64,000 bases of DNA from Candidatus Jettenia caeni (GTDB lineage: Bacteria > Planctomycetota > Brocadiia > Brocadiales > Brocadiaceae), in the NCBI GenBank assembly GCA_000296795.1, contig BAFH01000004.1, positions 558,001-622,000 on the forward strand, in the 5' to 3' direction. This document shows, piece by piece, positions 1 to 64,000 of this stretch; position 1 is the stretch's first letter, and every line of letters starts with the position of its first letter. Below the pieces are notes generated by a model, which saw only the letters and a program-made list of their open reading frames with translations, did not search any database and was not told where the DNA came from. Position numbers and translations under genes: made by a program.

Positions 1-949
1 CTACACCTCCGGCCATGCACAGGTTATCGTCACCGGTTTTTTTCTGCAACCAATGAACAATATATAATACAGTCTCTTCAAGAACTGTTTGAAGAGAGCT
101 TGCAATATCATAATGATACTGGTGAAGTGGTCCTCCCCGCTTTCTCGCCGGCCCAAAAAGTTTCTCTAAAGATGGCCGCACAATCGTATATTGACCATGA
201 TCTTTAACCTGTATGATTTTACGAAATTCATCCGCGTAAACCGGCTTACCGTATGATGCAAGCGCCATGACTTTGTATTCATCGGAGGAATGCTGAAAAC
301 CGAGGTATGTTGTCATCTGTTCGTAAAAAAGACCGAGCGAATGAGGCATAGTAACTTCTCCCAAACGCTCAAGTCTGCAATCGGCGCCGAGACTATAACT
401 GGTTGTTGTCTTTTCTCCCCTTCCATCGAGTGTTAACACGGCTGCACTACGAAAAGGCGATGCAAAAAAAGCGCTTGCGGCATGTGCGGTATGATGGTCT
501 ATAAAATGCCATGTATACGGCCCATCGATACGGGCTTTTCTAAAACGCTCTTTCAAATGATAGGGAACTCCATCCACAAGCTGACGGGGAGCATTTATAA
601 TTGACGAGATAAAAAGAGGGTCCCACGGAGATTCCCATGATTCAGATACCTTATGTGCGCTCGGTTCGAGAGGTAAGGTTATTACTGCATCCCTGCCGTC
701 TTCTTTCAGCAGCAGGAATGGATTGTACGAATAAGCAATATGATCTACTTCTGAAAGGATAAGTCTTGCCTCTTTCAGGCAATAATCAATTGCATGAAAG
801 GGAAGTTCGTATGTTGAAAATGGAATTGGACGTTTCCCATGTTTTATTCCGGTAAACCGTTCCTCCTCAGATGCAGCTATAACTTTTCCATTTTTAACAA
901 GACATGCTGCAGAATCATGATACGCAGCATTAATTCCGAGGGTATACAT
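1..949 (-). CDS. Carbamoyltransferase, NodU/CmcH/TobZ family (3' part cut by window edge)
   Basis: Reading leftward from ATG at 949 gives 316 codons with no stop before the window edge, so the C-terminal part is outside. The start (MYTLGINAAYHDSAACLV) is the usual opening of the family. HHTAHAASAF carries the HHxxHA metal-binding signature of the N-terminal Kae1/TsaD-like domain, and LDGRGE and MALASYGKP are further family blocks. The family moves a carbamoyl group from carbamoyl phosphate, via carbamoyl-adenylate, onto hydroxyls of sugars or secondary metabolites in the cytoplasm. A GGAGAG ribosome-binding site lies just upstream of 949. Its leftward neighbours (GT9, GmhB, SDR) suggest decoration of a surface glycan, which is inference. 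Family assignment is firm; the substrate is unknown. Confidence 0.88.
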   Translation of the reverse strand, partial: MYTLGINAAYHDSAACLVKNGKVIAASEEERFTGIKHGKRPIPFSTYELPFHAIDYCLKEARLILSEVDHIAYSYNPFLLLKEDGRDAVITLPLEPSAHKVSESWESPWDPLFISSIINAPRQLVDGVPYHLKERFRKARIDGPYTWHFIDHHTAHAASAFFASPFRSAAVLTLDGRGEKTTTSYSLGADCRLERLGEVTMPHSLGLFYEQMTTYLGFQHSSDEYKVMALASYGKPVYADEFRKIIQVKDHGQYTIVRPSLEKLFGPARKRGGPLHQYHYDIASSLQTVLEETVLYIVHWLQKKTGDDNLCMAGGV

Positions 950-973
950 TCATGAACTCTCCTCTCTTTTTAT

Positions 974-1009
974 ATCAATAACAAGCAGGATAAGGCTTTA
1001 GCCTTGCCG
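974..1009. repeat. 36-bp palindromic repeat, left copy
   Basis: Matches 3675-3710 in inverted orientation at 33 of 36 positions. Its core (AAGGCTTTAGCCTT) is itself palindromic, so it would form a hairpin in RNA. It lies between the carbamoyltransferase start and the end of the GT9 gene and could act as a processing or termination hairpin. Confidence 0.7.
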
Positions 1010-1076
1010 CTCTGCGTATTTCTCCGGAATTTTGTCGAAAATTCACCTGCTATCAAAATAATCCTGATTAACAACC

Positions 1077-2174
1077 CTATAATACCTCCCGGGATTGCCC
1101 GGCTCCTTCTCTCAATAATTCACAGGCAGCGTTTACCACAGTACCTGGAGATAATAATCTTAAACAATTATGATGCACTTCAGGGCAAATACTCTTATAG
1201 CAGTATTTGCAAGGCACATCGTGAAACAATACATGATGCGGAACTTTCCACGGTGTATGCTGTGGATTCGTGAGTGCATACAAGTCAACCACAGGTACAC
1301 CTAATGCAGAGGCCACATGCACGGGCGCGGTGTTATTTGAAATTAAGAGCGACGAACATGATATCAGCGCCGAAAGCTCACTAAAATTCAGTTTACCAGC
1401 AAGGGAATACGAGGGCATACCAATCATGTTTTGAATAGTATGAACAAGCTCCTGTTCTGTTTCTGATCCCGTCAAAATAAGCAGAGAACCCGTTTCTTCA
1501 GCAAAACATCGGGCAACGGCAGCAAAACTTTCAGGTGGATATCTGCGTGATGGAGCGCTGGCACCGGTATGCATTACTACCCATGGCCGTTTTTTCTCTC
1601 TGTTCATTTCCCTGAGAATGGTGAGAACCTTAGCCCGTGCCTGGAGCGGCACGGAGAGGGAGATCCGTTCATCGGCAGTATGGCAGCCAATTGCTGCAAC
1701 GAGATCAAGCTGACGCCGGACCTCATGACGGGTATATTGTTTCGGTTCGGGATCAGGCAGCCAATGCGTAAGAAGCTGATAAGGATTCTCATGACAATAG
1801 GCAAGACGGAGTGGGATATCTGCCAGATAACATAAGAAAGCCGATGGCAGCGGGTTTTGGGTATATACCGTAAAAATAACTGCAGCATCAAACCTGCCCT
1901 GTCTCAAATACTCAACCATGGTGTATTCAGATTTGCTGTTGTGAGCCGGAGCCGTAGCTTTTATCCAGGGTGCATCGTATATGATGACATTGTCTATCTC
2001 AGGAATCAACCCCGATAATTTTGCACCTGATGAAGAAGCCAGAAGCGTAATCTTACGCCCGGCGCAAGATTCCTTAAGGGCGCGAATTGCCGGGGTTGTC
2101 ATAAGTACATCCCCAATATTATCGAGCCTTACACAGAGAACGTTTTTACAAGTATCCCAGTCATGTGAAATCAT
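1077..2174 (-). CDS. Glycosyltransferase family 9 (heptosyltransferase-like)
   Basis: 365 aa. The N-terminus has the GT9 motif DNIGDVLMTTPAIRAL (residues about 17-32). HTGASAPSRRYPPESF (about 200-217) and SNNTAPVHVASALGVP (about 279-294) are the conserved nucleotide-sugar-binding segments of the second Rossmann lobe. A cysteine cluster near the C-terminus (CKYCYKSICPEVHHNC) recurs in this family. GT9 enzymes add heptose or related sugars from ADP-activated donors to lipopolysaccharide core or other glycans on the cytoplasmic side of the inner membrane. The ATG at 2174 has an AAAGG site and starts 6 nt after the GmhB-like stop, so the two are probably co-transcribed. Acceptor and sugar cannot be read from the sequence. 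Confidence 0.88.
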   Translation of the reverse strand: MISHDWDTCKNVLCVRLDNIGDVLMTTPAIRALKESCAGRKITLLASSSGAKLSGLIPEIDNVIIYDAPWIKATAPAHNSKSEYTMVEYLRQGRFDAAVIFTVYTQNPLPSAFLCYLADIPLRLAYCHENPYQLLTHWLPDPEPKQYTRHEVRRQLDLVAAIGCHTADERISLSVPLQARAKVLTILREMNREKKRPWVVMHTGASAPSRRYPPESFAAVARCFAEETGSLLILTGSETEQELVHTIQNMIGMPSYSLAGKLNFSELSALISCSSLLISNNTAPVHVASALGVPVVDLYALTNPQHTPWKVPHHVLFHDVPCKYCYKSICPEVHHNCLRLLSPGTVVNAACELLREGAGQSREVL

Positions 2175-2180
2175 AACCTT

Positions 2181-2774
2181 TTATCTATTCATCATAATTC
2201 TTCTATCAATGAGTGTTATCAAATGTGCAGCTTCTAAAAGATTTTCCATAATATAATGCGGCATTCGATTGGGAGAAAGTACCCATTCTGTCTCATTGCC
2301 GTTATCTATAAGAACAGTCTTACATCCTGCACGGCGTCCTGCCTCAACATCGTTCAGGATATCGCCAATAAACCAGGATTGCTTAAGATCTATGTTCAGC
2401 TCATGGGCTGCCAGGAATAGTAGCCCTGGTGCAGGTTTCCGGCAGGTACACGCCATAGCATAATCAGGTATCCCATCGGGAAGATGAGGACAATAATAAA
2501 ATCCCGCAAGCGACACGCCAAACCCAGCCATACAATGACGAATATGCATTTCTACGTTGCGCAAATCTTCTTCTGAAAAGTAGCCACGGGCTATCCCCGA
2601 TTGGTTCGTAATTATCACTAACCTATACCCGGCAACATCAAGAAGTTGTAAGGCATCCCTGACGCCTGGCACAAACCGTATGTGACGAGGGTCAATATTA
2701 TACGGCACATCCTCTATGATAGTACCGTCTTTATCCAGGAAAATAGCTTGTGCCATATTGAATATTAAGGCCAT
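2181..2774 (-). CDS. gmhB: HAD-IIIA phosphatase, D-glycero-D-manno-heptose 1,7-bisphosphate 7-phosphatase-like
   Basis: 197 aa. FLDKDGTI near the N-terminus gives the DxDGT nucleophile motif of HAD phosphatases, NQSGIARG is the GmhB substrate loop, CPHLPDG followed by CTCRKPAPG forms the Cys/His zinc site typical of GmhB, and FIGD supplies the metal-binding aspartate. GmhB removes the C7 phosphate in ADP-heptose synthesis, which suits the downstream GT9 gene. The start at 2774 overlaps the end of the SDR gene by 10 nt; an internal ATG at 2756, just before the HAD motif, is an alternative. Homologues acting on histidinol phosphate or other sugars share this fold, so heptose specificity rests on context. 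Confidence 0.83.
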   Translation of the reverse strand: MALIFNMAQAIFLDKDGTIIEDVPYNIDPRHIRFVPGVRDALQLLDVAGYRLVIITNQSGIARGYFSEEDLRNVEMHIRHCMAGFGVSLAGFYYCPHLPDGIPDYAMACTCRKPAPGLLFLAAHELNIDLKQSWFIGDILNDVEAGRRAGCKTVLIDNGNETEWVLSPNRMPHYIMENLLEAAHLITLIDRRIMMNR

Positions 2775-3490
2775 GATGTCTCATGCATGGGAAGGACCAT
2801 TACCTCCGGTATAACCGTCTCGTCAGGCAGCATTAATACAAACTTAACAGTCCCTGCAACGTTTTTTGGCTCCTGAAGTGTATTCAAATCTATATCGGGA
2901 AATCTCTCCAGAAGAAACGGTGTGCGCATCCCGCCACTTATTACCGCTATTACTTTGATATTTTGCTTTCGGGCCTCTACATGAAGTGCATGGCTAAAGC
3001 CGAGAAGTCCCCATTTACTTGCATGGTATGCAGATGCATTCGCCCACGTTCTTTTTGCTGCAGTAGATACAATATTTACGATATTACCTCTGCCACGCTG
3101 TTTCATAACACTCAATGCGTATTTTGACATAAGAAACGGACCGCGTAAGTTTACCCGAATGATACGATCCCAATCAGCAACAGAGATCTCATCGACAGGC
3201 AGCGTTACATCAATTCCTGCATTATTAATGAGTATATCGAGATGCCCGTATCTTGCCACTACCTGGTTTACGGCCTCTTCTGCCTGTTGTTCATCACCAA
3301 CGTCAAGCGGCAAAGCCATAGATTCAATACTCTTTATTCTCAAGTCGTCAGCTATCTTTTTAACAAGTTCTTCCCTGATATCAGTCAGAACTACGGTAGC
3401 CCCAGATTCTCCCAACATGCGGCATATGGCTTCGCCAAGCCCCCGCCCTCCTCCGGTAACTAAAGCCACATTTCCCTTTAATTCATTCAT
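2765..3490 (-). CDS. Short-chain dehydrogenase/reductase (SDR), NAD(P)-dependent
   Basis: About 241 aa from the ATG at 3490, which has AAGGAG nine bases upstream; an in-frame longer start at 3511 is less likely. VTGGGRGLGEA is the TGxxxGxG nucleotide-binding motif, NNAG follows strand 4, and YHASKWG carries the YxxxK catalytic pair. This is the classical SDR layout of about 250 aa. These enzymes oxidise or reduce alcohol/keto groups on sugars, lipids or steroids. First gene of the leftward SDR-GmhB-GT9 run, so a role in nucleotide-sugar or glycan modification is plausible but not shown. Confidence 0.85.
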   Translation of the reverse strand: MNELKGNVALVTGGGRGLGEAICRMLGESGATVVLTDIREELVKKIADDLRIKSIESMALPLDVGDEQQAEEAVNQVVARYGHLDILINNAGIDVTLPVDEISVADWDRIIRVNLRGPFLMSKYALSVMKQRGRGNIVNIVSTAAKRTWANASAYHASKWGLLGFSHALHVEARKQNIKVIAVISGGMRTPFLLERFPDIDLNTLQEPKNVAGTVKFVLMLPDETVIPEVMVLPMHETSWP

Positions 3491-3674
3491 CCTTCCCTTC
3501 TCCTTTTGCATTCATAAAGGTAACACCTTCAAAAATTCTGAATACGATAGTATATACGCAATTTAATTGCCACCTCTCATATTCCACATAAAAAATTTAT
3601 ACAAATAACTAAAAATCCTTAATGCATAAGGTTGCGTTTTTTTATTTGAATGAGAATGGAGAAAATATGCAGGA

Positions 3675-3710
3675 CGGCAAGGCTAAAGCCTTGCCCTACT
3701 TGTTATTGAT
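3675..3710. repeat. 36-bp palindromic repeat, right copy
   Basis: Inverted partner of 974-1009 (33 of 36 identical). Together the copies bracket the GT9-GmhB-SDR block. Confidence 0.7.
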
Positions 3711-3736
3711 GTAAGAAAAATGGAGTTGTAAAAAAC

Positions 3737-3786
3737 GTGACTTGTCACAAAAGTGTGACATTGCAAGAAGTGCGTCATGTCACACG
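3737..3786. repeat. TGTGAC/GTCACA palindrome array, locus 1
   Basis: Contains GTGAC-TT-GTCAC, then TGTCACA-AAAG-TGTGACA with perfect 7-bp arms, then CATGTCACACG. Similar arrays occur at 22196-22238 and 58338-58380. Either a small dispersed palindromic element or an array of binding sites for a dimeric regulator. Confidence 0.6.
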
Positions 3787-4056
3787 TTGCCCATATTCCT
3801 TCAAGATGGATCTTAAGAGTTTACGACATGCAGAACAGCTCTCCCATACAAGGATGGATCGGGCAAGGCGAAGAAGCAATCACTGCCTTTGGGATTGCTT
3901 CGGAAAAGACCCTCACCATGACTGATGAGGTAGTCTTTCTCTTGTTGAGAATATGTTCGGCTTCGTCCTTCCCTTGGGAGACTATAGCTTGCTTTCTATA
4001 TAATATAATGTGCACTGGAAATATGAATGTAACGGATGAGAGAAAAGATTGCCGGA

Positions 4057-5340
4057 CTAAACATGCGATACCCGTTCCCGGAGGTTGTTATGACGCACTC
4101 TTTCTTTGCTATCTCGGCTCTCATTCTTTTCTGGTACAATAATGAAATTCCATTGCAAAGGTGTTCCCTGGAATTCGCTGCCTAGTTCTGTCATTTCATA
4201 ATCTGGTATTCCCATCTCTATTTTACGATTATCCGTATCAAAAAGAGGCCTCTTTTTTGAAGTTTTCGAACCGGGAGAGTTGATTACCTGGATAACAGTT
4301 TCAAAGTTTACCAACGATTCTCCTTTCCGGTTCATACTGACAAAAGAAAATGTTTTATACTCTACATTACTCCATTTGCTTATCCCCGGAGGAGAATAAC
4401 ATACCGTGATACGTTTCTGTATTTCATCGGATATTTTTTGTAAATAGTATTTCCATTCTTCACCATGAAGACCGTTATTTTCTGAGCCATTTATACAAAT
4501 CATAATACTTTTTGCATGAGGGTATTGTTTAGATCCAAAGAGGAACCACCATTCTTTAACACTCTCTGCGGTAAACTCTATCGCATCACGAGATACTTCA
4601 ACAGTGGCCATTCCATTATTTTTCTGAATATCGTACGATCCAAAAGCTGTTGTTTTGTTATCAGATAATGTGGAAAGACCATATCTATGTATTTGTTCTG
4701 AATATCCTTTTGGGGACAATCTTTTATCAGGATTTTTACCTCTATCTCTTCGCTCTTTCTTTTTTATATCAACCGATATTACCGGATTCCCTTCACGAAT
4801 ATGCTTTTTTGCAAGGCTATTTATATACTGAAACTGATGTTCGCGCTCTTTACGTGAAATCCCTTTCCACATTTTTCCATTAAATTGTAAAGAATACTCC
4901 AGCTCTTTAAGCCTTCGCTGGACGGTATCCTCACTTATAGAATACCCTAGCTCCTTTATTTGATCGCTGATCTGATACGTAGATTTCGTTGTCCATGTAA
5001 GCAAGCTTTTCGGATCATTTGCTGTTGTCTCGTTTACAATATGCTTTAGTATATGTAAAATTTCAGGATTCTTTTCTTCTACCTTTTTTCGTCCTCCTCC
5101 GGGTTGGCGTATTCTCCCCTCTTCGTACAATGTCCCTAATGTCCCTTTTGATTTAAGCTCTTTTATCCCTCTTATTACCGTAGGTTTTGATAAACCGGTA
5201 ATATCACATATTCTCTTGATTCCTCCGTGTCCAAGAAGCATAGCTTCTCTGGCAACAAACCACCGGGTTTGTGCCTCATTGAGCGTATTCAAAATCTTTA
5301 AGAAAATTTTTTCTTGTTCTTTGCCTGTTAACTTTATCAT
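4057..5340 (-). CDS. Transposase, ISAzo13 family (Rhodopirellula-type DDE)
   Basis: 427 aa from ATG at 5340; an upstream in-frame extension to 5523 is low-complexity and unlikely to be translated. The N-terminal helix-turn-helix is followed by RQPGGGRKK and DPKSLLTWTTKS, then LGYSISEDTVQRRLKELEYS, all ISAzo13 hallmarks. Candidate DDE acidic residues lie in ISVDIKKKE (about 188), RDAIEFTAES (about 250) and WSNVEYKTF (about 323). The length and ending (GIPDYEMTELGSEF) resemble an intact member, so it may be functional. I could not identify convincing terminal inverted repeats or a target duplication, so the element's boundaries are left open. Confidence 0.85.
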   Translation of the reverse strand: MIKLTGKEQEKIFLKILNTLNEAQTRWFVAREAMLLGHGGIKRICDITGLSKPTVIRGIKELKSKGTLGTLYEEGRIRQPGGGRKKVEEKNPEILHILKHIVNETTANDPKSLLTWTTKSTYQISDQIKELGYSISEDTVQRRLKELEYSLQFNGKMWKGISRKEREHQFQYINSLAKKHIREGNPVISVDIKKKERRDRGKNPDKRLSPKGYSEQIHRYGLSTLSDNKTTAFGSYDIQKNNGMATVEVSRDAIEFTAESVKEWWFLFGSKQYPHAKSIMICINGSENNGLHGEEWKYYLQKISDEIQKRITVCYSPPGISKWSNVEYKTFSFVSMNRKGESLVNFETVIQVINSPGSKTSKKRPLFDTDNRKIEMGIPDYEMTELGSEFQGTPLQWNFIIVPEKNESRDSKERVRHNNLRERVSHV

Positions 5341-5945
5341 AATTCTTTCGTTTCCTTTCAAAAAAACATCTTTCTCATAAATTATGAAGTCTAACTGTAG
5401 ATGTATTAGCAATATACTTACCAAAAAATTTTTTCCGGAGAAACTTATCGTAAGAATAAAATTAAAACATAAGTAACTGGAATTTAAGAATATATGAGTA
5501 TCTGGTAAGCTGGCTTGTACCATATGTTTTATTTTTTAGGATAAAGTAATTTATATCTTCTGTATGAATACAGATACAGTGATCACACACTATCACCTAA
5601 AAAATTATGGCTTAAGTCCTTATATCAAATTTTACATGACCACAAAAACATACAATGAGTAGGTAATTGCATGCACGGTAACGTGAAATTTGGGGGTTAT
5701 TCCGGGTGGAATGAGGATTCTCCCGCTCGTGAAAAATGATGTGAAAATTACAAAAAGAGGTATATTGACTGGAATTGTGAGTTTTGTATAACTTCAAGTT
5801 AAAGACGGCAACACGGACAAACGGAGTCTGTCTGTGCCACCCTGAAAACCACTTACATAAAATGAAAATTCCTATACAATCAAGCTGAAGTATGCATCAA
5901 TCTCGAAGTAAGCACATTCTTATCTGGTAGTATTCCTGGCTTTTT
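5341..5945. other. Intergenic region downstream of the redox cluster
   Basis: About 600 bp without a credible gene. The AT-rich part next to the transposase start may include the IS end. A 58-bp dispersed repeat occupies 5829-5886. The ORF on the minus strand at 5612-5797 shows no recognisable protein features. Confidence 0.5.
5829..5886. repeat. 58-bp dispersed repeat, copy A
   Basis: Matches 42017-42074 in the same orientation with only a few mismatches, including the shared block CAATCAAGCT at the end. Both copies are preceded by sequence containing ACGGACAAACG. No coding potential seen. Confidence 0.7.
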
Positions 5946-7484
5946 TTACTTCATCGCTACCTCCTTCCAGGCTGTTTCAATGGCTGCTTTCAGAGATTCA
6001 TAGGTTTTCTCTGCAACGCGTCGGCCGTTCACAAAAACAGTTGGTGTCGAATTGAGTCCGAGCCGTAACGCTTCCATTCGGTCTTGCTTTACCTTATCAG
6101 CAAATTTCTCAGTATCAAGCGCTTCGTCAAACATCTTTCGGTTAAGCCCCAATTGGCTTGCATACTCTTTCAGATTGTCGGCACCGAGTGCTCTCTGATT
6201 CTGAAACAAAATGGCAATGTACTCCCAATAGTTACCCTGTTCGCGCGCAGCTTCAGCGGCAATAGCAGCCTTATAGGCGTTGGCATGCCGCTGTAACGGG
6301 AAGTCGCGCGCTACGAGCCTTACCTTATTACCATATTCTTTCATCAGTTCTTCAAGCATTTCATGTAAATTTGAACAAGTCGAACATTCATAGTCGATGA
6401 ACTCCACAATAGTTATTGTAGCATTCTCATTGCCTTTCGATGGTTGATCCCGGGTCGAGATAGCTTCAATAGAACGTTTTGGTGCAGCAAGAAAGATCTC
6501 CAGAGCAGCTGCCTGGCGTAGTTGTTCAGTAAAAGCAGCCTTCGCCCGTTCTTCTTCGTGCTGTTTCAGATATTGAGTGATCTTACCCCTGTCAACTGCC
6601 ATTCCGTGATTAGCGTCAACTCTATCTTTGTTCTTCATATAAAATGCCAGAATATCCTTCTTCGTTATTCTCTTCTGCCTCGAAGTAACTTCTGCGTTCA
6701 GTAGTTCCGGAATGGTAATATTCCTTCTCTGCGCCTCCTGCTGAAAAAGCAGATCATTTATCATGAGGTCAACGGTTTGTTTTTGCAACTCGTAGATCTG
6801 CTCTTGTACCTTAAAAATCTCTGGTTGAAGTTTTTTATCAATATCTCTCAGGGTAATCTTTTCGCCATTGACTACGGCAAGTACACGATCCGGCTCAGTA
6901 GTAACATCAGCAAGGGTCAGGTAGTCTACTACCGTCTGAATCTGAGCCTTCGAACGAAGGAGTTCGGCAAGCTTCTTTGCTTCCGCACTCTGGCGCTGTC
7001 TTTGAAGATAGTTCATAATCTGCTCTTTCAAGGCGTTAAACTCTCCTGAAAGCTGGCTCTTGTTCTCATGGTAGAAAGCCAACGCCTCCGCTTCAGTCGG
7101 TTCCTTGACTTTTGCTATAACTTCGTCCTGGAGTATCCTGGCAGTATCAATCTTACGCTTTTTCGCTTCCTGATCCAGGAGATCGGAATTAATCTTAAGA
7201 TAAAGTTCGTTGGATCGCGCATCGAGCAAGACCTGCTGGATTTCGAATACGGAATCTCGGATCTTCTCATCAACCGCCTGCTGGCTAATGATTGTGCCAT
7301 TAACTATGGCAACGGCATTGGATGGTATCTCTATATTGCAATCCTCACCATCCTCCTGTTTTCCACTGGACCCGATAGCTAATACCCTTTTCTCTTTTTT
7401 CAATACAGCATCAGTCTGAGCCAGAAGCACCGTGCCGAATACCATAATCTTTGCGAAAAGAAGTAATGATAGTTTATTCATCAT
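5946..7484 (-). CDS. Exported SurA-like chaperone domains fused to a DsbA-type thioredoxin domain
   Basis: 512 aa with an N-terminal signal segment (LSLLLFAKIMVFGTVLLA). Two related helical modules follow, each opening with a VNG block (VAIVNGTIISQQAVDEKI and VLAVVNGEKITLRDIDKKL), as in the N-terminal chaperone region of SurA/PpiC-type foldases. The C-terminal part (about 340-510) is a DsbA/DSBA-like thioredoxin fold: FIDYECSTCSNLHEML with a CSTC active site at about residue 364, and a later STPTVFVNGRRV containing the cis-proline. No parvulin catalytic domain is obvious. Probably a periplasmic or paryphoplasm protein that holds clients and handles their disulfides. Last gene of the leftward copper/heme cluster, 11 nt after the preceding stop, so co-expression is likely. 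Confidence 0.8.
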   Translation of the reverse strand: MMNKLSLLLFAKIMVFGTVLLAQTDAVLKKEKRVLAIGSSGKQEDGEDCNIEIPSNAVAIVNGTIISQQAVDEKIRDSVFEIQQVLLDARSNELYLKINSDLLDQEAKKRKIDTARILQDEVIAKVKEPTEAEALAFYHENKSQLSGEFNALKEQIMNYLQRQRQSAEAKKLAELLRSKAQIQTVVDYLTLADVTTEPDRVLAVVNGEKITLRDIDKKLQPEIFKVQEQIYELQKQTVDLMINDLLFQQEAQRRNITIPELLNAEVTSRQKRITKKDILAFYMKNKDRVDANHGMAVDRGKITQYLKQHEEERAKAAFTEQLRQAAALEIFLAAPKRSIEAISTRDQPSKGNENATITIVEFIDYECSTCSNLHEMLEELMKEYGNKVRLVARDFPLQRHANAYKAAIAAEAAREQGNYWEYIAILFQNQRALGADNLKEYASQLGLNRKMFDEALDTEKFADKVKQDRMEALRLGLNSTPTVFVNGRRVAEKTYESLKAAIETAWKEVAMK

Positions 7485-7495
7485 TTATTATCCCT

Positions 7496-9148
7496 TTATT
7501 GCAATTTTACCCAATCACTGGCACTAATAACCTTTTTTTCTTCAGGATCTACTAATGCTATATAGGCTCCCAGTGCGCCGATGCGCCGGTTCGGACCGAA
7601 GGTTATCTGCGGTGTTAAACCGGTTTCAAACTCATACAATCCCTCAAGTACAGCTACCAGTCTTTCACGGCTCACATCCTTACCGGCACGCTTCAGTCCC
7701 TCGGCAAGTATTTTTGCTGAACAATAAGCTTCAATCTGAACAGGTAAGTGCTGTGCAGGAATTTTGTGTTTTTCAGCAAAGGAATGATATTCTTTCACGG
7801 AGGCGCGAATCATATCAGAGGGTCCCCGGGGAAAAGACAGAAAGATCTTATCTTTAAAGCCGGCAGAAACCGTGAGAATTTCCTTATCGATCAATGGACC
7901 AGGAATGAAAACAAAAGGTCTCCATTGAAACCGCCCGGCCTCACTCAGCAAGGCTTTTTGCTCATTTCCTGAGCAGAGAAAAAAGATCGCATCTATCTCT
8001 TTCTCCTTCATCTCTCTCACAAGACGTTTAGCCTCGAATTGATCATGCGGGTATGTGAGTATTACCCGTGAATCCCAGCCATTTTTTTTGCACTGCTCAT
8101 CGATCGCATGGGTAATTTCCGAAAAAACTTCACCACCGGCAGAAAGGATTGCAATATGCGGATCCTCTGCACCAAACTTCTCCGATGCAAATTCAACCAT
8201 AGCAAGAGATAGTTCTTTCACACCAGAGAACAAATAAAAAATATACCGGTTCAAAGGAAAATCCACCTGAGGAAAATTCGTTATAGCGCCCACAAGCGGA
8301 ATTTCACGTTCCTGTATAAGTACATCAATTTCTCTCTCTGATCCCTCAATGAAAGCGCCATTGATAACGAATACTTCTTCCTCAAGAAGAGACATCGCAT
8401 TCGCTTGTGTTGCTGCAGGGGTATCTCCTGAGACTGAAAACCTGAGTTCAATCCGGCGGTTGTAAATCCCTCCCTGTTCATTAAGGTCATGAAAATAGGA
8501 CTGTAATACCTCTTTCATGGCCATTGCCATCTCTGACGGAAATCCTTTACCCGGCAAAATAGCCCCTACCAGGATACTCGTATCCGTCACCCCCGGCTCC
8601 TTTTCTTTCCCTAACCGCTTGAGATATACTATAAGATTATTAACCTCTTCCCGGGTAAAACGATAGACGGGCATTACAGGAGACAATTTATTCCCTGACG
8701 GATCGATTCCCTCAATAATGGCTCGCCGGAGAAACCGGTCCGTATAAGGCGGATGCCTTCTCCCGTTAGGATGAGTGATGCCATAGGGTTTCATCAAGAA
8801 ATCCCCGGTTATATCAGAAGGTAATACCCCGCCTTCAGGCCTGCCTTTACCATCATATCCATGACAGCTTACGCATGGTAGCGCGCTGGCTGGCACTTCT
8901 GTTGTGTCATTACCCAATAATGCAGTAATCTCCCGGCCTGAAGCAGAAGAGCCAAGTAAGTATATCTGTTTTCCCTGTCTCTCCTGGGGTGTCAATTGCC
9001 GGTTTACGACCGTTCCGGCAGATACATGATTCTTCAGATAAAAAATCGCGATAGTTGCCAGTATCCATGCCACGAAAATCTTCAGAGACATACCGGTGTT
9101 AAGCCAGGAATGTCTCTGTATTGGCTCCAAACCTTTAATTGATACCAT
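7496..9148 (-). CDS. Cytochrome c domain fused to ABC-type (LivJ/Peripla_BP_6-like) binding protein
   Basis: 550 aa. One membrane or signal segment at about residues 20-36 (MSLKIFVAWILATIAIF). A mono-heme cytochrome c module spans about 40-175, with the heme motif CVSCH at about 92-96 and possible axial Met residues downstream (SPVMPVYRF). From about 185 to the end the protein matches type I periplasmic binding proteins of branched-chain amino acid transporters (GAILPGKGFP, PLVGAITNFP, VQIEAYCSAKILAEGLKRAG). The ATG at 9148 has GGGAG upstream and overlaps the SCO gene by 14 nt, implying coupling. No permease or ATPase is adjacent, so a sensing or ligand-linked electron-transfer role is as likely as transport. 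Confidence 0.82.
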   Translation of the reverse strand: MVSIKGLEPIQRHSWLNTGMSLKIFVAWILATIAIFYLKNHVSAGTVVNRQLTPQERQGKQIYLLGSSASGREITALLGNDTTEVPASALPCVSCHGYDGKGRPEGGVLPSDITGDFLMKPYGITHPNGRRHPPYTDRFLRRAIIEGIDPSGNKLSPVMPVYRFTREEVNNLIVYLKRLGKEKEPGVTDTSILVGAILPGKGFPSEMAMAMKEVLQSYFHDLNEQGGIYNRRIELRFSVSGDTPAATQANAMSLLEEEVFVINGAFIEGSEREIDVLIQEREIPLVGAITNFPQVDFPLNRYIFYLFSGVKELSLAMVEFASEKFGAEDPHIAILSAGGEVFSEITHAIDEQCKKNGWDSRVILTYPHDQFEAKRLVREMKEKEIDAIFFLCSGNEQKALLSEAGRFQWRPFVFIPGPLIDKEILTVSAGFKDKIFLSFPRGPSDMIRASVKEYHSFAEKHKIPAQHLPVQIEAYCSAKILAEGLKRAGKDVSRERLVAVLEGLYEFETGLTPQITFGPNRRIGALGAYIALVDPEEKKVISASDWVKLQ

Positions 9149-10469
9149 CGTTAAGCACTCCCTCTACCATAGGAATAAGCTCTTGAGCCTTTGCCAGCCC
9201 CATCGCCTTTTTCCAGAGTCCCGTTGCATCATTGCCGATAAGGAACTGACCACTGTGCTGATCTCTTTCTTCGACAAAAAAACCGAGCTTATAGAGGGTC
9301 TGATCCACATTCTCTTTTTTCCCGGACAAGAAATACCAACCGGGTTTTGCATGATAATTATCAGCATACTGTTTGAGGCGTTGTGGTGTATCGGTAATTG
9401 AGTCCACGCTGATGGAAATAATGTGCACATCCTTACCCAAACGTTCACCCACAGCCTCTTGTATTGCCAGCAAGTTTTTGCTCATGACAGGACAGATGCC
9501 CGTGCATTCGGTAAAAAAACAGTTGATAATAACGACCTTTCCCTTGATCAGATCGCTGTAAAACCGCATCTTATCTCCATACTGATTGACCAATTCCACA
9601 TCGGAAAAATATTTCTGCGCCGCCGGATTTCCCCCCTGCACAGCAGTGTTTTGTTGTACCTCTCTGACAAGCTTCACGATCTCTCTTCCGGCAACTGCTT
9701 CTCTTTTATCTTTTCTTGCCCTATCCTTTTCTCCAGACAATTCTTTCTTCGGGTTATCCAGCATATCCTCAATGACCTGGACTAATTGAGCCGATGGCGC
9801 AAGACCGTTAACCCGTGTCCATTGTCCCTTCGCTCCATTACCCACAAGGACGAGAGGCGAATGGTCCTCTTTTATCGGGGTAAAGACCTTCAGGGCTTTA
9901 AGGAGCTTATCTACATCTTGTTTCTTCCCGGTAAGGAAGGTCCATCCCGGTTTTGCCCCGAACTTCTCTCCCCACGCCCTGAGCCTCTGAGGGGTATCAT
10001 TCACGGGATCAACGCTGATAGAGATCAGATGGAAATCTCTGCCGGTACGATTACCCATGAGATTCTGGACTTTAGAGAAGTTAACGCTCAAGGGAGGACA
10101 TATGGTGGTACAGGTGGTAAAGATAAAATTTATAGCTACCACTTTGTCTTTTACCAGGTCACTGTAAAAGCGTACCTTCTTTCCCTCCTGATTCAGGAGT
10201 TCCACATCCGGTATCTTCATATTTAAAGTTGCCGCAACCTTACCTCCCTCTTTCTGTGCTTTTTTTTCAGGTGGACAGCAAGGCTTCTGTTCTGTGCATT
10301 CCGGGGTTTCTGCCTGAATAGCTTGTTTCGGCTGTAAGGGAACCGGCTTAATCTCATCCTGGGAAAATGATACACCTGACCAGAAAAAACAGACCGCCGG
10401 CACCAGTAGTTGCCATGATCTGAGTAATCTTTTTCCGGACTCTTTACCGGAACAGATGAATTTTGACAT
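9135..10469 (-). CDS. Tandem SCO1/SenC-family protein (two copper/thiol domains)
   Basis: 444 aa from ATG at 10469, with GGAG nine bases upstream; a GTG at 10484 is possible. Signal/anchor segment SWQLLVPAVCFFWSGVSFS, a linker rich in Glu, Lys and Cys, then two complete SCO domains. Domain 1 has CTTICPPLSVNF (about 119) and the downstream His in DHSPL. Domain 2 has CTGICPVMSKNL (about 320) and the His in DQHSG. SCO proteins use CxxxCP plus a distal His to bind copper or act as thiol reductants when copper enzymes are matured. Both sets of ligands are present, so both domains could be active. Its place just after the multicopper oxidase and beta-propeller genes suggests it metallates the oxidase (inference). 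Confidence 0.88.
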   Translation of the reverse strand: MSKFICSGKESGKRLLRSWQLLVPAVCFFWSGVSFSQDEIKPVPLQPKQAIQAETPECTEQKPCCPPEKKAQKEGGKVAATLNMKIPDVELLNQEGKKVRFYSDLVKDKVVAINFIFTTCTTICPPLSVNFSKVQNLMGNRTGRDFHLISISVDPVNDTPQRLRAWGEKFGAKPGWTFLTGKKQDVDKLLKALKVFTPIKEDHSPLVLVGNGAKGQWTRVNGLAPSAQLVQVIEDMLDNPKKELSGEKDRARKDKREAVAGREIVKLVREVQQNTAVQGGNPAAQKYFSDVELVNQYGDKMRFYSDLIKGKVVIINCFFTECTGICPVMSKNLLAIQEAVGERLGKDVHIISISVDSITDTPQRLKQYADNYHAKPGWYFLSGKKENVDQTLYKLGFFVEERDQHSGQFLIGNDATGLWKKAMGLAKAQELIPMVEGVLNDGIN

Positions 10470-10525
10470 TTCTGCAATCTCCACTTTTAAAATAGACCGT
10501 TCGGCGATTTTTTTATAACACCGGC

Positions 10526-10554
10526 GTAGGGGCAGGTTTTAAACCTGCCCCTAC
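10526..10554. repeat. GC-rich 29-bp palindrome
   Basis: GTAGGGGCAGG and CCTGCCCCTAC pair around a short AT-rich centre. Related palindromes sit at 18654-18682 and 23793-23821. It lies between the lipoprotein and SCO genes and could form an mRNA hairpin that adjusts relative expression. Confidence 0.7.
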
Positions 10555-10594
10555 AATAAATATTGAAATTCCTAAATTTGTATGTATCAAGGGA

Positions 10595-12682
10595 TTACCC
10601 TTTGCTGGCAACCTGTAAGATTAAAGGCGGCAATTGGTTCAATCGGACGTTGAGTGATGGGCACTGGAAGGAGATATAGTATGCTCCTGCCTTCGGGGGT
10701 GTGAGATCAATTTGATAGATACCATCACCCACAGGCCTCGCCCATTGCCGGTTCTGCCAGTTACCAGAAGTAAACGCCATAACACCGAAGTCCTTCAGCC
10801 CAACCCTGGGTTGATCAGTTCCTGGATCAATAACCTTGAACAGCAATTGTACATTCTCCCCCACATAAAGGGTTTTCTTCTCCAGCATTGGCTCCACCCG
10901 CAGGGGCAGATGCTTATCCTTTTTCGATATATCCGGATTATCCCTCACGTTGACCGAAAAGCAATGAATAATGCGGGGAGAATCCATAAAGAGGATAATA
11001 TCAAGTTTTCCGTTAAGGGTAAGCCTGGTATTTGTTGCATAGACACCTGCTTCTACTTCTTTGAGACTCCGGTCAATGACCAGAATAGCCCGCGGCTGGC
11101 ACCCATAGTTTCGAAAATTGCCCATAGGCGCTGCCATTCCTTCCTGATAATAGTAGATGGCTTTGTCGACCGGATTAGCCACAAGAACCGCCCCGCCTCC
11201 GGGAGCGGAAACAATGCTGTCGGCGATACTCAGGCTTTGAGCCTTGCCGAAAGGAACCTGACCACCGATGAAATCGTTGACGGGAACAGGCGCTCCCTCA
11301 TGTCCAACCTGATCAAGCGGAATCATGAGGATTGATTCGCTGCCCCGCGATCTGATGTAGGCAGTGTTTTCCGTAAAAATTACCTGGTCCGGCTCCTTTC
11401 CAACGTCACCGGTTTGTATGATACGATGGGTTGAGGCATCAATAATATGAACGCTATTTTCCCGGGAGTTTACCGCGAATCCAAGGCGTCCGTTACGGGT
11501 AAAGCGCAGGACTCCAAGTCCGGGTTTCGCCTCGATACGATTTACGATCTCAAGGCTCTTGCTGTCAACAACGAGAATCGTTCCATCTTCTTCGTTTACT
11601 ACATAGGCCGCCTTGCTGAGGGCAGAGTAAGCTATTGAGACGGGCATCCTGCCACTCTGAATATCTCGGATTTTATTTAGTTTCCAGATATCGACAATGG
11701 AAACGGTGCCAGCATCCCGGTTGGTCACAAAGGCATAACGGTCATCTCCGGTAAAGGCTATCTCGTGATGTCCTGCACCGGTGGGAATATGAGCCACTTT
11801 CTTCAATGAAACAGTGTCGATAACCGTCACACCGCTTGTTGTATCCAGGGTATCAGCAGCGCCATCAGCGCCAACCCAGAGGTACTTTTCATCCGGCTGC
11901 AGCGCTATGCGCATGGGTCTCTGACCCGTATCGACGTTGGCGACAACCTTCCAGGCTGCGGTATCGATAACTGCAATCTGATTCGCCTGTGGCATAGTAA
12001 CAAAAAGTCTCCTCTGATCCTGACTCATAACCCAATCCTCACCCGGGCTTTTCAAAGGGACCCTTGCCAGCAGATTGCTGCCGCCATAATTAAAGAGAGG
12101 ATCAACTACCGAAATACTTGCTTCATCGTTGAGCGTAAGGACATAAAAGATGTTCAAGTCGATTTCTGCCCGCGAGGAAAGGCTGCCAGACAGGAGCGAT
12201 TGTACCTTCTCAGCACAGTCATCCGTTGTGGACAGTTGAATCCACGCTGCAGGGTCGAGCGTGGTCACCGGAGCGCCTGTCGTAGTATCAGTGATCCTAA
12301 ACTGTACGGTAACATCATCACCCTCTTTAAGTTCCTCAGAAATCTTCTCTCCGGAAACAACAGGGATTATCGAAAATTCCACAGCAATTCCCTCCCGGAC
12401 AATTTTTTTTGCTTCCTCATCTGCTTCTCCGGAGGTTAACGCCTTACTCGTGCCGGTCCCTCCCTGCTGTGCAGGAGCGGAATTGGGATTGCCGGAGGCC
12501 GATGCCACATCTGTCGTTCCTGGCTCCTTTTCAGAAATTGATAGTCCTTCTTTAGCCACACTGCCCTGGAATGAGGTATCGCAGGAGAGGAGAAAGAGGC
12601 AAATCACTGCTGAACAGAAAAGCGCAAACTTTTTGCTAATATATCTCATATATCTAATTCTGGCGAAGAGGAATTTAACCAT
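10595..12682 (-). CDS. Beta-propeller (YVTN/cytochrome-D1-like) lipoprotein
   Basis: About 695 aa from ATG at 12682, which has GGAG ten bases upstream; the frame extends to 12850 without such a site. The start carries a signal with lipobox-like FLLSCDTS, predicting a lipid-anchored exported protein. An Ala/Gly/Thr-rich linker follows. The central part has repeated YVTN-type blades: QNQIAVIDTAAWKVV, SGVTVIDTVSLKKVAHIP, AGTVSIVDIWKLNKI, DGTILVVDSKSLEIV, NSVHIIDASTHRIIQ. The C-terminal about 150 aa look like an Ig-like beta domain (YVGENVQLLFKVID, PPKAGAYYISFQC). No heme-binding signature is seen, so it is not a nitrite reductase. Downstream of the multicopper oxidase and probably co-expressed; may be a structural or partner protein for it. 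Confidence 0.8.
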   Translation of the reverse strand: MVKFLFARIRYMRYISKKFALFCSAVICLFLLSCDTSFQGSVAKEGLSISEKEPGTTDVASASGNPNSAPAQQGGTGTSKALTSGEADEEAKKIVREGIAVEFSIIPVVSGEKISEELKEGDDVTVQFRITDTTTGAPVTTLDPAAWIQLSTTDDCAEKVQSLLSGSLSSRAEIDLNIFYVLTLNDEASISVVDPLFNYGGSNLLARVPLKSPGEDWVMSQDQRRLFVTMPQANQIAVIDTAAWKVVANVDTGQRPMRIALQPDEKYLWVGADGAADTLDTTSGVTVIDTVSLKKVAHIPTGAGHHEIAFTGDDRYAFVTNRDAGTVSIVDIWKLNKIRDIQSGRMPVSIAYSALSKAAYVVNEEDGTILVVDSKSLEIVNRIEAKPGLGVLRFTRNGRLGFAVNSRENSVHIIDASTHRIIQTGDVGKEPDQVIFTENTAYIRSRGSESILMIPLDQVGHEGAPVPVNDFIGGQVPFGKAQSLSIADSIVSAPGGGAVLVANPVDKAIYYYQEGMAAPMGNFRNYGCQPRAILVIDRSLKEVEAGVYATNTRLTLNGKLDIILFMDSPRIIHCFSVNVRDNPDISKKDKHLPLRVEPMLEKKTLYVGENVQLLFKVIDPGTDQPRVGLKDFGVMAFTSGNWQNRQWARPVGDGIYQIDLTPPKAGAYYISFQCPSLNVRLNQLPPLILQVASKG

Positions 12683-12864
12683 TTCATCAAATCTCCGACT
12701 AAAGAATATATCAAATTTAAAGTTCTGCAGAGATGATACCTTGTTTTTCCATCTGTTTTCTTTCTGTTTAGGAATCAGAAACAGAGGAGGGAAAGATACC
12801 TCCAGATTGTAGTAATCCGGAACGGTATCCTCCCTCTTCACCTTCAGCAACTCAGATGAAAAAG

Positions 12865-15800
12865 TTACTCCTTAACCCGCATGATACCCCAAATTCCGCC
12901 ATCGAACTGGAAGGATGACATATCACGCCAGAGATAGTCACCGGCAACTCCAAATTTGCCACCGGCGCCGTTCTGGAGCACAGCATCAAAATGGTTCGTC
13001 GGGCCATGACCCATTCTGGCGCCCTCAAACATAGTCAACCATTTACCCCCTAGCTTGTTATCACCAATCCGTGTGGAATTATTCTGGTACGGCAACTCCT
13101 GCCAAACATGGCCATGCACCATGAATACGTGGTTGCGCGGATGGCCTCCCGGCTGAAGCACCCTGAAACGGACCTGTGTTCCTTTATTAACCGTGAAGAC
13201 AGGGGTTTCCGGGTCCTTATCTCCGACCTGTGCATTCGTAAGCGCATTGGCAAAGTCAACGGTTCGGGTAAACGTCAAAGGCGCATCCGGAGCAAAGCCC
13301 ATTCGGAACCACATTGGCTCACTGCGATAGTTGACGGCCTTCTGGCCTGAATCCTCCGCATCCTCAGCCTCCGCTGTGTTAGGTACCGGCCCATTATCAG
13401 CAATAGTACCATCACCCAGTTTATCACCAAAGCGGAAATTGATGTCATCCTGGAATACGGTAACAAACTCACGGAATAAAAGGTTATTATTTGCATCATA
13501 AATATTGGCAGCCATACGGGATTTCCTGTTCTGATTCAGATCGAAATCGGTCTTCCATTTCGACCCTTGCGGTTCAATGATTAACGCCGCAACCGCCCCT
13601 TTATTGCTGTGTTTGATAAGGTCAGATGATGATATGTTTATGCTGCCAAATTCTACTGGTTTTGCATTCAGGGTTCCATCAGGCTGCAAATCCAGGTGAC
13701 CTGCATACCATCGATATCTTTTGCTGCTTCCCGGCTTGGTAGCCTGTAAACTGTTGTAACCAACGTTAACACCATCATGTCTGGCGATGTCGTAACTTAC
13801 CAGTTGCGGGTGCAGTCCCGTGTAACTGGAAGGCCGAACCTGGTTGATGTTGAAGTGATCTACAATCATCGGCATCGTGCTAAAGCCAGACAAATCGGGA
13901 GCTGCTCCTGATGGAAGCCTGTTCCTGAAGTTTATCTCGATACAATCGCCGGCATTTGCGCGCAGGACCAGTGGTTCTACCGGAATATTCGGTTTCAGTT
14001 TACCTTCATCGGGACCCGACTTTATCAGATCGCCATGGAAAACGAAGAGTATTGCTGTAGGATCATGGAGCGGTCCATCATTCTCTTCCCGGGAATTATA
14101 CACTAATGTTTTCTCTTTCAGGACATTCTTAGCAAGAACCGCCGTTACTGCATATGACCGCACCGGCGCCGAATCAGGACAAACACCCTCAAAATCATCA
14201 GCATTGGCAATCATATCACCCGGAATATCCATGTTATTAGGCAACGGCATGAGATCATCCTGCAGGTTCTTGTATGCGCGCAAGATTCCCCAGCAACCAT
14301 TCCAAAGACCATCCGATGAAGAATCCGGTTTATAGAGATAATCGTTAAACCGCCTGCCGCTGGTGGTTTCAACCTTTATAACGGGCGCTACCATCTCAAA
14401 ATGCTCGGAGATACCCATCATCTGAGAGCTGCGATAGCCCGAGTTTGTCCACCCAGGTTCATAGAACCACTTGAGTCCGTGGATGGAGAAATTGTGTCCC
14501 TCCTCTGTGGCGCCGACCATGGTGCGAATCTCGATCCTGTCATTTTGATAGGCACGCAAGAGAGGTGTGAAAGGATCGCCGCGTTTCGCGCCCTGGGATG
14601 CCGTTGCATTCGGATAAGGCCAATTACTCGGAGAAAGGTTAAAGGCCGGATCGGCCCGGCTTACATCGGAACGGAAGGCGTAGGAAAGATCACCTGCCTT
14701 ATCCGTTGCCTGGGTATTGGTATTTGGATTACGGATCCGCAAGGCAATCGGTTCGTTGCGGTTATTGATCGAAAAAGTACCGACATCATCCGCTGAAATG
14801 GCTTCGGGACAAGGGAGCGGTTCACCACCGGGGCATTCCTCGGCTCGCTTTACCAGGAAGGGAAGACCGATTTCCTCCCTGCCAGGCGGATTGACAGCCA
14901 GATCCGGTTGGGCTGGTTTATCGAAACCTCCTCCAGGCTGACGGGCAACACCATTCCACGGCTTCGGGAAAGTTGGGCCTCCCCCGGACGGCAGTTCGGG
15001 ATGGCTGTCTTTCCTGTACGACAATTGAAAATCGATGAACTCGAACATGAACTCACGGTAACTATCAGCGCCATCTTCTCCTGCCAGGATATCAGCCCGC
15101 CAACTAGTCGGTCCTCCATCATCACGCGTTCCCATGGTAACACCACTTACCGGATCGCGCCATGTTGATCCTTTGGGTTCGATAAGCAACCCGGCGTACA
15201 GGCCTGCCTGCTGGTGTGTCGATGGACCATAATGATCATGGGTATACACGGTACGGAGGGTACGGTCATGTCCATTGAGGTTTAAGAGAGGATCCGCATA
15301 CCAGCGCTGGACTGTAGTCTGAGCCCCGTCAACATGGAAAAATGGATGGGCCTCTGCCTCTAAGTCCGGCTGCGGCTGGCCATCGTCATCCAGAAGTCCG
15401 CTCTTACCGGTAGGATCAAAATGATTCAGCGCTTCAATTCTTTCTTTCACCTCGTCCGGACTAAAAGTACCGTCTTCGTAATTCCAGCCATTGCCCGATC
15501 CGTCAGCAGACAACACATCGAATTTTACCAAATGGATGTGCTGCCCGATGACATCAGTTGGTGTGCGGACCTGGAAGTCATCTAACTCGTAGATATGAGG
15601 AACCAGGTTCGTGTGCCAGTACTCAACACAATCGCCACTATTAGCGCGGACGAACAAGGGTTCAGGCGCACGGGTCCCATTATAGTATGCCGACACGTCT
15701 TTCCATAACGAGAGTATGCGTGTCTGCGGGAAGTGCCAGCCTGCCTTATTGAGGATAGCATCGATCTGGATAACCGCAGCCTTATAGGTTCGAATGGTTG

Positions 15801-17910
15801 TAATGGGATCTCCGGAATCATCAACGCAAGGGTCTGCAAATGGAGCCCCCCGCACCCGGGGCCGGCCGTTAGTAACGAAATTGCCCGCAGCAACATTTCC
15901 GTTGAGATCGACGGCAGAAGACGGATGATTTAACTGTTCGTGAAAACTCATGGCTGCCTTCTCAACATCCGTCCCATTCTCAGGAAGCTCTTGAGCCTTC
16001 ATAGCCAGGATTTCCTTGGTGAAGTCAAGGCGCGTATGCACTTCCCTGGTAACGTTGTCGGGATCGCTGACAACGACATGTCTGGGCAGACCACCATCAT
16101 GAATGGTATCAAGCGGCGGATGGGGCGGCCGATGGCCTGCAACACCAGGAACGAAGAACGGAAACCCGGGATTCCCGTTTCCTGTAATCTGTACCGTGCT
16201 CGAATCATCAGTACCATCGCCATTCGCATCGGCTGGTATAATGGTTACCACTGCCCCCGGCATCGGCGCCATGGGCAAACCCGGCAGCGGTACCACACCC
16301 GGAATCGGTGTACCGGCTACAATCTCTCCGTCAGGCAGCTTGCGTGTACCATCCTCAAAGACGTCATGAACACGCCAGAGCGCCCACATTCCCTGGGCAA
16401 AGTGAGGATAAAAGTGGCAATGGAAGATAGAATCTCCCGGAGTTCTGTTACGGTTTCCGCTGCCGTTATAGCAAATCTCCGTCGTATATGCACTGCCGGG
16501 ACCAAGGGCCTGGCTATCAAGATAGGAGGAGTTATCGCTGTCAGGACTATGTACCCACTGATGCGCATGGAGATGATGGATGTGGTGCTCCTTGGAACCT
16601 GCGTTGAGTACCCGGAATTTTACATGATCACTGAGATAGGAGTGATAGACATTCGATGGATCATCAGGGTAAAGAGCTTCAGTGGCAACTGGTCCGGGTA
16701 CCAGGGTGTCCAAAATATTTGGGTCTACTCTCAGATTAGCCGGATTATCAACCACCATAGCAGGGTCGCCCGCTGTCCACGAGCTCAGGAAGAATTCCTC
16801 GTACTTGCACTCGGTACAGTCCCACATCGGACCAACCCCGAGACGATTGGCAATAATCTCCGCGCCTGCACCGCCGGAACCGTAGTTAATGCCAAAACTA
16901 TCCCGCACGCCATGTAACGTATGGATAAGAACCGGATCCTCGAAGAAAGCAGGAAATGCCTGTACGGCGCCGATCTCATCGTGATACATTATGGTAAACT
17001 CCCTGAATGGCTGGTTACGGTTCGGATAGACGGGATTTGGTAAGTAAGTGCCACTGGCAGGGACGATGATTGCCGTCAGGTCCGAGTGGACGATATTGTT
17101 GCCGCTATCGAGGATATTTAAAACGGGAGTATTGGAAGGTATTAAACCCCCGGAAGGATACGTTGCCCCACCAGGGTAGACCTTGTTGTAGTTGATTTTA
17201 GGCTGCCCGGTAGGAGTTGTTGCCGTGGTGGCAATCACTATGTCACTGGCCGTTACCTGGCTACGAAACCATACAGAGTTTTTGGGCTCGACATTGACAG
17301 CGCCGAAGAGACCGCTGTTCAAAGATCCTCCGTCCCCCTCACCGCCAACCGTTGCTCCTGCACTGTAGAGAAAATGAGACCCCTCACGTTCGGCGTACAG
17401 GGTATAAACGGCAGAATCTCCGGGTTCAACGAGACCACTATTCTGATTGTCACCAACGTTTGAACCATCGTCAGCTATGCCGTTTACTAACTGCATACCG
17501 ACTACGTGTACCGAGGCTGCTCTCGTGGCCGGTTGCTCGTCATCAACAGGTGCGTTTGCCAAAAGATTGGTAAAAGTGATCTCCAGACAATCACCCTCAT
17601 TCATACGAAGAACGAGTGGGCGAGGTCGTTTATCTGGCCGGAGCTGAACGTTTCCAGGAGTTAATTCGCTCCCTGAGATTGGGATAACATCTCGTTTCAG
17701 CGCAAAGATCATACCCTGTGGCTGGGAAGCGCCAAGCCGGTTCCAGAAGAACGGCTGATCCAGTGCCACAACATCGGCTTTAATAGTTCTCTGGCACCCC
17801 GCTTCTGCAGAACTTCCCCAAAAAACCGCTCCAAGAATTATTAGTAGTAGACTAATGGTAAACAATATCCCTGGAGTTCTTATAGTAAAATATGTTCGAA
17901 CAGACATCAT
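12865..17910 (-). CDS. Giant secreted multicopper oxidase (multi-cupredoxin)
   Basis: 1681 aa from ATG at 17910, chosen because GGAGG lies six bases upstream. Signal peptide about 1-40, ending near SSAEAG. The protein holds several cupredoxin units. HIHHLHAHQW (about 440) and HCHFYPHFAQGMW (about 493) give a Cys-His bridge for trinuclear and type 1 copper. HIHLVKFD (about 788) and THDHYGPSTHQQ (about 890) form another His set, HNFSIHGLKW lies near 1140, and HVFMVHGHVW near 1593. The last unit ends in YLWRDMSSFQFDGG where an HCH motif would be expected, so that domain probably lacks type 1 copper. Size and layout recall MnxG-like or other large metal oxidases. Substrate unknown: Mn(II), Fe(II), Cu(I) or a nitrogen compound are all possible. 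Leads the copper cluster; a riboswitch-like leader lies upstream at 18198-18276. Confidence 0.87.
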   Translation of the reverse strand: MMSVRTYFTIRTPGILFTISLLLIILGAVFWGSSAEAGCQRTIKADVVALDQPFFWNRLGASQPQGMIFALKRDVIPISGSELTPGNVQLRPDKRPRPLVLRMNEGDCLEITFTNLLANAPVDDEQPATRAASVHVVGMQLVNGIADDGSNVGDNQNSGLVEPGDSAVYTLYAEREGSHFLYSAGATVGGEGDGGSLNSGLFGAVNVEPKNSVWFRSQVTASDIVIATTATTPTGQPKINYNKVYPGGATYPSGGLIPSNTPVLNILDSGNNIVHSDLTAIIVPASGTYLPNPVYPNRNQPFREFTIMYHDEIGAVQAFPAFFEDPVLIHTLHGVRDSFGINYGSGGAGAEIIANRLGVGPMWDCTECKYEEFFLSSWTAGDPAMVVDNPANLRVDPNILDTLVPGPVATEALYPDDPSNVYHSYLSDHVKFRVLNAGSKEHHIHHLHAHQWVHSPDSDNSSYLDSQALGPGSAYTTEICYNGSGNRNRTPGDSIFHCHFYPHFAQGMWALWRVHDVFEDGTRKLPDGEIVAGTPIPGVVPLPGLPMAPMPGAVVTIIPADANGDGTDDSSTVQITGNGNPGFPFFVPGVAGHRPPHPPLDTIHDGGLPRHVVVSDPDNVTREVHTRLDFTKEILAMKAQELPENGTDVEKAAMSFHEQLNHPSSAVDLNGNVAAGNFVTNGRPRVRGAPFADPCVDDSGDPITTIRTYKAAVIQIDAILNKAGWHFPQTRILSLWKDVSAYYNGTRAPEPLFVRANSGDCVEYWHTNLVPHIYELDDFQVRTPTDVIGQHIHLVKFDVLSADGSGNGWNYEDGTFSPDEVKERIEALNHFDPTGKSGLLDDDGQPQPDLEAEAHPFFHVDGAQTTVQRWYADPLLNLNGHDRTLRTVYTHDHYGPSTHQQAGLYAGLLIEPKGSTWRDPVSGVTMGTRDDGGPTSWRADILAGEDGADSYREFMFEFIDFQLSYRKDSHPELPSGGGPTFPKPWNGVARQPGGGFDKPAQPDLAVNPPGREEIGLPFLVKRAEECPGGEPLPCPEAISADDVGTFSINNRNEPIALRIRNPNTNTQATDKAGDLSYAFRSDVSRADPAFNLSPSNWPYPNATASQGAKRGDPFTPLLRAYQNDRIEIRTMVGATEEGHNFSIHGLKWFYEPGWTNSGYRSSQMMGISEHFEMVAPVIKVETTSGRRFNDYLYKPDSSSDGLWNGCWGILRAYKNLQDDLMPLPNNMDIPGDMIANADDFEGVCPDSAPVRSYAVTAVLAKNVLKEKTLVYNSREENDGPLHDPTAILFVFHGDLIKSGPDEGKLKPNIPVEPLVLRANAGDCIEINFRNRLPSGAAPDLSGFSTMPMIVDHFNINQVRPSSYTGLHPQLVSYDIARHDGVNVGYNSLQATKPGSSKRYRWYAGHLDLQPDGTLNAKPVEFGSINISSSDLIKHSNKGAVAALIIEPQGSKWKTDFDLNQNRKSRMAANIYDANNNLLFREFVTVFQDDINFRFGDKLGDGTIADNGPVPNTAEAEDAEDSGQKAVNYRSEPMWFRMGFAPDAPLTFTRTVDFANALTNAQVGDKDPETPVFTVNKGTQVRFRVLQPGGHPRNHVFMVHGHVWQELPYQNNSTRIGDNKLGGKWLTMFEGARMGHGPTNHFDAVLQNGAGGKFGVAGDYLWRDMSSFQFDGGIWGIMRVKE

Positions 17911-18082
17911 GATTGCCCTCCTTTTCTCTTTCACTTCGCAAAACAATTCAGATAAAATTATTCGTGAAAATTGACAAAATCATTGTGTCTTTGCATTCCG
18001 CACAGGAGTAAATTTTTCCTATAAAAATTAAAAGGAATTGTGCACTTTCTTTATGATATTGTTGAGCCTCCTTTCTCATCAT

Positions 18083-18140
18083 GAAAACAAAAAAGCCTTA
18101 CTGCAAAGATACTCATGGAAAATATCTTCGGCAGTAAGGC
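18083..18140 (-). terminator. Intrinsic terminator / expression platform, left arm
   Basis: On the minus strand AGCCTTACTGC pairs with GCAGTAAGGC, extended by an inner helix, and is followed by a T-rich run (TTTTTTGTTTTC). It lies between the aptamer and the multicopper oxidase start, 173 nt before the ATG, as expected for transcriptional riboswitch control. Confidence 0.8.
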
Positions 18141-18197
18141 TATCTTATTTCTTCGTGTCAGTTATGAGTGTAAGTGTCTGGTTAAGTATACTAACAC

Positions 18198-18276
18198 TAT
18201 TCACAAATACTGTTCACGGCTACAAGACCCTTTCCTTTGCGCCCCCTGATCGCTCAGGGTTTACCTTTGTCGAATA
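18198..18276 (-). ncRNA. Cyclic-di-GMP-I (GEMM)-like riboswitch aptamer, left arm
   Basis: Read on the minus strand: a closing stem (TATTCGACAAA with TTTGTGAATA, one bulged G), then AGGTAAACC, a hairpin CTGA-GCGA-TCAG with a GNRA loop, then GCGCAAAG, GGGTCT and TAGCCG. This order matches the GEMM core (GCAAACC, GNRA hairpin, GACGCAAAG, GGYCU, UAGCCG). Only two bases separate GGGTCT from TAGCCG, so the second hairpin is unusually short; it may be a variant class or weakened. Located upstream of the multicopper oxidase with a terminator in between. Confidence 0.55.
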
Positions 18277-18653
18277 TTTACCGCATTATTATTTTGACCT
18301 TAAAAGCATATCAATTTACATGCCGATTCCGGTTACCTAAGTATTTTAACGTTGAACAAAAGGGTATTGTTATTTTACGTTAACTTTTAAACCTATACGC
18401 AAGATATCACAAAAAAGAATAAAGTCAATATTATTTTGCCCTTAATGGAAATGAAAATAGTTAACAAAACAGTTTTTAACCCGACGGATGACATTCTGCA
18501 GATTGTTATTTTTTTGCTAAAGACTGTCGAAAAAATCTTATTTGAAGTCTTGTAGTACCATACGGGGACAAGGTGGCACAGACAATCCCCATATGCATGA
18601 AGCTAACATAGGGAAACGGTGGAGAATAGCAAACTACCCGTAATCCCCCTTTT

Positions 18654-18682
18654 GTAGGGGCGGGTTTGAAACCCGCCCCTAC
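18654..18682. repeat. GC-rich palindrome inside left arm
   Basis: GTAGGGGCGGG...CCCGCCCCTAC, flanked by complementary CCCCCTTTT and AAAAGGGGG, giving an extended hairpin. Same family as 10526-10554. Confidence 0.75.
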
Positions 18683-18787
18683 AAAAGGGGGAATGGTGAA
18701 TACTTTAGAAAAGGGGGAAAGGTGTGATATGTTTGATCAGGCAAACTTTTCTCAAGAAAATTTACCATAAGAGGCTCTGGAGTATTT

Positions 18788-18868
18788 GTCATTGCGAGGG
18801 GTTTTTTCCCGAAGCAATCTTTTCTCAACTATTCAAGAGATTGCTTCGGACAATACCCTCGCAATGAC
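18788..18868. repeat. 81-bp hairpin repeat
   Basis: GTCATTGCGAGGG at the left end pairs with CCCTCGCAATGAC at the right end, and CCGAAGCAATCT with AGATTGCTTCGG inside. This is a type of dispersed palindromic element found in many bacteria; a decayed relative is at about 3888-3928. Confidence 0.75.
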
Positions 18869-18996
18869 ACGTTAAACACAACACGGACAAACCATGTCCT
18901 CATGTAAATGAGGAAGAGTTTGGAAACAAGTCGGGTAACGTTTAGCTTGATGTGTATGGGGGTTTACCCTGCCATCCAATGTCATTACGATGCAAT

Positions 18997-19022
18997 GGTG
19001 GATTCACTTCGTTTCATCCACC
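18997..19022. repeat. 26-bp GGTGGATTC palindrome
   Basis: GGTGGATTCACTTCGTTTCATCCACC is an imperfect palindrome with its inverse at 50699-50724 and a decayed version near 29643. Dispersed intergenic repeat. Confidence 0.7.
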
Positions 19023-19379
19023 CTACAGAAATTGTTAATTCTCTTTCCTCTTTCACGAAGGAAATACCCGTATCTCCTCTTTTCCCAACACTCATACATT
19101 TCCCCCTTTTTTAAAGGGGGATCAAGGGGGATTACTTCTTTTTTGCTTTGCTCTGGGCTTTGGCTTGCCCGCAATGATTGTGAAAAGATAACCTTTTAGA
19201 CAACTTTCGGGTCAGGTTTGTACCGTATTTTGAGTAATTACGAGGGATTCATAACCTCCTCTAAGAACCAATCAACATCTCTCAATATTCGTGAAAACCT
19301 CTGATATGTCAGTTGTCAATACTTGCCGGGCAACATACTCTATACAGAATCTCTTTGGAAAAAAAGGAAGAAGAATATC

Positions 19380-19407
19380 TTGTGAAATAAATTTATAATC
19401 ATATAAT
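19380..19407 (+). promoter_or_regulatory. Candidate sigma70 promoter for propeller/PKD gene
   Basis: TTGTGA, 16-bp spacer, TATAAT, 74 bp before the start codon. The -35 is only moderately good and the region is AT-rich, so this is tentative. Confidence 0.35.
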
Positions 19408-19481
19408 AATTAAGATTATTTTGCGGTAAAAGGCCCTTCAGCTTTGGAGGAAGATAAAAACAATAGCTTAGAGGAGTAGAT

Positions 19482-22100
19482 ATGTTTTTTAACGCCAAAT
19501 ATAAAAATCTTTTTATCTATTTGATAATCCTTGCTCCATTCACTTCCTTTTTATCATCAGTAAGAAGTTCAAGTGCTTTAGCGCACGATAATTTTTATGT
19601 CGGATTAGCCCGGATTATCAAGACTAGCCGTTTTAATATTCTAAATCCTGACGGCATGATATTCTGTTCAAAATCTAAGACCTTTTTTGTTGTGGAGGCT
19701 CCTCTATCTGCTCAATCCTCTCATAATATCACAATGATTACTTCTACTGAAGAGTTGGTTGGCTCTCTACCTATAGCAACTCGTATTACTGATCCAATAA
19801 ATATGACCTTTGATGATAAGGCCAATCGATTGCTCATCTTTCAGTCAGATACCAAAACATTGGTTAAAATAAAGGCGGGGTCTGATGGCTACTTGAATCC
19901 TGATACCATTACCGAATTTGATGCCCAGAAATTTGGTCTTCAAAATCCACAGGGAATGACTGTTGACCCGGCGCATGGACATCTCTTTATCCTGGATAGC
20001 GCTGTGCCAGAGATTGTTCATATCAGGCCGCATCCCTGTCGGGATTTTCATAACGCAAAGATTTCCCGCATACACCTGGAGCAGATTGAGAAATCAGACC
20101 TTCAGGGCATTGCCTTCAATCCCGCGAATGGTCATCTCTATAGCCTGAATTTCCGTGAGCAGGCGTTATACGAGTTTACCAGGGAAGGCAAGATTGTTAC
20201 AACTTACCCTGTATCTGAATTTGAACTCAGGAACCCACGAAGTATAGTTTTTGCGCCCAGCGGAGATCAAACCGATGACCCATCAAAGACCTGCCTGTAT
20301 ATTGCAGATCGCAATCATGATACAAAAGAAGATCGAAAGACTGAACTGTTTGAAGATATGCAAAAATATACCGATAAGGAGAAAGATGGGCAAGGATACG
20401 GTAAAATTATCGAGTTCTCTTTTACTCAACCAGCTCTTATTGCTGCTACAAATACCACTTCCCTGATACGGACGATTGATACTTCCAAATTCTCACCTCC
20501 CGGTCCCGACCCATCCGGTATTATCTATCTTCCATTCTCTAACAGGCTTCTCATTGCTGATGGCGAGGTCGATGAAGTGCGCGCCTTTGCCGATGTTAAT
20601 CTCTTTGAAATGAGTCTGACTGGTAATCTGCTCGATACCCTGAGCACCATATCCTTTTCAAATGAGCCAACCGGGATAACAATGAATCCCGATAACAGAC
20701 ATCTTTTCATTGCCGATGATGCTGAGCGTAAGATATTTGAATTGGATCCGGGTCCCGATGAAAAGTATAATACCTCAGATGACAGACTTACTTTTTTCGA
20801 TACCAGGCCTTTCGGTAGCACGGATCCGGAAGGGATTGCCTACGATACCTCGCAGGGAGTGCTTTTTATAGCAGACGGATTGAATCGTGAAGTGTACCGG
20901 GTTGCGCCAGGAAATAACGGTATCTTTGATGGTGTATCACCATCGGGTGATGATCAGGTGACGCATTTCGATACGTTAAGTATCGGGGTAGATGATCCGG
21001 AGGGAATCGAATATAACCCGGATAATAATCGTTTGTATTTAGTTGGTAAGCCAAAAACACAATTGGCTGAATTAACGAAGACAGGCGCCCTTAAGCAGAT
21101 GTTCGATATTTCAGCGGCAGACGCCAAAAAACCGTCCGGACTTGCCTTTGCTCCTGGCAGCCTGAACCCGAATGTGAGGAACATCTATATTGCTGCACGG
21201 GGAGTTGATAATAACAATAATCCAAATGAAAACGATGGCAAGGTGTATGAGATTTCTCTGATCCCGGCTACCATAGGTAATCAGCGTCCCACGGTTAGCG
21301 CAGGACCTAATCAGACAATTATTCTACCGGAAAATGTTTCTTTGAATGGTATGGTTTTTGATGATAGCCTGCCGGATCCGCCCGACACAGTGACCACTAC
21401 CTGGAGCAAGGCCAGTGGGCCGGGTACGGTTACTTTTGGCGATGCCAATGCTGTCGATACGACGGCCAGTTTCTCAGAAGCGGGAACCTATGTGCTGCGT
21501 CTGGCTGCCAATGATGGTGAGTTAAACACCAGCGATAGTATAACTATTACTGTCCTGGATAACCCGGGAGGGGTTGTCATAGACGTCAGAGTTACGACAG
21601 GTTCAAACGATGCAGAAGAAAGAGCATCAGGTCGTATTATCCTTGATAGTACTGATCTTGACCTTGTCTTTGAGAAAGACAATCAAAAGGTGGGAATGCG
21701 TTTTACCGGAGTTGATATCCCGGAAGATGCAACAATCATCAGAGCCTATATTCAGTTTATGACGGATGAGATACACTCCGGAGCAACCTCGCTGATCATT
21801 CAGGGGGAAGCTGCCAATAATGCCGCTCCGTTTACCTCTATTGACGGGAACATATCGTCCAGACCAAGAACAACGGCTGCAGTGAAATGGTCGCCGGCAG
21901 CCTGGCTAACAAAAGGAGAAGCTGGCCTCAATCAGAGGACGTCCAACATATCCTCTGTCATTCAGGAGATTGTAAGCAGCACCGGGTGGTCAAGAGGCAA
22001 TTCGCTGGTAATTATCATTACGGGAACCGGTAGACGTGTGGCTGAGTCATTTGAAGGAAATGGAGACGGGGCGCCATTGCTCCACGTGGTGTATAATTAG
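19482..22100 (+). CDS. Exported beta-propeller + PKD-like + C-terminal beta module protein
   Basis: 872 aa; ATG at 19482 preceded by AGAGGAG. Signal segment at about 8-30. Residues about 40-590 form an NHL/SdiA-regulated-type beta-propeller with repeated blade units ([60 protein letters not shown]). A PKD/Ig-like domain follows at about 603-692 (RPTVSAGPNQTI ... ADGELNTSDSITITVLD-like ending). The last about 175 aa (VIDVRVTTGSNDAEE to PLLHVVYN) are a beta-rich module reused twice in the paralogue at 24687. Probably extracellular or surface-bound. It sits between the two long inverted arms. Function unknown; adhesion or matrix binding is a reasonable guess. Confidence 0.75.
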   Translation: MFFNAKYKNLFIYLIILAPFTSFLSSVRSSSALAHDNFYVGLARIIKTSRFNILNPDGMIFCSKSKTFFVVEAPLSAQSSHNITMITSTEELVGSLPIATRITDPINMTFDDKANRLLIFQSDTKTLVKIKAGSDGYLNPDTITEFDAQKFGLQNPQGMTVDPAHGHLFILDSAVPEIVHIRPHPCRDFHNAKISRIHLEQIEKSDLQGIAFNPANGHLYSLNFREQALYEFTREGKIVTTYPVSEFELRNPRSIVFAPSGDQTDDPSKTCLYIADRNHDTKEDRKTELFEDMQKYTDKEKDGQGYGKIIEFSFTQPALIAATNTTSLIRTIDTSKFSPPGPDPSGIIYLPFSNRLLIADGEVDEVRAFADVNLFEMSLTGNLLDTLSTISFSNEPTGITMNPDNRHLFIADDAERKIFELDPGPDEKYNTSDDRLTFFDTRPFGSTDPEGIAYDTSQGVLFIADGLNREVYRVAPGNNGIFDGVSPSGDDQVTHFDTLSIGVDDPEGIEYNPDNNRLYLVGKPKTQLAELTKTGALKQMFDISAADAKKPSGLAFAPGSLNPNVRNIYIAARGVDNNNNPNENDGKVYEISLIPATIGNQRPTVSAGPNQTIILPENVSLNGMVFDDSLPDPPDTVTTTWSKASGPGTVTFGDANAVDTTASFSEAGTYVLRLAANDGELNTSDSITITVLDNPGGVVIDVRVTTGSNDAEERASGRIILDSTDLDLVFEKDNQKVGMRFTGVDIPEDATIIRAYIQFMTDEIHSGATSLIIQGEAANNAAPFTSIDGNISSRPRTTAAVKWSPAAWLTKGEAGLNQRTSNISSVIQEIVSSTGWSRGNSLVIIITGTGRRVAESFEGNGDGAPLLHVVYN

Positions 22101-22195
22101 CTCCGGTCAGCAGATTCTTTATGCTGAATGTAAGATAGACCAGGATGCAGAGAAGGTAATTCAATTGCGTGGGAATGAACGAGCTGCTGGTAAAG

Positions 22196-22238
22196 TGTGA
22201 CATGTCACATTCTTGTCTCAGGCACATATCTGTGACAG
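22196..22238. repeat. TGTGAC/GTCACA palindrome array, locus 2
   Basis: Begins with the perfect 14-bp palindrome TGTGACATGTCACA and ends in CACATATCTGTGACAGG. The same two blocks occur, on the other strand, at 58338-58380. Confidence 0.65.
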
Positions 22239-22460
22239 GGTTACACAGGGATATTATCTTCGTGTATTAAAAATCATAAAAATTATGTAATAATTTGGTT
22301 GGGTTTTAAAAGACAAAACCTAACGACTTTTCCCTCTTACACATCCCGATGCTCTCTGGATGGGGCTAAGGGGCATATGCATCAAGCTAAGAATAGTGTT
22401 CCATGAAATAAGGAGGTATCCCCCTGGAAAAAGAGCAATGTGTGTCCAATATTCCCCTCT

Positions 22461-22494
22461 AATCCCCCCTAACCCCCCTTTAAAAAAGGGGGGA
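22461..22494. repeat. AATCCCCCCT/AAGGGGGG palindrome
   Basis: CCCCCCTTTAAAAAAGGGGGG-type hairpin, closely matching 31948-31980, with variants near 19105 and 32143. Dispersed intergenic repeat. Confidence 0.7.
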
Positions 22495-22757
22495 AAGAAG
22501 TATAAGTTTAGAAAAGGGAGGAAAGGACGATTAGTTGAGTGTCTTGCAAGGGGGGCAGAAAAAGATCCGTGTGGAGAATCCGTAGGATAATTTTCAAAAA
22601 GCCGGAGACCCGGAATCCGGACAGGAAGATATGGAAAGGAAGAGAAATAGGCAAAAGTAGGCAAAACAGGGAAAATATATCGTAAAACAGGCGTTTCCGG
22701 ATGGAGTATCTCCGTGCGAATGAGAAATTGTATGGATTTTATCAAGAGATAATGGAT

Positions 22758-23558
22758 TCATGTCCGGAAAGTATCCTTGAAGTGGTCGAAAATAACGGTA
22801 AGGTTGTGAGCTACAAAGGCAACAACCACATGGGTAAAGATGGCGGTAAGATTGAAATTCAGAAATGAAGCAACCTGTGCAGCCAGATACGAATCAGCGA
22901 TTTTGTGAGTAATGGCAACGGTCACCATGAAGTAAAAAATAGCAAGGAGCTCAATAGGGGTGATCTCATGGTTTTTAAAGCGGTTAATCTGGGATTCATG
23001 GGGTATTGCCAGAGGAGATAAGCCACAGGCTTTTGCATACTTGTCGTTTTCCTCTAAGAATCGTGGGATTTCGGCATCGCAGGGAAGGTTTTTCAGAGGT
23101 CGAAGTAAGAGCATCTTGAACTTGGAAACCGGAGAGTAGTAGGAAGAGATTTTTTCATCAGAAGATTTCTTGAAGAGGGAACGAGAAAGGGACACATGGG
23201 GATTTTCTTCAAGGATGAAGTTCAGGAAAGAGAAGTCAAAGAATGCGAGGATGGCCAGGGGGTAATGTTTTTGGAGTTGTTTGGGAGAATGGAAGAACTG
23301 TCTGAACCATTCATAATCGTCAACATCGCTAAAGGTGAGTTGTTTGTGAGGTGACTGGAAATTTTTAAAGCTGAGCGGAGGATGGGAAAGAAACGATGGG
23401 GGAATCTTTTTGAGTATGGAGTCGATTTCTTGAGCCGTTTGCGAAAGAGTAGATTCGTCATAGACAGCGAGATTGAACCATTCATTGATTGTCTTGTCAG
23501 ATTTCAAATCATGAAGGGAATTATAAATTGGTTTATGAACGTCTCTGGTAAAGAGCAT
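22758..23558 (-). CDS. Transposase N-terminal-like remnant or hypothetical protein
   Basis: 266 aa. The middle (LLLRPLKNLPCDAEIPRFLEEN ... GLSPLAIPHESQINRFKNH, split here) resembles the N-terminal region of IS4/IS5/IS1182-type transposases, where a short segment ending in S-x-x-x-RF precedes the catalytic domain. No DDE catalytic domain follows; after about residue 215 the sequence becomes hydrophobic (FNLTAIFTHVVVAFVAHNLT) and stops. It is therefore either a truncated transposase whose end was replaced, or a lineage-specific protein with two possible membrane helices. It lies inside the inverted-arm segment, opposite in direction to the propeller gene. No function is assigned. Confidence 0.5.
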   Translation of the reverse strand: MLFTRDVHKPIYNSLHDLKSDKTINEWFNLAVYDESTLSQTAQEIDSILKKIPPSFLSHPPLSFKNFQSPHKQLTFSDVDDYEWFRQFFHSPKQLQKHYPLAILAFFDFSFLNFILEENPHVSLSRSLFKKSSDEKISSYYSPVSKFKMLLLRPLKNLPCDAEIPRFLEENDKYAKACGLSPLAIPHESQINRFKNHEITPIELLAIFYFMVTVAITHKIADSYLAAQVASFLNFNLTAIFTHVVVAFVAHNLTVIFDHFKDTFRT

Positions 23559-24046
23559 AGGGAAAGGTTTCCTTAAGATTTTATAGGAAAAAATACTGCA
23601 GGTATTATACAGGATGTAAGGAGGATTTTAAAAAGAAAAATAGCTGAAATATGGCTATTTGCAAGGCTTTTCAAGCCTTGCAAGACACTCTAGTTGAGAA
23701 AAGGAGGAAGGATTTCCTCTTGAGAAAAGTTTGCCTGATCAAACATATCACACCTTTCCCCCTTTTCTAAAGTATTCACCATTCCCCCTTTTGTAGGGGC
23801 GGGTTTCAAACCCGCCCCTACAAAAGGGGGATTACGGGTAGTTTGCTATTCTCCACCGTTTCCCTATGTTAGCTTCATGCATATGGGGATTGTCTGTGCC
23901 ACCTTGTCCCCGTATGGTACTACAAGACTTCAAATAAGATTTTTTCGACAGTCTTTAGCAAAAAAATAACAATCTGCAGAATGTCATCCGTCGGGTTAAA
24001 AACTGTTTTGTTAACTATTTTCATTTCCATTAAGGGCAAAATAATA

Positions 24047-24074
24047 TTGACTTTATTCTTTTTTGTGATATCTT
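24047..24074 (+). promoter_or_regulatory. Candidate promoter for riboswitch leader (right arm; mirrored in left arm at 18401-18428)
   Basis: TTGACT, 16-bp spacer, TATCTT, about 125 bp before the aptamer. The same sequence in the left arm would drive the multicopper oxidase leader. A weak -10 makes this tentative. Confidence 0.35.
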
Positions 24075-24198
24075 GCGTATAGGTTTAAAAGTTAACGTAA
24101 AATAACAATACCCTTTTGTTCAACGTTAAAATACTTAGGTAACCGGAATCGGCATGTAAATTGATATGCTTTTAAGGTCAAAATAATAATGCGGTAAA

Positions 24199-24277
24199 TA
24201 TTCGACAAAGGTAAACCCTGAGCGATCAGGGGGCGCAAAGGAAAGGGTCTTGTAGCCGTGAACAGTATTTGTGAATA
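24199..24277 (+). ncRNA. Cyclic-di-GMP-I (GEMM)-like riboswitch aptamer, right arm
   Basis: Identical to the left-arm aptamer: AGGTAAACC, GCGA-capped hairpin, GCGCAAAG, GGGTCT, TAGCCG, closed by a 10-bp stem with one bulge. It precedes the terminator at 24335-24392 and the exported 1636-aa protein, a typical target type for c-di-GMP control. The short second hairpin leaves ligand identity open. Confidence 0.55.
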
Positions 24278-24334
24278 GTGTTAGTATACTTAACCAGACA
24301 CTTACACTCATAACTGACACGAAGAAATAAGATA

Positions 24335-24392
24335 GCCTTACTGCTGAAGATATTTTCCATGAGTATCTTTGCAGTAAGGCTTTTTTGTTTTC
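24335..24392 (+). terminator. Intrinsic terminator / expression platform, right arm
   Basis: GCCTTACTGC pairs with GCAGTAAGGC and is followed by TTTTTTGTTTTC on the plus strand, 295 nt before the ATG of the 1636-aa gene. Carries the one visible difference from the left arm (A instead of G in the CTTCxGCAG segment, as read on the opposite strand). Confidence 0.8.
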
Positions 24393-24445
24393 ATGGTTAA
24401 ATAAGAAGGCTGAACGATATGATAAGGAAAGTGCACAATTCCTTT

Positions 24446-24686
24446 CGTAAGACGTAGGGCGAGGCTTCAGCCTTGCCTCCCCGCCAGAATATATGTGCCG
24501 GGATAGCAACCCTAAAGGGTTGCCCTACAGAATTGAAATTTCTATGCATTAAAATAGGCATTCAAAGACTTTAGCGACGTGTAGTGGCAAGGCGCGCCTT
24601 ACCATTTCGTAGTTTGTTTAAATTTCCTATGCATCTAGATAATGTCATTTCTATAAAGGACTGAGCATATACAAAGGAGGGTATCG
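24446..24686. other. Leader between right arm and 1636-aa gene
   Basis: 240 bp with no gene. It contains repeat pieces such as GGGCGAGGCTTCAGCCTTGCC and AATTGAAATTTCTATGCATT (the latter motif recurs near 10563 and 50783), then AAAGGAGGG just before the ATG at 24687. Confidence 0.55.
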
Positions 24687-27600
24687 ATGTTTTTTGCAAG
24701 CAGCCGTAAAAATCTCTTCGCCTGTTCAATGATCCTTGCCGGGCTTATTACCTTTTTATCATGCATAAAAAATTCAGCTACCCTGGCGCAAGATAACGCT
24801 GTTTATATTGATCAAGCCCGGACTATCGAGACTCGTTATCTTGGTATCCTAGACCCTGCTGGTCTGTCTTTCTCCTCAAAGGCAGGGATTTTTCTTATTG
24901 TGGACCATTCCAAACTTGCTCAATCTTCTTCTGATCTCTCTTCCGACATCACGATAATTACCCCTACTGAAGATCTGGTCGGCTCTGTACGCATAGCAGA
25001 TTATATTCATGATCCTATAAATATGACCTTTGATAAAAAGGCTAGCCGCCTGCTCATCTTTCAGTCAGACACCAATACCTTGGTTGAAATAAAGGCGGGG
25101 TCTGATGGCTATTTGGACCCGGATACCATCACCAAATTTGATGCCCAGAAATTTGGCCTTCAAAATCCACAGGGAATGACTGTTGACCCGGTACATGGAC
25201 ATCTCTTTATCCTGGATAGCGCTGTGCCAGAGATTGTTCATATCAGGCCGCATCCCCTTCGGGGTTTTCATAATGCAAAGATTTCCCGTATACACCTGGA
25301 GCAGATTGAGAAGTCAGACCTTCGGGGCATTGCCCTCAATCCTGTGAATGGTCATCTCTCTATCCTGAATTTTTATGAGCGGATGTTATACGAGTTTACC
25401 AGGAAAGGGAAACTTGTTGCAAGGCGTGATGTATCGGAATTTGGGCTGCAAGACCCGCAAGGTATGGTCTTTGCTCCCAGCGGAGACCTGACGGATGACC
25501 CATCCCAAACAAGCCTCTACATTGCCAACTGCAGTCTTACCGGTAAGGGTGTTCAAAAGACTCAGTCGTCCGATGATAGAGGGAAGAAAGAGGAGCAGGG
25601 ATATGGCAACATCATCGAGTTGTCCCTTACTCAACCGCCTGTTGTGGCAGCCACGAGTAACGCTACTTTAGTCCGGACTATCGATACCTCCAGATTTTCT
25701 CCGCCCAGTCCCGATCCATCGGGTATTACCTATCTTCCTTCTTCTAACAGGCTGCTCATGTGTGATGGCGAGGTCGAAGAAATGTCCATCTTTGCCGGCG
25801 CTAATCTCTTTGAAACGAGCCTGACTGGTAACCTGCTTGATACCCTGAGCACCATGCCCTTTTCAGATGAGCCAACCGGGATAACGATAAACCCTGCTAA
25901 TAGACATCTCTTTATTTCTGATGATGTTGAGCGCAAGGTATTTGAATTGAATCCCGGACCAGATGGGAAGTACGATACCTCAGATGACAGACTTACTTCT
26001 TTCGATACCAGGCCTTTCGGTAGCACGGATCCGGAAGGGATTGCCTACGATACCTCGCAGGGAGTGCTTTTTATAGCAGACGGATTGAATCGTGAAGTGT
26101 ACCGGGTTGCACCGGGAAATAACAGTGTCTTTGATGGTATCTCACCATCGGGTGATGATCAGGTAACGCATTTCGATACGTTAAGTATCGGGGTAGATGA
26201 TCCGGAGGGAATCGAATATAACCCGGATAATAATCGTTTATATTTAGTTGGTAAACCGGCGACACAATTGGCTGAGTTAACGAAGACAGGCGCCCTGACG
26301 CAGATGTTCGATATTTCTGCGGCAAACGCCAAAAAGCCTGCCGGTCTTGCCTTTGCACCTGGCAGCCTGAACGCGAATGTGAGGAACATCTATATTGCTG
26401 CACGGGGAGTTGATAATGATAGCAACCCGAACGAGAACGATGGCAAGGTGTATGAGATGTCCTTCACACAAACTCCGCCGGGCAACCAGCGTCCCACGGT
26501 GAGTGCAGGAGCCGACCAGACAATTACTCTGCCGGCAAATGCTTCTCTGAATGGAACGGTATCCGATGATGGCTTGCCGAATCCTCCCGGTGCAGTAACC
26601 ACTACCTGGAGTAAAGTCAGCGGTTCAGGCACAGTGACCTTTGGCAATGCCAATGCGGTCGATACAACGGCGAGCTTTTCGGCAGCAGGGACTTATGTAC
26701 TGCGCCTGACTGCCAATGATAGTGAGTTAAACACCGGCGACGATGTAACCATTACAGTCCTGGATACTACAGGAGGAGGAACCATAGACGTCAGGGTTTC
26801 GATTGGTACAGATGATGCAGAAGAGAGCGCTTCAGGAGATATGTTATTGGGCAGCAGCGACCTTGAGATGGTTTCTACCTCTAGTGGCAACCAGAAGGTA
26901 GGGATGCGCTTTACCGGAATCAATATCCCAAAAGATGCTGCCATTAGTAATGCCTATATTCAATTTAAGGCAGATGAGATACATTCGGATGCAACCTCGC
27001 TGATCATCCAGGGGGAAGCTGCCAATAATGCCACTCAATTTACCTCTGTTGACGGGAACATATCGTCCAGACCGAGAACAACGGCTGCAGTGGCATGGTC
27101 GCCGGCAGCCTGGCTAACAAAAGGAGAGGCTGGCCTCAATCAGAGGACGCCCGACATATCCTCAGTCATTCAGGAGATTGTAAGCCGCGCCGGGTGGTCA
27201 AGCGGCAATTCGCTGGTAATTATCATTACAGGCACTGGCAGACGGGTAGCAAAGTCCTACAATGGTGACCAGGCAGGTGCACCATTGCTCCATGTTGTAT
27301 ACAGTACAGGAGGACAAACGAATCAACCTCCCTTAGTTAACGCAGGCCAGGATCAGGCGGTTACCTTACCGGCAAGCGCTGCTCTGGATGGTAGTGTTTC
27401 TGACGATGGTTTACCGAATCCACCGGGCGCCGTGACTACTACCTGGAGTAAGGTCAGTGGCCCAGGCACAGTGACCTTTGGCAATGCGAATGCTATCGAT
27501 ACAACGGCGAGCTTCTCGGTAGCAGGAACTTATGTACTGCGCCTGACTGCCAATGATGGAGGATTGAATGCCAGTGACGAACTGAGCGTTATTGTATCGA

Positions 27601-29597
27601 ATACTATTAGTAATCAGCCACCCACGGTAAATGCAGGGGTAGATCAATCGATTACCTTACCGGACATTGCAACATTAGATGGAACGGTAACGGATGATGG
27701 TTTACCGAATCCACCCGGCACCGTGACTACTACCTGGAGTAAGGTCAGTGGCCCAGGCACAGTGACCTTTGGCAATGCGAATGCTATCGATACAACGGCG
27801 AGCTTTTCGGCAGCAGGGACTTATGTACTGCGCCTGACTGCCAATGATAGTGAGTTAAACGCCAGCGACGATGTAACCATTACAGTCCTGGATACTACAG
27901 GAGGAGGAACCATAGACGTCCGGGTTTCGATTGGTACAGATGATGCAGAAGAGAGCGCTTCAGGAGATATGTTATTGGGCAGCAGCGACCTTGAGATGGT
28001 TTCTACCTCTAGTGGCAACCAGAAGGTAGGGATGCGCTTTACCGGAATCAATATCCCAAAAGATGCTGCCATTAGTAATGCCTATATTCAATTTAAGGCA
28101 GATGAGATACATTCGGATGCAACCTCGCTGATCATCCAGGGGGAAGCTGCCAATAATGCCGCTGCGTTTACCTCTGTTGACGGGAACATGTCATCCAGAC
28201 CAAGAACAACGGCTGCAGTGTCATGGTCGCCGGCAGCCTGGCTAATAAAAAAAGAAGTTGGTCTCAACCAGAGGACGCCCAACATATCCTCAGTCATTCA
28301 GGAGATTGTAAGCCGTGCCGGGTGGTCAAGCGGCAATTCGCTGGTGATTATCATTACAGGCACTGGCAGACGGGTAGCAAAGTCCTACAATGGTGACCAG
28401 GCAGGTGCGCCATTGCTCCATGTTGTATACAGTACAGGAGGACAAACGAATCAACCTCCCTTAGTTAACGCAGGCCAGGATCAGGCGGTTACCTTACCGG
28501 CAAGCGCTGCTCTGGATGGTAGTGTTTCTGACGATGGTTTACCGAATCCACCGGGCGCCGTGACTACTACCTGGAGTAAGGTCAGTGGCCCAGGCACAGT
28601 GACCTTTGGCAATGCGAATGCTATCGATACAACGGCAAGCTTCTCGGAGGCCGGTACGTATGTGCTGAGTCTAACGGCCGATGATGGTGAATTGAGCCCA
28701 AGCGATGAGATAACCATTGTAGTATCGAACCCCATCGTGAACCAGCCACCAACGGTAGATGCAGGGGCAGATCAATCGATTACGTTCCCGGATAGTACAA
28801 TCCTGGATGGAACGGTAACGGATGATGGTCTACCAACAGGCACCGTAACGACTACCTGGAGTGTGGTGAGTGGTACGGGTACCGTGACCTTTGCTGATAC
28901 GAGTGCTGTAGATACAACGGCAAGCTTCTCGGAGGCCGGTATGTATGTGCTGAGTCTAACGGCCGATGATGGTGAATTGAGCCCCAGCGATGAGATAACC
29001 ATCGAGGTAATACAGCCCATTATAAACCAGCCACCCACAGTAGATGCGGGGGTAGAACAATTAACGGTTACCTTACCGGACAGTGCAACACTGGATGGAA
29101 CTGTAACGGATGATGGCTTACCGACCGGTACCATAACGACTACCTGGAGTGTGGTGAGTGGTACAGGTACGGTAAGCTTCGGTGATGCCAATGCCGTGGA
29201 TACAACGGCGAGCTTCTCGGAGGCCGGTACGTATGTGCTGAGTCTAACGGCCGATGACGGTGAATTGAGCCCAAGCGATGAGATAACCATTGTGGTATCG
29301 AACCCCATCGTGAACCAGCCGCCCACAGTAAATGCAGGAGCTGATCAATCGATTACGTTACCAAATACTGCAATCTTAAATGGTACGGTATCGGATGACG
29401 GTCTGCCGAATCCACCTGGAACAGTGACAACTATCTGGAGTATGGTCAGTGGACCGGGCACGGTAACCTTTGGCGAGGCGAATGCTGTTGATACAACGGC
29501 CAGTTTCTCAGCGGCAGGGTCGTATGTCCTGAAGTTAACAGCCGATGATAATGAATTGAATACCAGTGCTGAGGTAAGTATAACGGTATCCGACTGA
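24687..29597 (+). CDS. Large exported beta-propeller protein with seven PKD-like domains
   Basis: 1636 aa; AAAGGAGGG precedes the ATG. Signal segment about 8-36. The first about 590 residues are a beta-propeller closely related to that of the gene at 19482, with long stretches of identical DNA. PKD/Ig-like domains follow at about 594-692, 875-968, 970-1068, 1252-1346, 1350-1444, 1447-1541 and 1543-1636, each ending in a Y-V-L-x-L-x-A-x-D type strand. Two copies of the C-terminal beta module of the paralogue lie at about 692-871 and 1068-1248. Such proteins are secreted or surface-attached in cell aggregates. Upstream leader carries a c-di-GMP-I-like aptamer. Recent repeat expansion is visible at DNA level (1128-bp period). 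Confidence 0.8.
26629..28653 (+). repeat. 1128-bp (376-codon) tandem duplication inside the large gene
   Basis: 26629-27525 and 27757-28653 align at a constant offset of 1128 bp with few differences (for example ACAGTACAGG at 27301 and 28429). The unit covers part of one PKD domain, the beta module, and another PKD domain. In-frame, so it lengthens the protein without breaking it. Confidence 0.9.
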
Positions 29598-29712
29598 CAC
29601 TCAATCTGCAAAGTGCATATTCATGCCTGGAATTTATCCCTTTGGTGGATTCGCTTCGCTTAATCAGGAAATGAAAGAAAAACAAGCAATTATTCTTCTT
29701 ATCAGGAGATAT

Positions 29713-29739
29713 ACCCCTCCGGACACGAGAAGGAGGGGT
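29713..29739. terminator. Possible terminator hairpin between large gene and tRNA-Ser
   Basis: ACCCCTCC and GGAGGGGT form a perfect 8-bp stem with an 11-nt loop. No clear T-run follows on either strand, so it may be a simple mRNA-end hairpin for the converging transcripts. Confidence 0.4.
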
Positions 29740-29791
29740 TACACAGGGAGGATGATCAGATGAAATGCGGTAAACTATGAAAATAAGAATA

Positions 29792-29878
29792 CGGAGGGAG
29801 TAGGATTCGAACCCACGGGAGGCTTTCGCCTCCAGCAGTTTTCAAGACTGCCGCCATAGTCCACTCGGCCATCCCTCC
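29792..29878 (-). tRNA. tRNA-Ser (anticodon UGA)
   Basis: 87-nt cloverleaf on the minus strand. Acceptor stem GGAGGGA/TCCCTCC with discriminator G, D-arm containing GGCCGAGTGGAC, anticodon arm GCAGTCTTGAAAACTGC with loop CTTGAAA, a long class II variable arm (GGAGGCGAAAGCCTCC), and T-arm GTGGGTTCGAATCCTAC. CCA is not encoded. It is followed by the bifunctional-nuclease gene on its upstream side. Confidence 0.95.
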
Positions 29879-29883
29879 TGTTA

Positions 29884-30291
29884 TTAAAAGTTGTACTCTG
29901 GCTTACAAACTTCTTCTAAAACTTTTTTGGCCACAAAGATCGGAGTATTCTTAAGCATTGCTAATGCAATAGCATCGCTGGGTCTGGAATCAATTTCCAC
30001 AACTGAATTATTTTGTTGCACTATAATCTTTGCATAGAAGGTATTATTTTTCAGATCATTAATAATAATCCTTAGGACCTCTGCATTCAGACCTTCTATT
30101 ACATTGCTAATGAGATCATGTGTAAGAGGCCGTGGAGTGGTAACACCCTTAACTGCCCTGTCGATTGCCCATGCCTCATGGAGACCGATAACTATCGGAA
30201 AACTCCGCTGCCCTTCTTTTTCCTTTAAGACAATAATCTGATGATCGCTTGTCTCGGTGATTATAATTTTTGAGAGTTCCATAAGAACCAT
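29884..30291 (-). CDS. Bifunctional nuclease family protein (DUF151/BFN)
   Basis: About 135 aa from ATG at 30291, supported by GAGAGGA seven bases upstream; the frame is open to 30360. Core family blocks are present: GQRSFPIVIGLHEAWAI, TPRPLTHDLISNVI, and the signature EIDSRPSDAIALAM near the end. The domain occurs in bacteria and plants; plant members have RNase/DNase activity, while the bacterial role is poorly defined. Single-domain, without a UVR tail. Next to tRNA-Ser on the same strand. Confidence 0.85.
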   Translation of the reverse strand: MVLMELSKIIITETSDHQIIVLKEKEGQRSFPIVIGLHEAWAIDRAVKGVTTPRPLTHDLISNVIEGLNAEVLRIIINDLKNNTFYAKIIVQQNNSVVEIDSRPSDAIALAMLKNTPIFVAKKVLEEVCKPEYNF

Positions 30292-30467
30292 ACGAAGTCC
30301 TCTCATGTAAGCGATATAGGGAATAAATATAATGTATGCTATGTCTTTATCTATGGACAAACTATGAAAATTCTAACACATCACCCCTTTTTGTCAAATG
30401 TTTTTTAATTTAAACATGACCAATCCTGATATTATTTATTGTTGTATGATGGACTTGTGAAACTTTA

Positions 30468-30496
30468 TTGACACTCTGCAAATTGACTGCTATACT
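30468..30496 (+). promoter_or_regulatory. Sigma70 promoter for CPBP-ubiX
   Basis: TTGACA, 17-bp spacer, TATACT. Predicted start near 30503 leaves a leader of about 35 nt before the ATG at 30538. Confidence 0.65.
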
Positions 30497-30537
30497 GATT
30501 TTACTTATGATAATTTCATACATTGCAGAGTATAATA

Positions 30538-31242
30538 ATGTCGTATTTCTACCAATCAAAGAGTCTTGCCAATAGTTTTTTATTTATCCTGCCCCTGTTG
30601 ATCTTATATGAAGTGGGAATTGCATTGCAAGATTCAAAGATCAAGAATACCGCAGATGTTATTGTAAAGACTCCCTTGGCGCTATTTGGTAAAAATAGTT
30701 CTTTGATATTTAATCTATTAGTTATTATTTTTCTCATTGCATCGATATTTTATATAGAAAAGGAATATCAGCTCAGTATTTTGGTATTTATTCCCATGAT
30801 CATAGAGAGTATGGTTTATGCCCTTTTTATCAGTTACGGAATTGGGTTTATCGTTTATAAAATAGTATCGTCCTGCACCATTGCTATACCTTTTTCCCTG
30901 AGCATATGGATGGGAATTATTCTTTCTATCGGAGCGGGAGTTTACGAAGAAATTGTTTTTCGGCTTATTTTAATTACATCATTATACTTTTTATTTGCGG
31001 TTCTCTTAAAAATAAATAAACCTATTAGCGCTGCAATAAGCATCCTAATCGGGGCATTTCTGTTTACTATTATGCATTATGTGGGAACCCTCGGTGATAC
31101 CTTTACCTATACCAATTTTACCTTCCGGATGTTATCCGGAATAGTATTATCGGCCATCTTTTTGTCTCGCGGGCTAGGCATTGCCGTTTATACCCATGCA
31201 ATTTACGATGTATTCACAGTCTTAAAACCTTTTTATGCTTAG
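30538..31242 (+). CDS. CPBP family intramembrane glutamic endopeptidase
   Basis: 234 aa from the ATG at 30538; a TTG at 30523 is in frame but less likely. Multi-pass membrane protein, with hydrophobic segments at about 15-30, 55-75, 80-110, 120-145 and later. The CPBP/Abi motifs are present: EEIVFR (about 140-145, the EExxxR catalytic site), TIMHYVG with the second-motif His, and a final YTHAIYDV with the last conserved His. Bacterial relatives act in protein maturation or prenyl-protein-like processing; the substrate here is unknown. Stop lies 12 nt before the ubiX start, so the two form an operon. Confidence 0.85.
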   Translation: MSYFYQSKSLANSFLFILPLLILYEVGIALQDSKIKNTADVIVKTPLALFGKNSSLIFNLLVIIFLIASIFYIEKEYQLSILVFIPMIIESMVYALFISYGIGFIVYKIVSSCTIAIPFSLSIWMGIILSIGAGVYEEIVFRLILITSLYFLFAVLLKINKPISAAISILIGAFLFTIMHYVGTLGDTFTYTNFTFRMLSGIVLSAIFLSRGLGIAVYTHAIYDVFTVLKPFYA

Positions 31243-31254
31243 AGGGAAAATTTT

Positions 31255-31863
31255 GTGGAAAATATTATCGTTGGCATTACCGGTGCCAGTGGGGCTATTT
31301 ATGCCCAGCGTCTCTTGCATATCCTCAGTAAGAAGGAATACAATATTCATCTATCGATATCAGATGCTGCGGCCATCGTTATCAAACATGAATTGGGAAT
31401 CGATCTTAATGATAATCAACCGAATCTTATAAGGCTTCTTGGTTGTGCGCCGGATAATGTTATCTATTATCGCAACTCAGATATCAGCGCAACTATCGCC
31501 AGTAGCCGATATTCTATCAAAGCAATGGTGATAGTTCCCTGCAGCATGAATACCCTCTGCTCTATTGCCTGCGGTATTTCGAATAATCTCGTTCAACGCG
31601 CTGCAAGTATAACTATGAAAGAAGGCCGAAAACTCGTGCTCGTACCACGCGAAACACCATTTTCTTCCATTCATTTGGAAGCTATGTTAAAATTATCTTC
31701 GGCAGGGGCATGCATCCTGCCTGCCGCGCCCGGGTTCTATTATAATCCGAAGACCATAGCAGATCAGATAGATTTTGTTGTAGCCAAGATATTGGATGTA
31801 TTGGGTATAGGGCATAGTCTCATTCCCCAATGGCATGGTGAAGAACTTATGTATCGTGAGTGA
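31255..31863 (+). CDS. ubiX: Flavin prenyltransferase UbiX
   Basis: 202 aa with a GTG start at 31255 and GAGGG eight bases upstream. N-terminal IIVGITGASGAIYAQRLL is the FMN-binding opening of UbiX/PAD1. VPCSMNTLCSIACGISNNL and LVLVPRETPFSSIHLEAML hold the conserved loops that bind FMN phosphate and dimethylallyl phosphate, and PAAPGFYYNPKTI is the C-terminal signature. It prenylates FMN to make the cofactor of UbiD-type decarboxylases used in quinone synthesis or aromatic decarboxylation. No ubiD is in the window. Full-length for the family. Confidence 0.93.
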   Translation: MENIIVGITGASGAIYAQRLLHILSKKEYNIHLSISDAAAIVIKHELGIDLNDNQPNLIRLLGCAPDNVIYYRNSDISATIASSRYSIKAMVIVPCSMNTLCSIACGISNNLVQRAASITMKEGRKLVLVPRETPFSSIHLEAMLKLSSAGACILPAAPGFYYNPKTIADQIDFVVAKILDVLGIGHSLIPQWHGEELMYRE

Positions 31864-32239
31864 CGATATGAGGATGTACTCATCGAAGGTTTAAAACCTA
31901 CTCCTACTCATGAGAAAATGGAGATGGAGGGCGAGGCTTTGGCCTTTAATCCCCCCTACCCCCCCTTTAAAAAAGGGGGGAAAGATGCATAAGTTTAAAA
32001 AAGGGGAAAGGATGAGCAGTTTAGAAAAGGGGGAAAGAAGGAAGGATTTTTTCTTGAGAAAAGTTTGCCTGATCAAACATATCAAACTTTTCCCCCTTTT
32101 CTAAAACATTCATCACTTCCCCCTGTTCTAAAGCATTCACCATTTCCCCCTTTTTTAAAGGGGGACTAAGGGGGATTATGGGTGGTTTGTTATTCTTCAC
32201 CGTTTCCATAATTTTAACTTAACGTATATGGGGAATGCT
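31864..32239. repeat. Repeat-filled intergenic region, with decayed copy of arm inner end
   Basis: About 375 bp without a gene. 31948-31980 is a CCCCCCT/AGGGGGG palindrome. 32052-32232 resembles the inner part of the right arm (TCTTGAGAAAAGTTTGCCTG then AAACATATCA, later CACCGTTTCC and ATATGGGG), but it stops before the riboswitch portion. Suggests the arm's inner end is a dispersed repeat. Confidence 0.7.
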
Positions 32240-32527
32240 ATGGAAATTGATAAATTCCAGAAACTTATAGAAGAGATGTATCTAAAAAAAGACGCAAAAC
32301 GAGGTCTATCCAAAACCTTTATGTGGTTTACCGAAGAGGTCGGGGAACTTTCCCGTGCTTTGAGAGAAAACAATAAAGAAGCATTGAAAAAAGAATTTGC
32401 TGATGTGCTTGCATGGCTGTTTACCCTGGCAAGTTTATCAGGAATCAAGATGGAAGAAACTATCGATAAATATACTGCGGGATGTCCCGTATGTAGCAGA
32501 ATTCCTTGTGCATGCAAGGAAGAATAG
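32240..32527 (+). CDS. MazG-like nucleotide pyrophosphohydrolase
   Basis: 95 aa. ATG at 32240 (MEIDKFQKL) is preferred over the upstream ATG at 32228. WFTEEVGELSRAL gives the ExxE(D)-type metal site of the MazG fold, and EFADVLAWLFTLA gives the second acidic helix (ExxD). The family hydrolyses (d)NTPs to monophosphates with Mg2+, cleaning nucleotide pools. The C-terminus has an added CPVCSRIPCACKEE with four cysteines in a possible zinc-binding tail. It ends 8 nt before the sppA start, so they are likely co-transcribed. Confidence 0.85.
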   Translation: MEIDKFQKLIEEMYLKKDAKRGLSKTFMWFTEEVGELSRALRENNKEALKKEFADVLAWLFTLASLSGIKMEETIDKYTAGCPVCSRIPCACKEE

Positions 32528-32535
32528 GAAGGTAT

Positions 32536-33618
32536 ATGGCAGATACGAATGCTCATGTTAATCCACCCGGGGCGGAATGGCAGCCTGTTTATATCAAGAA
32601 GGGTCGGGGCGCTGGTTTTTGGATTGCGGTTGGGATTGCCTCGTTCTTTTTCTTATGCACCCTTTTTTTATTCATACTCTTTATCGGTTCTCTCCTGTTA
32701 GGAAGGGCATTCCTTGGCGTAACGCCAGAAGGTAAAAAACAAATATTCGAGACCATTGTCGAAGGAAAAGGGGAAGATAAGATTGCCATAGTTCCCATCA
32801 AAGGCATATTAACGAATGAGTCAGGAGATGGCCTTTTTATAGAAAAACACAGCATAGTCGAGGCGGTAAAGCAGGATCTCGAACAAGCCACGCAAGACTC
32901 GCATGTTAAGGCCGTAATTTTAGAAGTTAACAGCCCTGGCGGCGGTATTACGGCCAGCGATGTTATTTACAACAGAATTATGAAATTTAAGGCTGATACC
33001 CAAAAAAAGGTTGTTGTATACATGGGGGATATTGCTGCATCCGGTGGGTACTACATTTCCGCTGCGGCCGATGCCATTGTGGCACATCCAACAACAATTA
33101 CCGGTAGCATCGGGGTTATTATGCCATTAATAAATGTGGCAGAACTTATTAACCGATATGGCATAAAAGACAATTCTATCGCCTCCGGCGCTATGAAAGA
33201 AATCGGCTCTCCATTCAAACAGATGACTCCGGAAGAAGCAAACATTCTAAAAGATATTATCCATGAGCTTTATATGCAATTTGTAACCGTGGTTTCCACA
33301 GGCAGGAGCATGGATGTTGAAACGGTAAAGAAACTTGCAGATGGAAGAATATATACCGGTAAACAAGCCGTTGAAAAGGGATTGGTCGATCGACTTGGTT
33401 ACCTGGAAGATGCCATTCATGTAACCAGGAAATTATCAGGACTTTCTGAGGCAACTGTTGTAAGATACGAAAAACCATCCGGGCTGGCGGGTATGTTTGG
33501 ATTACTATCCAGAAGACTTTTTCAAAATACTACCATCAATTTGGACATCTTACAATTTTATGAGCAGGATAGTATAAAGCCCATGTATTTATGGACCGGT
33601 CATACTATAAATAAATAG
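32536..33618 (+). CDS. sppA: Signal peptide peptidase SppA, 36K type
   Basis: 360 aa from ATG at 32536, which has AGGAAGG directly upstream. One N-terminal membrane helix (IAVGIASFFFLCTLFLFILF, about 22-41) anchors a protease domain facing outward. EVNSPGGGITASD and GDIAASGGYYISAAAD (the nucleophile Ser is in AASGG), ITGSIGVI, and the later lysine-containing GRIYTGKQAVEKGLVDRLG are S49 peptidase motifs. SppA degrades leftover signal peptides in the membrane. Single-domain form of usual length. It lies between the MazG-like gene and gltX on the same strand. Confidence 0.92.
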   Translation: MADTNAHVNPPGAEWQPVYIKKGRGAGFWIAVGIASFFFLCTLFLFILFIGSLLLGRAFLGVTPEGKKQIFETIVEGKGEDKIAIVPIKGILTNESGDGLFIEKHSIVEAVKQDLEQATQDSHVKAVILEVNSPGGGITASDVIYNRIMKFKADTQKKVVVYMGDIAASGGYYISAAADAIVAHPTTITGSIGVIMPLINVAELINRYGIKDNSIASGAMKEIGSPFKQMTPEEANILKDIIHELYMQFVTVVSTGRSMDVETVKKLADGRIYTGKQAVEKGLVDRLGYLEDAIHVTRKLSGLSEATVVRYEKPSGLAGMFGLLSRRLFQNTTINLDILQFYEQDSIKPMYLWTGHTINK

Positions 33619-33658
33619 ATTTCAGTATTTTGAGCAATTATAAATTACGTAATAATCT

Positions 33659-35107
33659 ATGATACGTGTTCGTTTCGCGCCATCACCTACCGGTCTCTTA
33701 CACATCGGAAATGCACGCATGGCCGTTTTTAACTGGCTCTTTGCAAGGCGGCATAAGGGCGCCTTTATCCTGAGGATTGAGGATACGGATGTTGCCCGCT
33801 CGGAAAAAAAATACATGGCACAACTCATCGAAGACCTGCATTGGCTAGGGATAACCTGGCAGGAAGGACCTGATGCTGGCGGCCAGTACGGCCCCTATCT
33901 GCAGTCGGAGCGGTTACCTATCTATAACGATATTTGTCAAAAATTTTTAGACGAGGGATTGGCATATCGGTGCTATTGCACCCCTGAAGAGTTGGAAGAA
34001 CGCAGACAAATTGCCAAACTGACAGGGAAACCACCCCGGTACGATAACCGTTGCCGAAGATTAACAGATGCGCAAAAAAAGACCTTTGCTTCCTCAGGTC
34101 TCGGTTTTACTGTTCGTTTTCAAGTGCCAGATGAACTCCTTGTATTTGATGACCTGATTCGGGGAACCTGTCAATTCGATATGAGCCTGATAGGAGATTT
34201 TGTGATTATGAGATCTGACGGAACACCCTCTTTCCACTTTGCTGTTGCCGTGGATGATACCCTGATGCGTGTTACTCATGTTATCCGTGGAGAAGACCAT
34301 TTATCAAATACACCTTGTCATATAGTACTTTTCCATGCTTTGAAGCAGAGACCGCCCCAATTTGCCCATCTTTCACTCACTATGGGCACAGACCGTACCT
34401 TACTGAGTAAACGACATGGGGCATTTTCTCTGACTGAATACCGTAAATTGGGCTATTTGCCAGAAGCTATTCTCAACTACATGATGCTCCTCGGATGGGC
34501 GCCAAAAGATAAAAGAGAAAAATTTACCATCGATGAGATCGTTGATACGTTTGATATAAACACCATGAGCAAAGCGCCCTCGGTATTCGATCAGCAAAAA
34601 TTAGATTGGTTGAGTGGACAATACATCCGGGAAGCAAACCTGGAAAGGCTTACAAACCTGGCGATACCTTATCTGCAAGCAGCCGGCTTCGTTCCTCCGG
34701 ACGAGTCTCAAATTGACAGATCTCGGTTAAGAGCAGTTATCGATGCCACACGGGGCAATATATCCTATCTGTCTCAAATTGTACAAGAAGCAGATATCTT
34801 CTTTAAAGATACTATAGTCAGCGAAAAGCATATTGAATTTTTATCATTAGAGACATCACGGATTGTACTCTCGTTATTTCTTACGGAACTTCAAAAAATA
34901 CCTGCCGTCTCCCCTGAAATTTTTCAGGATATTTTAATAACGATAAAAAAAGAAACAAACATAAAGGGGAAAGGACTTTATCTGCCTATCCGTATCGCTT
35001 TAACAGGACGGGAGCATGGTCCTGAACTGTATTCTATTGCCAATATTTTAGGCATTGATGTCTGCAAGAGGAGGATTGAGAGATTTCTCCTGACACAAAA
35101 CAAATAA
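33659..35107 (+). CDS. gltX: Glutamyl-tRNA synthetase
   Basis: 482 aa, normal bacterial length. RFAPSPTGLLHIGNARMA has the HIGH motif as HIGN, and TLLSKRHGAF is the KMSKS-type loop. CYCTPEELEERR followed by RCRRL marks the zinc-binding insertion. The C-terminal part (about 330-482) is the alpha-helical anticodon-binding domain. Charges tRNA-Glu, and possibly tRNA-Gln if the organism uses transamidation. No strong ribosome-binding site is seen before the ATG at 33659. 62 nt separate it from cysS. Confidence 0.96.
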   Translation: MIRVRFAPSPTGLLHIGNARMAVFNWLFARRHKGAFILRIEDTDVARSEKKYMAQLIEDLHWLGITWQEGPDAGGQYGPYLQSERLPIYNDICQKFLDEGLAYRCYCTPEELEERRQIAKLTGKPPRYDNRCRRLTDAQKKTFASSGLGFTVRFQVPDELLVFDDLIRGTCQFDMSLIGDFVIMRSDGTPSFHFAVAVDDTLMRVTHVIRGEDHLSNTPCHIVLFHALKQRPPQFAHLSLTMGTDRTLLSKRHGAFSLTEYRKLGYLPEAILNYMMLLGWAPKDKREKFTIDEIVDTFDINTMSKAPSVFDQQKLDWLSGQYIREANLERLTNLAIPYLQAAGFVPPDESQIDRSRLRAVIDATRGNISYLSQIVQEADIFFKDTIVSEKHIEFLSLETSRIVLSLFLTELQKIPAVSPEIFQDILITIKKETNIKGKGLYLPIRIALTGREHGPELYSIANILGIDVCKRRIERFLLTQNK

Positions 35108-35169
35108 TAATTGGTATATATTCATAACGAAAAATAATACAAAATATTCAGCATATTAAGAAAGAGAGT

Positions 35170-36630
35170 ATGGCGCTAAAATTTTATAATTCCCTAACGA
35201 AAAAAAAGGAAATTTTTACACCGTTACATGAGGGACGTGTTACTCTGTATGTGTGCGGTCCTACCGTTTATGATCATCCCCATATCGGGCATGCCAAGAG
35301 TTATGTTAGTTTTGATGTGATTGTCCGCTATCTTCGTTATTTAGGCTATAAGGTACGCTATGTGCAAAATATTACAGACGTAGGACATCTTACCGATAAT
35401 GCAGACACGGGTGAAGATAAAATCGTCAAACGTGCGCAAAGAGAGCGTGTGGAACCTGCAGAACTTGTTGAAATATATACACGAAGTTACTTCGAGGATA
35501 TGGATGCATTGAACAATGTAAGGCCTGATATTTCACCACGGGCAACAGCACACATTCCCGAGCAAATTGAGCTTTTAGAGAAATTAATTGAAAAAGGGTA
35601 TGCTTACGTATCGCACGGTTCTGTTTATTTTGAAGTCCAAAAATTTAAAGAATATGGAAAACTCTCGGGAAGAAAACAAGAAGAACTTGATGCAGGAGCC
35701 AGGATAGAAATAAACCCTGAGAAACGATACCCATCCGATTTTGCCCTGTGGAAGAGGGCAGAGCCAGGCCATATCATGAGGTGGAAAAGCCCTTGGGGAG
35801 AAGGCTTTCCCGGATGGCACCTTGAATGTTCTGCCATGTCAATGAAATATTTGGGACCGACTTTAGACATTCATGGAGGCGGATTAGAAAATACCTTTCC
35901 CCATCACGAATGCGAAATCGCACAAAGTGAGGCAGCAAACGATCAGCCATTTGTCAGATACTGGATACACAATAATATGGTTACCGTAAACGGTCAAAAG
36001 ATGGGAAAATCCCTTGGTAATTTTATCACCCTCAAGGATGCCTTTAAGAAGTACCGCCCGTTAACGGTGAGGTTCTTTATTCTTACAACTCATTATCGCA
36101 GCCCGTTAGATTTCAGCAATGAGGCGCTTGATGCCGCAGATAAGGGCCTTGAACGCCTGTATAATACCATTCAACATTTACGGGAGCGGTTAGCGCATGC
36201 ACAGGATGGTTCGACCCCATCTCACCTTTATGAAAGATTAGAACACCATAAAAAAGCGTTTATGGAAGCAATGGATGAGGACATCAATACTTCCGATGCC
36301 ATTGCCGTACTCTTTGATGTATCGAAAGAAGTTAATACGCTCCTCAATTCCGGTGAAGAGATCGGCAAAAAGTGTTTAGAAGACATTCATGCACTTTACC
36401 AGCAACTTGGTGGTGATATTCTTGGCATCATACCGAATGTCCTCGAGTCTGAACAGAAAGGTGAAACAGATACCCTGAAAAATATCATGGGCGTGCTTAT
36501 AGATACCCGGTGTGAGTTGCGTAAGGCAAAACAATGGCAATTGTCAGATTTTATTCGTAATAAACTCCTGGAAATAGGTATTACCCTGGAGGACAAACCG
36601 GACGGTACGGTATGGAGAAAGATAAAATAA
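35170..36630 (+). CDS. cysS: Cysteinyl-tRNA synthetase
   Basis: 486 aa. YVCGPTVYDHPHIGHAKS contains the first zinc-binding Cys and the HIGH motif (HIGH exact). GWHLECSAMSMKYLG and THHECEIAQSE-like FPHHECEIAQSE contribute the remaining zinc ligands, and KMGKSLGNF is the KMSKS loop. DALR-type helical domain from about 345 on. Attaches cysteine to tRNA-Cys in the cytoplasm. Start at 35170 is preceded by AAGAGAG. Follows gltX on the same strand. Confidence 0.96.
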   Translation: MALKFYNSLTKKKEIFTPLHEGRVTLYVCGPTVYDHPHIGHAKSYVSFDVIVRYLRYLGYKVRYVQNITDVGHLTDNADTGEDKIVKRAQRERVEPAELVEIYTRSYFEDMDALNNVRPDISPRATAHIPEQIELLEKLIEKGYAYVSHGSVYFEVQKFKEYGKLSGRKQEELDAGARIEINPEKRYPSDFALWKRAEPGHIMRWKSPWGEGFPGWHLECSAMSMKYLGPTLDIHGGGLENTFPHHECEIAQSEAANDQPFVRYWIHNNMVTVNGQKMGKSLGNFITLKDAFKKYRPLTVRFFILTTHYRSPLDFSNEALDAADKGLERLYNTIQHLRERLAHAQDGSTPSHLYERLEHHKKAFMEAMDEDINTSDAIAVLFDVSKEVNTLLNSGEEIGKKCLEDIHALYQQLGGDILGIIPNVLESEQKGETDTLKNIMGVLIDTRCELRKAKQWQLSDFIRNKLLEIGITLEDKPDGTVWRKIK

Positions 36631-36883
36631 GTAATGTATAAATACTACATACATGTCGCTCCTGCGGAGCTTCATTTGATTCATTACACTCCATTTCTAC
36701 AAACAGATCATTCCTAAGGAACTTTTACAAATAAATTGTCCTTTTAGCTCCGTTAGGAGATACCATTTATAGATTATGTCCCACACTAAGGTTATGTAAT
36801 AGCAACTGCTGACTCATGATAACAATCTTTTGCCTCCTGTGATTTTTTTATAAAATATTTCAAAAGAGAGAAGATAATTTCGT
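36631..36883. repeat. Intergenic region with CTCCTGCGGAGC-type repeat
   Basis: Contains GTCGCTCCTGCGGAGCTTC (about 36656-36674) and TAGCTCCGTTAGGAGATACC (about 36747-36766), typical of dispersed palindromic repeats. No gene seen. The region may include the promoter of the antiporter gene. Confidence 0.5.
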
Positions 36884-38350
36884 ATGCCGATCGAAAATAT
36901 TTTATTATTGGTTGCGGTATTGATATTCGTAAGCGTCGTTTCAAGTAAGCTTTCCGATAAGTTTGGAATTCCTATCTTGTTACTATTTTTGGTAATCGGG
37001 ATGCTTGCCGGTTCAGAAGGAATAGGTGGTATTTATTTTGATGATGCGATGTTAGCCAAGTCCGTTGGCGTTGTGGCCCTCATCTTTATTATTTTTTCCG
37101 GAGGGCTTGATACCAAATGGAAAGACACTAAATCAGTTATTTTGCCGGGAGCCATCCTTTCGACGGCAGGGGTTTTAATGACCGCAATCTTTACAGGGTT
37201 CTTTGCCGTCCATATCCTAAAATTTTCTCTTTTGGAAGGAATGCTGCTTGGTTCCATAGTTTCTTCAACTGATGCCGCCGCTGTATTCAGTGTTTTAAGG
37301 TCTAAACGAATAAGCCTGAAACAGCCTTTGAAGCCGCTGCTTGAGTTTGAGTCTGGCAGTAATGACCCGATGGCTATTTTTTTGACTGTCGGATTTATCA
37401 GTATCCTGACGGTGGAAAATATGAGTATTGCCGCCTTGATTCCCAAATTTATGCTGGATATGAGTGTGGGATCTCTCGTAGGTTATTTCATGGCGAAATT
37501 TATTATATTCTTCATTAACCGTCTGAAGCTGGGATACGAAGGACTTTATCCGGTAATAATGATTTCGCTCGTGCTGCTAACATACGTAATTGCAGTTTTT
37601 CTGAAAGGCAACGGAATCCTTGCGGTATATCTTGCCGGTTTAATGCTGGGGAAGGCAGAGTTTCCACATAAAAAGACGATCATAAGATTTCACGATGGTT
37701 TGGCTTGGCTTGCGCAAATTGTAATGTTTATAACACTGGGATTGCTTGTTTTTCCTTCGCATATTGTTCCATTAATAGGGGCAGGGTCTTTGCTTACATT
37801 TCTTCTTATGGTAGTTGCTCGCCCTGTTAGTGTATTGTTGTGTCTGTTGCCGTTTAACATGAATATGCGACAGAAAGTTCTGGTTGCTTGGGTTGGTCTT
37901 CGGGGATCGGTTCCGATTATCCTGGCGACATTTCCTTTTATGGCAGGCATCCCACAGGCAGATACTATTTTTAATATCGTATTTTTTGTCGTTATTGCGT
38001 CAGTTTTTATCCAAGGAACGTCTATTCCGATCCTTTCAAAAATATTGAAGCTGGACGTTCCCTTGGCTTATAAGATGCATTATCCCATCGAATTCGAAAA
38101 GACAGCGGATATCGATGCCGAATTGATAGATGTTATTGTTCCATTTGACTCAGAAGTGGTGGGTAAGAGAATTAGCGATTTAGATATTCCAAAGAAATGC
38201 CTTATTGCGCTTATTTGTCGGGACGGTAAATTTGTTATACCATCAGGATCTATGGTTATAGAAAGTGGTGATGTCTTGCTGGTACTAGCAAATACAGCTG
38301 ATTTTTTGGTTTTTCAACAAACGCTGGCGCATCTTAAAAAAGAAGGGTAA
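36884..38350 (+). CDS. Potassium/proton (cation:proton) antiporter, CPA1 family with RCK_C domain
   Basis: 488 aa. About twelve hydrophobic segments cover residues 1-395. IIFSGGLDTKWKD and FESGSNDPMAIFLT carry the conserved acidic SxSNDP-type ion-binding motif of CPA1 antiporters. VGLRGSVPIILATFP is the family's late motif. Residues about 410-485 form a TrkA_C/RCK_C regulatory domain (DSEVVGKRISDLDIP ... SGDVLLVLA). The architecture matches NhaP2/CvrA, which exchanges K+ or other cations for protons across the cytoplasmic membrane. Monocistronic by position, flanked by repeats. Confidence 0.9.
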   Translation: MPIENILLLVAVLIFVSVVSSKLSDKFGIPILLLFLVIGMLAGSEGIGGIYFDDAMLAKSVGVVALIFIIFSGGLDTKWKDTKSVILPGAILSTAGVLMTAIFTGFFAVHILKFSLLEGMLLGSIVSSTDAAAVFSVLRSKRISLKQPLKPLLEFESGSNDPMAIFLTVGFISILTVENMSIAALIPKFMLDMSVGSLVGYFMAKFIIFFINRLKLGYEGLYPVIMISLVLLTYVIAVFLKGNGILAVYLAGLMLGKAEFPHKKTIIRFHDGLAWLAQIVMFITLGLLVFPSHIVPLIGAGSLLTFLLMVVARPVSVLLCLLPFNMNMRQKVLVAWVGLRGSVPIILATFPFMAGIPQADTIFNIVFFVVIASVFIQGTSIPILSKILKLDVPLAYKMHYPIEFEKTADIDAELIDVIVPFDSEVVGKRISDLDIPKKCLIALICRDGKFVIPSGSMVIESGDVLLVLANTADFLVFQQTLAHLKKEG

Positions 38351-38376
38351 TAAATTATCAGCAGAAGAAAAAATAG

Positions 38377-38508
38377 ATGAGACGGCTGCTTGTTTTTGTT
38401 CTGCCTATTTGGATTATCGCGGCTATTTGGTTTACGGTGTTTGATATTATGCAGATTCACTTAAAAGATTTTTTCGGTAAATATAGACTTACTGATATTA
38501 TCCCTTAA
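38377..38508 (+). CDS. Possible 43-aa small membrane protein
   Basis: ATG at 38377 opens a 43-codon frame: MRRLLVFVLPIWIIAAIW, then FTVFDIMQIHLKDFFG, then KYRLTDIIP. One hydrophobic helix with a positively charged N-terminus. The ribosome-binding site is weak (AGAAG). It lies 26 nt after the antiporter stop and could be co-transcribed. No family recognised; may be chance. Confidence 0.35.
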   Translation: MRRLLVFVLPIWIIAAIWFTVFDIMQIHLKDFFGKYRLTDIIP

Positions 38509-38604
38509 ATACAGGTTCTTATGGCTGTTAACGTATTAATGCAAAATTATACAGATGCCCTGAAAGGGTGAATTGATTATAGATAAGAAATTACCCGTAA
38601 ATCA

Positions 38605-38708
38605 AATCCCGAAGGGATGACACCGAAGCACAGATGTATCATGTCACCCCTTCGGGGTTGAGAATCTTTTTTCTCTCTTTGCTATAATCATGACATCCCT
38701 TCGGGATT
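38605..38708. repeat. Inverted repeat between convergent genes
   Basis: AATCCCGAAGGGATGACA (38605-38622) is inverted at 38691-38708 (TGACATCCCTTCGGGATT), with GTCACCCCTTCGGGGTT in between. Forms strong hairpins between the converging antiporter and rsmA genes and may terminate both. Dispersed-repeat style. Confidence 0.7.
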
Positions 38709-38735
38709 GGTGAAGAAAAAATCCCTATACCCGAA

Positions 38736-39587
38736 TCATGATATCTCTTTTGCAAGCTTATACATAGCTTCCGAAAGGGTTATTAATTGGTCCAGGTTTA
38801 AAACTTCACCTCTTACCCGCTCATCGAGCTGCATATTTTGGATAAGTTCTTTTATCTGTTCCCTCGATATTTCTGGCAATTTCAATTGTTCGAGACTATT
38901 GAGTAATGTCTTACGCCGTGAGGTAAATATAGCATACATGATATTTTTAAAAAATGAATAATCTGTTATTTTTCCCGCATATTTTTCTTTATGAATAACT
39001 ACCTTAACGATAGCTGAATAGACTTCTGGTTTTGGCCAAAACACCTGCGGAGGCAAGGTCTTCACAACTTTTACTTCTGAAAATAATTGAATAATAAGAG
39101 ATAGTATACCGTATTCCCGAGTACCAGGAGTTGCCGCCATGCGTTCGGTAATTTCTTTCTGAAGCATGAGCACCATCAGATCTATGGATAGATCACTCTC
39201 TAAAAGATTAATAATTACCGGTGTGCTAATGTTATAGGGCAGATTGGAAACTACTTTTATTTTGGTCTGATTATATTCCCGAAGCCAATTCTGTATCAAA
39301 GATAAAACGTCCCGGTTTAATTCATGTTTCGTCTTTAAAATATCGGTATTAATAAGGGTAATATTTTTATATAATTTCAGTATATCAGATGATACTTCAA
39401 ATAACTTTTTGTCGATCTCAACCGTAAATACATGCCGGGCTTTTTCAGCCAGGAGTCTGGTTAATCCGCCAGTTCCTGTGCCAATTTCCAACACCACATC
39501 ATTTTCATTCAGACCGGCAATTTCCGGAATCGATACTAAGATATTCTGATCAATAAGAAAGTTTTGTCCAAAACGCTTATTCAGCAT
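38736..39587 (-). CDS. rsmA: 16S rRNA dimethyladenosine transferase RsmA/KsgA
   Basis: 283 aa from ATG at 39587 (MLNKRFGQNFLIDQ), the usual start of the family; an in-frame ATG at 39662 would add 25 atypical residues. LEIGTGTGGLTRLLAEKA is the SAM-binding motif I and VVSNLPYNISTPVI is the NLPY catalytic motif. The C-terminal helical domain (PEVYSAIVKV ... RRKTLLNSLEQL) fits. Methylates two adjacent adenosines in helix 45 of 16S rRNA during late ribosome assembly. It lies downstream of the ribE-pdxA-cupin run on the same strand, after a 165-bp gap. Confidence 0.94.
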   Translation of the reverse strand: MLNKRFGQNFLIDQNILVSIPEIAGLNENDVVLEIGTGTGGLTRLLAEKARHVFTVEIDKKLFEVSSDILKLYKNITLINTDILKTKHELNRDVLSLIQNWLREYNQTKIKVVSNLPYNISTPVIINLLESDLSIDLMVLMLQKEITERMAATPGTREYGILSLIIQLFSEVKVVKTLPPQVFWPKPEVYSAIVKVVIHKEKYAGKITDYSFFKNIMYAIFTSRRKTLLNSLEQLKLPEISREQIKELIQNMQLDERVRGEVLNLDQLITLSEAMYKLAKEIS

Positions 39588-39753
39588 AATCCCTCTACTC
39601 CTAAAGATGTGCTTTAGTATAGATGGGGTATGGGGAAGAAAATGTATTTCTTTTGATGACATGTATGTTTGATCGTAAAGGAAAATGGTACGTATTACCG
39701 TGACCGGTGTAACTTCCGTATCAGGTATAGAATAAGCTCTAGAGAAGCAGGAA

Positions 39754-40113
39754 TTATACTATCTCTTCATCCTCTGGCCGCCATGCCGGGTCTACTATAC
39801 AGAGGAATTTCAAATCACCTGAACCCATGTTTTTAATATATTGTACTGAGTGTGGCGGAATGTAGATTGCCTGATTCGGATAAACCTTCTCAAATTCATT
39901 GTCGATATACATAACTCCTTCTCCTTCCAGAATATAATATACCTCTGAATGAATGAGTTTATGGCGCCGCGAGGTCTCACCGGGTTTGACAATAGCATAC
40001 GCCAGACTATAGCGTAGTTTCAAGTTCTCTTTCAGTGGATGCAGGAGTTCACGGAGAATTGTGTTATCTCTGGCGGTAAATTGCTCACATTTCTGTAAAT
40101 CTTTTATAAACAT
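39754..40113 (-). CDS. Cupin-domain protein
   Basis: 119 aa. Single beta-barrel cupin: SRRHKLIHSEVYYILEGEG carries the first motif (H-x-H-type ligands with Glu), and YIPPHSVQYIKN the second with its His. A metal-binding, small-molecule role is likely; such stand-alone cupins resemble mannose-6-phosphate isomerase C-terminal domains but act on many ligands. Starts 4 nt after the pdxA stop, so it is co-transcribed with pdxA and ribE. Substrate unknown. Confidence 0.83.
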   Translation of the reverse strand: MFIKDLQKCEQFTARDNTILRELLHPLKENLKLRYSLAYAIVKPGETSRRHKLIHSEVYYILEGEGVMYIDNEFEKVYPNQAIYIPPHSVQYIKNMGSGDLKFLCIVDPAWRPEDEEIV

Positions 40114-40117
40114 TTGA

Positions 40118-41137
40118 TTATCTCCTCTCCGTGCAATGTGACATCTGTGCGGCCATTTTTATGGCCTCTATCATAGAACGTGGATTTGCAATACCCTTAC
40201 CAGCAATATCATATGCAGTACCATGGTCAGGTGATGTACGTACAAATGGAATGCCTAAAGTAATATTTACCCCCGTCTCAAAGGCATGTAATTTCAAGGG
40301 AATTGCACCCTGGTCATGATACATAACAACTACCAGATCATAAGCATCTTTCAGTACCCTGTAAAATACGGTATCGGCCGATACAGGGCCATCACACCGA
40401 ATACCCTTTTTCCTTGCCTTTTCAATGGCAGGGATAATAACCTTTCTTTCCTCATCTCCGAATATACCTTCCTCCCCTGCATGAGGGTTTAAACCACAAA
40501 CGGCAATCCGTGGCTTGTTAAGGTTAAAATATTTTTTAAGATTATCATTGCTCATAGTTATTGTCTCAAAAATATTTTCCACGGTAAGTAAATGTGGCAC
40601 ATCCTTTAAGGCAACATGTGTGGTCACAAAGGCCACCCTCAGTTTTCCACCCACCATAAGCATAACAACACGTTCAACACCTGAAAAAATACGGAGCATC
40701 TCGGTATGTCCGGGATAACCATACCCACCTAAATGGATAGCCTCCTTACAAATGGGAGCCGTAACAAGGGCATCGATGTATCTGGTCATTGCGAGATTAA
40801 TGCCTCTGAGCACCCATTGAGCAGATAAGTCACCTCCTTCCATTGTAGGTTTTCTCTGCTTCATAAGACTCGATTTCACATTACCTATGGATAAGAGAAA
40901 AAGAGATTGTTTTGAATCTTCAATTTCTGATATATGAGATATTGTTTGATAGCTTACCGGTATTTTTAATGGTTTCGCTGTCCGCTCTAATACCTCATCA
41001 CTGCCAATGATGACATAATTCGCACTCTTTCTTATTGTTGTGGATTTCAGCGACTTTAAGATAATCTCAGGTCCGATCCCGCATGGGTCGCCCATGGTGA
41101 TCCCGATGAGTAATTTTGATCTTTTATCTTTTGCCAT
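40118..41137 (-). CDS. pdxA: 4-hydroxythreonine-4-phosphate dehydrogenase PdxA
   Basis: 339 aa. ITMGDPCGIGPEI at the N-terminus, GHTEMLRIF, CGLNPHAGE and YHDQGAIPLK plus TSPDHGTAYDIAGKG are all PdxA signatures; the His residues in these blocks bind the divalent metal. The enzyme oxidises 4-phosphohydroxy-threonine in DXP-dependent pyridoxal phosphate synthesis. Full length. 20 nt after the ribE stop and 4 nt before the cupin gene, an apparent cofactor operon. Confidence 0.93.
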   Translation of the reverse strand: MAKDKRSKLLIGITMGDPCGIGPEIILKSLKSTTIRKSANYVIIGSDEVLERTAKPLKIPVSYQTISHISEIEDSKQSLFLLSIGNVKSSLMKQRKPTMEGGDLSAQWVLRGINLAMTRYIDALVTAPICKEAIHLGGYGYPGHTEMLRIFSGVERVVMLMVGGKLRVAFVTTHVALKDVPHLLTVENIFETITMSNDNLKKYFNLNKPRIAVCGLNPHAGEEGIFGDEERKVIIPAIEKARKKGIRCDGPVSADTVFYRVLKDAYDLVVVMYHDQGAIPLKLHAFETGVNITLGIPFVRTSPDHGTAYDIAGKGIANPRSMIEAIKMAAQMSHCTERR

Positions 41138-41157
41138 ATCGTTTTGTATTTAACTAC

Positions 41158-41802
41158 CTAGAGAAATCCCTGTTCCATTAATTGCCCTTGCGTAATATTG
41201 ACCTTTTTCTCCCGGGTATTTATTAAGAGTTTTTTAATCCACTTACCCATCATATCAATCTCAACATTCACCAGGTCACCTGTTTTCCTGAATCCTAATG
41301 TGGTCGAAGCTAAGGTATAAGGAATCAATGCCACAGAAAAAAAACTATCGGTAACGCCAACGATCGTGAGACTAATACCATCGATGGCAACAGAGCCTTT
41401 CTCAATCATCATATCAGTAAATATTTTCCCGGTAGAGAAGGATAGAATACACTGATCGGCAGATTGCTTCTTTTCTTTTATGGTACCTATGCCATCCACG
41501 TGCCCTGAAACAAAGTGCCCTCCCAACCGGTCTCCAACCTTTAATGCCCTTTCAGCATTGACTTTTTCAGCATGTCCTAGGGTACCTAACGTAGTCCTTC
41601 TCAGGGTTTCGCCGGAAACATCGAAGCTAATTATCTGCCCTTCGATTTCTTTTACCGTAAGACATACCCCGTTAATAGCCATACTCTCCCCAAGCTTAAG
41701 ATCTTCGTAAAAACCATTTACATCGAGAAACAGTTCCCCACCGCCCGCCTTCGGTAATAATTTCTTTACTGACACTACATGTTCAATAATACCGGTAAAC
41801 AT
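41158..41802 (-). CDS. ribE: Riboflavin synthase, alpha subunit
   Basis: 214 aa, the standard length. MFTGIIEHVVSV is the invariant start. Two lumazine-binding halves are visible: GESMAINGVCLTV with the following GHFVSGHVDGIG, and KGSVAIDGISLTIVGV. The catalytic Ser/His/Cys neighbourhood (NGVCLTV) is intact. The trimer makes riboflavin from two 6,7-dimethyl-8-ribityllumazines. First gene of the ribE-pdxA-cupin run. No FMN riboswitch was recognised upstream. Confidence 0.94.
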   Translation of the reverse strand: MFTGIIEHVVSVKKLLPKAGGGELFLDVNGFYEDLKLGESMAINGVCLTVKEIEGQIISFDVSGETLRRTTLGTLGHAEKVNAERALKVGDRLGGHFVSGHVDGIGTIKEKKQSADQCILSFSTGKIFTDMMIEKGSVAIDGISLTIVGVTDSFFSVALIPYTLASTTLGFRKTGDLVNVEIDMMGKWIKKLLINTREKKVNITQGQLMEQGFL

Positions 41803-42137
41803 AAATAAAATTTTTAAAATAGGCTTTCGGCGACTTAAAATACTTATTTTCCCGACACTGACCCATCCCCTTCACCCCATATGCATCAAGTTGTCGTTTA
41901 GTCAAGGGCGGCACTGACAAACTCTGTTTGTCAGTGTGTTATATTCCCTATCCACGTTGGCATTTGAAGCAAGCACGGACAAACGATCCCTGCTTAAGAC
42001 ATACAGGGACAGGGTTTGTCCGTGCCACCCTGAAAACCGCTTACATACAATGAAAATTCCTCTACAATCAAGCTAAGGATTTTTGTATTCAAGGGGGATT
42101 CAGGAGGCAACACGTTTGAGTTCCCTATACATAAAAA
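41803..42137. other. Intergenic region with dispersed repeat
   Basis: About 335 bp without a gene. It carries copy B of the 58-bp repeat (42017-42074) and short inverted pieces such as CTGACAAACTCTGTTTGTCAG (split: arms CTGACAAAC and GTTTGTCAG, about 41915-41935). It separates psd from ribE. Confidence 0.6.
42017..42074. repeat. 58-bp dispersed repeat, copy B
   Basis: Same orientation and near-identical to 5829-5886. Confidence 0.7.
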
Positions 42138-42812
42138 TTACAACTCCATTAGACTTCTATCGTGTATTTTACCCAGCACCGTTTTCCCTGCTGTTACTTT
42201 TTCACCTACTTTAACCCTTATCTCAAAGGTAACTGAATCCGGTATAAAGACTTCTACCCGTGAACCAAATTTTATCATACCAAATCGTTGTCCCTGCCTA
42301 AGAACATCTCCAATCTTACAGGCACATACGATGCGTTTGGCAATCTTACCTGCAATCTGTTTTACTGCAATTTTTACATGACTTCCGGGCAAAGATAAAC
42401 CCATCACATTATTTTCATTACTACGAAAACATTCATCATCTCTGGCATCCAGAAATTTACCTTTTGTGTGCTTAATAAACTCTACACGTCCATGCACTGG
42501 TATGCGGTTTACATGTACATTCAGTACGGACATAAAAATACTAATCTTTGTTGTATTGCATTGTAAATAATTATCTTCAAAAACCGGCACAATGTGAGAT
42601 ACTATCCCATCAGCCGGAGAAATGATAAGCCCGGTACCTTGAGGAACTTCTCTGTCCGGATCCCGAAAGAAGTTCAGTAAGAACATCAAGATAAACACCG
42701 GAACCGGAATCATCCATGGAAATACCATAAGGGAGAATCCAATTCCAACGATACAAGAAACACCAAAGATAATTAACTCTCTTAAACCATATTTAGCTAA
42801 TGGAATACGCAT
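42138..42812 (-). CDS. psd: Phosphatidylserine decarboxylase (short, archaeal-type family)
   Basis: 224 aa. Two N-terminal membrane helices (LIIFGVSCIVGIGFSLMVF and PVPVFILMFLLNFF), then ISPADGIV, MSVLNVHVNRIP, and IKFGSRVEVFIP, where cleavage between Gly and Ser (about 182) would create the pyruvoyl group. This is the shorter PSD class. It converts phosphatidylserine to phosphatidylethanolamine on the cytoplasmic membrane. The usual partner, phosphatidylserine synthase, is not adjacent. Downstream of the Cascade operon on the same strand but separated by repeat remnants, so probably independent. Confidence 0.92.
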   Translation of the reverse strand: MRIPLAKYGLRELIIFGVSCIVGIGFSLMVFPWMIPVPVFILMFLLNFFRDPDREVPQGTGLIISPADGIVSHIVPVFEDNYLQCNTTKISIFMSVLNVHVNRIPVHGRVEFIKHTKGKFLDARDDECFRSNENNVMGLSLPGSHVKIAVKQIAGKIAKRIVCACKIGDVLRQGQRFGMIKFGSRVEVFIPDSVTFEIRVKVGEKVTAGKTVLGKIHDRSLMEL

Positions 42813-42884
42813 AAATCTATAACGGAATGTTAACTCACTTTCTCTGAGAAAATGGAAGGGAAATTAACGCAGGCATTACCGAAA

Positions 42885-43040
42885 ATACTGATTCCTTATA
42901 GGCTCAATGAATTGTTTTACTATACTAATATACATAATATGAAAATTTCAAATCCTTATAGGTTCAAAGAGAGATTCTCATCACCAGGGATGATGAATAA
43001 GCAATATTATAGTTTAATTCCTTGCAACTTCAATGAAATT
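42885..43040 (-). CRISPR. Decayed CRISPR array: three degenerate repeat units
   Basis: Three 30-nt units start at 42885, 42945 and 43011, spaced 60 and 66 bp, as expected for 30-nt repeats with 30- and 36-nt spacers. On the minus strand the best unit reads CCTATAAGGATTTGAAAT, close to the type I-B repeat ending CCTATRAGGAATTGAAAC; the others keep CCTATAAGGAAT or AAGGAATT. The first two units agree at 23 of 30 positions. It lies just downstream of cas5, in cas-operon direction. Too degenerate to be a working array. Confidence 0.5.
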
Positions 43041-43078
43041 CCCTTTTGGATTCCGGTTTTGAAAGATCTGCCGATGAT

Positions 43079-43843
43079 TCAGAGAAACTGTATGGCAATC
43101 TTTTCGTCCACATACCCCCCGTGCCTTACTTTTGGTTTAAGATTAACATTAATAAATGATGTTACCGTCTCATAGCGTACAGCCTCGCGGGTTTCGCCAT
43201 CATACCTGAATTTTACCGGTATCTTCTCTATCCCTGGTGGAATAATTCTCTGTCCAGGGACAAGAGAAGATACATCTATCTCATACCCTTCTGTAAAAAT
43301 ATTGAACGGCAAAACCGTATTGTTATAATAGAGGTTATTCTGATACGTTAACGTTACTTTTTGTATCGTTATGATTTTTATGAGTTCATCTTCCCGCCCT
43401 AAAGAGAGCGCATAGACAGGATGTCCCAATGCTTTCCCTATATCCCGGAGTATTGAGTTTTCAGAAGACGATAAGTAAATTATGTATCGCGGAATGAAGA
43501 GCCATTCACGCACAAGAATTGCGCCAAAATATTGGGTTCCATCAATAACGACAGTATCCTCTGTCTTATCAGTATCCGTACGCGCCTTTATTTTTTTATA
43601 TTTCCATAAATCTCTCGCTTCTCCATCGAATTTTTTTAAATAGATTCCAATACCCAGAGTATCCAGCAACTTCTCATTTACTTCTTCAGCCGAATAGCCA
43701 AGGGCAGAACCAATCATACCACAAATAGTTGTTTTTGGCGGAAAAAGATAGCTTCTCTGATAGGTATGGTGATCAGCAAGCCGAAAGGAATTTACCTTTC
43801 CTACCACCTCGATGCGTAAAACTTCGATAGTATGAGCACCCAT
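43079..43843 (-). CDS. cas5: CRISPR-associated protein Cas5 (type I-B)
   Basis: 254 aa from ATG at 43843, eight bases after the cas7 stop; a longer in-frame start at 43885 would overlap cas7. The N-terminal RAMP fold shows LRIEVVGKVNSFRLAD and the segment SYLFPPKTTICGMIGSALG, which is the characteristic Cas5 PPxTxxxGxxxxxxG block. Cas5 caps the 5' handle of the crRNA in Cascade. Last of the four genes cas6-cas8-cas7-cas5. No cas3 follows. Confidence 0.87.
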   Translation of the reverse strand: MGAHTIEVLRIEVVGKVNSFRLADHHTYQRSYLFPPKTTICGMIGSALGYSAEEVNEKLLDTLGIGIYLKKFDGEARDLWKYKKIKARTDTDKTEDTVVIDGTQYFGAILVREWLFIPRYIIYLSSSENSILRDIGKALGHPVYALSLGREDELIKIITIQKVTLTYQNNLYYNNTVLPFNIFTEGYEIDVSSLVPGQRIIPPGIEKIPVKFRYDGETREAVRYETVTSFINVNLKPKVRHGGYVDEKIAIQFL

Positions 43844-43850
43844 AGAGTAG

Positions 43851-44792
43851 TTAAAAGATAACGCTATCAGATGTAATATCAGCAATCATGGCGTTAATGG
43901 CCCCGTTGATTGGCATAACCTGATAACCAGCTTCAGATAATCTGGTTTTTATCTCTTCTTCATTAGAAAAGATACCACTACGGAGCCCAACAACCGTATG
44001 GTCGATAAAGGATGAGTCCTGAAACACTTCGAGGATGGTGTCGATATCAATAACCTCATTTTTATCCAAACACAGGGACTCTAAAAGAACAGGAATTTTT
44101 CTCGATTGGCGGGTATAGATTATGAACTTAGGCGATAAATCCGTCATAAATCTCGATTGTTTACCGCCTCCCCAGAGAGTCTTAAAAGATTCTAAAAGCG
44201 CTACAACCCTTTTTTTCCGCTCCTGAAGAGATAGTTCTATGGGATCGGGCTTTGCGTTTTTTTCTTTTTTCTCTAGTTCGTATCCTTTAAATCTTCCTAC
44301 TCTATCCAGTTCTACCAAAATATCCGATTTGAAAAAGTTATAATAGATTTCAGTCTCGAATAAATTACCGCCAGCCTCCATCGTCTGTCCGTCTATACCC
44401 TCTTTGGATTTGGTTCCTAAATCACGGTCTCCTTTAAACGGAGCAAGTGCGATTGCCGCAGAAACTCTTACCGGAGCAGTTCTTCTGCGATTTTCTTTTC
44501 TTGATGCTATCATATAGCCGAAGAGGTCGTCATCAATAAAACGAGGATCTCCTGCTGTACTATCAACACCTTTGTTATTCTCTGATGAAAAAACAGGAGA
44601 TAATGAAAAACCTTGCTCTCGCAGTTTTGTCCGAATAGCATATTTTTGGCTCTGACCAGAAATATAGGGAATGGTCTTGCCGTCAAGGCAGGTAATCTTT
44701 TTAATGGTAGCTACATTACCCTCAGTAAAACTGCCGTTGACACTTCCTAAGGATGTTTTAAAGATATAACTGATATTCAGGCAGTTACTCAT
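43851..44792 (-). CDS. cas7: CRISPR-associated protein Cas7 (Cst2/DevR-like, type I-B)
   Basis: 313 aa from ATG at 44792, which overlaps the cas8 end by 8 nt and has GGAGG nine bases upstream. NISYIFKTSLGSVNGSFTEG and PYISGQSQKYAIRTKL are the opening of DevR/Cas7 proteins, and RVSAAIALAPFKGDRDLGT matches the family's central block. Cas7 forms the helical backbone of Cascade along the crRNA. Tightly coupled to cas8 and cas5. Confidence 0.88.
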   Translation of the reverse strand: MSNCLNISYIFKTSLGSVNGSFTEGNVATIKKITCLDGKTIPYISGQSQKYAIRTKLREQGFSLSPVFSSENNKGVDSTAGDPRFIDDDLFGYMIASRKENRRRTAPVRVSAAIALAPFKGDRDLGTKSKEGIDGQTMEAGGNLFETEIYYNFFKSDILVELDRVGRFKGYELEKKEKNAKPDPIELSLQERKKRVVALLESFKTLWGGGKQSRFMTDLSPKFIIYTRQSRKIPVLLESLCLDKNEVIDIDTILEVFQDSSFIDHTVVGLRSGIFSNEEEIKTRLSEAGYQVMPINGAINAMIADITSDSVIF

Positions 44793-46380
44793 TCTCTGCA
44801 TCCTCCTTTTTCGGATTGTAAAAAAACTGATTTGCGGCAAAAATAGAAATGAGAGACTTATAATCTTCCCAGTTTTCCTCCCGTAGAGAGTCAAAGAGGT
44901 TCCTGTTATAGCTTATTTCTAATGGGAATTGGATCTGTGACAGAATCTTGATAAATTCGCTCTGACATCTGCAGTTCCGGATAGCATACAAAAACCCTTT
45001 CGTATCCTTTGCCTTCGATTTTCTTCCGATCTCTCCCCCTATCGCAGCGCACAGGGCAATCATACTTTCTTCCATTCCCGCCACCTCCTTGTTGTAAAGC
45101 CTGATAAAGTAAAATAGATTCTTGTTCGTCCTTTCAGATCGGAATAAATACTCTTCCAGGAGATCATTTGTTTTGGTGAAATTAAGGATACGCTCACAAA
45201 TATGATTTCTCAAAACCGAATTCTCATCGGTCTTACTATACAACGCATTAAGAAATGCCGTCCATTCTATAGCCTCCTTTTTACCTCTGCCTATCAAAGG
45301 CAGATTTCTTGACTTTTCAAAAAAGACAAAAAGCTCCGTAATCCTGCTAAACTCTACCATGTGTTCAACGATAACAGTATTTCCCTGCTTTAAAGCCAGA
45401 ATGCCTATTATCTTCTTTGCAGTAATACGATTGAACCATTCCTGTTTACTATCACACCTGAGCTTCTCAAAAAGAGAAAGCAAAAAAACAAAGAGGGTCT
45501 CATAGAGATACGTTGTAATAACCGATTGTTTATCAAAATTACCATAAGGATTACCGGTAAGAGCGCCCACCTCTGATTGTAAACGATACATTTCGGAAAG
45601 ATCAGGGTCGTATAGTATAAAACAGCTCAGATACGCATTATGAATCGAAAAGTAGCTCTTATAAGAGCCTGCTAGTGCGGCAAGACTGCATTTTCCACAC
45701 AGACGGAACTCACTATCCAAATTTGAGTAAAAGGTTTTAAGATTCGGGAAACCTACCAGTAAAGGGAAATGCATTCTATCAAGAGAAATCAGTTTTTTGA
45801 AACGGTCACCACAAAAAGAACAGGGCTTCCTTCCCGGTCTCAACATGTCACTGTTCACTATCGTTTTATTACTTAAAGCAAAGATCATTTTCGATGTAGG
45901 AATCTCATTTTCAATCGAGAGTTTGTATGTCTTGTTTTTAACCAGGAAATTTTCAAGTTCTTTGTGAACTGATACAGAAAGCCCTTTCAAAGGTATCTTT
46001 CCATCCGGTTTAGGTACAAAGCCCTGGAAATAATACTTTTTATCGATTCGGAGATCTCTTTTTCTTGATAAAACAAACCGATTGCTCGCCTGGTCATAGT
46101 AGAAGCCGTAATTATTTGTCTCATAAACAAATGATTCAATTAAAAGCCTTTTGAGTTCAGCAAAAAAAGAATCGGTGCATTTCTGATTAACACCGACGAT
46201 TAATGTATCTGTCTCTAATGGAGACAGCTGTATGCCGAAGAGTTGTTCGAAATGAGCTTGATGGGATATGAGTATGCTGTAAAGACCAACAATTCCATTA
46301 TCAATCCAGAAATTACCCGTTTTCTTAAAAACTATCCCGGTAAAATTGTTGTTTGTTTGCTGCGCTTGTAACTGTGTCAT
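44785..46380 (-). CDS. cas8: CRISPR-associated large subunit Cas8 (Cst1/type I-B-like)
   Basis: 531 aa from ATG at 46380, which has GGAG five bases upstream. The start IVFKKTGNFWIDNGIVGLYS (split for length: NFWIDNGIVGLYSIL) matches Cst1-like proteins. A four-cysteine zinc-finger pair, CSFCGDRF and RLCGKCSLAAL, lies at about 205-260. It is the least conserved Cascade subunit and recognises the PAM and recruits Cas3. Identification rests on these motifs and on its position between cas6 and cas7. Confidence 0.82.
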   Translation of the reverse strand: MTQLQAQQTNNNFTGIVFKKTGNFWIDNGIVGLYSILISHQAHFEQLFGIQLSPLETDTLIVGVNQKCTDSFFAELKRLLIESFVYETNNYGFYYDQASNRFVLSRKRDLRIDKKYYFQGFVPKPDGKIPLKGLSVSVHKELENFLVKNKTYKLSIENEIPTSKMIFALSNKTIVNSDMLRPGRKPCSFCGDRFKKLISLDRMHFPLLVGFPNLKTFYSNLDSEFRLCGKCSLAALAGSYKSYFSIHNAYLSCFILYDPDLSEMYRLQSEVGALTGNPYGNFDKQSVITTYLYETLFVFLLSLFEKLRCDSKQEWFNRITAKKIIGILALKQGNTVIVEHMVEFSRITELFVFFEKSRNLPLIGRGKKEAIEWTAFLNALYSKTDENSVLRNHICERILNFTKTNDLLEEYLFRSERTNKNLFYFIRLYNKEVAGMEESMIALCAAIGGEIGRKSKAKDTKGFLYAIRNCRCQSEFIKILSQIQFPLEISYNRNLFDSLREENWEDYKSLISIFAANQFFYNPKKEDAENE

Positions 46381-46477
46381 ATAGTCTCCGATTACACACA
46401 ACATTCTTACGTTATTCCCAATACACAACTCAATTAAGTATTTTAATACAATTCCTCTCCTCCATAACAAGAACCAT

Positions 46478-47320
46478 TTAAACTATCTTATATTCTTCTA
46501 CATATCCACATCCCATGCTATTGTTTTGTCCGAAGCCACATTCAAGACCAATTTTAATTAATTCTTTCGGACCGGTTACGGTAAAAGGCTGTAATGTTCC
46601 TTTTATACGAATGTACTTTCTATTGCCATCGAATCCTTCCTTAAAAATGGTAAACTGTTTCATGGATTTTCCTTTGACAGGATGGAAATGAAACTTCAAT
46701 AATTCCCCCGGAAAAGATTTATTGTAGAGGATTTCATATTTGCGGGTAAGGTTTCGATTAAGGAATACTTCGTATTCTTCATCTCCCGGAAATAGATACA
46801 TGTCTCTCTGTCCGGGAGGCATAGGTTTCTTAATAAAAATAGGAGATTCTAAAGGGTGTAAGCTTATGCTGTTTAGTGGGTCCTGAAGAATCTCAATTCC
46901 GGAGATAGAGACCATTTGATATCCCAGGGTAATTTCATTTCCTTCCCGGAATATCCCATCAATCAAGTGCTGAAGAAATTTATTGACTGGAGATGCAATT
47001 TGAAAAGAAAAGGTAAAAGGAACATTCTGAGAACCATTGAACAAAAAGCCATTCAAGCCCGGTAAGGTATTCAAATCGGTTGGGTGACGAAAACCGTTAG
47101 AACGCATGGCCTTGATTGGTTTGTGAAATGTTATACCTGAAAACACAAAAAGCTTGAACCGCTTATCCCTTCTGTAGATGTAACCTTGTTCATGAAGCCA
47201 GTGGGAATAATCAGGGTCTGATCTGGATAAAAATCCATAGATTAACGCTTGTATCTGATGCTGATAGTTAAAATCAATGAGCCCTGATTTTTCTGATGAG
47301 AGGGTTATCTTTATCCTCAT
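46478..47320 (-). CDS. cas6: CRISPR RNA endoribonuclease Cas6
   Basis: 280 aa from ATG at 47320 (MRIKITLSSEK); the TTG at 47335 is less likely. Two ferredoxin-like halves are indicated, with YQHQIQALIYGFL supplying the probable catalytic His near residue 27, and the glycine-rich loop GFGQNNSMGCGYV close to the C-terminus. Cas6 cuts pre-crRNA within repeats to give the 8-nt 5' handle. First gene of the leftward Cascade operon, 97 nt before the cas8 ATG. Confidence 0.9.
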   Translation of the reverse strand: MRIKITLSSEKSGLIDFNYQHQIQALIYGFLSRSDPDYSHWLHEQGYIYRRDKRFKLFVFSGITFHKPIKAMRSNGFRHPTDLNTLPGLNGFLFNGSQNVPFTFSFQIASPVNKFLQHLIDGIFREGNEITLGYQMVSISGIEILQDPLNSISLHPLESPIFIKKPMPPGQRDMYLFPGDEEYEVFLNRNLTRKYEILYNKSFPGELLKFHFHPVKGKSMKQFTIFKEGFDGNRKYIRIKGTLQPFTVTGPKELIKIGLECGFGQNNSMGCGYVEEYKIV

Positions 47321-47381
47321 TTTTTTAAACAACAAAATAACAAATTAGTATACGATGTCAATCATTTTTTAAAATATCTGT

Positions 47382-47410
47382 TTGACAAGCCCTGAAAAAT
47401 TTGATATAGA
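47382..47410 (+). promoter_or_regulatory. Sigma70 promoter for eno
   Basis: TTGACA, 17-bp spacer, TATAGA, about 65 bp before the expected eno start region. Lies in the 161-bp divergent gap between cas6 and eno. Confidence 0.65.
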
Positions 47411-47436
47411 AAATACTATATTCCTTGTTTTCATAA

Positions 47437-49376
<1,940 letters not shown>

Positions 49377-50640
49377 ATATGCAAAAATAGCATCGCGGAC
49401 TATTGCTTCCGCGAGCACGATTACAAAAAACGATGCACTGAATTACATGGCAGAGGAAATAATCTCCTCTGCTTCGATACTCAAATCAGAAAATGAAAAA
49501 GATATCCTTGCTGCCCAGAATGCCGGCCTGTCAGAGGCCATGATAGACCGCCTCCGCCTTACCGAGGGCCGCATTAAAGGTATGGCTGATGGTGTCAGAC
49601 AGATTATCAACTTACCAGACCCTGTCGGAGAGTTATTACAGGGATATACCCGCCCGAATGGCTTACAAATTCAAAAAATACGTGTCCCCATTGGCGTTAT
49701 TGCTATCATCTATGAATCCCGGCCTAACGTAACAGCCGATGCAGCAGCGCTGTGTTTAAAGGCAGGTAATGCGGTTATTCTGCGTGGAGGTAAGGAATCA
49801 ATCCACTCCAACAGAGCCATCTATACATTACTTACTTCTGCCCTTGAAAAAGCAGGATTGGACAAACGATGTATCCAGCTTGTGGAAGTTATCGAACGTG
49901 AAGCTATTGATTATTTACTCAAGGCAGATCAGTATGTAGATGTTGTTATTCCCCGTGGCGGCGAGTCTCTTATTCGTACCGTAGTAGAAAAATCTACTAT
50001 TCCCGTTATCAAACATTATAAGGGTGTATGCCATATCTACGTCGATGAATTTGCGAATCTCAATATGGCCGAAGATGTCTGTTTTAATGCCAAGGTACAA
50101 CGCCCTGCTACCTGTAATGCCATGGAAACCATGGTAGTACACGAAAGAATTTCAGAAACTTTTTTATCTACTATTATAAAAAAGTTTCTTGATGCAGGGG
50201 TGGAAATAAGAGCTTGTAATAAAGCCTATCCTATCTTAGGCAGGAGCCATCTTCTGACGGCAATGAATGGCAATTATGTAAGGAATATAAAACAGGCTAC
50301 AGATGAAGACTTTTATAACGAATACCTCGACCTGATTGTAAATGTGAAGGTTGTGCATACCTTTGATAATGCACTCGACCACATAGCCAAACATGGATCA
50401 AACCACTCCGATGCAATCATCACAGATAATGTCAATAACGCCCTGAGATTTACCAAAGAGGTAGATTCAGCAGCCGTATATGTCAATGCCTCTACCCGTT
50501 TCACCGATGGTTATGAATTTGGCATGGGTGCTGAGATTGGCATCAGCACCGATAAACTTCATGCCCGGGGCCCCATGGGTCTTGAGGAACTCACATCATA
50601 TAAATTTGTAGTATTTGGGAATGGACAGTTAAGAAAATAG

Positions 50641-50995
50641 TACTCCTTCGGCCAGTATTTGTTCTCTTCAGTAAAATTCACCATAGAATTACCGGTAGGG
50701 TGGATGAAACGAAGTGAATCCACCATTGCACCGTAATGACATTGCCTTGCCGGGAGCAGCCCAAAAAGGTTGCCCCGCACAATTGAAATTCCTAACCAGG
50801 AAACTAGGATATACCATAAATTCTCATAAAATTATCTATAGACCAGGTTATCGATTCACATATAAAACACAATAGTATTCATTCCAGAAAAATGGTGGAA
50901 AAATGGGTAAAAAGGTACATTAATTGCATACTTTACCCGTATAGATACGCTAAAGAAAATGTAAAATTTTACCATTTATTGTAAAGGAGAGGAGA
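50641..50995. other. Intergenic region
   Basis: 355 bp without a gene. It includes the inverted copy of the GGTGGATTC palindrome (50699-50724) and an AATTGAAATTCCTA motif near 50783. AAAGGAGAGGAG lies just before the next ATG. Confidence 0.55.
50699..50724. repeat. 26-bp GGTGGATTC palindrome, second copy
   Basis: Inverse of 18997-19022, including flanking ATTGCA. Dispersed repeat. Confidence 0.7.
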
Positions 50996-51589
50996 ATGCT
51001 ACGACAAAACTATCGTAACTTTTTGGCACAAGATATGAATGCAATTATTGAGACGCTTCCACTGTCCGATTTACAAAAACATTTTCTTCGATCACGCTGG
51101 CTGAATCATGTGCTGTGGATGGAAGGCAAGGCAAATGAAGCTCATAGTCGATACTATATCCTGCGCCTGATCACTATTGTCGGAGGTGTAATCATTCCTA
51201 CCCTGGTAAGTTTAAATATTATTGGCGCCGCAGCTTCACCTGTTAGATGGGGTACATTGGGTCTTGGGTTGCTCGTAGCCGTCAGTATTGCAATAGAAGA
51301 ATTCTTCCACTTTGGAGAACGCTGGCGCCACTATCGTAAAACAGTAGAATGGTTGAAGATAGAAGGTTGGCAATTTTTTCAATTAGGCGGCCCTTACCAA
51401 AATTACTTAGATCATATTGATGCATATCCCGTCTTTGCCAACCGTGTGGAATCTATTATTCAACGGGATGTTGAGGTGTATATCACTGAAATAGTACATG
51501 AAAAAAAAGAGGAAAAGCTCAATAATTCCATAACTCCAAACAAGATAAATAAGTTAGATATCGCCATTCAAAAGAGAATTGAATCCTGA
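50996..51589 (+). CDS. DUF4231 family membrane protein
   Basis: 197 aa, with GGAGAGGAGA before the ATG. An N-terminal helical part (YRNFLAQDMNAIIETLPL) leads to two adjacent membrane helices (YILRLITIVGGVIIPTLVSL and GTLGLGLLVAVSIAIEEFF), followed by FGERWRHYRKTVEWLKIEGW, the typical block of DUF4231/SLATT-like proteins. Such proteins are thought to form membrane pores or effectors in some nucleotide-signalling systems, but stand-alone members are uncharacterised. No partner gene is adjacent. Its end overlaps the converging cinA gene by 22 nt. Confidence 0.75.
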   Translation: MLRQNYRNFLAQDMNAIIETLPLSDLQKHFLRSRWLNHVLWMEGKANEAHSRYYILRLITIVGGVIIPTLVSLNIIGAAASPVRWGTLGLGLLVAVSIAIEEFFHFGERWRHYRKTVEWLKIEGWQFFQLGGPYQNYLDHIDAYPVFANRVESIIQRDVEVYITEIVHEKKEEKLNNSITPNKINKLDIAIQKRIES

Positions 51590-52905
51590 TGTAACAATTG
51601 AAGCCTTGCCATATTCAAAGAAGTATTTGCCGAGAATTTTTTAACATCGATCCGAGAGCCTCTGAATTGGCATTTTTTTACCTCAGCATAATTATCTGTA
51701 ACAATGCCAATATAGACTAAACCTACCGGTTTTTCTTTTGTCCCACCGGTAGGACCGGCAATACCGGTGATTCCGATGCCAATATTTGATGAGGCTCTCT
51801 TTCTTACACCTTCGGCCATAGCCTTTGCTACCTGTGGACTTACAGCACCATACTCCAAAACAAGTTCCCTGGGCACACCCAATATATCAACCTTTGCCTT
51901 ATTGCTATAAGCAACAACACCTTCCAAAAAAAACTCTGAAACACCAGGTATGTTTGTAAGCTTATCAGAAACTAATCCACCGGTACAGGACTCTGCAATG
52001 GCAATTGTTTTGCGATACTTTCTGAGAAGTGCAGTAACTGTGTACTCAAGTGTTTCATCGCCCACTCCAAATACTGCATCACCCAATTCCATTCGGATGT
52101 CTATCTCTGCCCTGTCCAGAAGACTTACAGCATCTTCCCTTTTTCCTGCAGTTGCAAGGAGTTCGATAGTTACAACACCATTGTGTACTAATGTCATTGA
52201 CTGCACTTGCCCCTGGCTTACTATAGTATCATGCGGTAGCTTCTGCTCTGCTTTTCTATGAGAAGAGTTATTCGTAATGTTTTTGATAATTTGATATCGC
52301 AATATACATTTTTTTACTCTATCTGCCACAACAGATTCACGGATGCCGAAGGTATGTAAATCTCTTGATACGATACATCCTTCTTCTCTTTTGTTGAATG
52401 CGTAAACCTCCAAATATTTATTTAACATAGACTTCATTTCTGTGTGAACTCCGGGCAAAGAAACAATTTCCTTATCGTTATAATAAAGAGCAAATCCTGT
52501 GGCAGTTCCATTATCGTTGGTTATTACCAATGCACCTTCAGGAACGAGCGCCTGCCTATCATGCTCATCCATCAAACGAACCTGGCGTTCCTCCATAAAC
52601 TTCTGAATATGTATACAGGCATCTTTGTTATGTACCAGGCGAACACCAAAAAATTCTGATACAACTTCACGGGTCACATCACTTGCTGTAAGACCTAATC
52701 CCCCTGTCGTAATTATTAAATTCACCCGTTCTCTGGCAATTTTCAGGACAGACTTCAACAATTCTCTGTCATCGCTTACCGACGTCCGGAATTGTACCTG
52801 AATTCCTTTTTCTGTTAATGCTTTTGCAATATAGGGAGCATTTGTATCTGCAATTTGCCCTAATACGATTTCCGTTCCTATCGTAATAATCTCTGCCGTT
52901 ATCAT
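51568..52905 (-). CDS. cinA: CinA-family protein (competence/damage-inducible; NMN amidohydrolase)
   Basis: 445 aa. N-terminal molybdopterin-binding-like domain: EIITIGTEIVLGQIADTNAP and TTGGLGLTASDVTREVV. C-terminal PncC domain: AESCTGGLVSDKLTNIPGVS and GITGIAGPTGGTKEKPVG with the Ser-rich active-site loop. Full two-domain form. Related enzymes hydrolyse ADP-ribose and/or deamidate nicotinamide mononucleotide for NAD recycling. It has a converging neighbour on the left and uvrC upstream in the opposite gene order, 73 bp away. Confidence 0.92.
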   Translation of the reverse strand: MITAEIITIGTEIVLGQIADTNAPYIAKALTEKGIQVQFRTSVSDDRELLKSVLKIARERVNLIITTGGLGLTASDVTREVVSEFFGVRLVHNKDACIHIQKFMEERQVRLMDEHDRQALVPEGALVITNDNGTATGFALYYNDKEIVSLPGVHTEMKSMLNKYLEVYAFNKREEGCIVSRDLHTFGIRESVVADRVKKCILRYQIIKNITNNSSHRKAEQKLPHDTIVSQGQVQSMTLVHNGVVTIELLATAGKREDAVSLLDRAEIDIRMELGDAVFGVGDETLEYTVTALLRKYRKTIAIAESCTGGLVSDKLTNIPGVSEFFLEGVVAYSNKAKVDILGVPRELVLEYGAVSPQVAKAMAEGVRKRASSNIGIGITGIAGPTGGTKEKPVGLVYIGIVTDNYAEVKKCQFRGSRIDVKKFSANTSLNMARLQLLHQDSILF

Positions 52906-52978
52906 AGGTTAAATAATAGTTTTGTCTATGAATGGATACGAATTTACACGGATATTTTCAAATGTATCGTATTCATAT

Positions 52979-54823
52979 TCATTCGTGGCTAATTGCCTCT
53001 TCCGATTTATGAAAATGATGAAATATTGCATGTGCAACTATGGGTGGGAGTTTGCTAATTTCGATTAATTGCTCAACCGTGGCGTTTCGTATACCTTCAA
53101 TACTTCCAAAACACTTCATTAAGGCCTTTTTGCGTGCAGTTCCAACTCCGGAAATTTCATCAAGGGGTGATTTATAGTATTCTTTAGCCCGCAGTTTTCT
53201 ATGATAGGTAATAGCAAAGCGATGGGCCTCGTCTCGAATTTTATCAAGAAATAAAAGTTCAGATGAGGATGGATTGAGCATAATGGGTTCCGGCATATAA
53301 GGAACAAAAACCTGTTCCCCGATCTTTTCTCCTGTCACATTATTTGCTGTTTTGCCTTTGGCAAGGGCAATTACATCAACATTGCCAATTGCCAGTTCCT
53401 CAAACACCTTTAAGGCAACACCCAATTGGCCCTTGCCGCCATCCACCACAATTAAATGAGGCAAGTCGCCTTCTTCCATAGCCCTCTTATACCTTCTGGT
53501 TAACACCTCGTGCATCATAGCATAATCATCGATCTTGCCTACTGTTTTAATTCTGAACCGTTTATACCGGGATTTGTTTGGCTTTCCCTGTTCAAAAGTA
53601 ACCATAGACCCTACCGCCTGTTTACCAAAGGTATTGGAAATATCAAAACATTCTATACGTTCCGGTATTTGTTGTAATCTGAGGGTTTCTTTCAGGGCAT
53701 GTAATGTCCTGGTAAAATCTCTGCTATGAACCTGAGATACCAGCCACGCATTTTCAGCATTCTTCTGTGCCATTTCAATAAGACGCATCTTCTCACCCCG
53801 ATGAGGGCATATAACCACCACTCTTTTACCCTTCCTTTCACTAAGCCATTCCTCAAGCAACTCCGCATCCTCAGATTCTGTAGGAATAATCACTTCAGAA
53901 GGTATAAATCTTGTCTGGCTGTAAAATTGATTCAAAAAAGATCTGAATATCTCTCCGATGGTAGTATGTCTTGAAGAAAAATGATAAGAGGATACATCTT
54001 CCATATTACCCGCCCTGATAAACATAACCTGAATATACACCTCATTTCCATTTATATAATATCCAAAAACGTCACGGTCTATAAAATTCATGGAATGGAT
54101 TTTCTGCTTCTCCACCGTTTCCTCAATATCCCGAATACGATCACGTATCTTTGCAGCCTTCTCGTACTGCATAGCTTTGGATTCCTCATACATCTGCTTT
54201 CTCAGTATATCGATAAGGTCTTCATGTTTCCCTTTTAAAATCAGGGCTACCTGATCGATCAGGCCCCGATATGTTTCCTCATCTACAAGACCACAACATG
54301 GTCCCATGCATTTATGAATCTGATAGTAAAGGCATGGCCTGGTCCTCTTTTTTAACACACTATCAGGACATTTGCGAATAGGAATGGTTTCGTTAATATA
54401 CCGTAATGTCTCCCTTACAGCCCTCGTAGAAGCATACGGTCCGAAATACAGTGCACCATTATCCTCAATTTGGCGTACTACCCTGGGGTACGGAAATGTA
54501 TCATTAACATCGAGCCTGATACTTATAAAGGTCTTATTATCACGGAGATCAATATTAAATTTTGGTTTAAATTGTTTAATCAGGTTATTTTCAAGAATAA
54601 GCGCCTCTTTTTCTGTTTCGGTAAGCACAAAATCAATATCTGCAATAGTTTGTACCAGATGCTCTGTATATAACCTATTGTCTGTATTCTTACGAAAATA
54701 ACTTCTCACCCGATTTCTCAAATTCTTGGCTTTCCCCACATAGATTACCTCGTGTTTAGCATCCATCATAAGATAAACACCCGGTGAAACGGGAATCTTC
54801 TTTAGCTTGTTTTGCAATTTCAC
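52979..54823 (-). CDS. uvrC: UvrABC system protein C
   Basis: 614 aa. PGVYLMMDAKHEVIYVGKAK is the GIY-YIG nuclease domain (3' incision). A UVR motif occurs at about 205-240 (MYEESKAMQYEKAAKIRDRI). The RNase H-like endonuclease core (ECFDISNTFGKQAVGSMV, HLIVVDGGKGQLG) makes the 5' incision. A C-terminal helix-hairpin-helix (EISGVGTARKKALMKCFGS) binds DNA. Complete enzyme of nucleotide excision repair. Full family length. Confidence 0.96.
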   Translation of the reverse strand: MKLQNKLKKIPVSPGVYLMMDAKHEVIYVGKAKNLRNRVRSYFRKNTDNRLYTEHLVQTIADIDFVLTETEKEALILENNLIKQFKPKFNIDLRDNKTFISIRLDVNDTFPYPRVVRQIEDNGALYFGPYASTRAVRETLRYINETIPIRKCPDSVLKKRTRPCLYYQIHKCMGPCCGLVDEETYRGLIDQVALILKGKHEDLIDILRKQMYEESKAMQYEKAAKIRDRIRDIEETVEKQKIHSMNFIDRDVFGYYINGNEVYIQVMFIRAGNMEDVSSYHFSSRHTTIGEIFRSFLNQFYSQTRFIPSEVIIPTESEDAELLEEWLSERKGKRVVVICPHRGEKMRLIEMAQKNAENAWLVSQVHSRDFTRTLHALKETLRLQQIPERIECFDISNTFGKQAVGSMVTFEQGKPNKSRYKRFRIKTVGKIDDYAMMHEVLTRRYKRAMEEGDLPHLIVVDGGKGQLGVALKVFEELAIGNVDVIALAKGKTANNVTGEKIGEQVFVPYMPEPIMLNPSSSELLFLDKIRDEAHRFAITYHRKLRAKEYYKSPLDEISGVGTARKKALMKCFGSIEGIRNATVEQLIEISKLPPIVAHAIFHHFHKSEEAISHE

Positions 54824-54929
54824 AAAAAATACCTCTTCTTTTCATTACAAGTCTATGGTAAATCAATCTCTAAAGCAAAAATCATTATCAATATTTATAC
54901 CATGCATACCCTCCTTTGTAAATATTCCT

Positions 54930-54958
54930 TTGACAATATTTACTACCGATGTTAGTAT
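54930..54958 (+). promoter_or_regulatory. Sigma70 promoter directly before murQ
   Basis: TTGACA, 17-bp spacer, TAGTAT. The expected start point (about 54965) is only about 3 nt before the ATG, implying a leaderless mRNA. Confidence 0.6.
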
Positions 54959-54967
54959 ACGCCTACT

Positions 54968-55876
54968 ATGGTAAATATCAAGGACCGTTCACAACTATTA
55001 ACTGAACAGCGTAATCCCCGTACCACCGATATTGACTGCAAAACCACCCTGGAAATCATCGATATAATTAATGCCGAAGACGCAAAGGTCTTTACGGCCA
55101 TCCATAGAGAACGGAAACATATCGCAAAGGCTGCTGACCTGATCGTTGATGCTTTTAAGGCTGGTGGCAGGCTTATATACGTTGGCTCAGGAACCAGCGG
55201 AAGACTTGGTATATTAGATGCAGCCGAGTGCCCTCCCACCTTTGGCACTAATCCTCATATGATCACCGGCATCATTGCAGGTGGTGAGAAGGCAGTATTT
55301 CAATCGATAGAAGGCGCCGAGGATTTACCGGAAGATGGCGCACATGATATTCAACGAAAAGAGGTAAACCATCGGGATGTTGTTGTTGGTATTACCACAG
55401 GAGGCACAACCCCGTATGTTATGGGCGCCCTTTTCGAAGCGAAAAAACGCAATGCAAAAACAATCTTTTTGTGCTGCAATCCGGAGACTACGCCGAACTT
55501 CGATATTGATGTCATTATCAGACCAATTGCAGGACCTGAAGTCATAGCAGGTTCTACCCGTATGAAGGCTGGTACGGTTACAAAGCTCATATTAAATATG
55601 CTAACCACAACAGCCATGATTAAGATGGGAAAGGTCTATGAAAATCTTATGATAGATTTACGGGTTCTCAACGCAAAACTTGCTGATCGTGCAGAACGTA
55701 TTATCATGACCGTTACCGGTATCGGTCGGGAAGATGCCAAAAAATTGTTAGAAGCCGCCTTTGGTAACGTAAAAGTTGCTCTTGTTATGCAAAAACTTAC
55801 TCTTGACTATGCAGAAGCAAAAAAAAGATTAGATGCTCAGGATGGTTTTGTAAGAAAAGTTTTAGAAAAATATTAG
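54968..55876 (+). CDS. murQ: N-acetylmuramic acid 6-phosphate etherase
   Basis: 302 aa. LIYVGSGTSGRLGILDAAECPP (split: YVGSGTSGRLGILDAAE) is the SIS-domain signature of MurQ, followed by GGEKAVFQSIEGAEDLPEDG and GPEVIAGSTRMKAGTVTK. It cleaves the lactyl ether of MurNAc-6-phosphate to GlcNAc-6-phosphate during cell-wall recycling. No ribosome-binding site is visible before the ATG at 54968; the promoter is immediately upstream. No other recycling genes are adjacent. Presence fits a peptidoglycan-containing planctomycete. Confidence 0.95.
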   Translation: MVNIKDRSQLLTEQRNPRTTDIDCKTTLEIIDIINAEDAKVFTAIHRERKHIAKAADLIVDAFKAGGRLIYVGSGTSGRLGILDAAECPPTFGTNPHMITGIIAGGEKAVFQSIEGAEDLPEDGAHDIQRKEVNHRDVVVGITTGGTTPYVMGALFEAKKRNAKTIFLCCNPETTPNFDIDVIIRPIAGPEVIAGSTRMKAGTVTKLILNMLTTTAMIKMGKVYENLMIDLRVLNAKLADRAERIIMTVTGIGREDAKKLLEAAFGNVKVALVMQKLTLDYAEAKKRLDAQDGFVRKVLEKY

Positions 55877-56263
55877 AATAATAGCTGCGGAAACATGGAT
55901 TTTAAAGTGAGAAATATTCATAGTAACTATCATTTTTTGAAGGTAGATATAAAGTTCATCCCTGCAAAAACCCTGATCTATAACCGCTTTGAATTAAATC
56001 ATCATCGCTCCTTTGCCTGTTCAATTATTTTCAATTGAACCGAAGTGCTCAGTATGTTTACCCCTCATAGCACAAATTCAAATCCAAAAATACCTTCCAA
56101 AATTCATAATAACAGGTTTTTTAATAATTTTATTAAATTTTGACCTGTGGCTATGGTATAGTATCTTGATTTATTCCATAAAAGTTATATTATATCGGAG
56201 AACTTATCATACGAAAGCATCAACAGTATCTTATTCACATCCCTGAGTGAAGGAGTTTCGTAA
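55877..56263. other. Intergenic region
   Basis: About 385 bp, AT-rich, no gene recognised. It contains a small inverted repeat TTCAATTATTTTCAATTGAA-like segment (about 56018-56037). AGGAG precedes the GTG at 56264. Confidence 0.5.
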
Positions 56264-56653
56264 GTGAATCAAAAGAATTTATTGCTTATTATCTTACTTG
56301 GCATTATTGTATCATCCAGCAGCGGATGTGCTGCCCTTTTAGTCGGTGGAGGCGCTGGCGCCGGGACGATTGCATATTTAAAGGGTGATTTAAGGTCTCT
56401 GGAAGAGGCATCGCTTCAGAGAGTTTGGGAAGCAGCACAAAAGGCCATACAGGAGTTGGAATTTGTCGTAACGAGCAAACAAAAAGACATCTTCTCTGCC
56501 AAACTTATTGCACATGGAGCACAAGATAAGAAGGTTACGGTTAATTTGAAAAAAATATCAGATAATTTAACGGAAATTAAAATTCGCGTAGGAATTTTTG
56601 GAGACGAATCGCTCTCCCGGTTACTGTTGGAAAGAGTTAGGAAACACCTTTGA
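56264..56653 (+). CDS. DUF3568 family lipoprotein
   Basis: 129 aa with a GTG start and AGGAG upstream. Signal peptide with lipobox SSSGCAALL (Cys about 22), then a Gly-rich stretch. One DUF3568-type domain follows: YLKGDLRSLEEASLQRVWEA, EFVVTSKQKDIFSAKLIAHG and EIKIRVGIFGDESLSR. Membrane-anchored, exported; function of the family is unknown. Its neighbour at 56811 carries two copies of the same domain, pointing to gene and domain duplication. Confidence 0.85.
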   Translation: MNQKNLLLIILLGIIVSSSSGCAALLVGGGAGAGTIAYLKGDLRSLEEASLQRVWEAAQKAIQELEFVVTSKQKDIFSAKLIAHGAQDKKVTVNLKKISDNLTEIKIRVGIFGDESLSRLLLERVRKHL

Positions 56654-56810
56654 TTATGACAGTTTTCTCCCCATGAATAGCGATACTCATTTACAAACGA
56701 CTCCTTAACTATCTCGTTATTTACCTCACGCTTTTCAGATTCTCTTTCTTATGATAACTTTTGGGATAATTTGCTTTTAAAAATTACTTATGAACGGAGG
56801 TTTAATCATA

Positions 56811-57515
56811 ATGCCGAAGAAATTGCCCTTCATTATATTGCTTGGAATCGTCCTGCTCTCTGGTGGCGGATGTGCAGCTCTCAGAGGTGGAGGCGCTGCA
56901 GCCGGAACAGTTGCATACGTCATGGGTGAGTTAAGGTCCATGGAAGAAGCGTCATTAGAGAGGACCTGGGAAGCAGCCCAGAAAACTATGGAAGATTTGG
57001 AATTTATCGTAACAAGCAAACAAAAGGATGTATTAACAGCCAGGCTTATAGCGCGCGGAGCAAACGATAAGAAAATTGTGATACAACTCAAGAAGGTATC
57101 AGAAGATTTAACAGAAGTAAGAATCCGTGTCGGAACTTTTGGGGATGAATCGCTTTCCCGCCAGATCCTGGAGAGGTTAAAGAAAAACCTTGGTATAGGC
57201 AGTGATGCCGCCGCCGCCGGAACAGCTGCATATACACTCGGTGAATTACGGTCGATGGAACAGGTATCTCTGGACAGAACCTGGCAAGCCGCACAGAAAG
57301 CCGTAGAAGACCTGGAATACACGGTAACGAGCAGAGAAAAAGATGCATTAGCTGCCAATTTGATTGCGCGTGGGGCGGGTGACAAAAAGATCGAAATTAA
57401 TCTCAGGAAGGTATCAGAAGAGATGACGGAAGTGAGAATCCGTGTCGGAACGTTTGGGGATGAATCGCTTTCCCGTTTAGTTTTAAAGAGGATAAAAAAG
57501 AACCTGTTTTTTTAA
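56811..57515 (+). CDS. DUF3568 family lipoprotein with duplicated domain
   Basis: 234 aa from ATG at 56811, preceded by GGAGG ten bases upstream; the ATG at 56790 overlaps that site and is unlikely. Lipobox GGGCAALRG. Two DUF3568-type repeats, about 30-120 (YVMGELRSMEEASLERTWEA ... RVGTFGDESLSRQ) and about 135-230 (YTLGELRSMEQVSLDRTWQA ... RVGTFGDESLSRL), closely alike in protein and DNA, joined by an Ala-rich linker. Probably membrane-anchored. Arose from the single-domain neighbour by duplication (inference). Confidence 0.85.
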   Translation: MPKKLPFIILLGIVLLSGGGCAALRGGGAAAGTVAYVMGELRSMEEASLERTWEAAQKTMEDLEFIVTSKQKDVLTARLIARGANDKKIVIQLKKVSEDLTEVRIRVGTFGDESLSRQILERLKKNLGIGSDAAAAGTAAYTLGELRSMEQVSLDRTWQAAQKAVEDLEYTVTSREKDALAANLIARGAGDKKIEINLRKVSEEMTEVRIRVGTFGDESLSRLVLKRIKKNLFF

Positions 57516-57899
57516 GGTTACAGGGGATAGAAAAGAGAAGATTATCCTGGTAAATACGCATTTTACATTCTTATCCATCCTGTTTTTCAGAAATGATATC
57601 AGAAAACAAGAAAACAGAAAAATCGGTTGCCGCAAGACACGCTGGTTTATTTTTGTTTACGTGGTGGAGAGAGTAATATAAACAAAATCAATATTACTAT
57701 TTACCATAATGTATTGGGTTTATTTATCCTGAGAAACAAAGGTCTTTTATTTAAGATCTTTCTTGTTACTCAGAATACATAGAACCTTCTACATTATGGT
57801 AAAATATTCCTTTGATCTCATGTAATCACGGGAAAAAACATGTATATAAATCGAGAGACTACAAGTAAAAGTATGCACATGTAATACAATACTTTTTTG
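57516..57899. other. Intergenic region
   Basis: About 385 bp without recognisable gene, repeat or RNA. The block TTACCATAATGTA (about 57700) recurs inverted as TACATTATGGTAA (about 57791), a possible long-range hairpin. Confidence 0.45.
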
Positions 57900-58073
57900 T
57901 TATACCCTTGGCTGGCGGCGCACCAAACTAAGAATCAACATAACAACAAAGACTGCAATAAAGATATAAAACAGGATTTGAGCAATACCTGCGGTTGCCG
58001 CTGCAATGCCGCCAAATCCAAAAACACCAGCAATAATAGAGATAATAAAAAAAACAATAGCCCAGTAAAGCAT
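57900..58073 (-). CDS. DUF1328 (YtjA-like) small membrane protein
   Basis: 57 aa; ATG at 58073 with AGGAG eight bases upstream. Sequence [20 protein letters not shown], then [20 protein letters not shown], then [17 protein letters not shown]. Two membrane helices around the FGFGGIA motif are the hallmark of DUF1328/YtjA. These small proteins are linked with stress responses; exact function unknown. Plus-strand ORF over the same bases is a shadow. Confidence 0.88.
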
Positions 58074-58533
58074 AATAAGGTCTCCTTTCTATAAATATTC
58101 AATGAGTCTTTATAAAATTTTACCCTGCTTTATTCTTAATTTGAGAAACAGAGAATAACACGCAAGAAATAATCGTGATTTACTATACATTAATTTGAAG
58201 AACAGGTAAGGGAAGGTTGTATCAAAAGATATACCATGAAACAGAAAAAACAGTTTAATTATATTTTATGGCAAAAATAGTACCTATATGCTGCAAAAGA
58301 AAGGGTAAACTATGAAATAAAAAGAGCAAGTATGTAACCTGTCACACAGGTGTGTCGCCACAGATATGTGACATGTCACGTATCTGGTTGGGTGAATATA
58401 ACCTCCAAAATTATTGCTTGTTGATATTGCACATCCATATTATAATATAATTGCATAACGATTCAAAAAGCCTTGCAAAATAGCTGCATTTCCTATAAAT
58501 GTATCATGTAAATCTTCGCTGCAATACTATCAA
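58074..58533. other. Intergenic region with TGTGAC array
   Basis: About 460 bp, AT-rich. It contains the third TGTGAC/GTCACA array (58338-58380). No gene seen. Promoters of the diverging DUF1328 gene and the 58534 gene should lie here. Confidence 0.55.
58338..58380. repeat. TGTGAC/GTCACA palindrome array, locus 3
   Basis: CCTGTCACACAGG, then TGTGTCGCCACAGATA, then TGTGACATGTCACG. Read on the minus strand it matches locus 2 (22196-22238) at both ends: GTGACATGTCACAT and TGTGACAGG. Confidence 0.65.
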
Positions 58534-59928
58534 ATGGAGATTTCAATGAGGCCAGAAAATTGTAATCATGCCCATAATTTCGATTGGGAACTCTATCCAC
58601 AAGCTGAAAATTTCTTAATCCGGCATATTAGTACATTCCTGGAAAACAACAGTTTTGCCCGTACACTTTCCTCTTCCATCGAACACGAAACCTCTACACT
58701 GTTTTTTGATTGGATTGATCATATGGTTTTACCAGAAAATATCGTTAGTGAAAAAGCCCTTGATGAATTTGGCTTTCGGAGGATGGATTCCTTAGAGGTG
58801 CCGCCCGATATGAAAGTCTTTATGCATCCAGGCGCCATTTTCTTTCCTGTCCTCCTTACCAAAGGAAGATGTACGGAAGTTATACTGAAACCAGAGAGAT
58901 TGGATCATTTTATTCAGATGCTTGGAAAAGGTTTTTCTATAGAAGGAGACATCTATGGACATTACAGAAAAGCTGTTATTTCTCATCAGGATAATTCGAT
59001 TCTTTCGGCTGTTGAAAGAAGAGGGTATAACGGTTTCCTTCTATCGGCAAATGCGCATGATGCGCAAGAATACAGACAAGCCCTGGAAATATTTTTCTGC
59101 AGACAACGATACTTTGAAGACCCTGGGGAAGGTATGAATGCAACTTTGCTCCTGATAAAAAACCTTTGTAAAAAGCTCTCTCCTGCAAGGGTAACCGATG
59201 CGTTTTTCAGGGCTGAACGAGTATACTGGGAAAGAAAAAACAGTGCGGGGCAAACTCAGAAAGCCCGCCAGGACAGGGTGGGGCTGGGATGGGGAAATCA
59301 TGACCATCACACCTATCGTACATCACGTAACAATTTTACGAGGCTTATAAAGATCTTTGAAACCCTTGGATTCGTATGCCGCGAACAGTTTTTTGCCGGT
59401 GAGGAAGCCGGTTGGGGCGCTCAGGTGCTTGAACATCCTCAATGCAACATCGTGTTATTTACTGATGTCGATCTCCTGAAAGAGGAAAAAAGCAAAGATT
59501 TCTCTCACTACGATCTGGAACAAACCACCCGGCTTGGAACAGTCGGGCTCTGGGTAGAACTCCACGGAGAGAGTATGCTGCAGGCAGGTCTTCATCACCT
59601 TGCAGCGCGATTCAATTTTGAAAAGATACGTACAGATCTTAAAAGGCAAAACATCAATACCATGCACCCATTTTCTTATTTTGAATTTTTGAAACAAGCG
59701 TTTACAGAAGCCGAAACCTGGAAGGTAGAGCCAAAACGCTTAAACAAACTTTTTGAGAAGAATGCTATTACCAGGGCGCAATATGAAACATTTCTCAGGA
59801 ATGGTACCATAGGCAGCCACTTAGAAAATTTGCAAAGAACTCGGGGATTTAAAGGATTTAATCAGCGTTCCGTATCAGCTATAATCAAAGCTACAGATCC
59901 CAGGGAATATAAGTTTCAGGGAGCATAA
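58534..59928 (+). CDS. Conserved hypothetical protein, possible vicinal-oxygen-chelate-type metalloprotein
   Basis: 464 aa; ATG at 58534 follows only a weak GGAG (58533 region), and a second ATG at 58546 (MRPENCNHAHNF) is an alternative. Soluble, no signal peptide. About 240-310 reads GLGWGNHDHHTYRTSRNNF, then FETLGFVCREQFFAGEEAGW, then GAQVLEHPQCNIVLFTDVDL. Repeated His and Glu in beta-alpha-beta context recall VOC/glyoxalase or DUF1338-like enzymes, and WVELHGESMLQAGLHHLAAR offers a further His set. I do not recognise a specific family. Neighbour at 59935 converges on it. Confidence 0.5.
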   Translation: MEISMRPENCNHAHNFDWELYPQAENFLIRHISTFLENNSFARTLSSSIEHETSTLFFDWIDHMVLPENIVSEKALDEFGFRRMDSLEVPPDMKVFMHPGAIFFPVLLTKGRCTEVILKPERLDHFIQMLGKGFSIEGDIYGHYRKAVISHQDNSILSAVERRGYNGFLLSANAHDAQEYRQALEIFFCRQRYFEDPGEGMNATLLLIKNLCKKLSPARVTDAFFRAERVYWERKNSAGQTQKARQDRVGLGWGNHDHHTYRTSRNNFTRLIKIFETLGFVCREQFFAGEEAGWGAQVLEHPQCNIVLFTDVDLLKEEKSKDFSHYDLEQTTRLGTVGLWVELHGESMLQAGLHHLAARFNFEKIRTDLKRQNINTMHPFSYFEFLKQAFTEAETWKVEPKRLNKLFEKNAITRAQYETFLRNGTIGSHLENLQRTRGFKGFNQRSVSAIIKATDPREYKFQGA

Positions 59929-59934
59929 TATAGT

Positions 59935-60912
59935 TTAAATGAAAATATCGCCATACCGCCATTTTTCATTATTTCGGATTGATGTGTTAAATCCGGCACA
60001 CAACCGCTGCATTTTTAATAGTATTCTTTTTGCATCAATCTGCGTTGCTAACGTTGCCTGAAAATCACTGATAAGAGTTGGGTAAAGCCGAAGCATGTGA
60101 ATTCGGGAATCACAGACCTCAACGGTAAAAATAAAAGACTCATCATTACGCTCTCTCTCATCAACTGCATAATCATCGATAAAATCACCAGCACTGTAGA
60201 TAATCGGCTTGCCGAGATATATCTCTATACCTTGAAAAACGTGGCAGGAATGACCAAAGACGATATCAGCGCCAGCATTAATTAATGTATGACCAAAAGG
60301 AATATGGTGAGGTTGAGGCAGATTTCCCCAATTTGGTCCCCAATGAGCCGAGACAACTAAGACCTGTACCTCTTTTTTCGTGCTGCGGATAATCTCAAAG
60401 AGTCTCTTCGCCCGGTTATCTTCGGTATCGACAGGAACATAAAAAATGCCTGGCTTTTCTTCCGTTGCTTCCCAGTCTGACTCATTATCAGTAAAGGCAA
60501 TAAATCCTATCTTCATCCCCCCCGTCTCAAGAAATGCTGGCCGTGATGCCTCATTTCTATTGATACCGGCGCCAGCATGACGAATACCTGCATTATCTAA
60601 AATCTTCAACATCTCAAACATCGCTTCATATTCATAATCCAGGGTATGATTATTAGCCAAAGAAACAATATGTATTCCGGCAGCTTTCAATACTTCAATA
60701 TTTTTGGCATCCGACCTGAAATGGAAAACCTTGGGGGTTATTGTCCATGGATTACCCCGGTTGGAGATCACACATTCAAGATTGCAAATTCGTACATCAG
60801 CATCCCAAAAAATTGGTAACGTATTGCCCCATGGATGAGTCGGCAATTCTTCCTGTAATATTTCGTTAACGAATCGGCCAAGCATTACATCACCGGTGAA
60901 AAGAAATTTCAT
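59935..60912 (-). CDS. CapA-family metallophosphatase-like protein
   Basis: 325 aa. FTGDVMLGR opens the protein with the metal-binding Asp. CNLECVISNRG, SLANNHTLDYEYE, VVSAHWGPNWG and FGHSCHVFQGIEIY are CapA/PgsA-type signatures with conserved Asn and His. No N-terminal membrane anchor is seen, unlike poly-gamma-glutamate CapA, so it may be cytoplasmic. Family members act in polyglutamate or polysaccharide export, or as phosphoesterases. No capB or capC is nearby, so its role is uncertain. Confidence 0.85.
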   Translation of the reverse strand: MKFLFTGDVMLGRFVNEILQEELPTHPWGNTLPIFWDADVRICNLECVISNRGNPWTITPKVFHFRSDAKNIEVLKAAGIHIVSLANNHTLDYEYEAMFEMLKILDNAGIRHAGAGINRNEASRPAFLETGGMKIGFIAFTDNESDWEATEEKPGIFYVPVDTEDNRAKRLFEIIRSTKKEVQVLVVSAHWGPNWGNLPQPHHIPFGHTLINAGADIVFGHSCHVFQGIEIYLGKPIIYSAGDFIDDYAVDERERNDESFIFTVEVCDSRIHMLRLYPTLISDFQATLATQIDAKRILLKMQRLCAGFNTSIRNNEKWRYGDIFI

Positions 60913-60954
60913 TGTTACTTTTTCTTAACGAATACATTGAACAATGCGGTAATT

Positions 60955-61620
60955 TTATATTTTCAGAAGAAAATTTTTGATAAACCAATCCCGCGCTAAT
61001 TGCGCAACTTTTTCCAACGCGCCGGGTTCTTCAAAAAGATGAGTAGCGCCCGGTATGATAACAAGTTCTTTGGGACACTTCAACCGTATATATGCTGCCT
61101 CATTCAGCGGGATAACCGGTTTATCATCACCCCCTGCAATAAGCAAGGTAGGCGCCTGAACATGCGACAGATGCTCCATAGCAAGATCAGGGCGTCCTCC
61201 GCGTGAAACTACAGCCGCAATCTTATTCGGCTCACGCGCTGCTGCCTGAAGCGCTGCGCCAGCGCCGGTACTTGCTCCAAAAAAACCTATCCTCATATCT
61301 TTCATCTCTGACTGATCCTGTACCCAATGTGTATTGGCTAAAAGGCGTCCAGCGAGAAGATCTATGTCGAAGACCTTTTGGCGGTCCATAGCCTCCGATT
61401 CCTCTAGCAGGTCTACCAGTAATGTAGCAATACCCGCATCCTGGAGAACCCGCGCAACGAAATTATTTCGGGGACTGAAACGACCACTCCCGCTGCCATG
61501 AGCAAATATAACCACTCCTTTGGTCCGGAGAGGTAAACCCAAAATACCCTGGAGGCGCACAGTATCCGCAAGAATCTCAACCTCCTTTTCGTGCTTTTCT
61601 ATGGTTATTGATTGATTCAT
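60955..61620 (-). CDS. Alpha/beta hydrolase (dienelactone hydrolase-like)
   Basis: 221 aa. FAHGSGSGRFSPRNNF has the oxyanion-hole HG motif, FFGASTGAGAAL the nucleophile elbow G-x-S-x-G (Ser about 117), APTLLIAGGDDKPV the acid, and GATHLFEEPGAL the catalytic His. A complete catalytic triad. This type often sits next to a phosphoribosyltransferase, as here (61787-62470), but the substrate is not known. No signal peptide. Confidence 0.87.
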   Translation of the reverse strand: MNQSITIEKHEKEVEILADTVRLQGILGLPLRTKGVVIFAHGSGSGRFSPRNNFVARVLQDAGIATLLVDLLEESEAMDRQKVFDIDLLAGRLLANTHWVQDQSEMKDMRIGFFGASTGAGAALQAAAREPNKIAAVVSRGGRPDLAMEHLSHVQAPTLLIAGGDDKPVIPLNEAAYIRLKCPKELVIIPGATHLFEEPGALEKVAQLARDWFIKNFLLKI

Positions 61621-61786
61621 ATTCCATCCACCTTACCTTTCCTGAGCTTACAACTACTCAAAACACTTGCGTAGAACAAAGGCATGATTCCCATACATAA
61701 TACCGACATTATATGCGCATATGAGTAGAAATGCCGTTCCGCACCTTATCCTGAGTGTCTACTCAAAATTACCTCCCTCAGCCCTT

Positions 61787-62470
61787 TCAGGCATTCACCG
61801 GTTTCTGAGGCTTGAACTTAGCCCAGTTACGATGAAGAATTTCAATAGCTTCCTCATCACTTACCTGATTAAAGTCGAGGTACCACGCACCTACGGCGAT
61901 AAATGAATCCGGAATGCTGAGACAAATTATTTCATCTGCAAAATCATACAGTATATCCAAACTCCCCTGAGCGGCAACAGGCACCGCAGCGATCAACGTT
62001 GCAGGATTACGCCGGCGGAGACCTTCTAATGCCGCACGAAATGTATAACCCGTTGCAATACCATCGTCAACGACAACAATTTTCCTTCCGGTAATTTCCG
62101 GAGACGGCCGACCGGCCCGATACAACTGCAGCCGCCGTTCAATCTCTTCCCGCTGATAGGCTATCTCGCTTCTGAGATATTCTTGCGAGGCGCCTACAGC
62201 GCGAACCAGCTCTTCATTAATAATACTGATATTGTCACCGTCCACTACAGCGCCAATACCCAATTCAGGCTGATAGGGAGCCCGGATTTTACGGACAATA
62301 ACTACATCAAGAGGAGCGGACAGTGCTTCGGCAATTTCGTCAGCAACGACAATTCCCCCGCGTGGAATACCCAATACCATGAACGGTTGATTGCGGTATC
62401 CACGTTTTGTAAGTTCATCAGCAAGCCTGCTCCCTGCATCACGCCGATCTTTAAAAATAATATTTTTCAT
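61787..62470 (-). CDS. Phosphoribosyltransferase family protein
   Basis: 227 aa. The PRPP-binding signature is IVVVDDGIATGYTFRAALEG (about 130-149, with the two Asp residues). FMVLGIPRGGIVVADEIA and VRKIRAPYQPELGIGAV are the flanking conserved blocks of the ComF-unrelated PRT group that pairs with alpha/beta hydrolases. The base or substrate is unknown. 166 bp separate it from the hydrolase gene. It diverges from the TetR gene, so the operator at 62623-62659 could affect both. Confidence 0.85.
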   Translation of the reverse strand: MKNIIFKDRRDAGSRLADELTKRGYRNQPFMVLGIPRGGIVVADEIAEALSAPLDVVIVRKIRAPYQPELGIGAVVDGDNISIINEELVRAVGASQEYLRSEIAYQREEIERRLQLYRAGRPSPEITGRKIVVVDDGIATGYTFRAALEGLRRRNPATLIAAVPVAAQGSLDILYDFADEIICLSIPDSFIAVGAWYLDFNQVSDEEAIEILHRNWAKFKPQKPVNA

Positions 62471-62618
62471 AATAACCTCCTTTCAATTAGAAGATATACC
62501 TTATCTGTTATATGTCAATACAAATTTCTACAAAAATATCTCAAACAGACTATCGATATTGTTCAAGAAGCCCTATCCCGTTCAGGCGCCATTTACTGTT
62601 TACTGCACATTTTTCATA

Positions 62619-62659
62619 TTGACATTTAAAACATATGTTTTATACTTATGTTTTAAATG
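62619..62659 (+). promoter_or_regulatory. Promoter with overlapping inverted-repeat operator for tetR-family gene
   Basis: TTGACA (62619-62624), 16-bp spacer, TATACT (62641-62646). A perfect 13-bp inverted repeat, CATTTAAAACATA (62623-62635) and TATGTTTTAAATG (62647-62659), spans the promoter and the start codon, and AAACATATGTTT (62629-62640) is itself palindromic. Fits autorepression by the TetR-like protein. Confidence 0.7.
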
Positions 62660-63334
62660 AGTATTTTAAATTCTGATCATACTATGATTGATGCGCTTAA
62701 TCTCAAGACGCGACAACGACTTTTGGAAGCAGCGGGTGAAGTATTCGCAACCGTTGGGTTTCGGAACGCTACCATCCGTGAGATTTGCAAGCGGGCACAC
62801 GCAAACGTAGCGGCAGTTAACTACTATTTCCATGATAAAGAGGCCCTTTACTCGGCAGTTCTGCAGTACACTCACCAATGTGCAGTCGAAAAATATCCTC
62901 CCAATCTTGGCTTGGGTGATAACGCAACTGCCGTACAGCGGCTACGGGCATTTATACGGTCGTTTCTTCTCCGCTTCTTCGATGAAGGCCGTCCTGCATG
63001 GCATGGTAAGCTTATGGCACGGGAGATGATTGAACCGACGCACGCTCTTGATGTGCTGGTAGAAAATGAGATCCGCCCCAATTCACAGCTCTTAGAGTTG
63101 ATTGTGCGCGAACTGCTTGATTTCAGAGCAAATAATGAATTCATTCAACTATGCGTCAGAAGTATTGTTTCCCAATGCGTTTTTTACCATCATGCACGAC
63201 CCGTAATCAACCGTCTCTATCCTGACCAGAAATACCGTCGTGAGGATATTGAACGATTAACGGATCACATTACCCGTTTCTCGCTTGGAGCTTTAAAAGA
63301 ATTCAAAAAGCAATTACGGATCAAGAAAAAATGA
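62657..63334 (+). CDS. TetR-family regulator, CecR/YbiH-like (DUF1956)
   Basis: 225 aa from ATG at 62657; an alternative ATG at 62684 also lacks a ribosome-binding site. TetR helix-turn-helix: LLEAAGEVFATVGFRNATIR, then EICKRAHANVAAVNYYFHDK. The C-terminal part (LRAFIRSFLLRFFDEGRPAW, REMIEPTHALDVLVENEI) matches the ligand-binding domain of CecR-like proteins, which control HlyD/ABC-type efflux operons. The stop overlaps the ATG of the ABC permease gene (ATGA), so they are one operon. Likely autoregulated via the inverted repeat at its start. Confidence 0.87.
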   Translation: MSILNSDHTMIDALNLKTRQRLLEAAGEVFATVGFRNATIREICKRAHANVAAVNYYFHDKEALYSAVLQYTHQCAVEKYPPNLGLGDNATAVQRLRAFIRSFLLRFFDEGRPAWHGKLMAREMIEPTHALDVLVENEIRPNSQLLELIVRELLDFRANNEFIQLCVRSIVSQCVFYHHARPVINRLYPDQKYRREDIERLTDHITRFSLGALKEFKKQLRIKKK

Positions 63335-64000
63335 ATTTTATTGCATTAAAAATGCTTGTCGGAAATCGGGCTAAATATCTGGGCATTATTATCGGATTAA
63401 CCTTTGCATCCCTGCTCATTACCCAACAAGCAGCAATCTTTCTGGGATTGATGACACGGACGTACAGCTTCCTGACGGATACGTCACTTCCCGACATATG
63501 GGTGGTAGACCCAAAAATACAATTCGTTGACGATCTCAAACCGTTAAAAGAAACGGAATCACTTCGCGTTCGAAGCGTGGAAGGCGTTGCATGGGCGGTC
63601 CCGATGTATAAAGGGCTGCTGAAGGCCCGACTTCCCAACGGAACTTTCCAGACATGTAATTTTATTGGTCTTGATGATGAGACGTTAATCGGTGGTCCGC
63701 CGGAAATGCTGCAGGGACGGTTAGCAGACCTCCGCCGCAGTGACGCCGTTATTGTTGATATTGTCGGCGCTGCCGGCAAGCTGGCAACCGTTTTACCGGA
63801 TGGGAGGCGTATACCCCTGAAAATTGGCGATACTATGGAGCTGAACGACCATCGCGCTGTCGTTGTTGGTATTTGCCGGGTACAGAGAACTTTTCAGTCG
63901 CAGCCGGTTGTTTATACAACCTTCTCACGGGCGACTATCTTTGCGCCCCGTGAGCGCAAACTGATGTCATTCATACTGGTGAAAGCAAAACCAGGGCAAG
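63331..64000 (+). CDS. ABC transporter permease, FtsX/MacB type (5' part, cut by window edge)
   Basis: At least 223 codons from ATG at 63331, which overlaps the TetR stop as ATGA. LGIIIGLTFASLLITQQAAI is the first membrane helix, followed by a MacB-type extracytoplasmic domain (SLPDIWVVDPKIQF, LRVRSVEGVAWAVPMYKG, LKIGDTMELNDHRAVVVGIC). Such permeases pair with an ATPase and often a HlyD-like adaptor for efflux or lipoprotein handling; these would lie beyond the window. Linkage to a CecR-like regulator supports an efflux role. Confidence 0.85.
   Translation, partial: MNFIALKMLVGNRAKYLGIIIGLTFASLLITQQAAIFLGLMTRTYSFLTDTSLPDIWVVDPKIQFVDDLKPLKETESLRVRSVEGVAWAVPMYKGLLKARLPNGTFQTCNFIGLDDETLIGGPPEMLQGRLADLRRSDAVIVDIVGAAGKLATVLPDGRRIPLKIGDTMELNDHRAVVVGICRVQRTFQSQPVVYTTFSRATIFAPRERKLMSFILVKAKPGQ

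Follow-up and report, generated by a model that had tools for sequence, protein, structure and literature searches.

Control by cyclic dinucleotides through ON switches that act by antitermination is established in Geobacter, where such riboswitches are tied to extracellular metal respiration (PMC6456294). In Pseudomonas resinovorans, c-di-GMP has been linked to Mn(II) oxidation, apparently without a riboswitch in the part of that report available to us (PMC9765421), and manganese-oxidase genes have been reported from MAGs of other Planctomycetota (PMC10732223). The open-access literature yielded no report of a c-di-GMP-I riboswitch in Planctomycetes or of GEMM RNA in Kuenenia and, judged by titles and abstracts, nothing apparent on c-di-GMP riboswitches in anammox bacteria.

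The stretch analysed here (the window) comprises 64,000 nucleotides of Candidatus Jettenia caeni (contig C4, 558001-622000, of the 4.09-Mb genome). It carries a leader upstream of a giant multicopper oxidase gene. We consider it probable that this leader holds a riboswitch of the c-di-GMP-I (GEMM-I) class which works as an ON switch of transcription, a reading in which we infer the ligand and the direction of switching. The genes concerned and a candidate promoter are:

9135-10484, minus strand: double SCO1/SenC copper-chaperone-like protein (PF02630, two stretches)
10595-12850, minus strand: YncE/cytochrome-d1-like beta-propeller protein (Pfam), 14 bp after the oxidase gene
12865-17910, minus strand: giant secreted multicopper oxidase of 1681 aa, MnxG-related, with a signal peptide (NF041487, 9bxa, PF07732)
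18285-18314, minus strand: sigma-70-like promoter TTGATA-18-AATAAT directly upstream of the aptamer (10/12 in a consensus scan, a weak type of evidence)
24687-29597, plus strand: giant NHL/PKD-repeat protein (Pfam), the target of a second riboswitch (copy B) and probably secreted

The aptamer upstream of the oxidase gene (copy A) and its counterpart are composed as follows:

18127-18275, minus strand: c-di-GMP-I riboswitch aptamer, copy A, before the oxidase gene (RF01051, 46.5 bits)
18265, 18238 and 18131, minus strand: pocket bases G20, A47 and C92 of copy A (alignment to RF01051 and RF03167)
18244-18259, minus strand: P2 hairpin CCCTGA-GCGA-TCAGGG, 6 bp with a GNRA loop (Rfam alignment; compensatory changes at four of the six pairs)
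18133-18236, minus strand: P3 arm; an insert of 76 nt, absent from the Rfam model, is freely replaced in relatives
24200-24348, plus strand: c-di-GMP-I riboswitch aptamer, copy B (RF01051, 44.3 bits over the full model 1-87, above 35)

The Rfam covariance model RF01051 (c-di-GMP-I) matches copy A end to end (18275-18127, minus strand; model positions 1-87) with 46.5 bits, the cut-off (gathering score) being 35 bits; the E-value is 6e-6 for 64 kb searched with 4227 families. This score is modest among c-di-GMP-I matches because of the insert in P3. Copy B is nearly identical to copy A; its C93 is replaced by U and its C92 is kept. The whole oxidase leader folds 5.4 s.d. below shuffled sequences. 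Matches to mir-722 and mir-188 lay far under their cut-offs and were dismissed as chance hairpins. An earlier note on this DNA, made from the sequence alone, had assigned the leader to the GEMM/c-di-GMP-I class and proposed an Infernal search with the Rfam models; that search bears the assignment out. The full-model score, the pocket bases, and the GNRA-capped P2 and P3 with covarying pairs make membership in the c-di-GMP-I class nearly certain.

The elements that the earlier note had listed are all in place on the minus strand: AGGTAAACC (18266-18258), a hairpin with a GNRA loop (GCGA), GCGCAAAG (18242-18235), GGGTCT (18230-18225), and a strong terminator. Its placement of the 3' half and its view of the second hairpin have to be revised. 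TAGCCG (18222-18217), which it took for the aptamer 3' half, lies inside the long arm, and the Rfam alignment assigns this role to AGATAGCCTTACTGCCGAA at 18145-18127 (minus strand). The orthologue from Candidatus Jettenia ecosi (L022:5456-5571; RF01051, 50.2 bits) agrees with the alignment: its 5' core, 3' strand (18145-18127 in the window) and terminator are letter-identical to the window copy, and its insert, including the TAGCCG stretch, is swapped for another palindrome. The second hairpin, described as nearly absent, is actually this long arm, which carries the 76-nt insert and folds by itself. In P3, a single pair, G18234 with A18135, is mismatched (G-A).

Conservation was followed over 37 distinct Brocadiales sequences, which are related by descent, so that pair counts do not represent independent events. 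P2 is paired in nearly all of them, with exchanges C-G/U-A, U-A/C-G and G-C/C-G/A-U. Covariation in homologous leaders, which the earlier note had named as a check, is thus found as compensatory changes, mainly in P2. Most P3 pairs are retained, and two P3 positions are mismatched in one or other subfamily. Position 21 pairs with the second G of GRCGC as C-G or U-G and, in genome G001, as U-A; among the distinct rows, the combinations of position 21 with the R of GRCGCAAAG are C-A (20), U-G (10), C-G (6), and U-A (1). Comparison of three Jettenia species shows a core and a terminator that hardly vary, a P3 insert that has been exchanged, and flanks of about 80% similarity.

Insertions seem to be tolerated in the P3 arm. 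That the arm is itself a mobile element was considered and rejected: seven of the eight matches to the arm sequence fall in known riboswitches and the eighth revealed a further riboswitch, which makes the arm a part of this family of riboswitches. The P3 arms of the J. ecosi orthologue (L022:5505-5550), L040, L041, L044, and L048 instead contain a palindrome akin to TAGAGACGCAT-ATGCGTCTCTA, of which the genome has 16 occurrences.

The pocket is that of the standard class. All 77 aptamers taken from Jettenia caeni and related genomes have G20, as do the two window copies, and C92 is present in 37 of 37 distinct rows; the pattern that extracted the 77 aptamers demanded CAAAG, so that the A47 count in this set is not independent. 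The numbering of G20, A47, and C92 was placed with the Rfam alignments and with the Vc2 structure. The model for the c-di-GMP-I-GGC variant, RF03167, scores 50.2 bits on copy A, under its cut-off of 59 bits, and its diagnostic G47 is missing (GCAAAG, not GCGAAG). A variant class, which the earlier note had thought possible, is therefore not indicated. The genome has 10 GGDEF and 3 EAL matches. The usual Asp is retained in seven of seven GGDEF domains that were readable by pattern (of the 10 matches). This Asp is replaced in the Hypr enzymes, which make cGAMP, and none of the seven readable domains has a Hypr signature. Since the G20/A47/C92 set is present, the GGC model stays below its cut-off, and the GGDEF Asp is kept, the sequence evidence makes c-di-GMP, rather than cGAMP, the likely ligand.

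In Geobacter, cGAMP riboswitches of the GEMM fold control extracellular redox genes (PMC6456294), and an aptamer that senses cGAMP (GEMM-Ib) or another ligand by the same ON mechanism would be an alternative; the raw score of RF03167 (50.2 bits) also exceeds that of RF01051 (46.5 bits). We regard such a ligand as improbable. The cGAMP switch Gmet_0970 naturally has A at base 20, and the change A20G converts it to c-di-GMP (PMC6456294), whereas base 20 is G in both window copies and 77 of 77 relatives. G20 has been described as a selectivity factor, not a strict filter (PMC9262584). The lack of a Hypr signature in the seven readable GGDEF domains and the sub-threshold RF03167 match without G47 also speak against this alternative.

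Both aptamers run into a terminator:

18089-18141, minus strand: intrinsic terminator, its 5' arm being the aptamer 3' strand, with the U tract at 18094-18089 (folding)
24334-24386, plus strand: copy B terminator, overlapping the aptamer 3' strand (folding, mutual exclusion)

The transcriptional platform suggested earlier is present insofar as a terminator precedes the oxidase gene; it does not simply follow the aptamer, as had been supposed, and shares its 3' strand. Because one strand is common to both, aptamer and terminator are mutually exclusive. Of the 12 paired bases in the stem beside the U tract, copy A retains 2 and copy B 4 once the aptamer pairs are held in place. Relatives with an overlapping terminator show the same loss, with few exceptions, and those with a separate terminator keep the stem intact. 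For L041, L045, L066, L068, L071, L090, and L095, the terminators were misplaced by the simple T-run rules of the automatic classification, which affects the holding test there.

In the full transcript, computed without ligand or tertiary contacts, the terminator fold beats the aptamer by about 17 kcal/mol; before the terminator 3' arm is transcribed, the aptamer costs only 5.6 kcal/mol. Given this stability of the terminator, the ON state would need kinetic trapping, which is usual for such switches. From the strand sharing and mutual exclusion, both window copies are predicted to be ligand-ON switches, which we consider likely on the basis of the folding models. RNA polymerase would make the aptamer first. 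At high c-di-GMP, the ligand would lock the site where P2 meets the long P3 arm, and the 3' strand AGCCUUACUGCC would stay in its duplex with the P3 5' side. At low c-di-GMP, the AGCCUUACUGCC strand would pair with the later GCAGUAAGGCU to give the terminator, and its formation would leave the oxidase operon untranscribed (presumably the genes for the oxidase, the beta-propeller protein, and the SCO-like protein; the beta-propeller gene is probably co-transcribed with that of the oxidase). Copy B would act likewise on the NHL/PKD giant.

A second riboswitch form, in which the terminator is separate and can form alongside the aptamer, is found in the same genome (L040, L041, L043, L044, L048, and L050) and in relatives. 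Since the two structures coexist, OFF logic is plausible for these copies, and the models are compatible with possible OFF control. If the same arrangement applied upstream of the oxidase gene, c-di-GMP would lower oxidase expression; we judge this to be very unlikely, as both window terminators lose most of their stem when the aptamer is held, owing to the strand in common. In L040, L043, L062, L063, L083, and L091, pairing of the P3 5' side with the terminator 5' arm could give an antiterminator. Another genus of the family (genome G009; L097, L099, L102, and L103) has c-di-GMP-I riboswitches, with tandem copies at two sites. There, the terminator 5' arm AAGACCCA could pair with the aptamer TGGGTCTT, and these copies are, by their sequence, probably OFF switches.

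The two window riboswitches are embedded in a long inverted repeat:

18069-18757, minus strand: 689-nt leader repeat, arm A, with a 99% identical inverted copy at 23718-24406
23718-24406, plus strand: 689-nt leader repeat, arm B

Paired leaders are 98.3% identical within genome G000, 97.4% within G001, and 84% within G002, while leaders from different species share about 79-84%. As the leaders of G000 and G001 are closer within the genome than between species, their sequences suggest gene conversion or recombination between paired leaders. In G001, the segment between the leaders (19252-22347 in the window; about 675081-678180 on G001:C1, L116) is inverted relative to the window, the flanks being collinear; in J. 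ecosi, it has the window orientation. The leaders are the inverted repeats that bound this segment and, as the two switches are directed outward, both outer genes keep a riboswitch after an inversion. No riboswitch was detected before the middle gene (19482-22100), even with a relaxed threshold. A transposase-like gene (DUF772; 22761-23558) separates the middle gene from the second leader, and a 49-nt palindromic repeat (TCCCCCTTTTGTAGGGGCGGG...), which looks like a MITE-like element, is found at 18644-18692 and 23783-23831, in the leader repeats upstream of the riboswitch.

A leader that has been copied as a 689-nt repeat, with a large P3 insert and one P3 mismatch, might be a decayed relic of the duplication that now serves as a constitutive attenuator. 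We find this hardly credible, as core and terminator are kept in three species while arm and flanks vary, and the pocket is intact in both copies. The ON switch remains our preferred reading.

The target is, as the earlier note had it, a giant secreted multicopper oxidase (start codon at 17910). It matches the solved MnxG structure (PDB 9bxa) with an E-value of 2.8e-112, and its type-1, type-2, and type-3 copper motifs, HIHHLHAHQW and HCHFYPHFAQGM, align to those of 9bxa. Its score against NF041487 (MnxG) is 1477.9 bits, under the equivalog cut-off of 3100 bits. By sequence, it is a relative of MnxG and not an equivalog, for which Mn(II) oxidation is a candidate function only.

Among 59 related genomes, the oxidase is encoded in three, all Jettenia, and the riboswitch precedes it in all three. 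The closest named relative, from Candidatus Jettenia ecosi, is 93% identical over all 1681 residues. Other relatives are 51-63% identical in the best segment and come from MAGs labelled Acidobacteria, Terriglobia, Planctomycetota, Deltaproteobacteria, Bacillota, and uncultured bacterium; no RF01051 match was found near them in six loci. The simplest reading of these sequences is that the oxidase may have been gained horizontally and then captured a resident riboswitch leader. In G001 (C1:668798-673839), the oxidase gene is split into overlapping matches to residues 1-1570 and 1566-1681, reflecting either a frameshift or a sequencing error.

The genome has 21 RF01051 matches which, together with the two window copies and one at C4:1031749, amount to about 24 riboswitches. 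A 42-nt pattern of the Jettenia-type core occurs 18 times and a reversed control pattern not at all; with the model score and the folding of the leader, this sets the element well outside chance expectation. Related genomes of the same genus have 24 and 28 RF01051 matches, and other members of the family 1 to 21. Downstream genes were called by ORF length, so that some of these target assignments are approximate:

Pilus: type-IV-pilin-like protein (L040); PilM (L041); prepilin peptidase and RcpC/CpaB of the Flp pilus (L043)
Glycosyltransferase (L048); HEAT-repeat protein and subtilase (L050); matrixin-like protease (L054)
Beta-helix proteins (L036, L037); second NHL/PKD giant (L053); PAS histidine kinase (L038)

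Two copies (L046, L051) have no obvious target. At L039:301-2254, a riboswitch precedes a response regulator that has both a partial GGDEF domain and a methyltransferase domain, where feedback is possible.

Anammox bacteria work as granules and biofilms and, to our knowledge, little is known about the control of their aggregation. With about 24 riboswitches whose downstream genes encode pilus components, adhesin-like proteins, proteases, and the oxidase, the genome presents a concrete and testable anammox regulon. For metal biology, the locus would, if our reading is correct, place an MnxG-like oxidase directly under c-di-GMP by means of an RNA, which suggests a direct connection from a biofilm signal to metal oxidation. 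Any role of these proteins in metal oxidation or in the matrix is putative. As a tentative and rather doubtful generalization, Jettenia may have placed a horizontally gained MnxG-type oxidase under a c-di-GMP ON riboswitch, such that the sessile state, in which aggregates form, directly turns on extracellular metal oxidation within a regulon of about 24 members with ON-type and OFF-type platforms.

The regulatory link had been called new in the earlier note. This holds for a direct riboswitch, an MnxG-like oxidase, and an anammox host; c-di-GMP had previously been connected with Mn(II) oxidation, a connection that, as far as the available part of the report indicates, is apparently not by riboswitch (PMC9765421), and cyclic-dinucleotide riboswitches had been described for extracellular redox proteins in Geobacter (PMC6456294). 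What is new is the host, the copy number, the strand-sharing form in which the arm is freely exchanged, and the direct connection with an MnxG-like oxidase.

Compared with MnxG (NF041487, PDB 9bxa), the encoded protein is likewise a giant oxidase with matching HxHxHQW and HCH...H motifs, but reaches 1478 of the 3100 bits. RF03167 belongs to the same clan as RF01051 and gives a slightly higher raw score; the window aptamer stays below its cut-off and has A47 where the variant has G. The Geobacter GEMM-Ib riboswitches (PMC6456294) resemble the Jettenia copies in the antitermination ON logic predicted for the window, the many copies per genome, and the extracellular redox targets, but differ in that the window has G20 instead of A and that its genome shows no Hypr signature in the readable GGDEF domains. 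The closest counterpart is GEMM-I as described by RF01051, with G20/A47/C92, a GNRA-capped P2, an internal-loop receptor in P3, and secreted or surface gene targets. The window aptamer departs from it by its 76-nt P3 insert, a P3 base consisting of AGGAAAGG and CCUUACU with one mismatch, and its anammox planctomycete host, while the genes downstream of the Jettenia riboswitches match the surface and adhesion theme usual for the c-di-GMP-I class.
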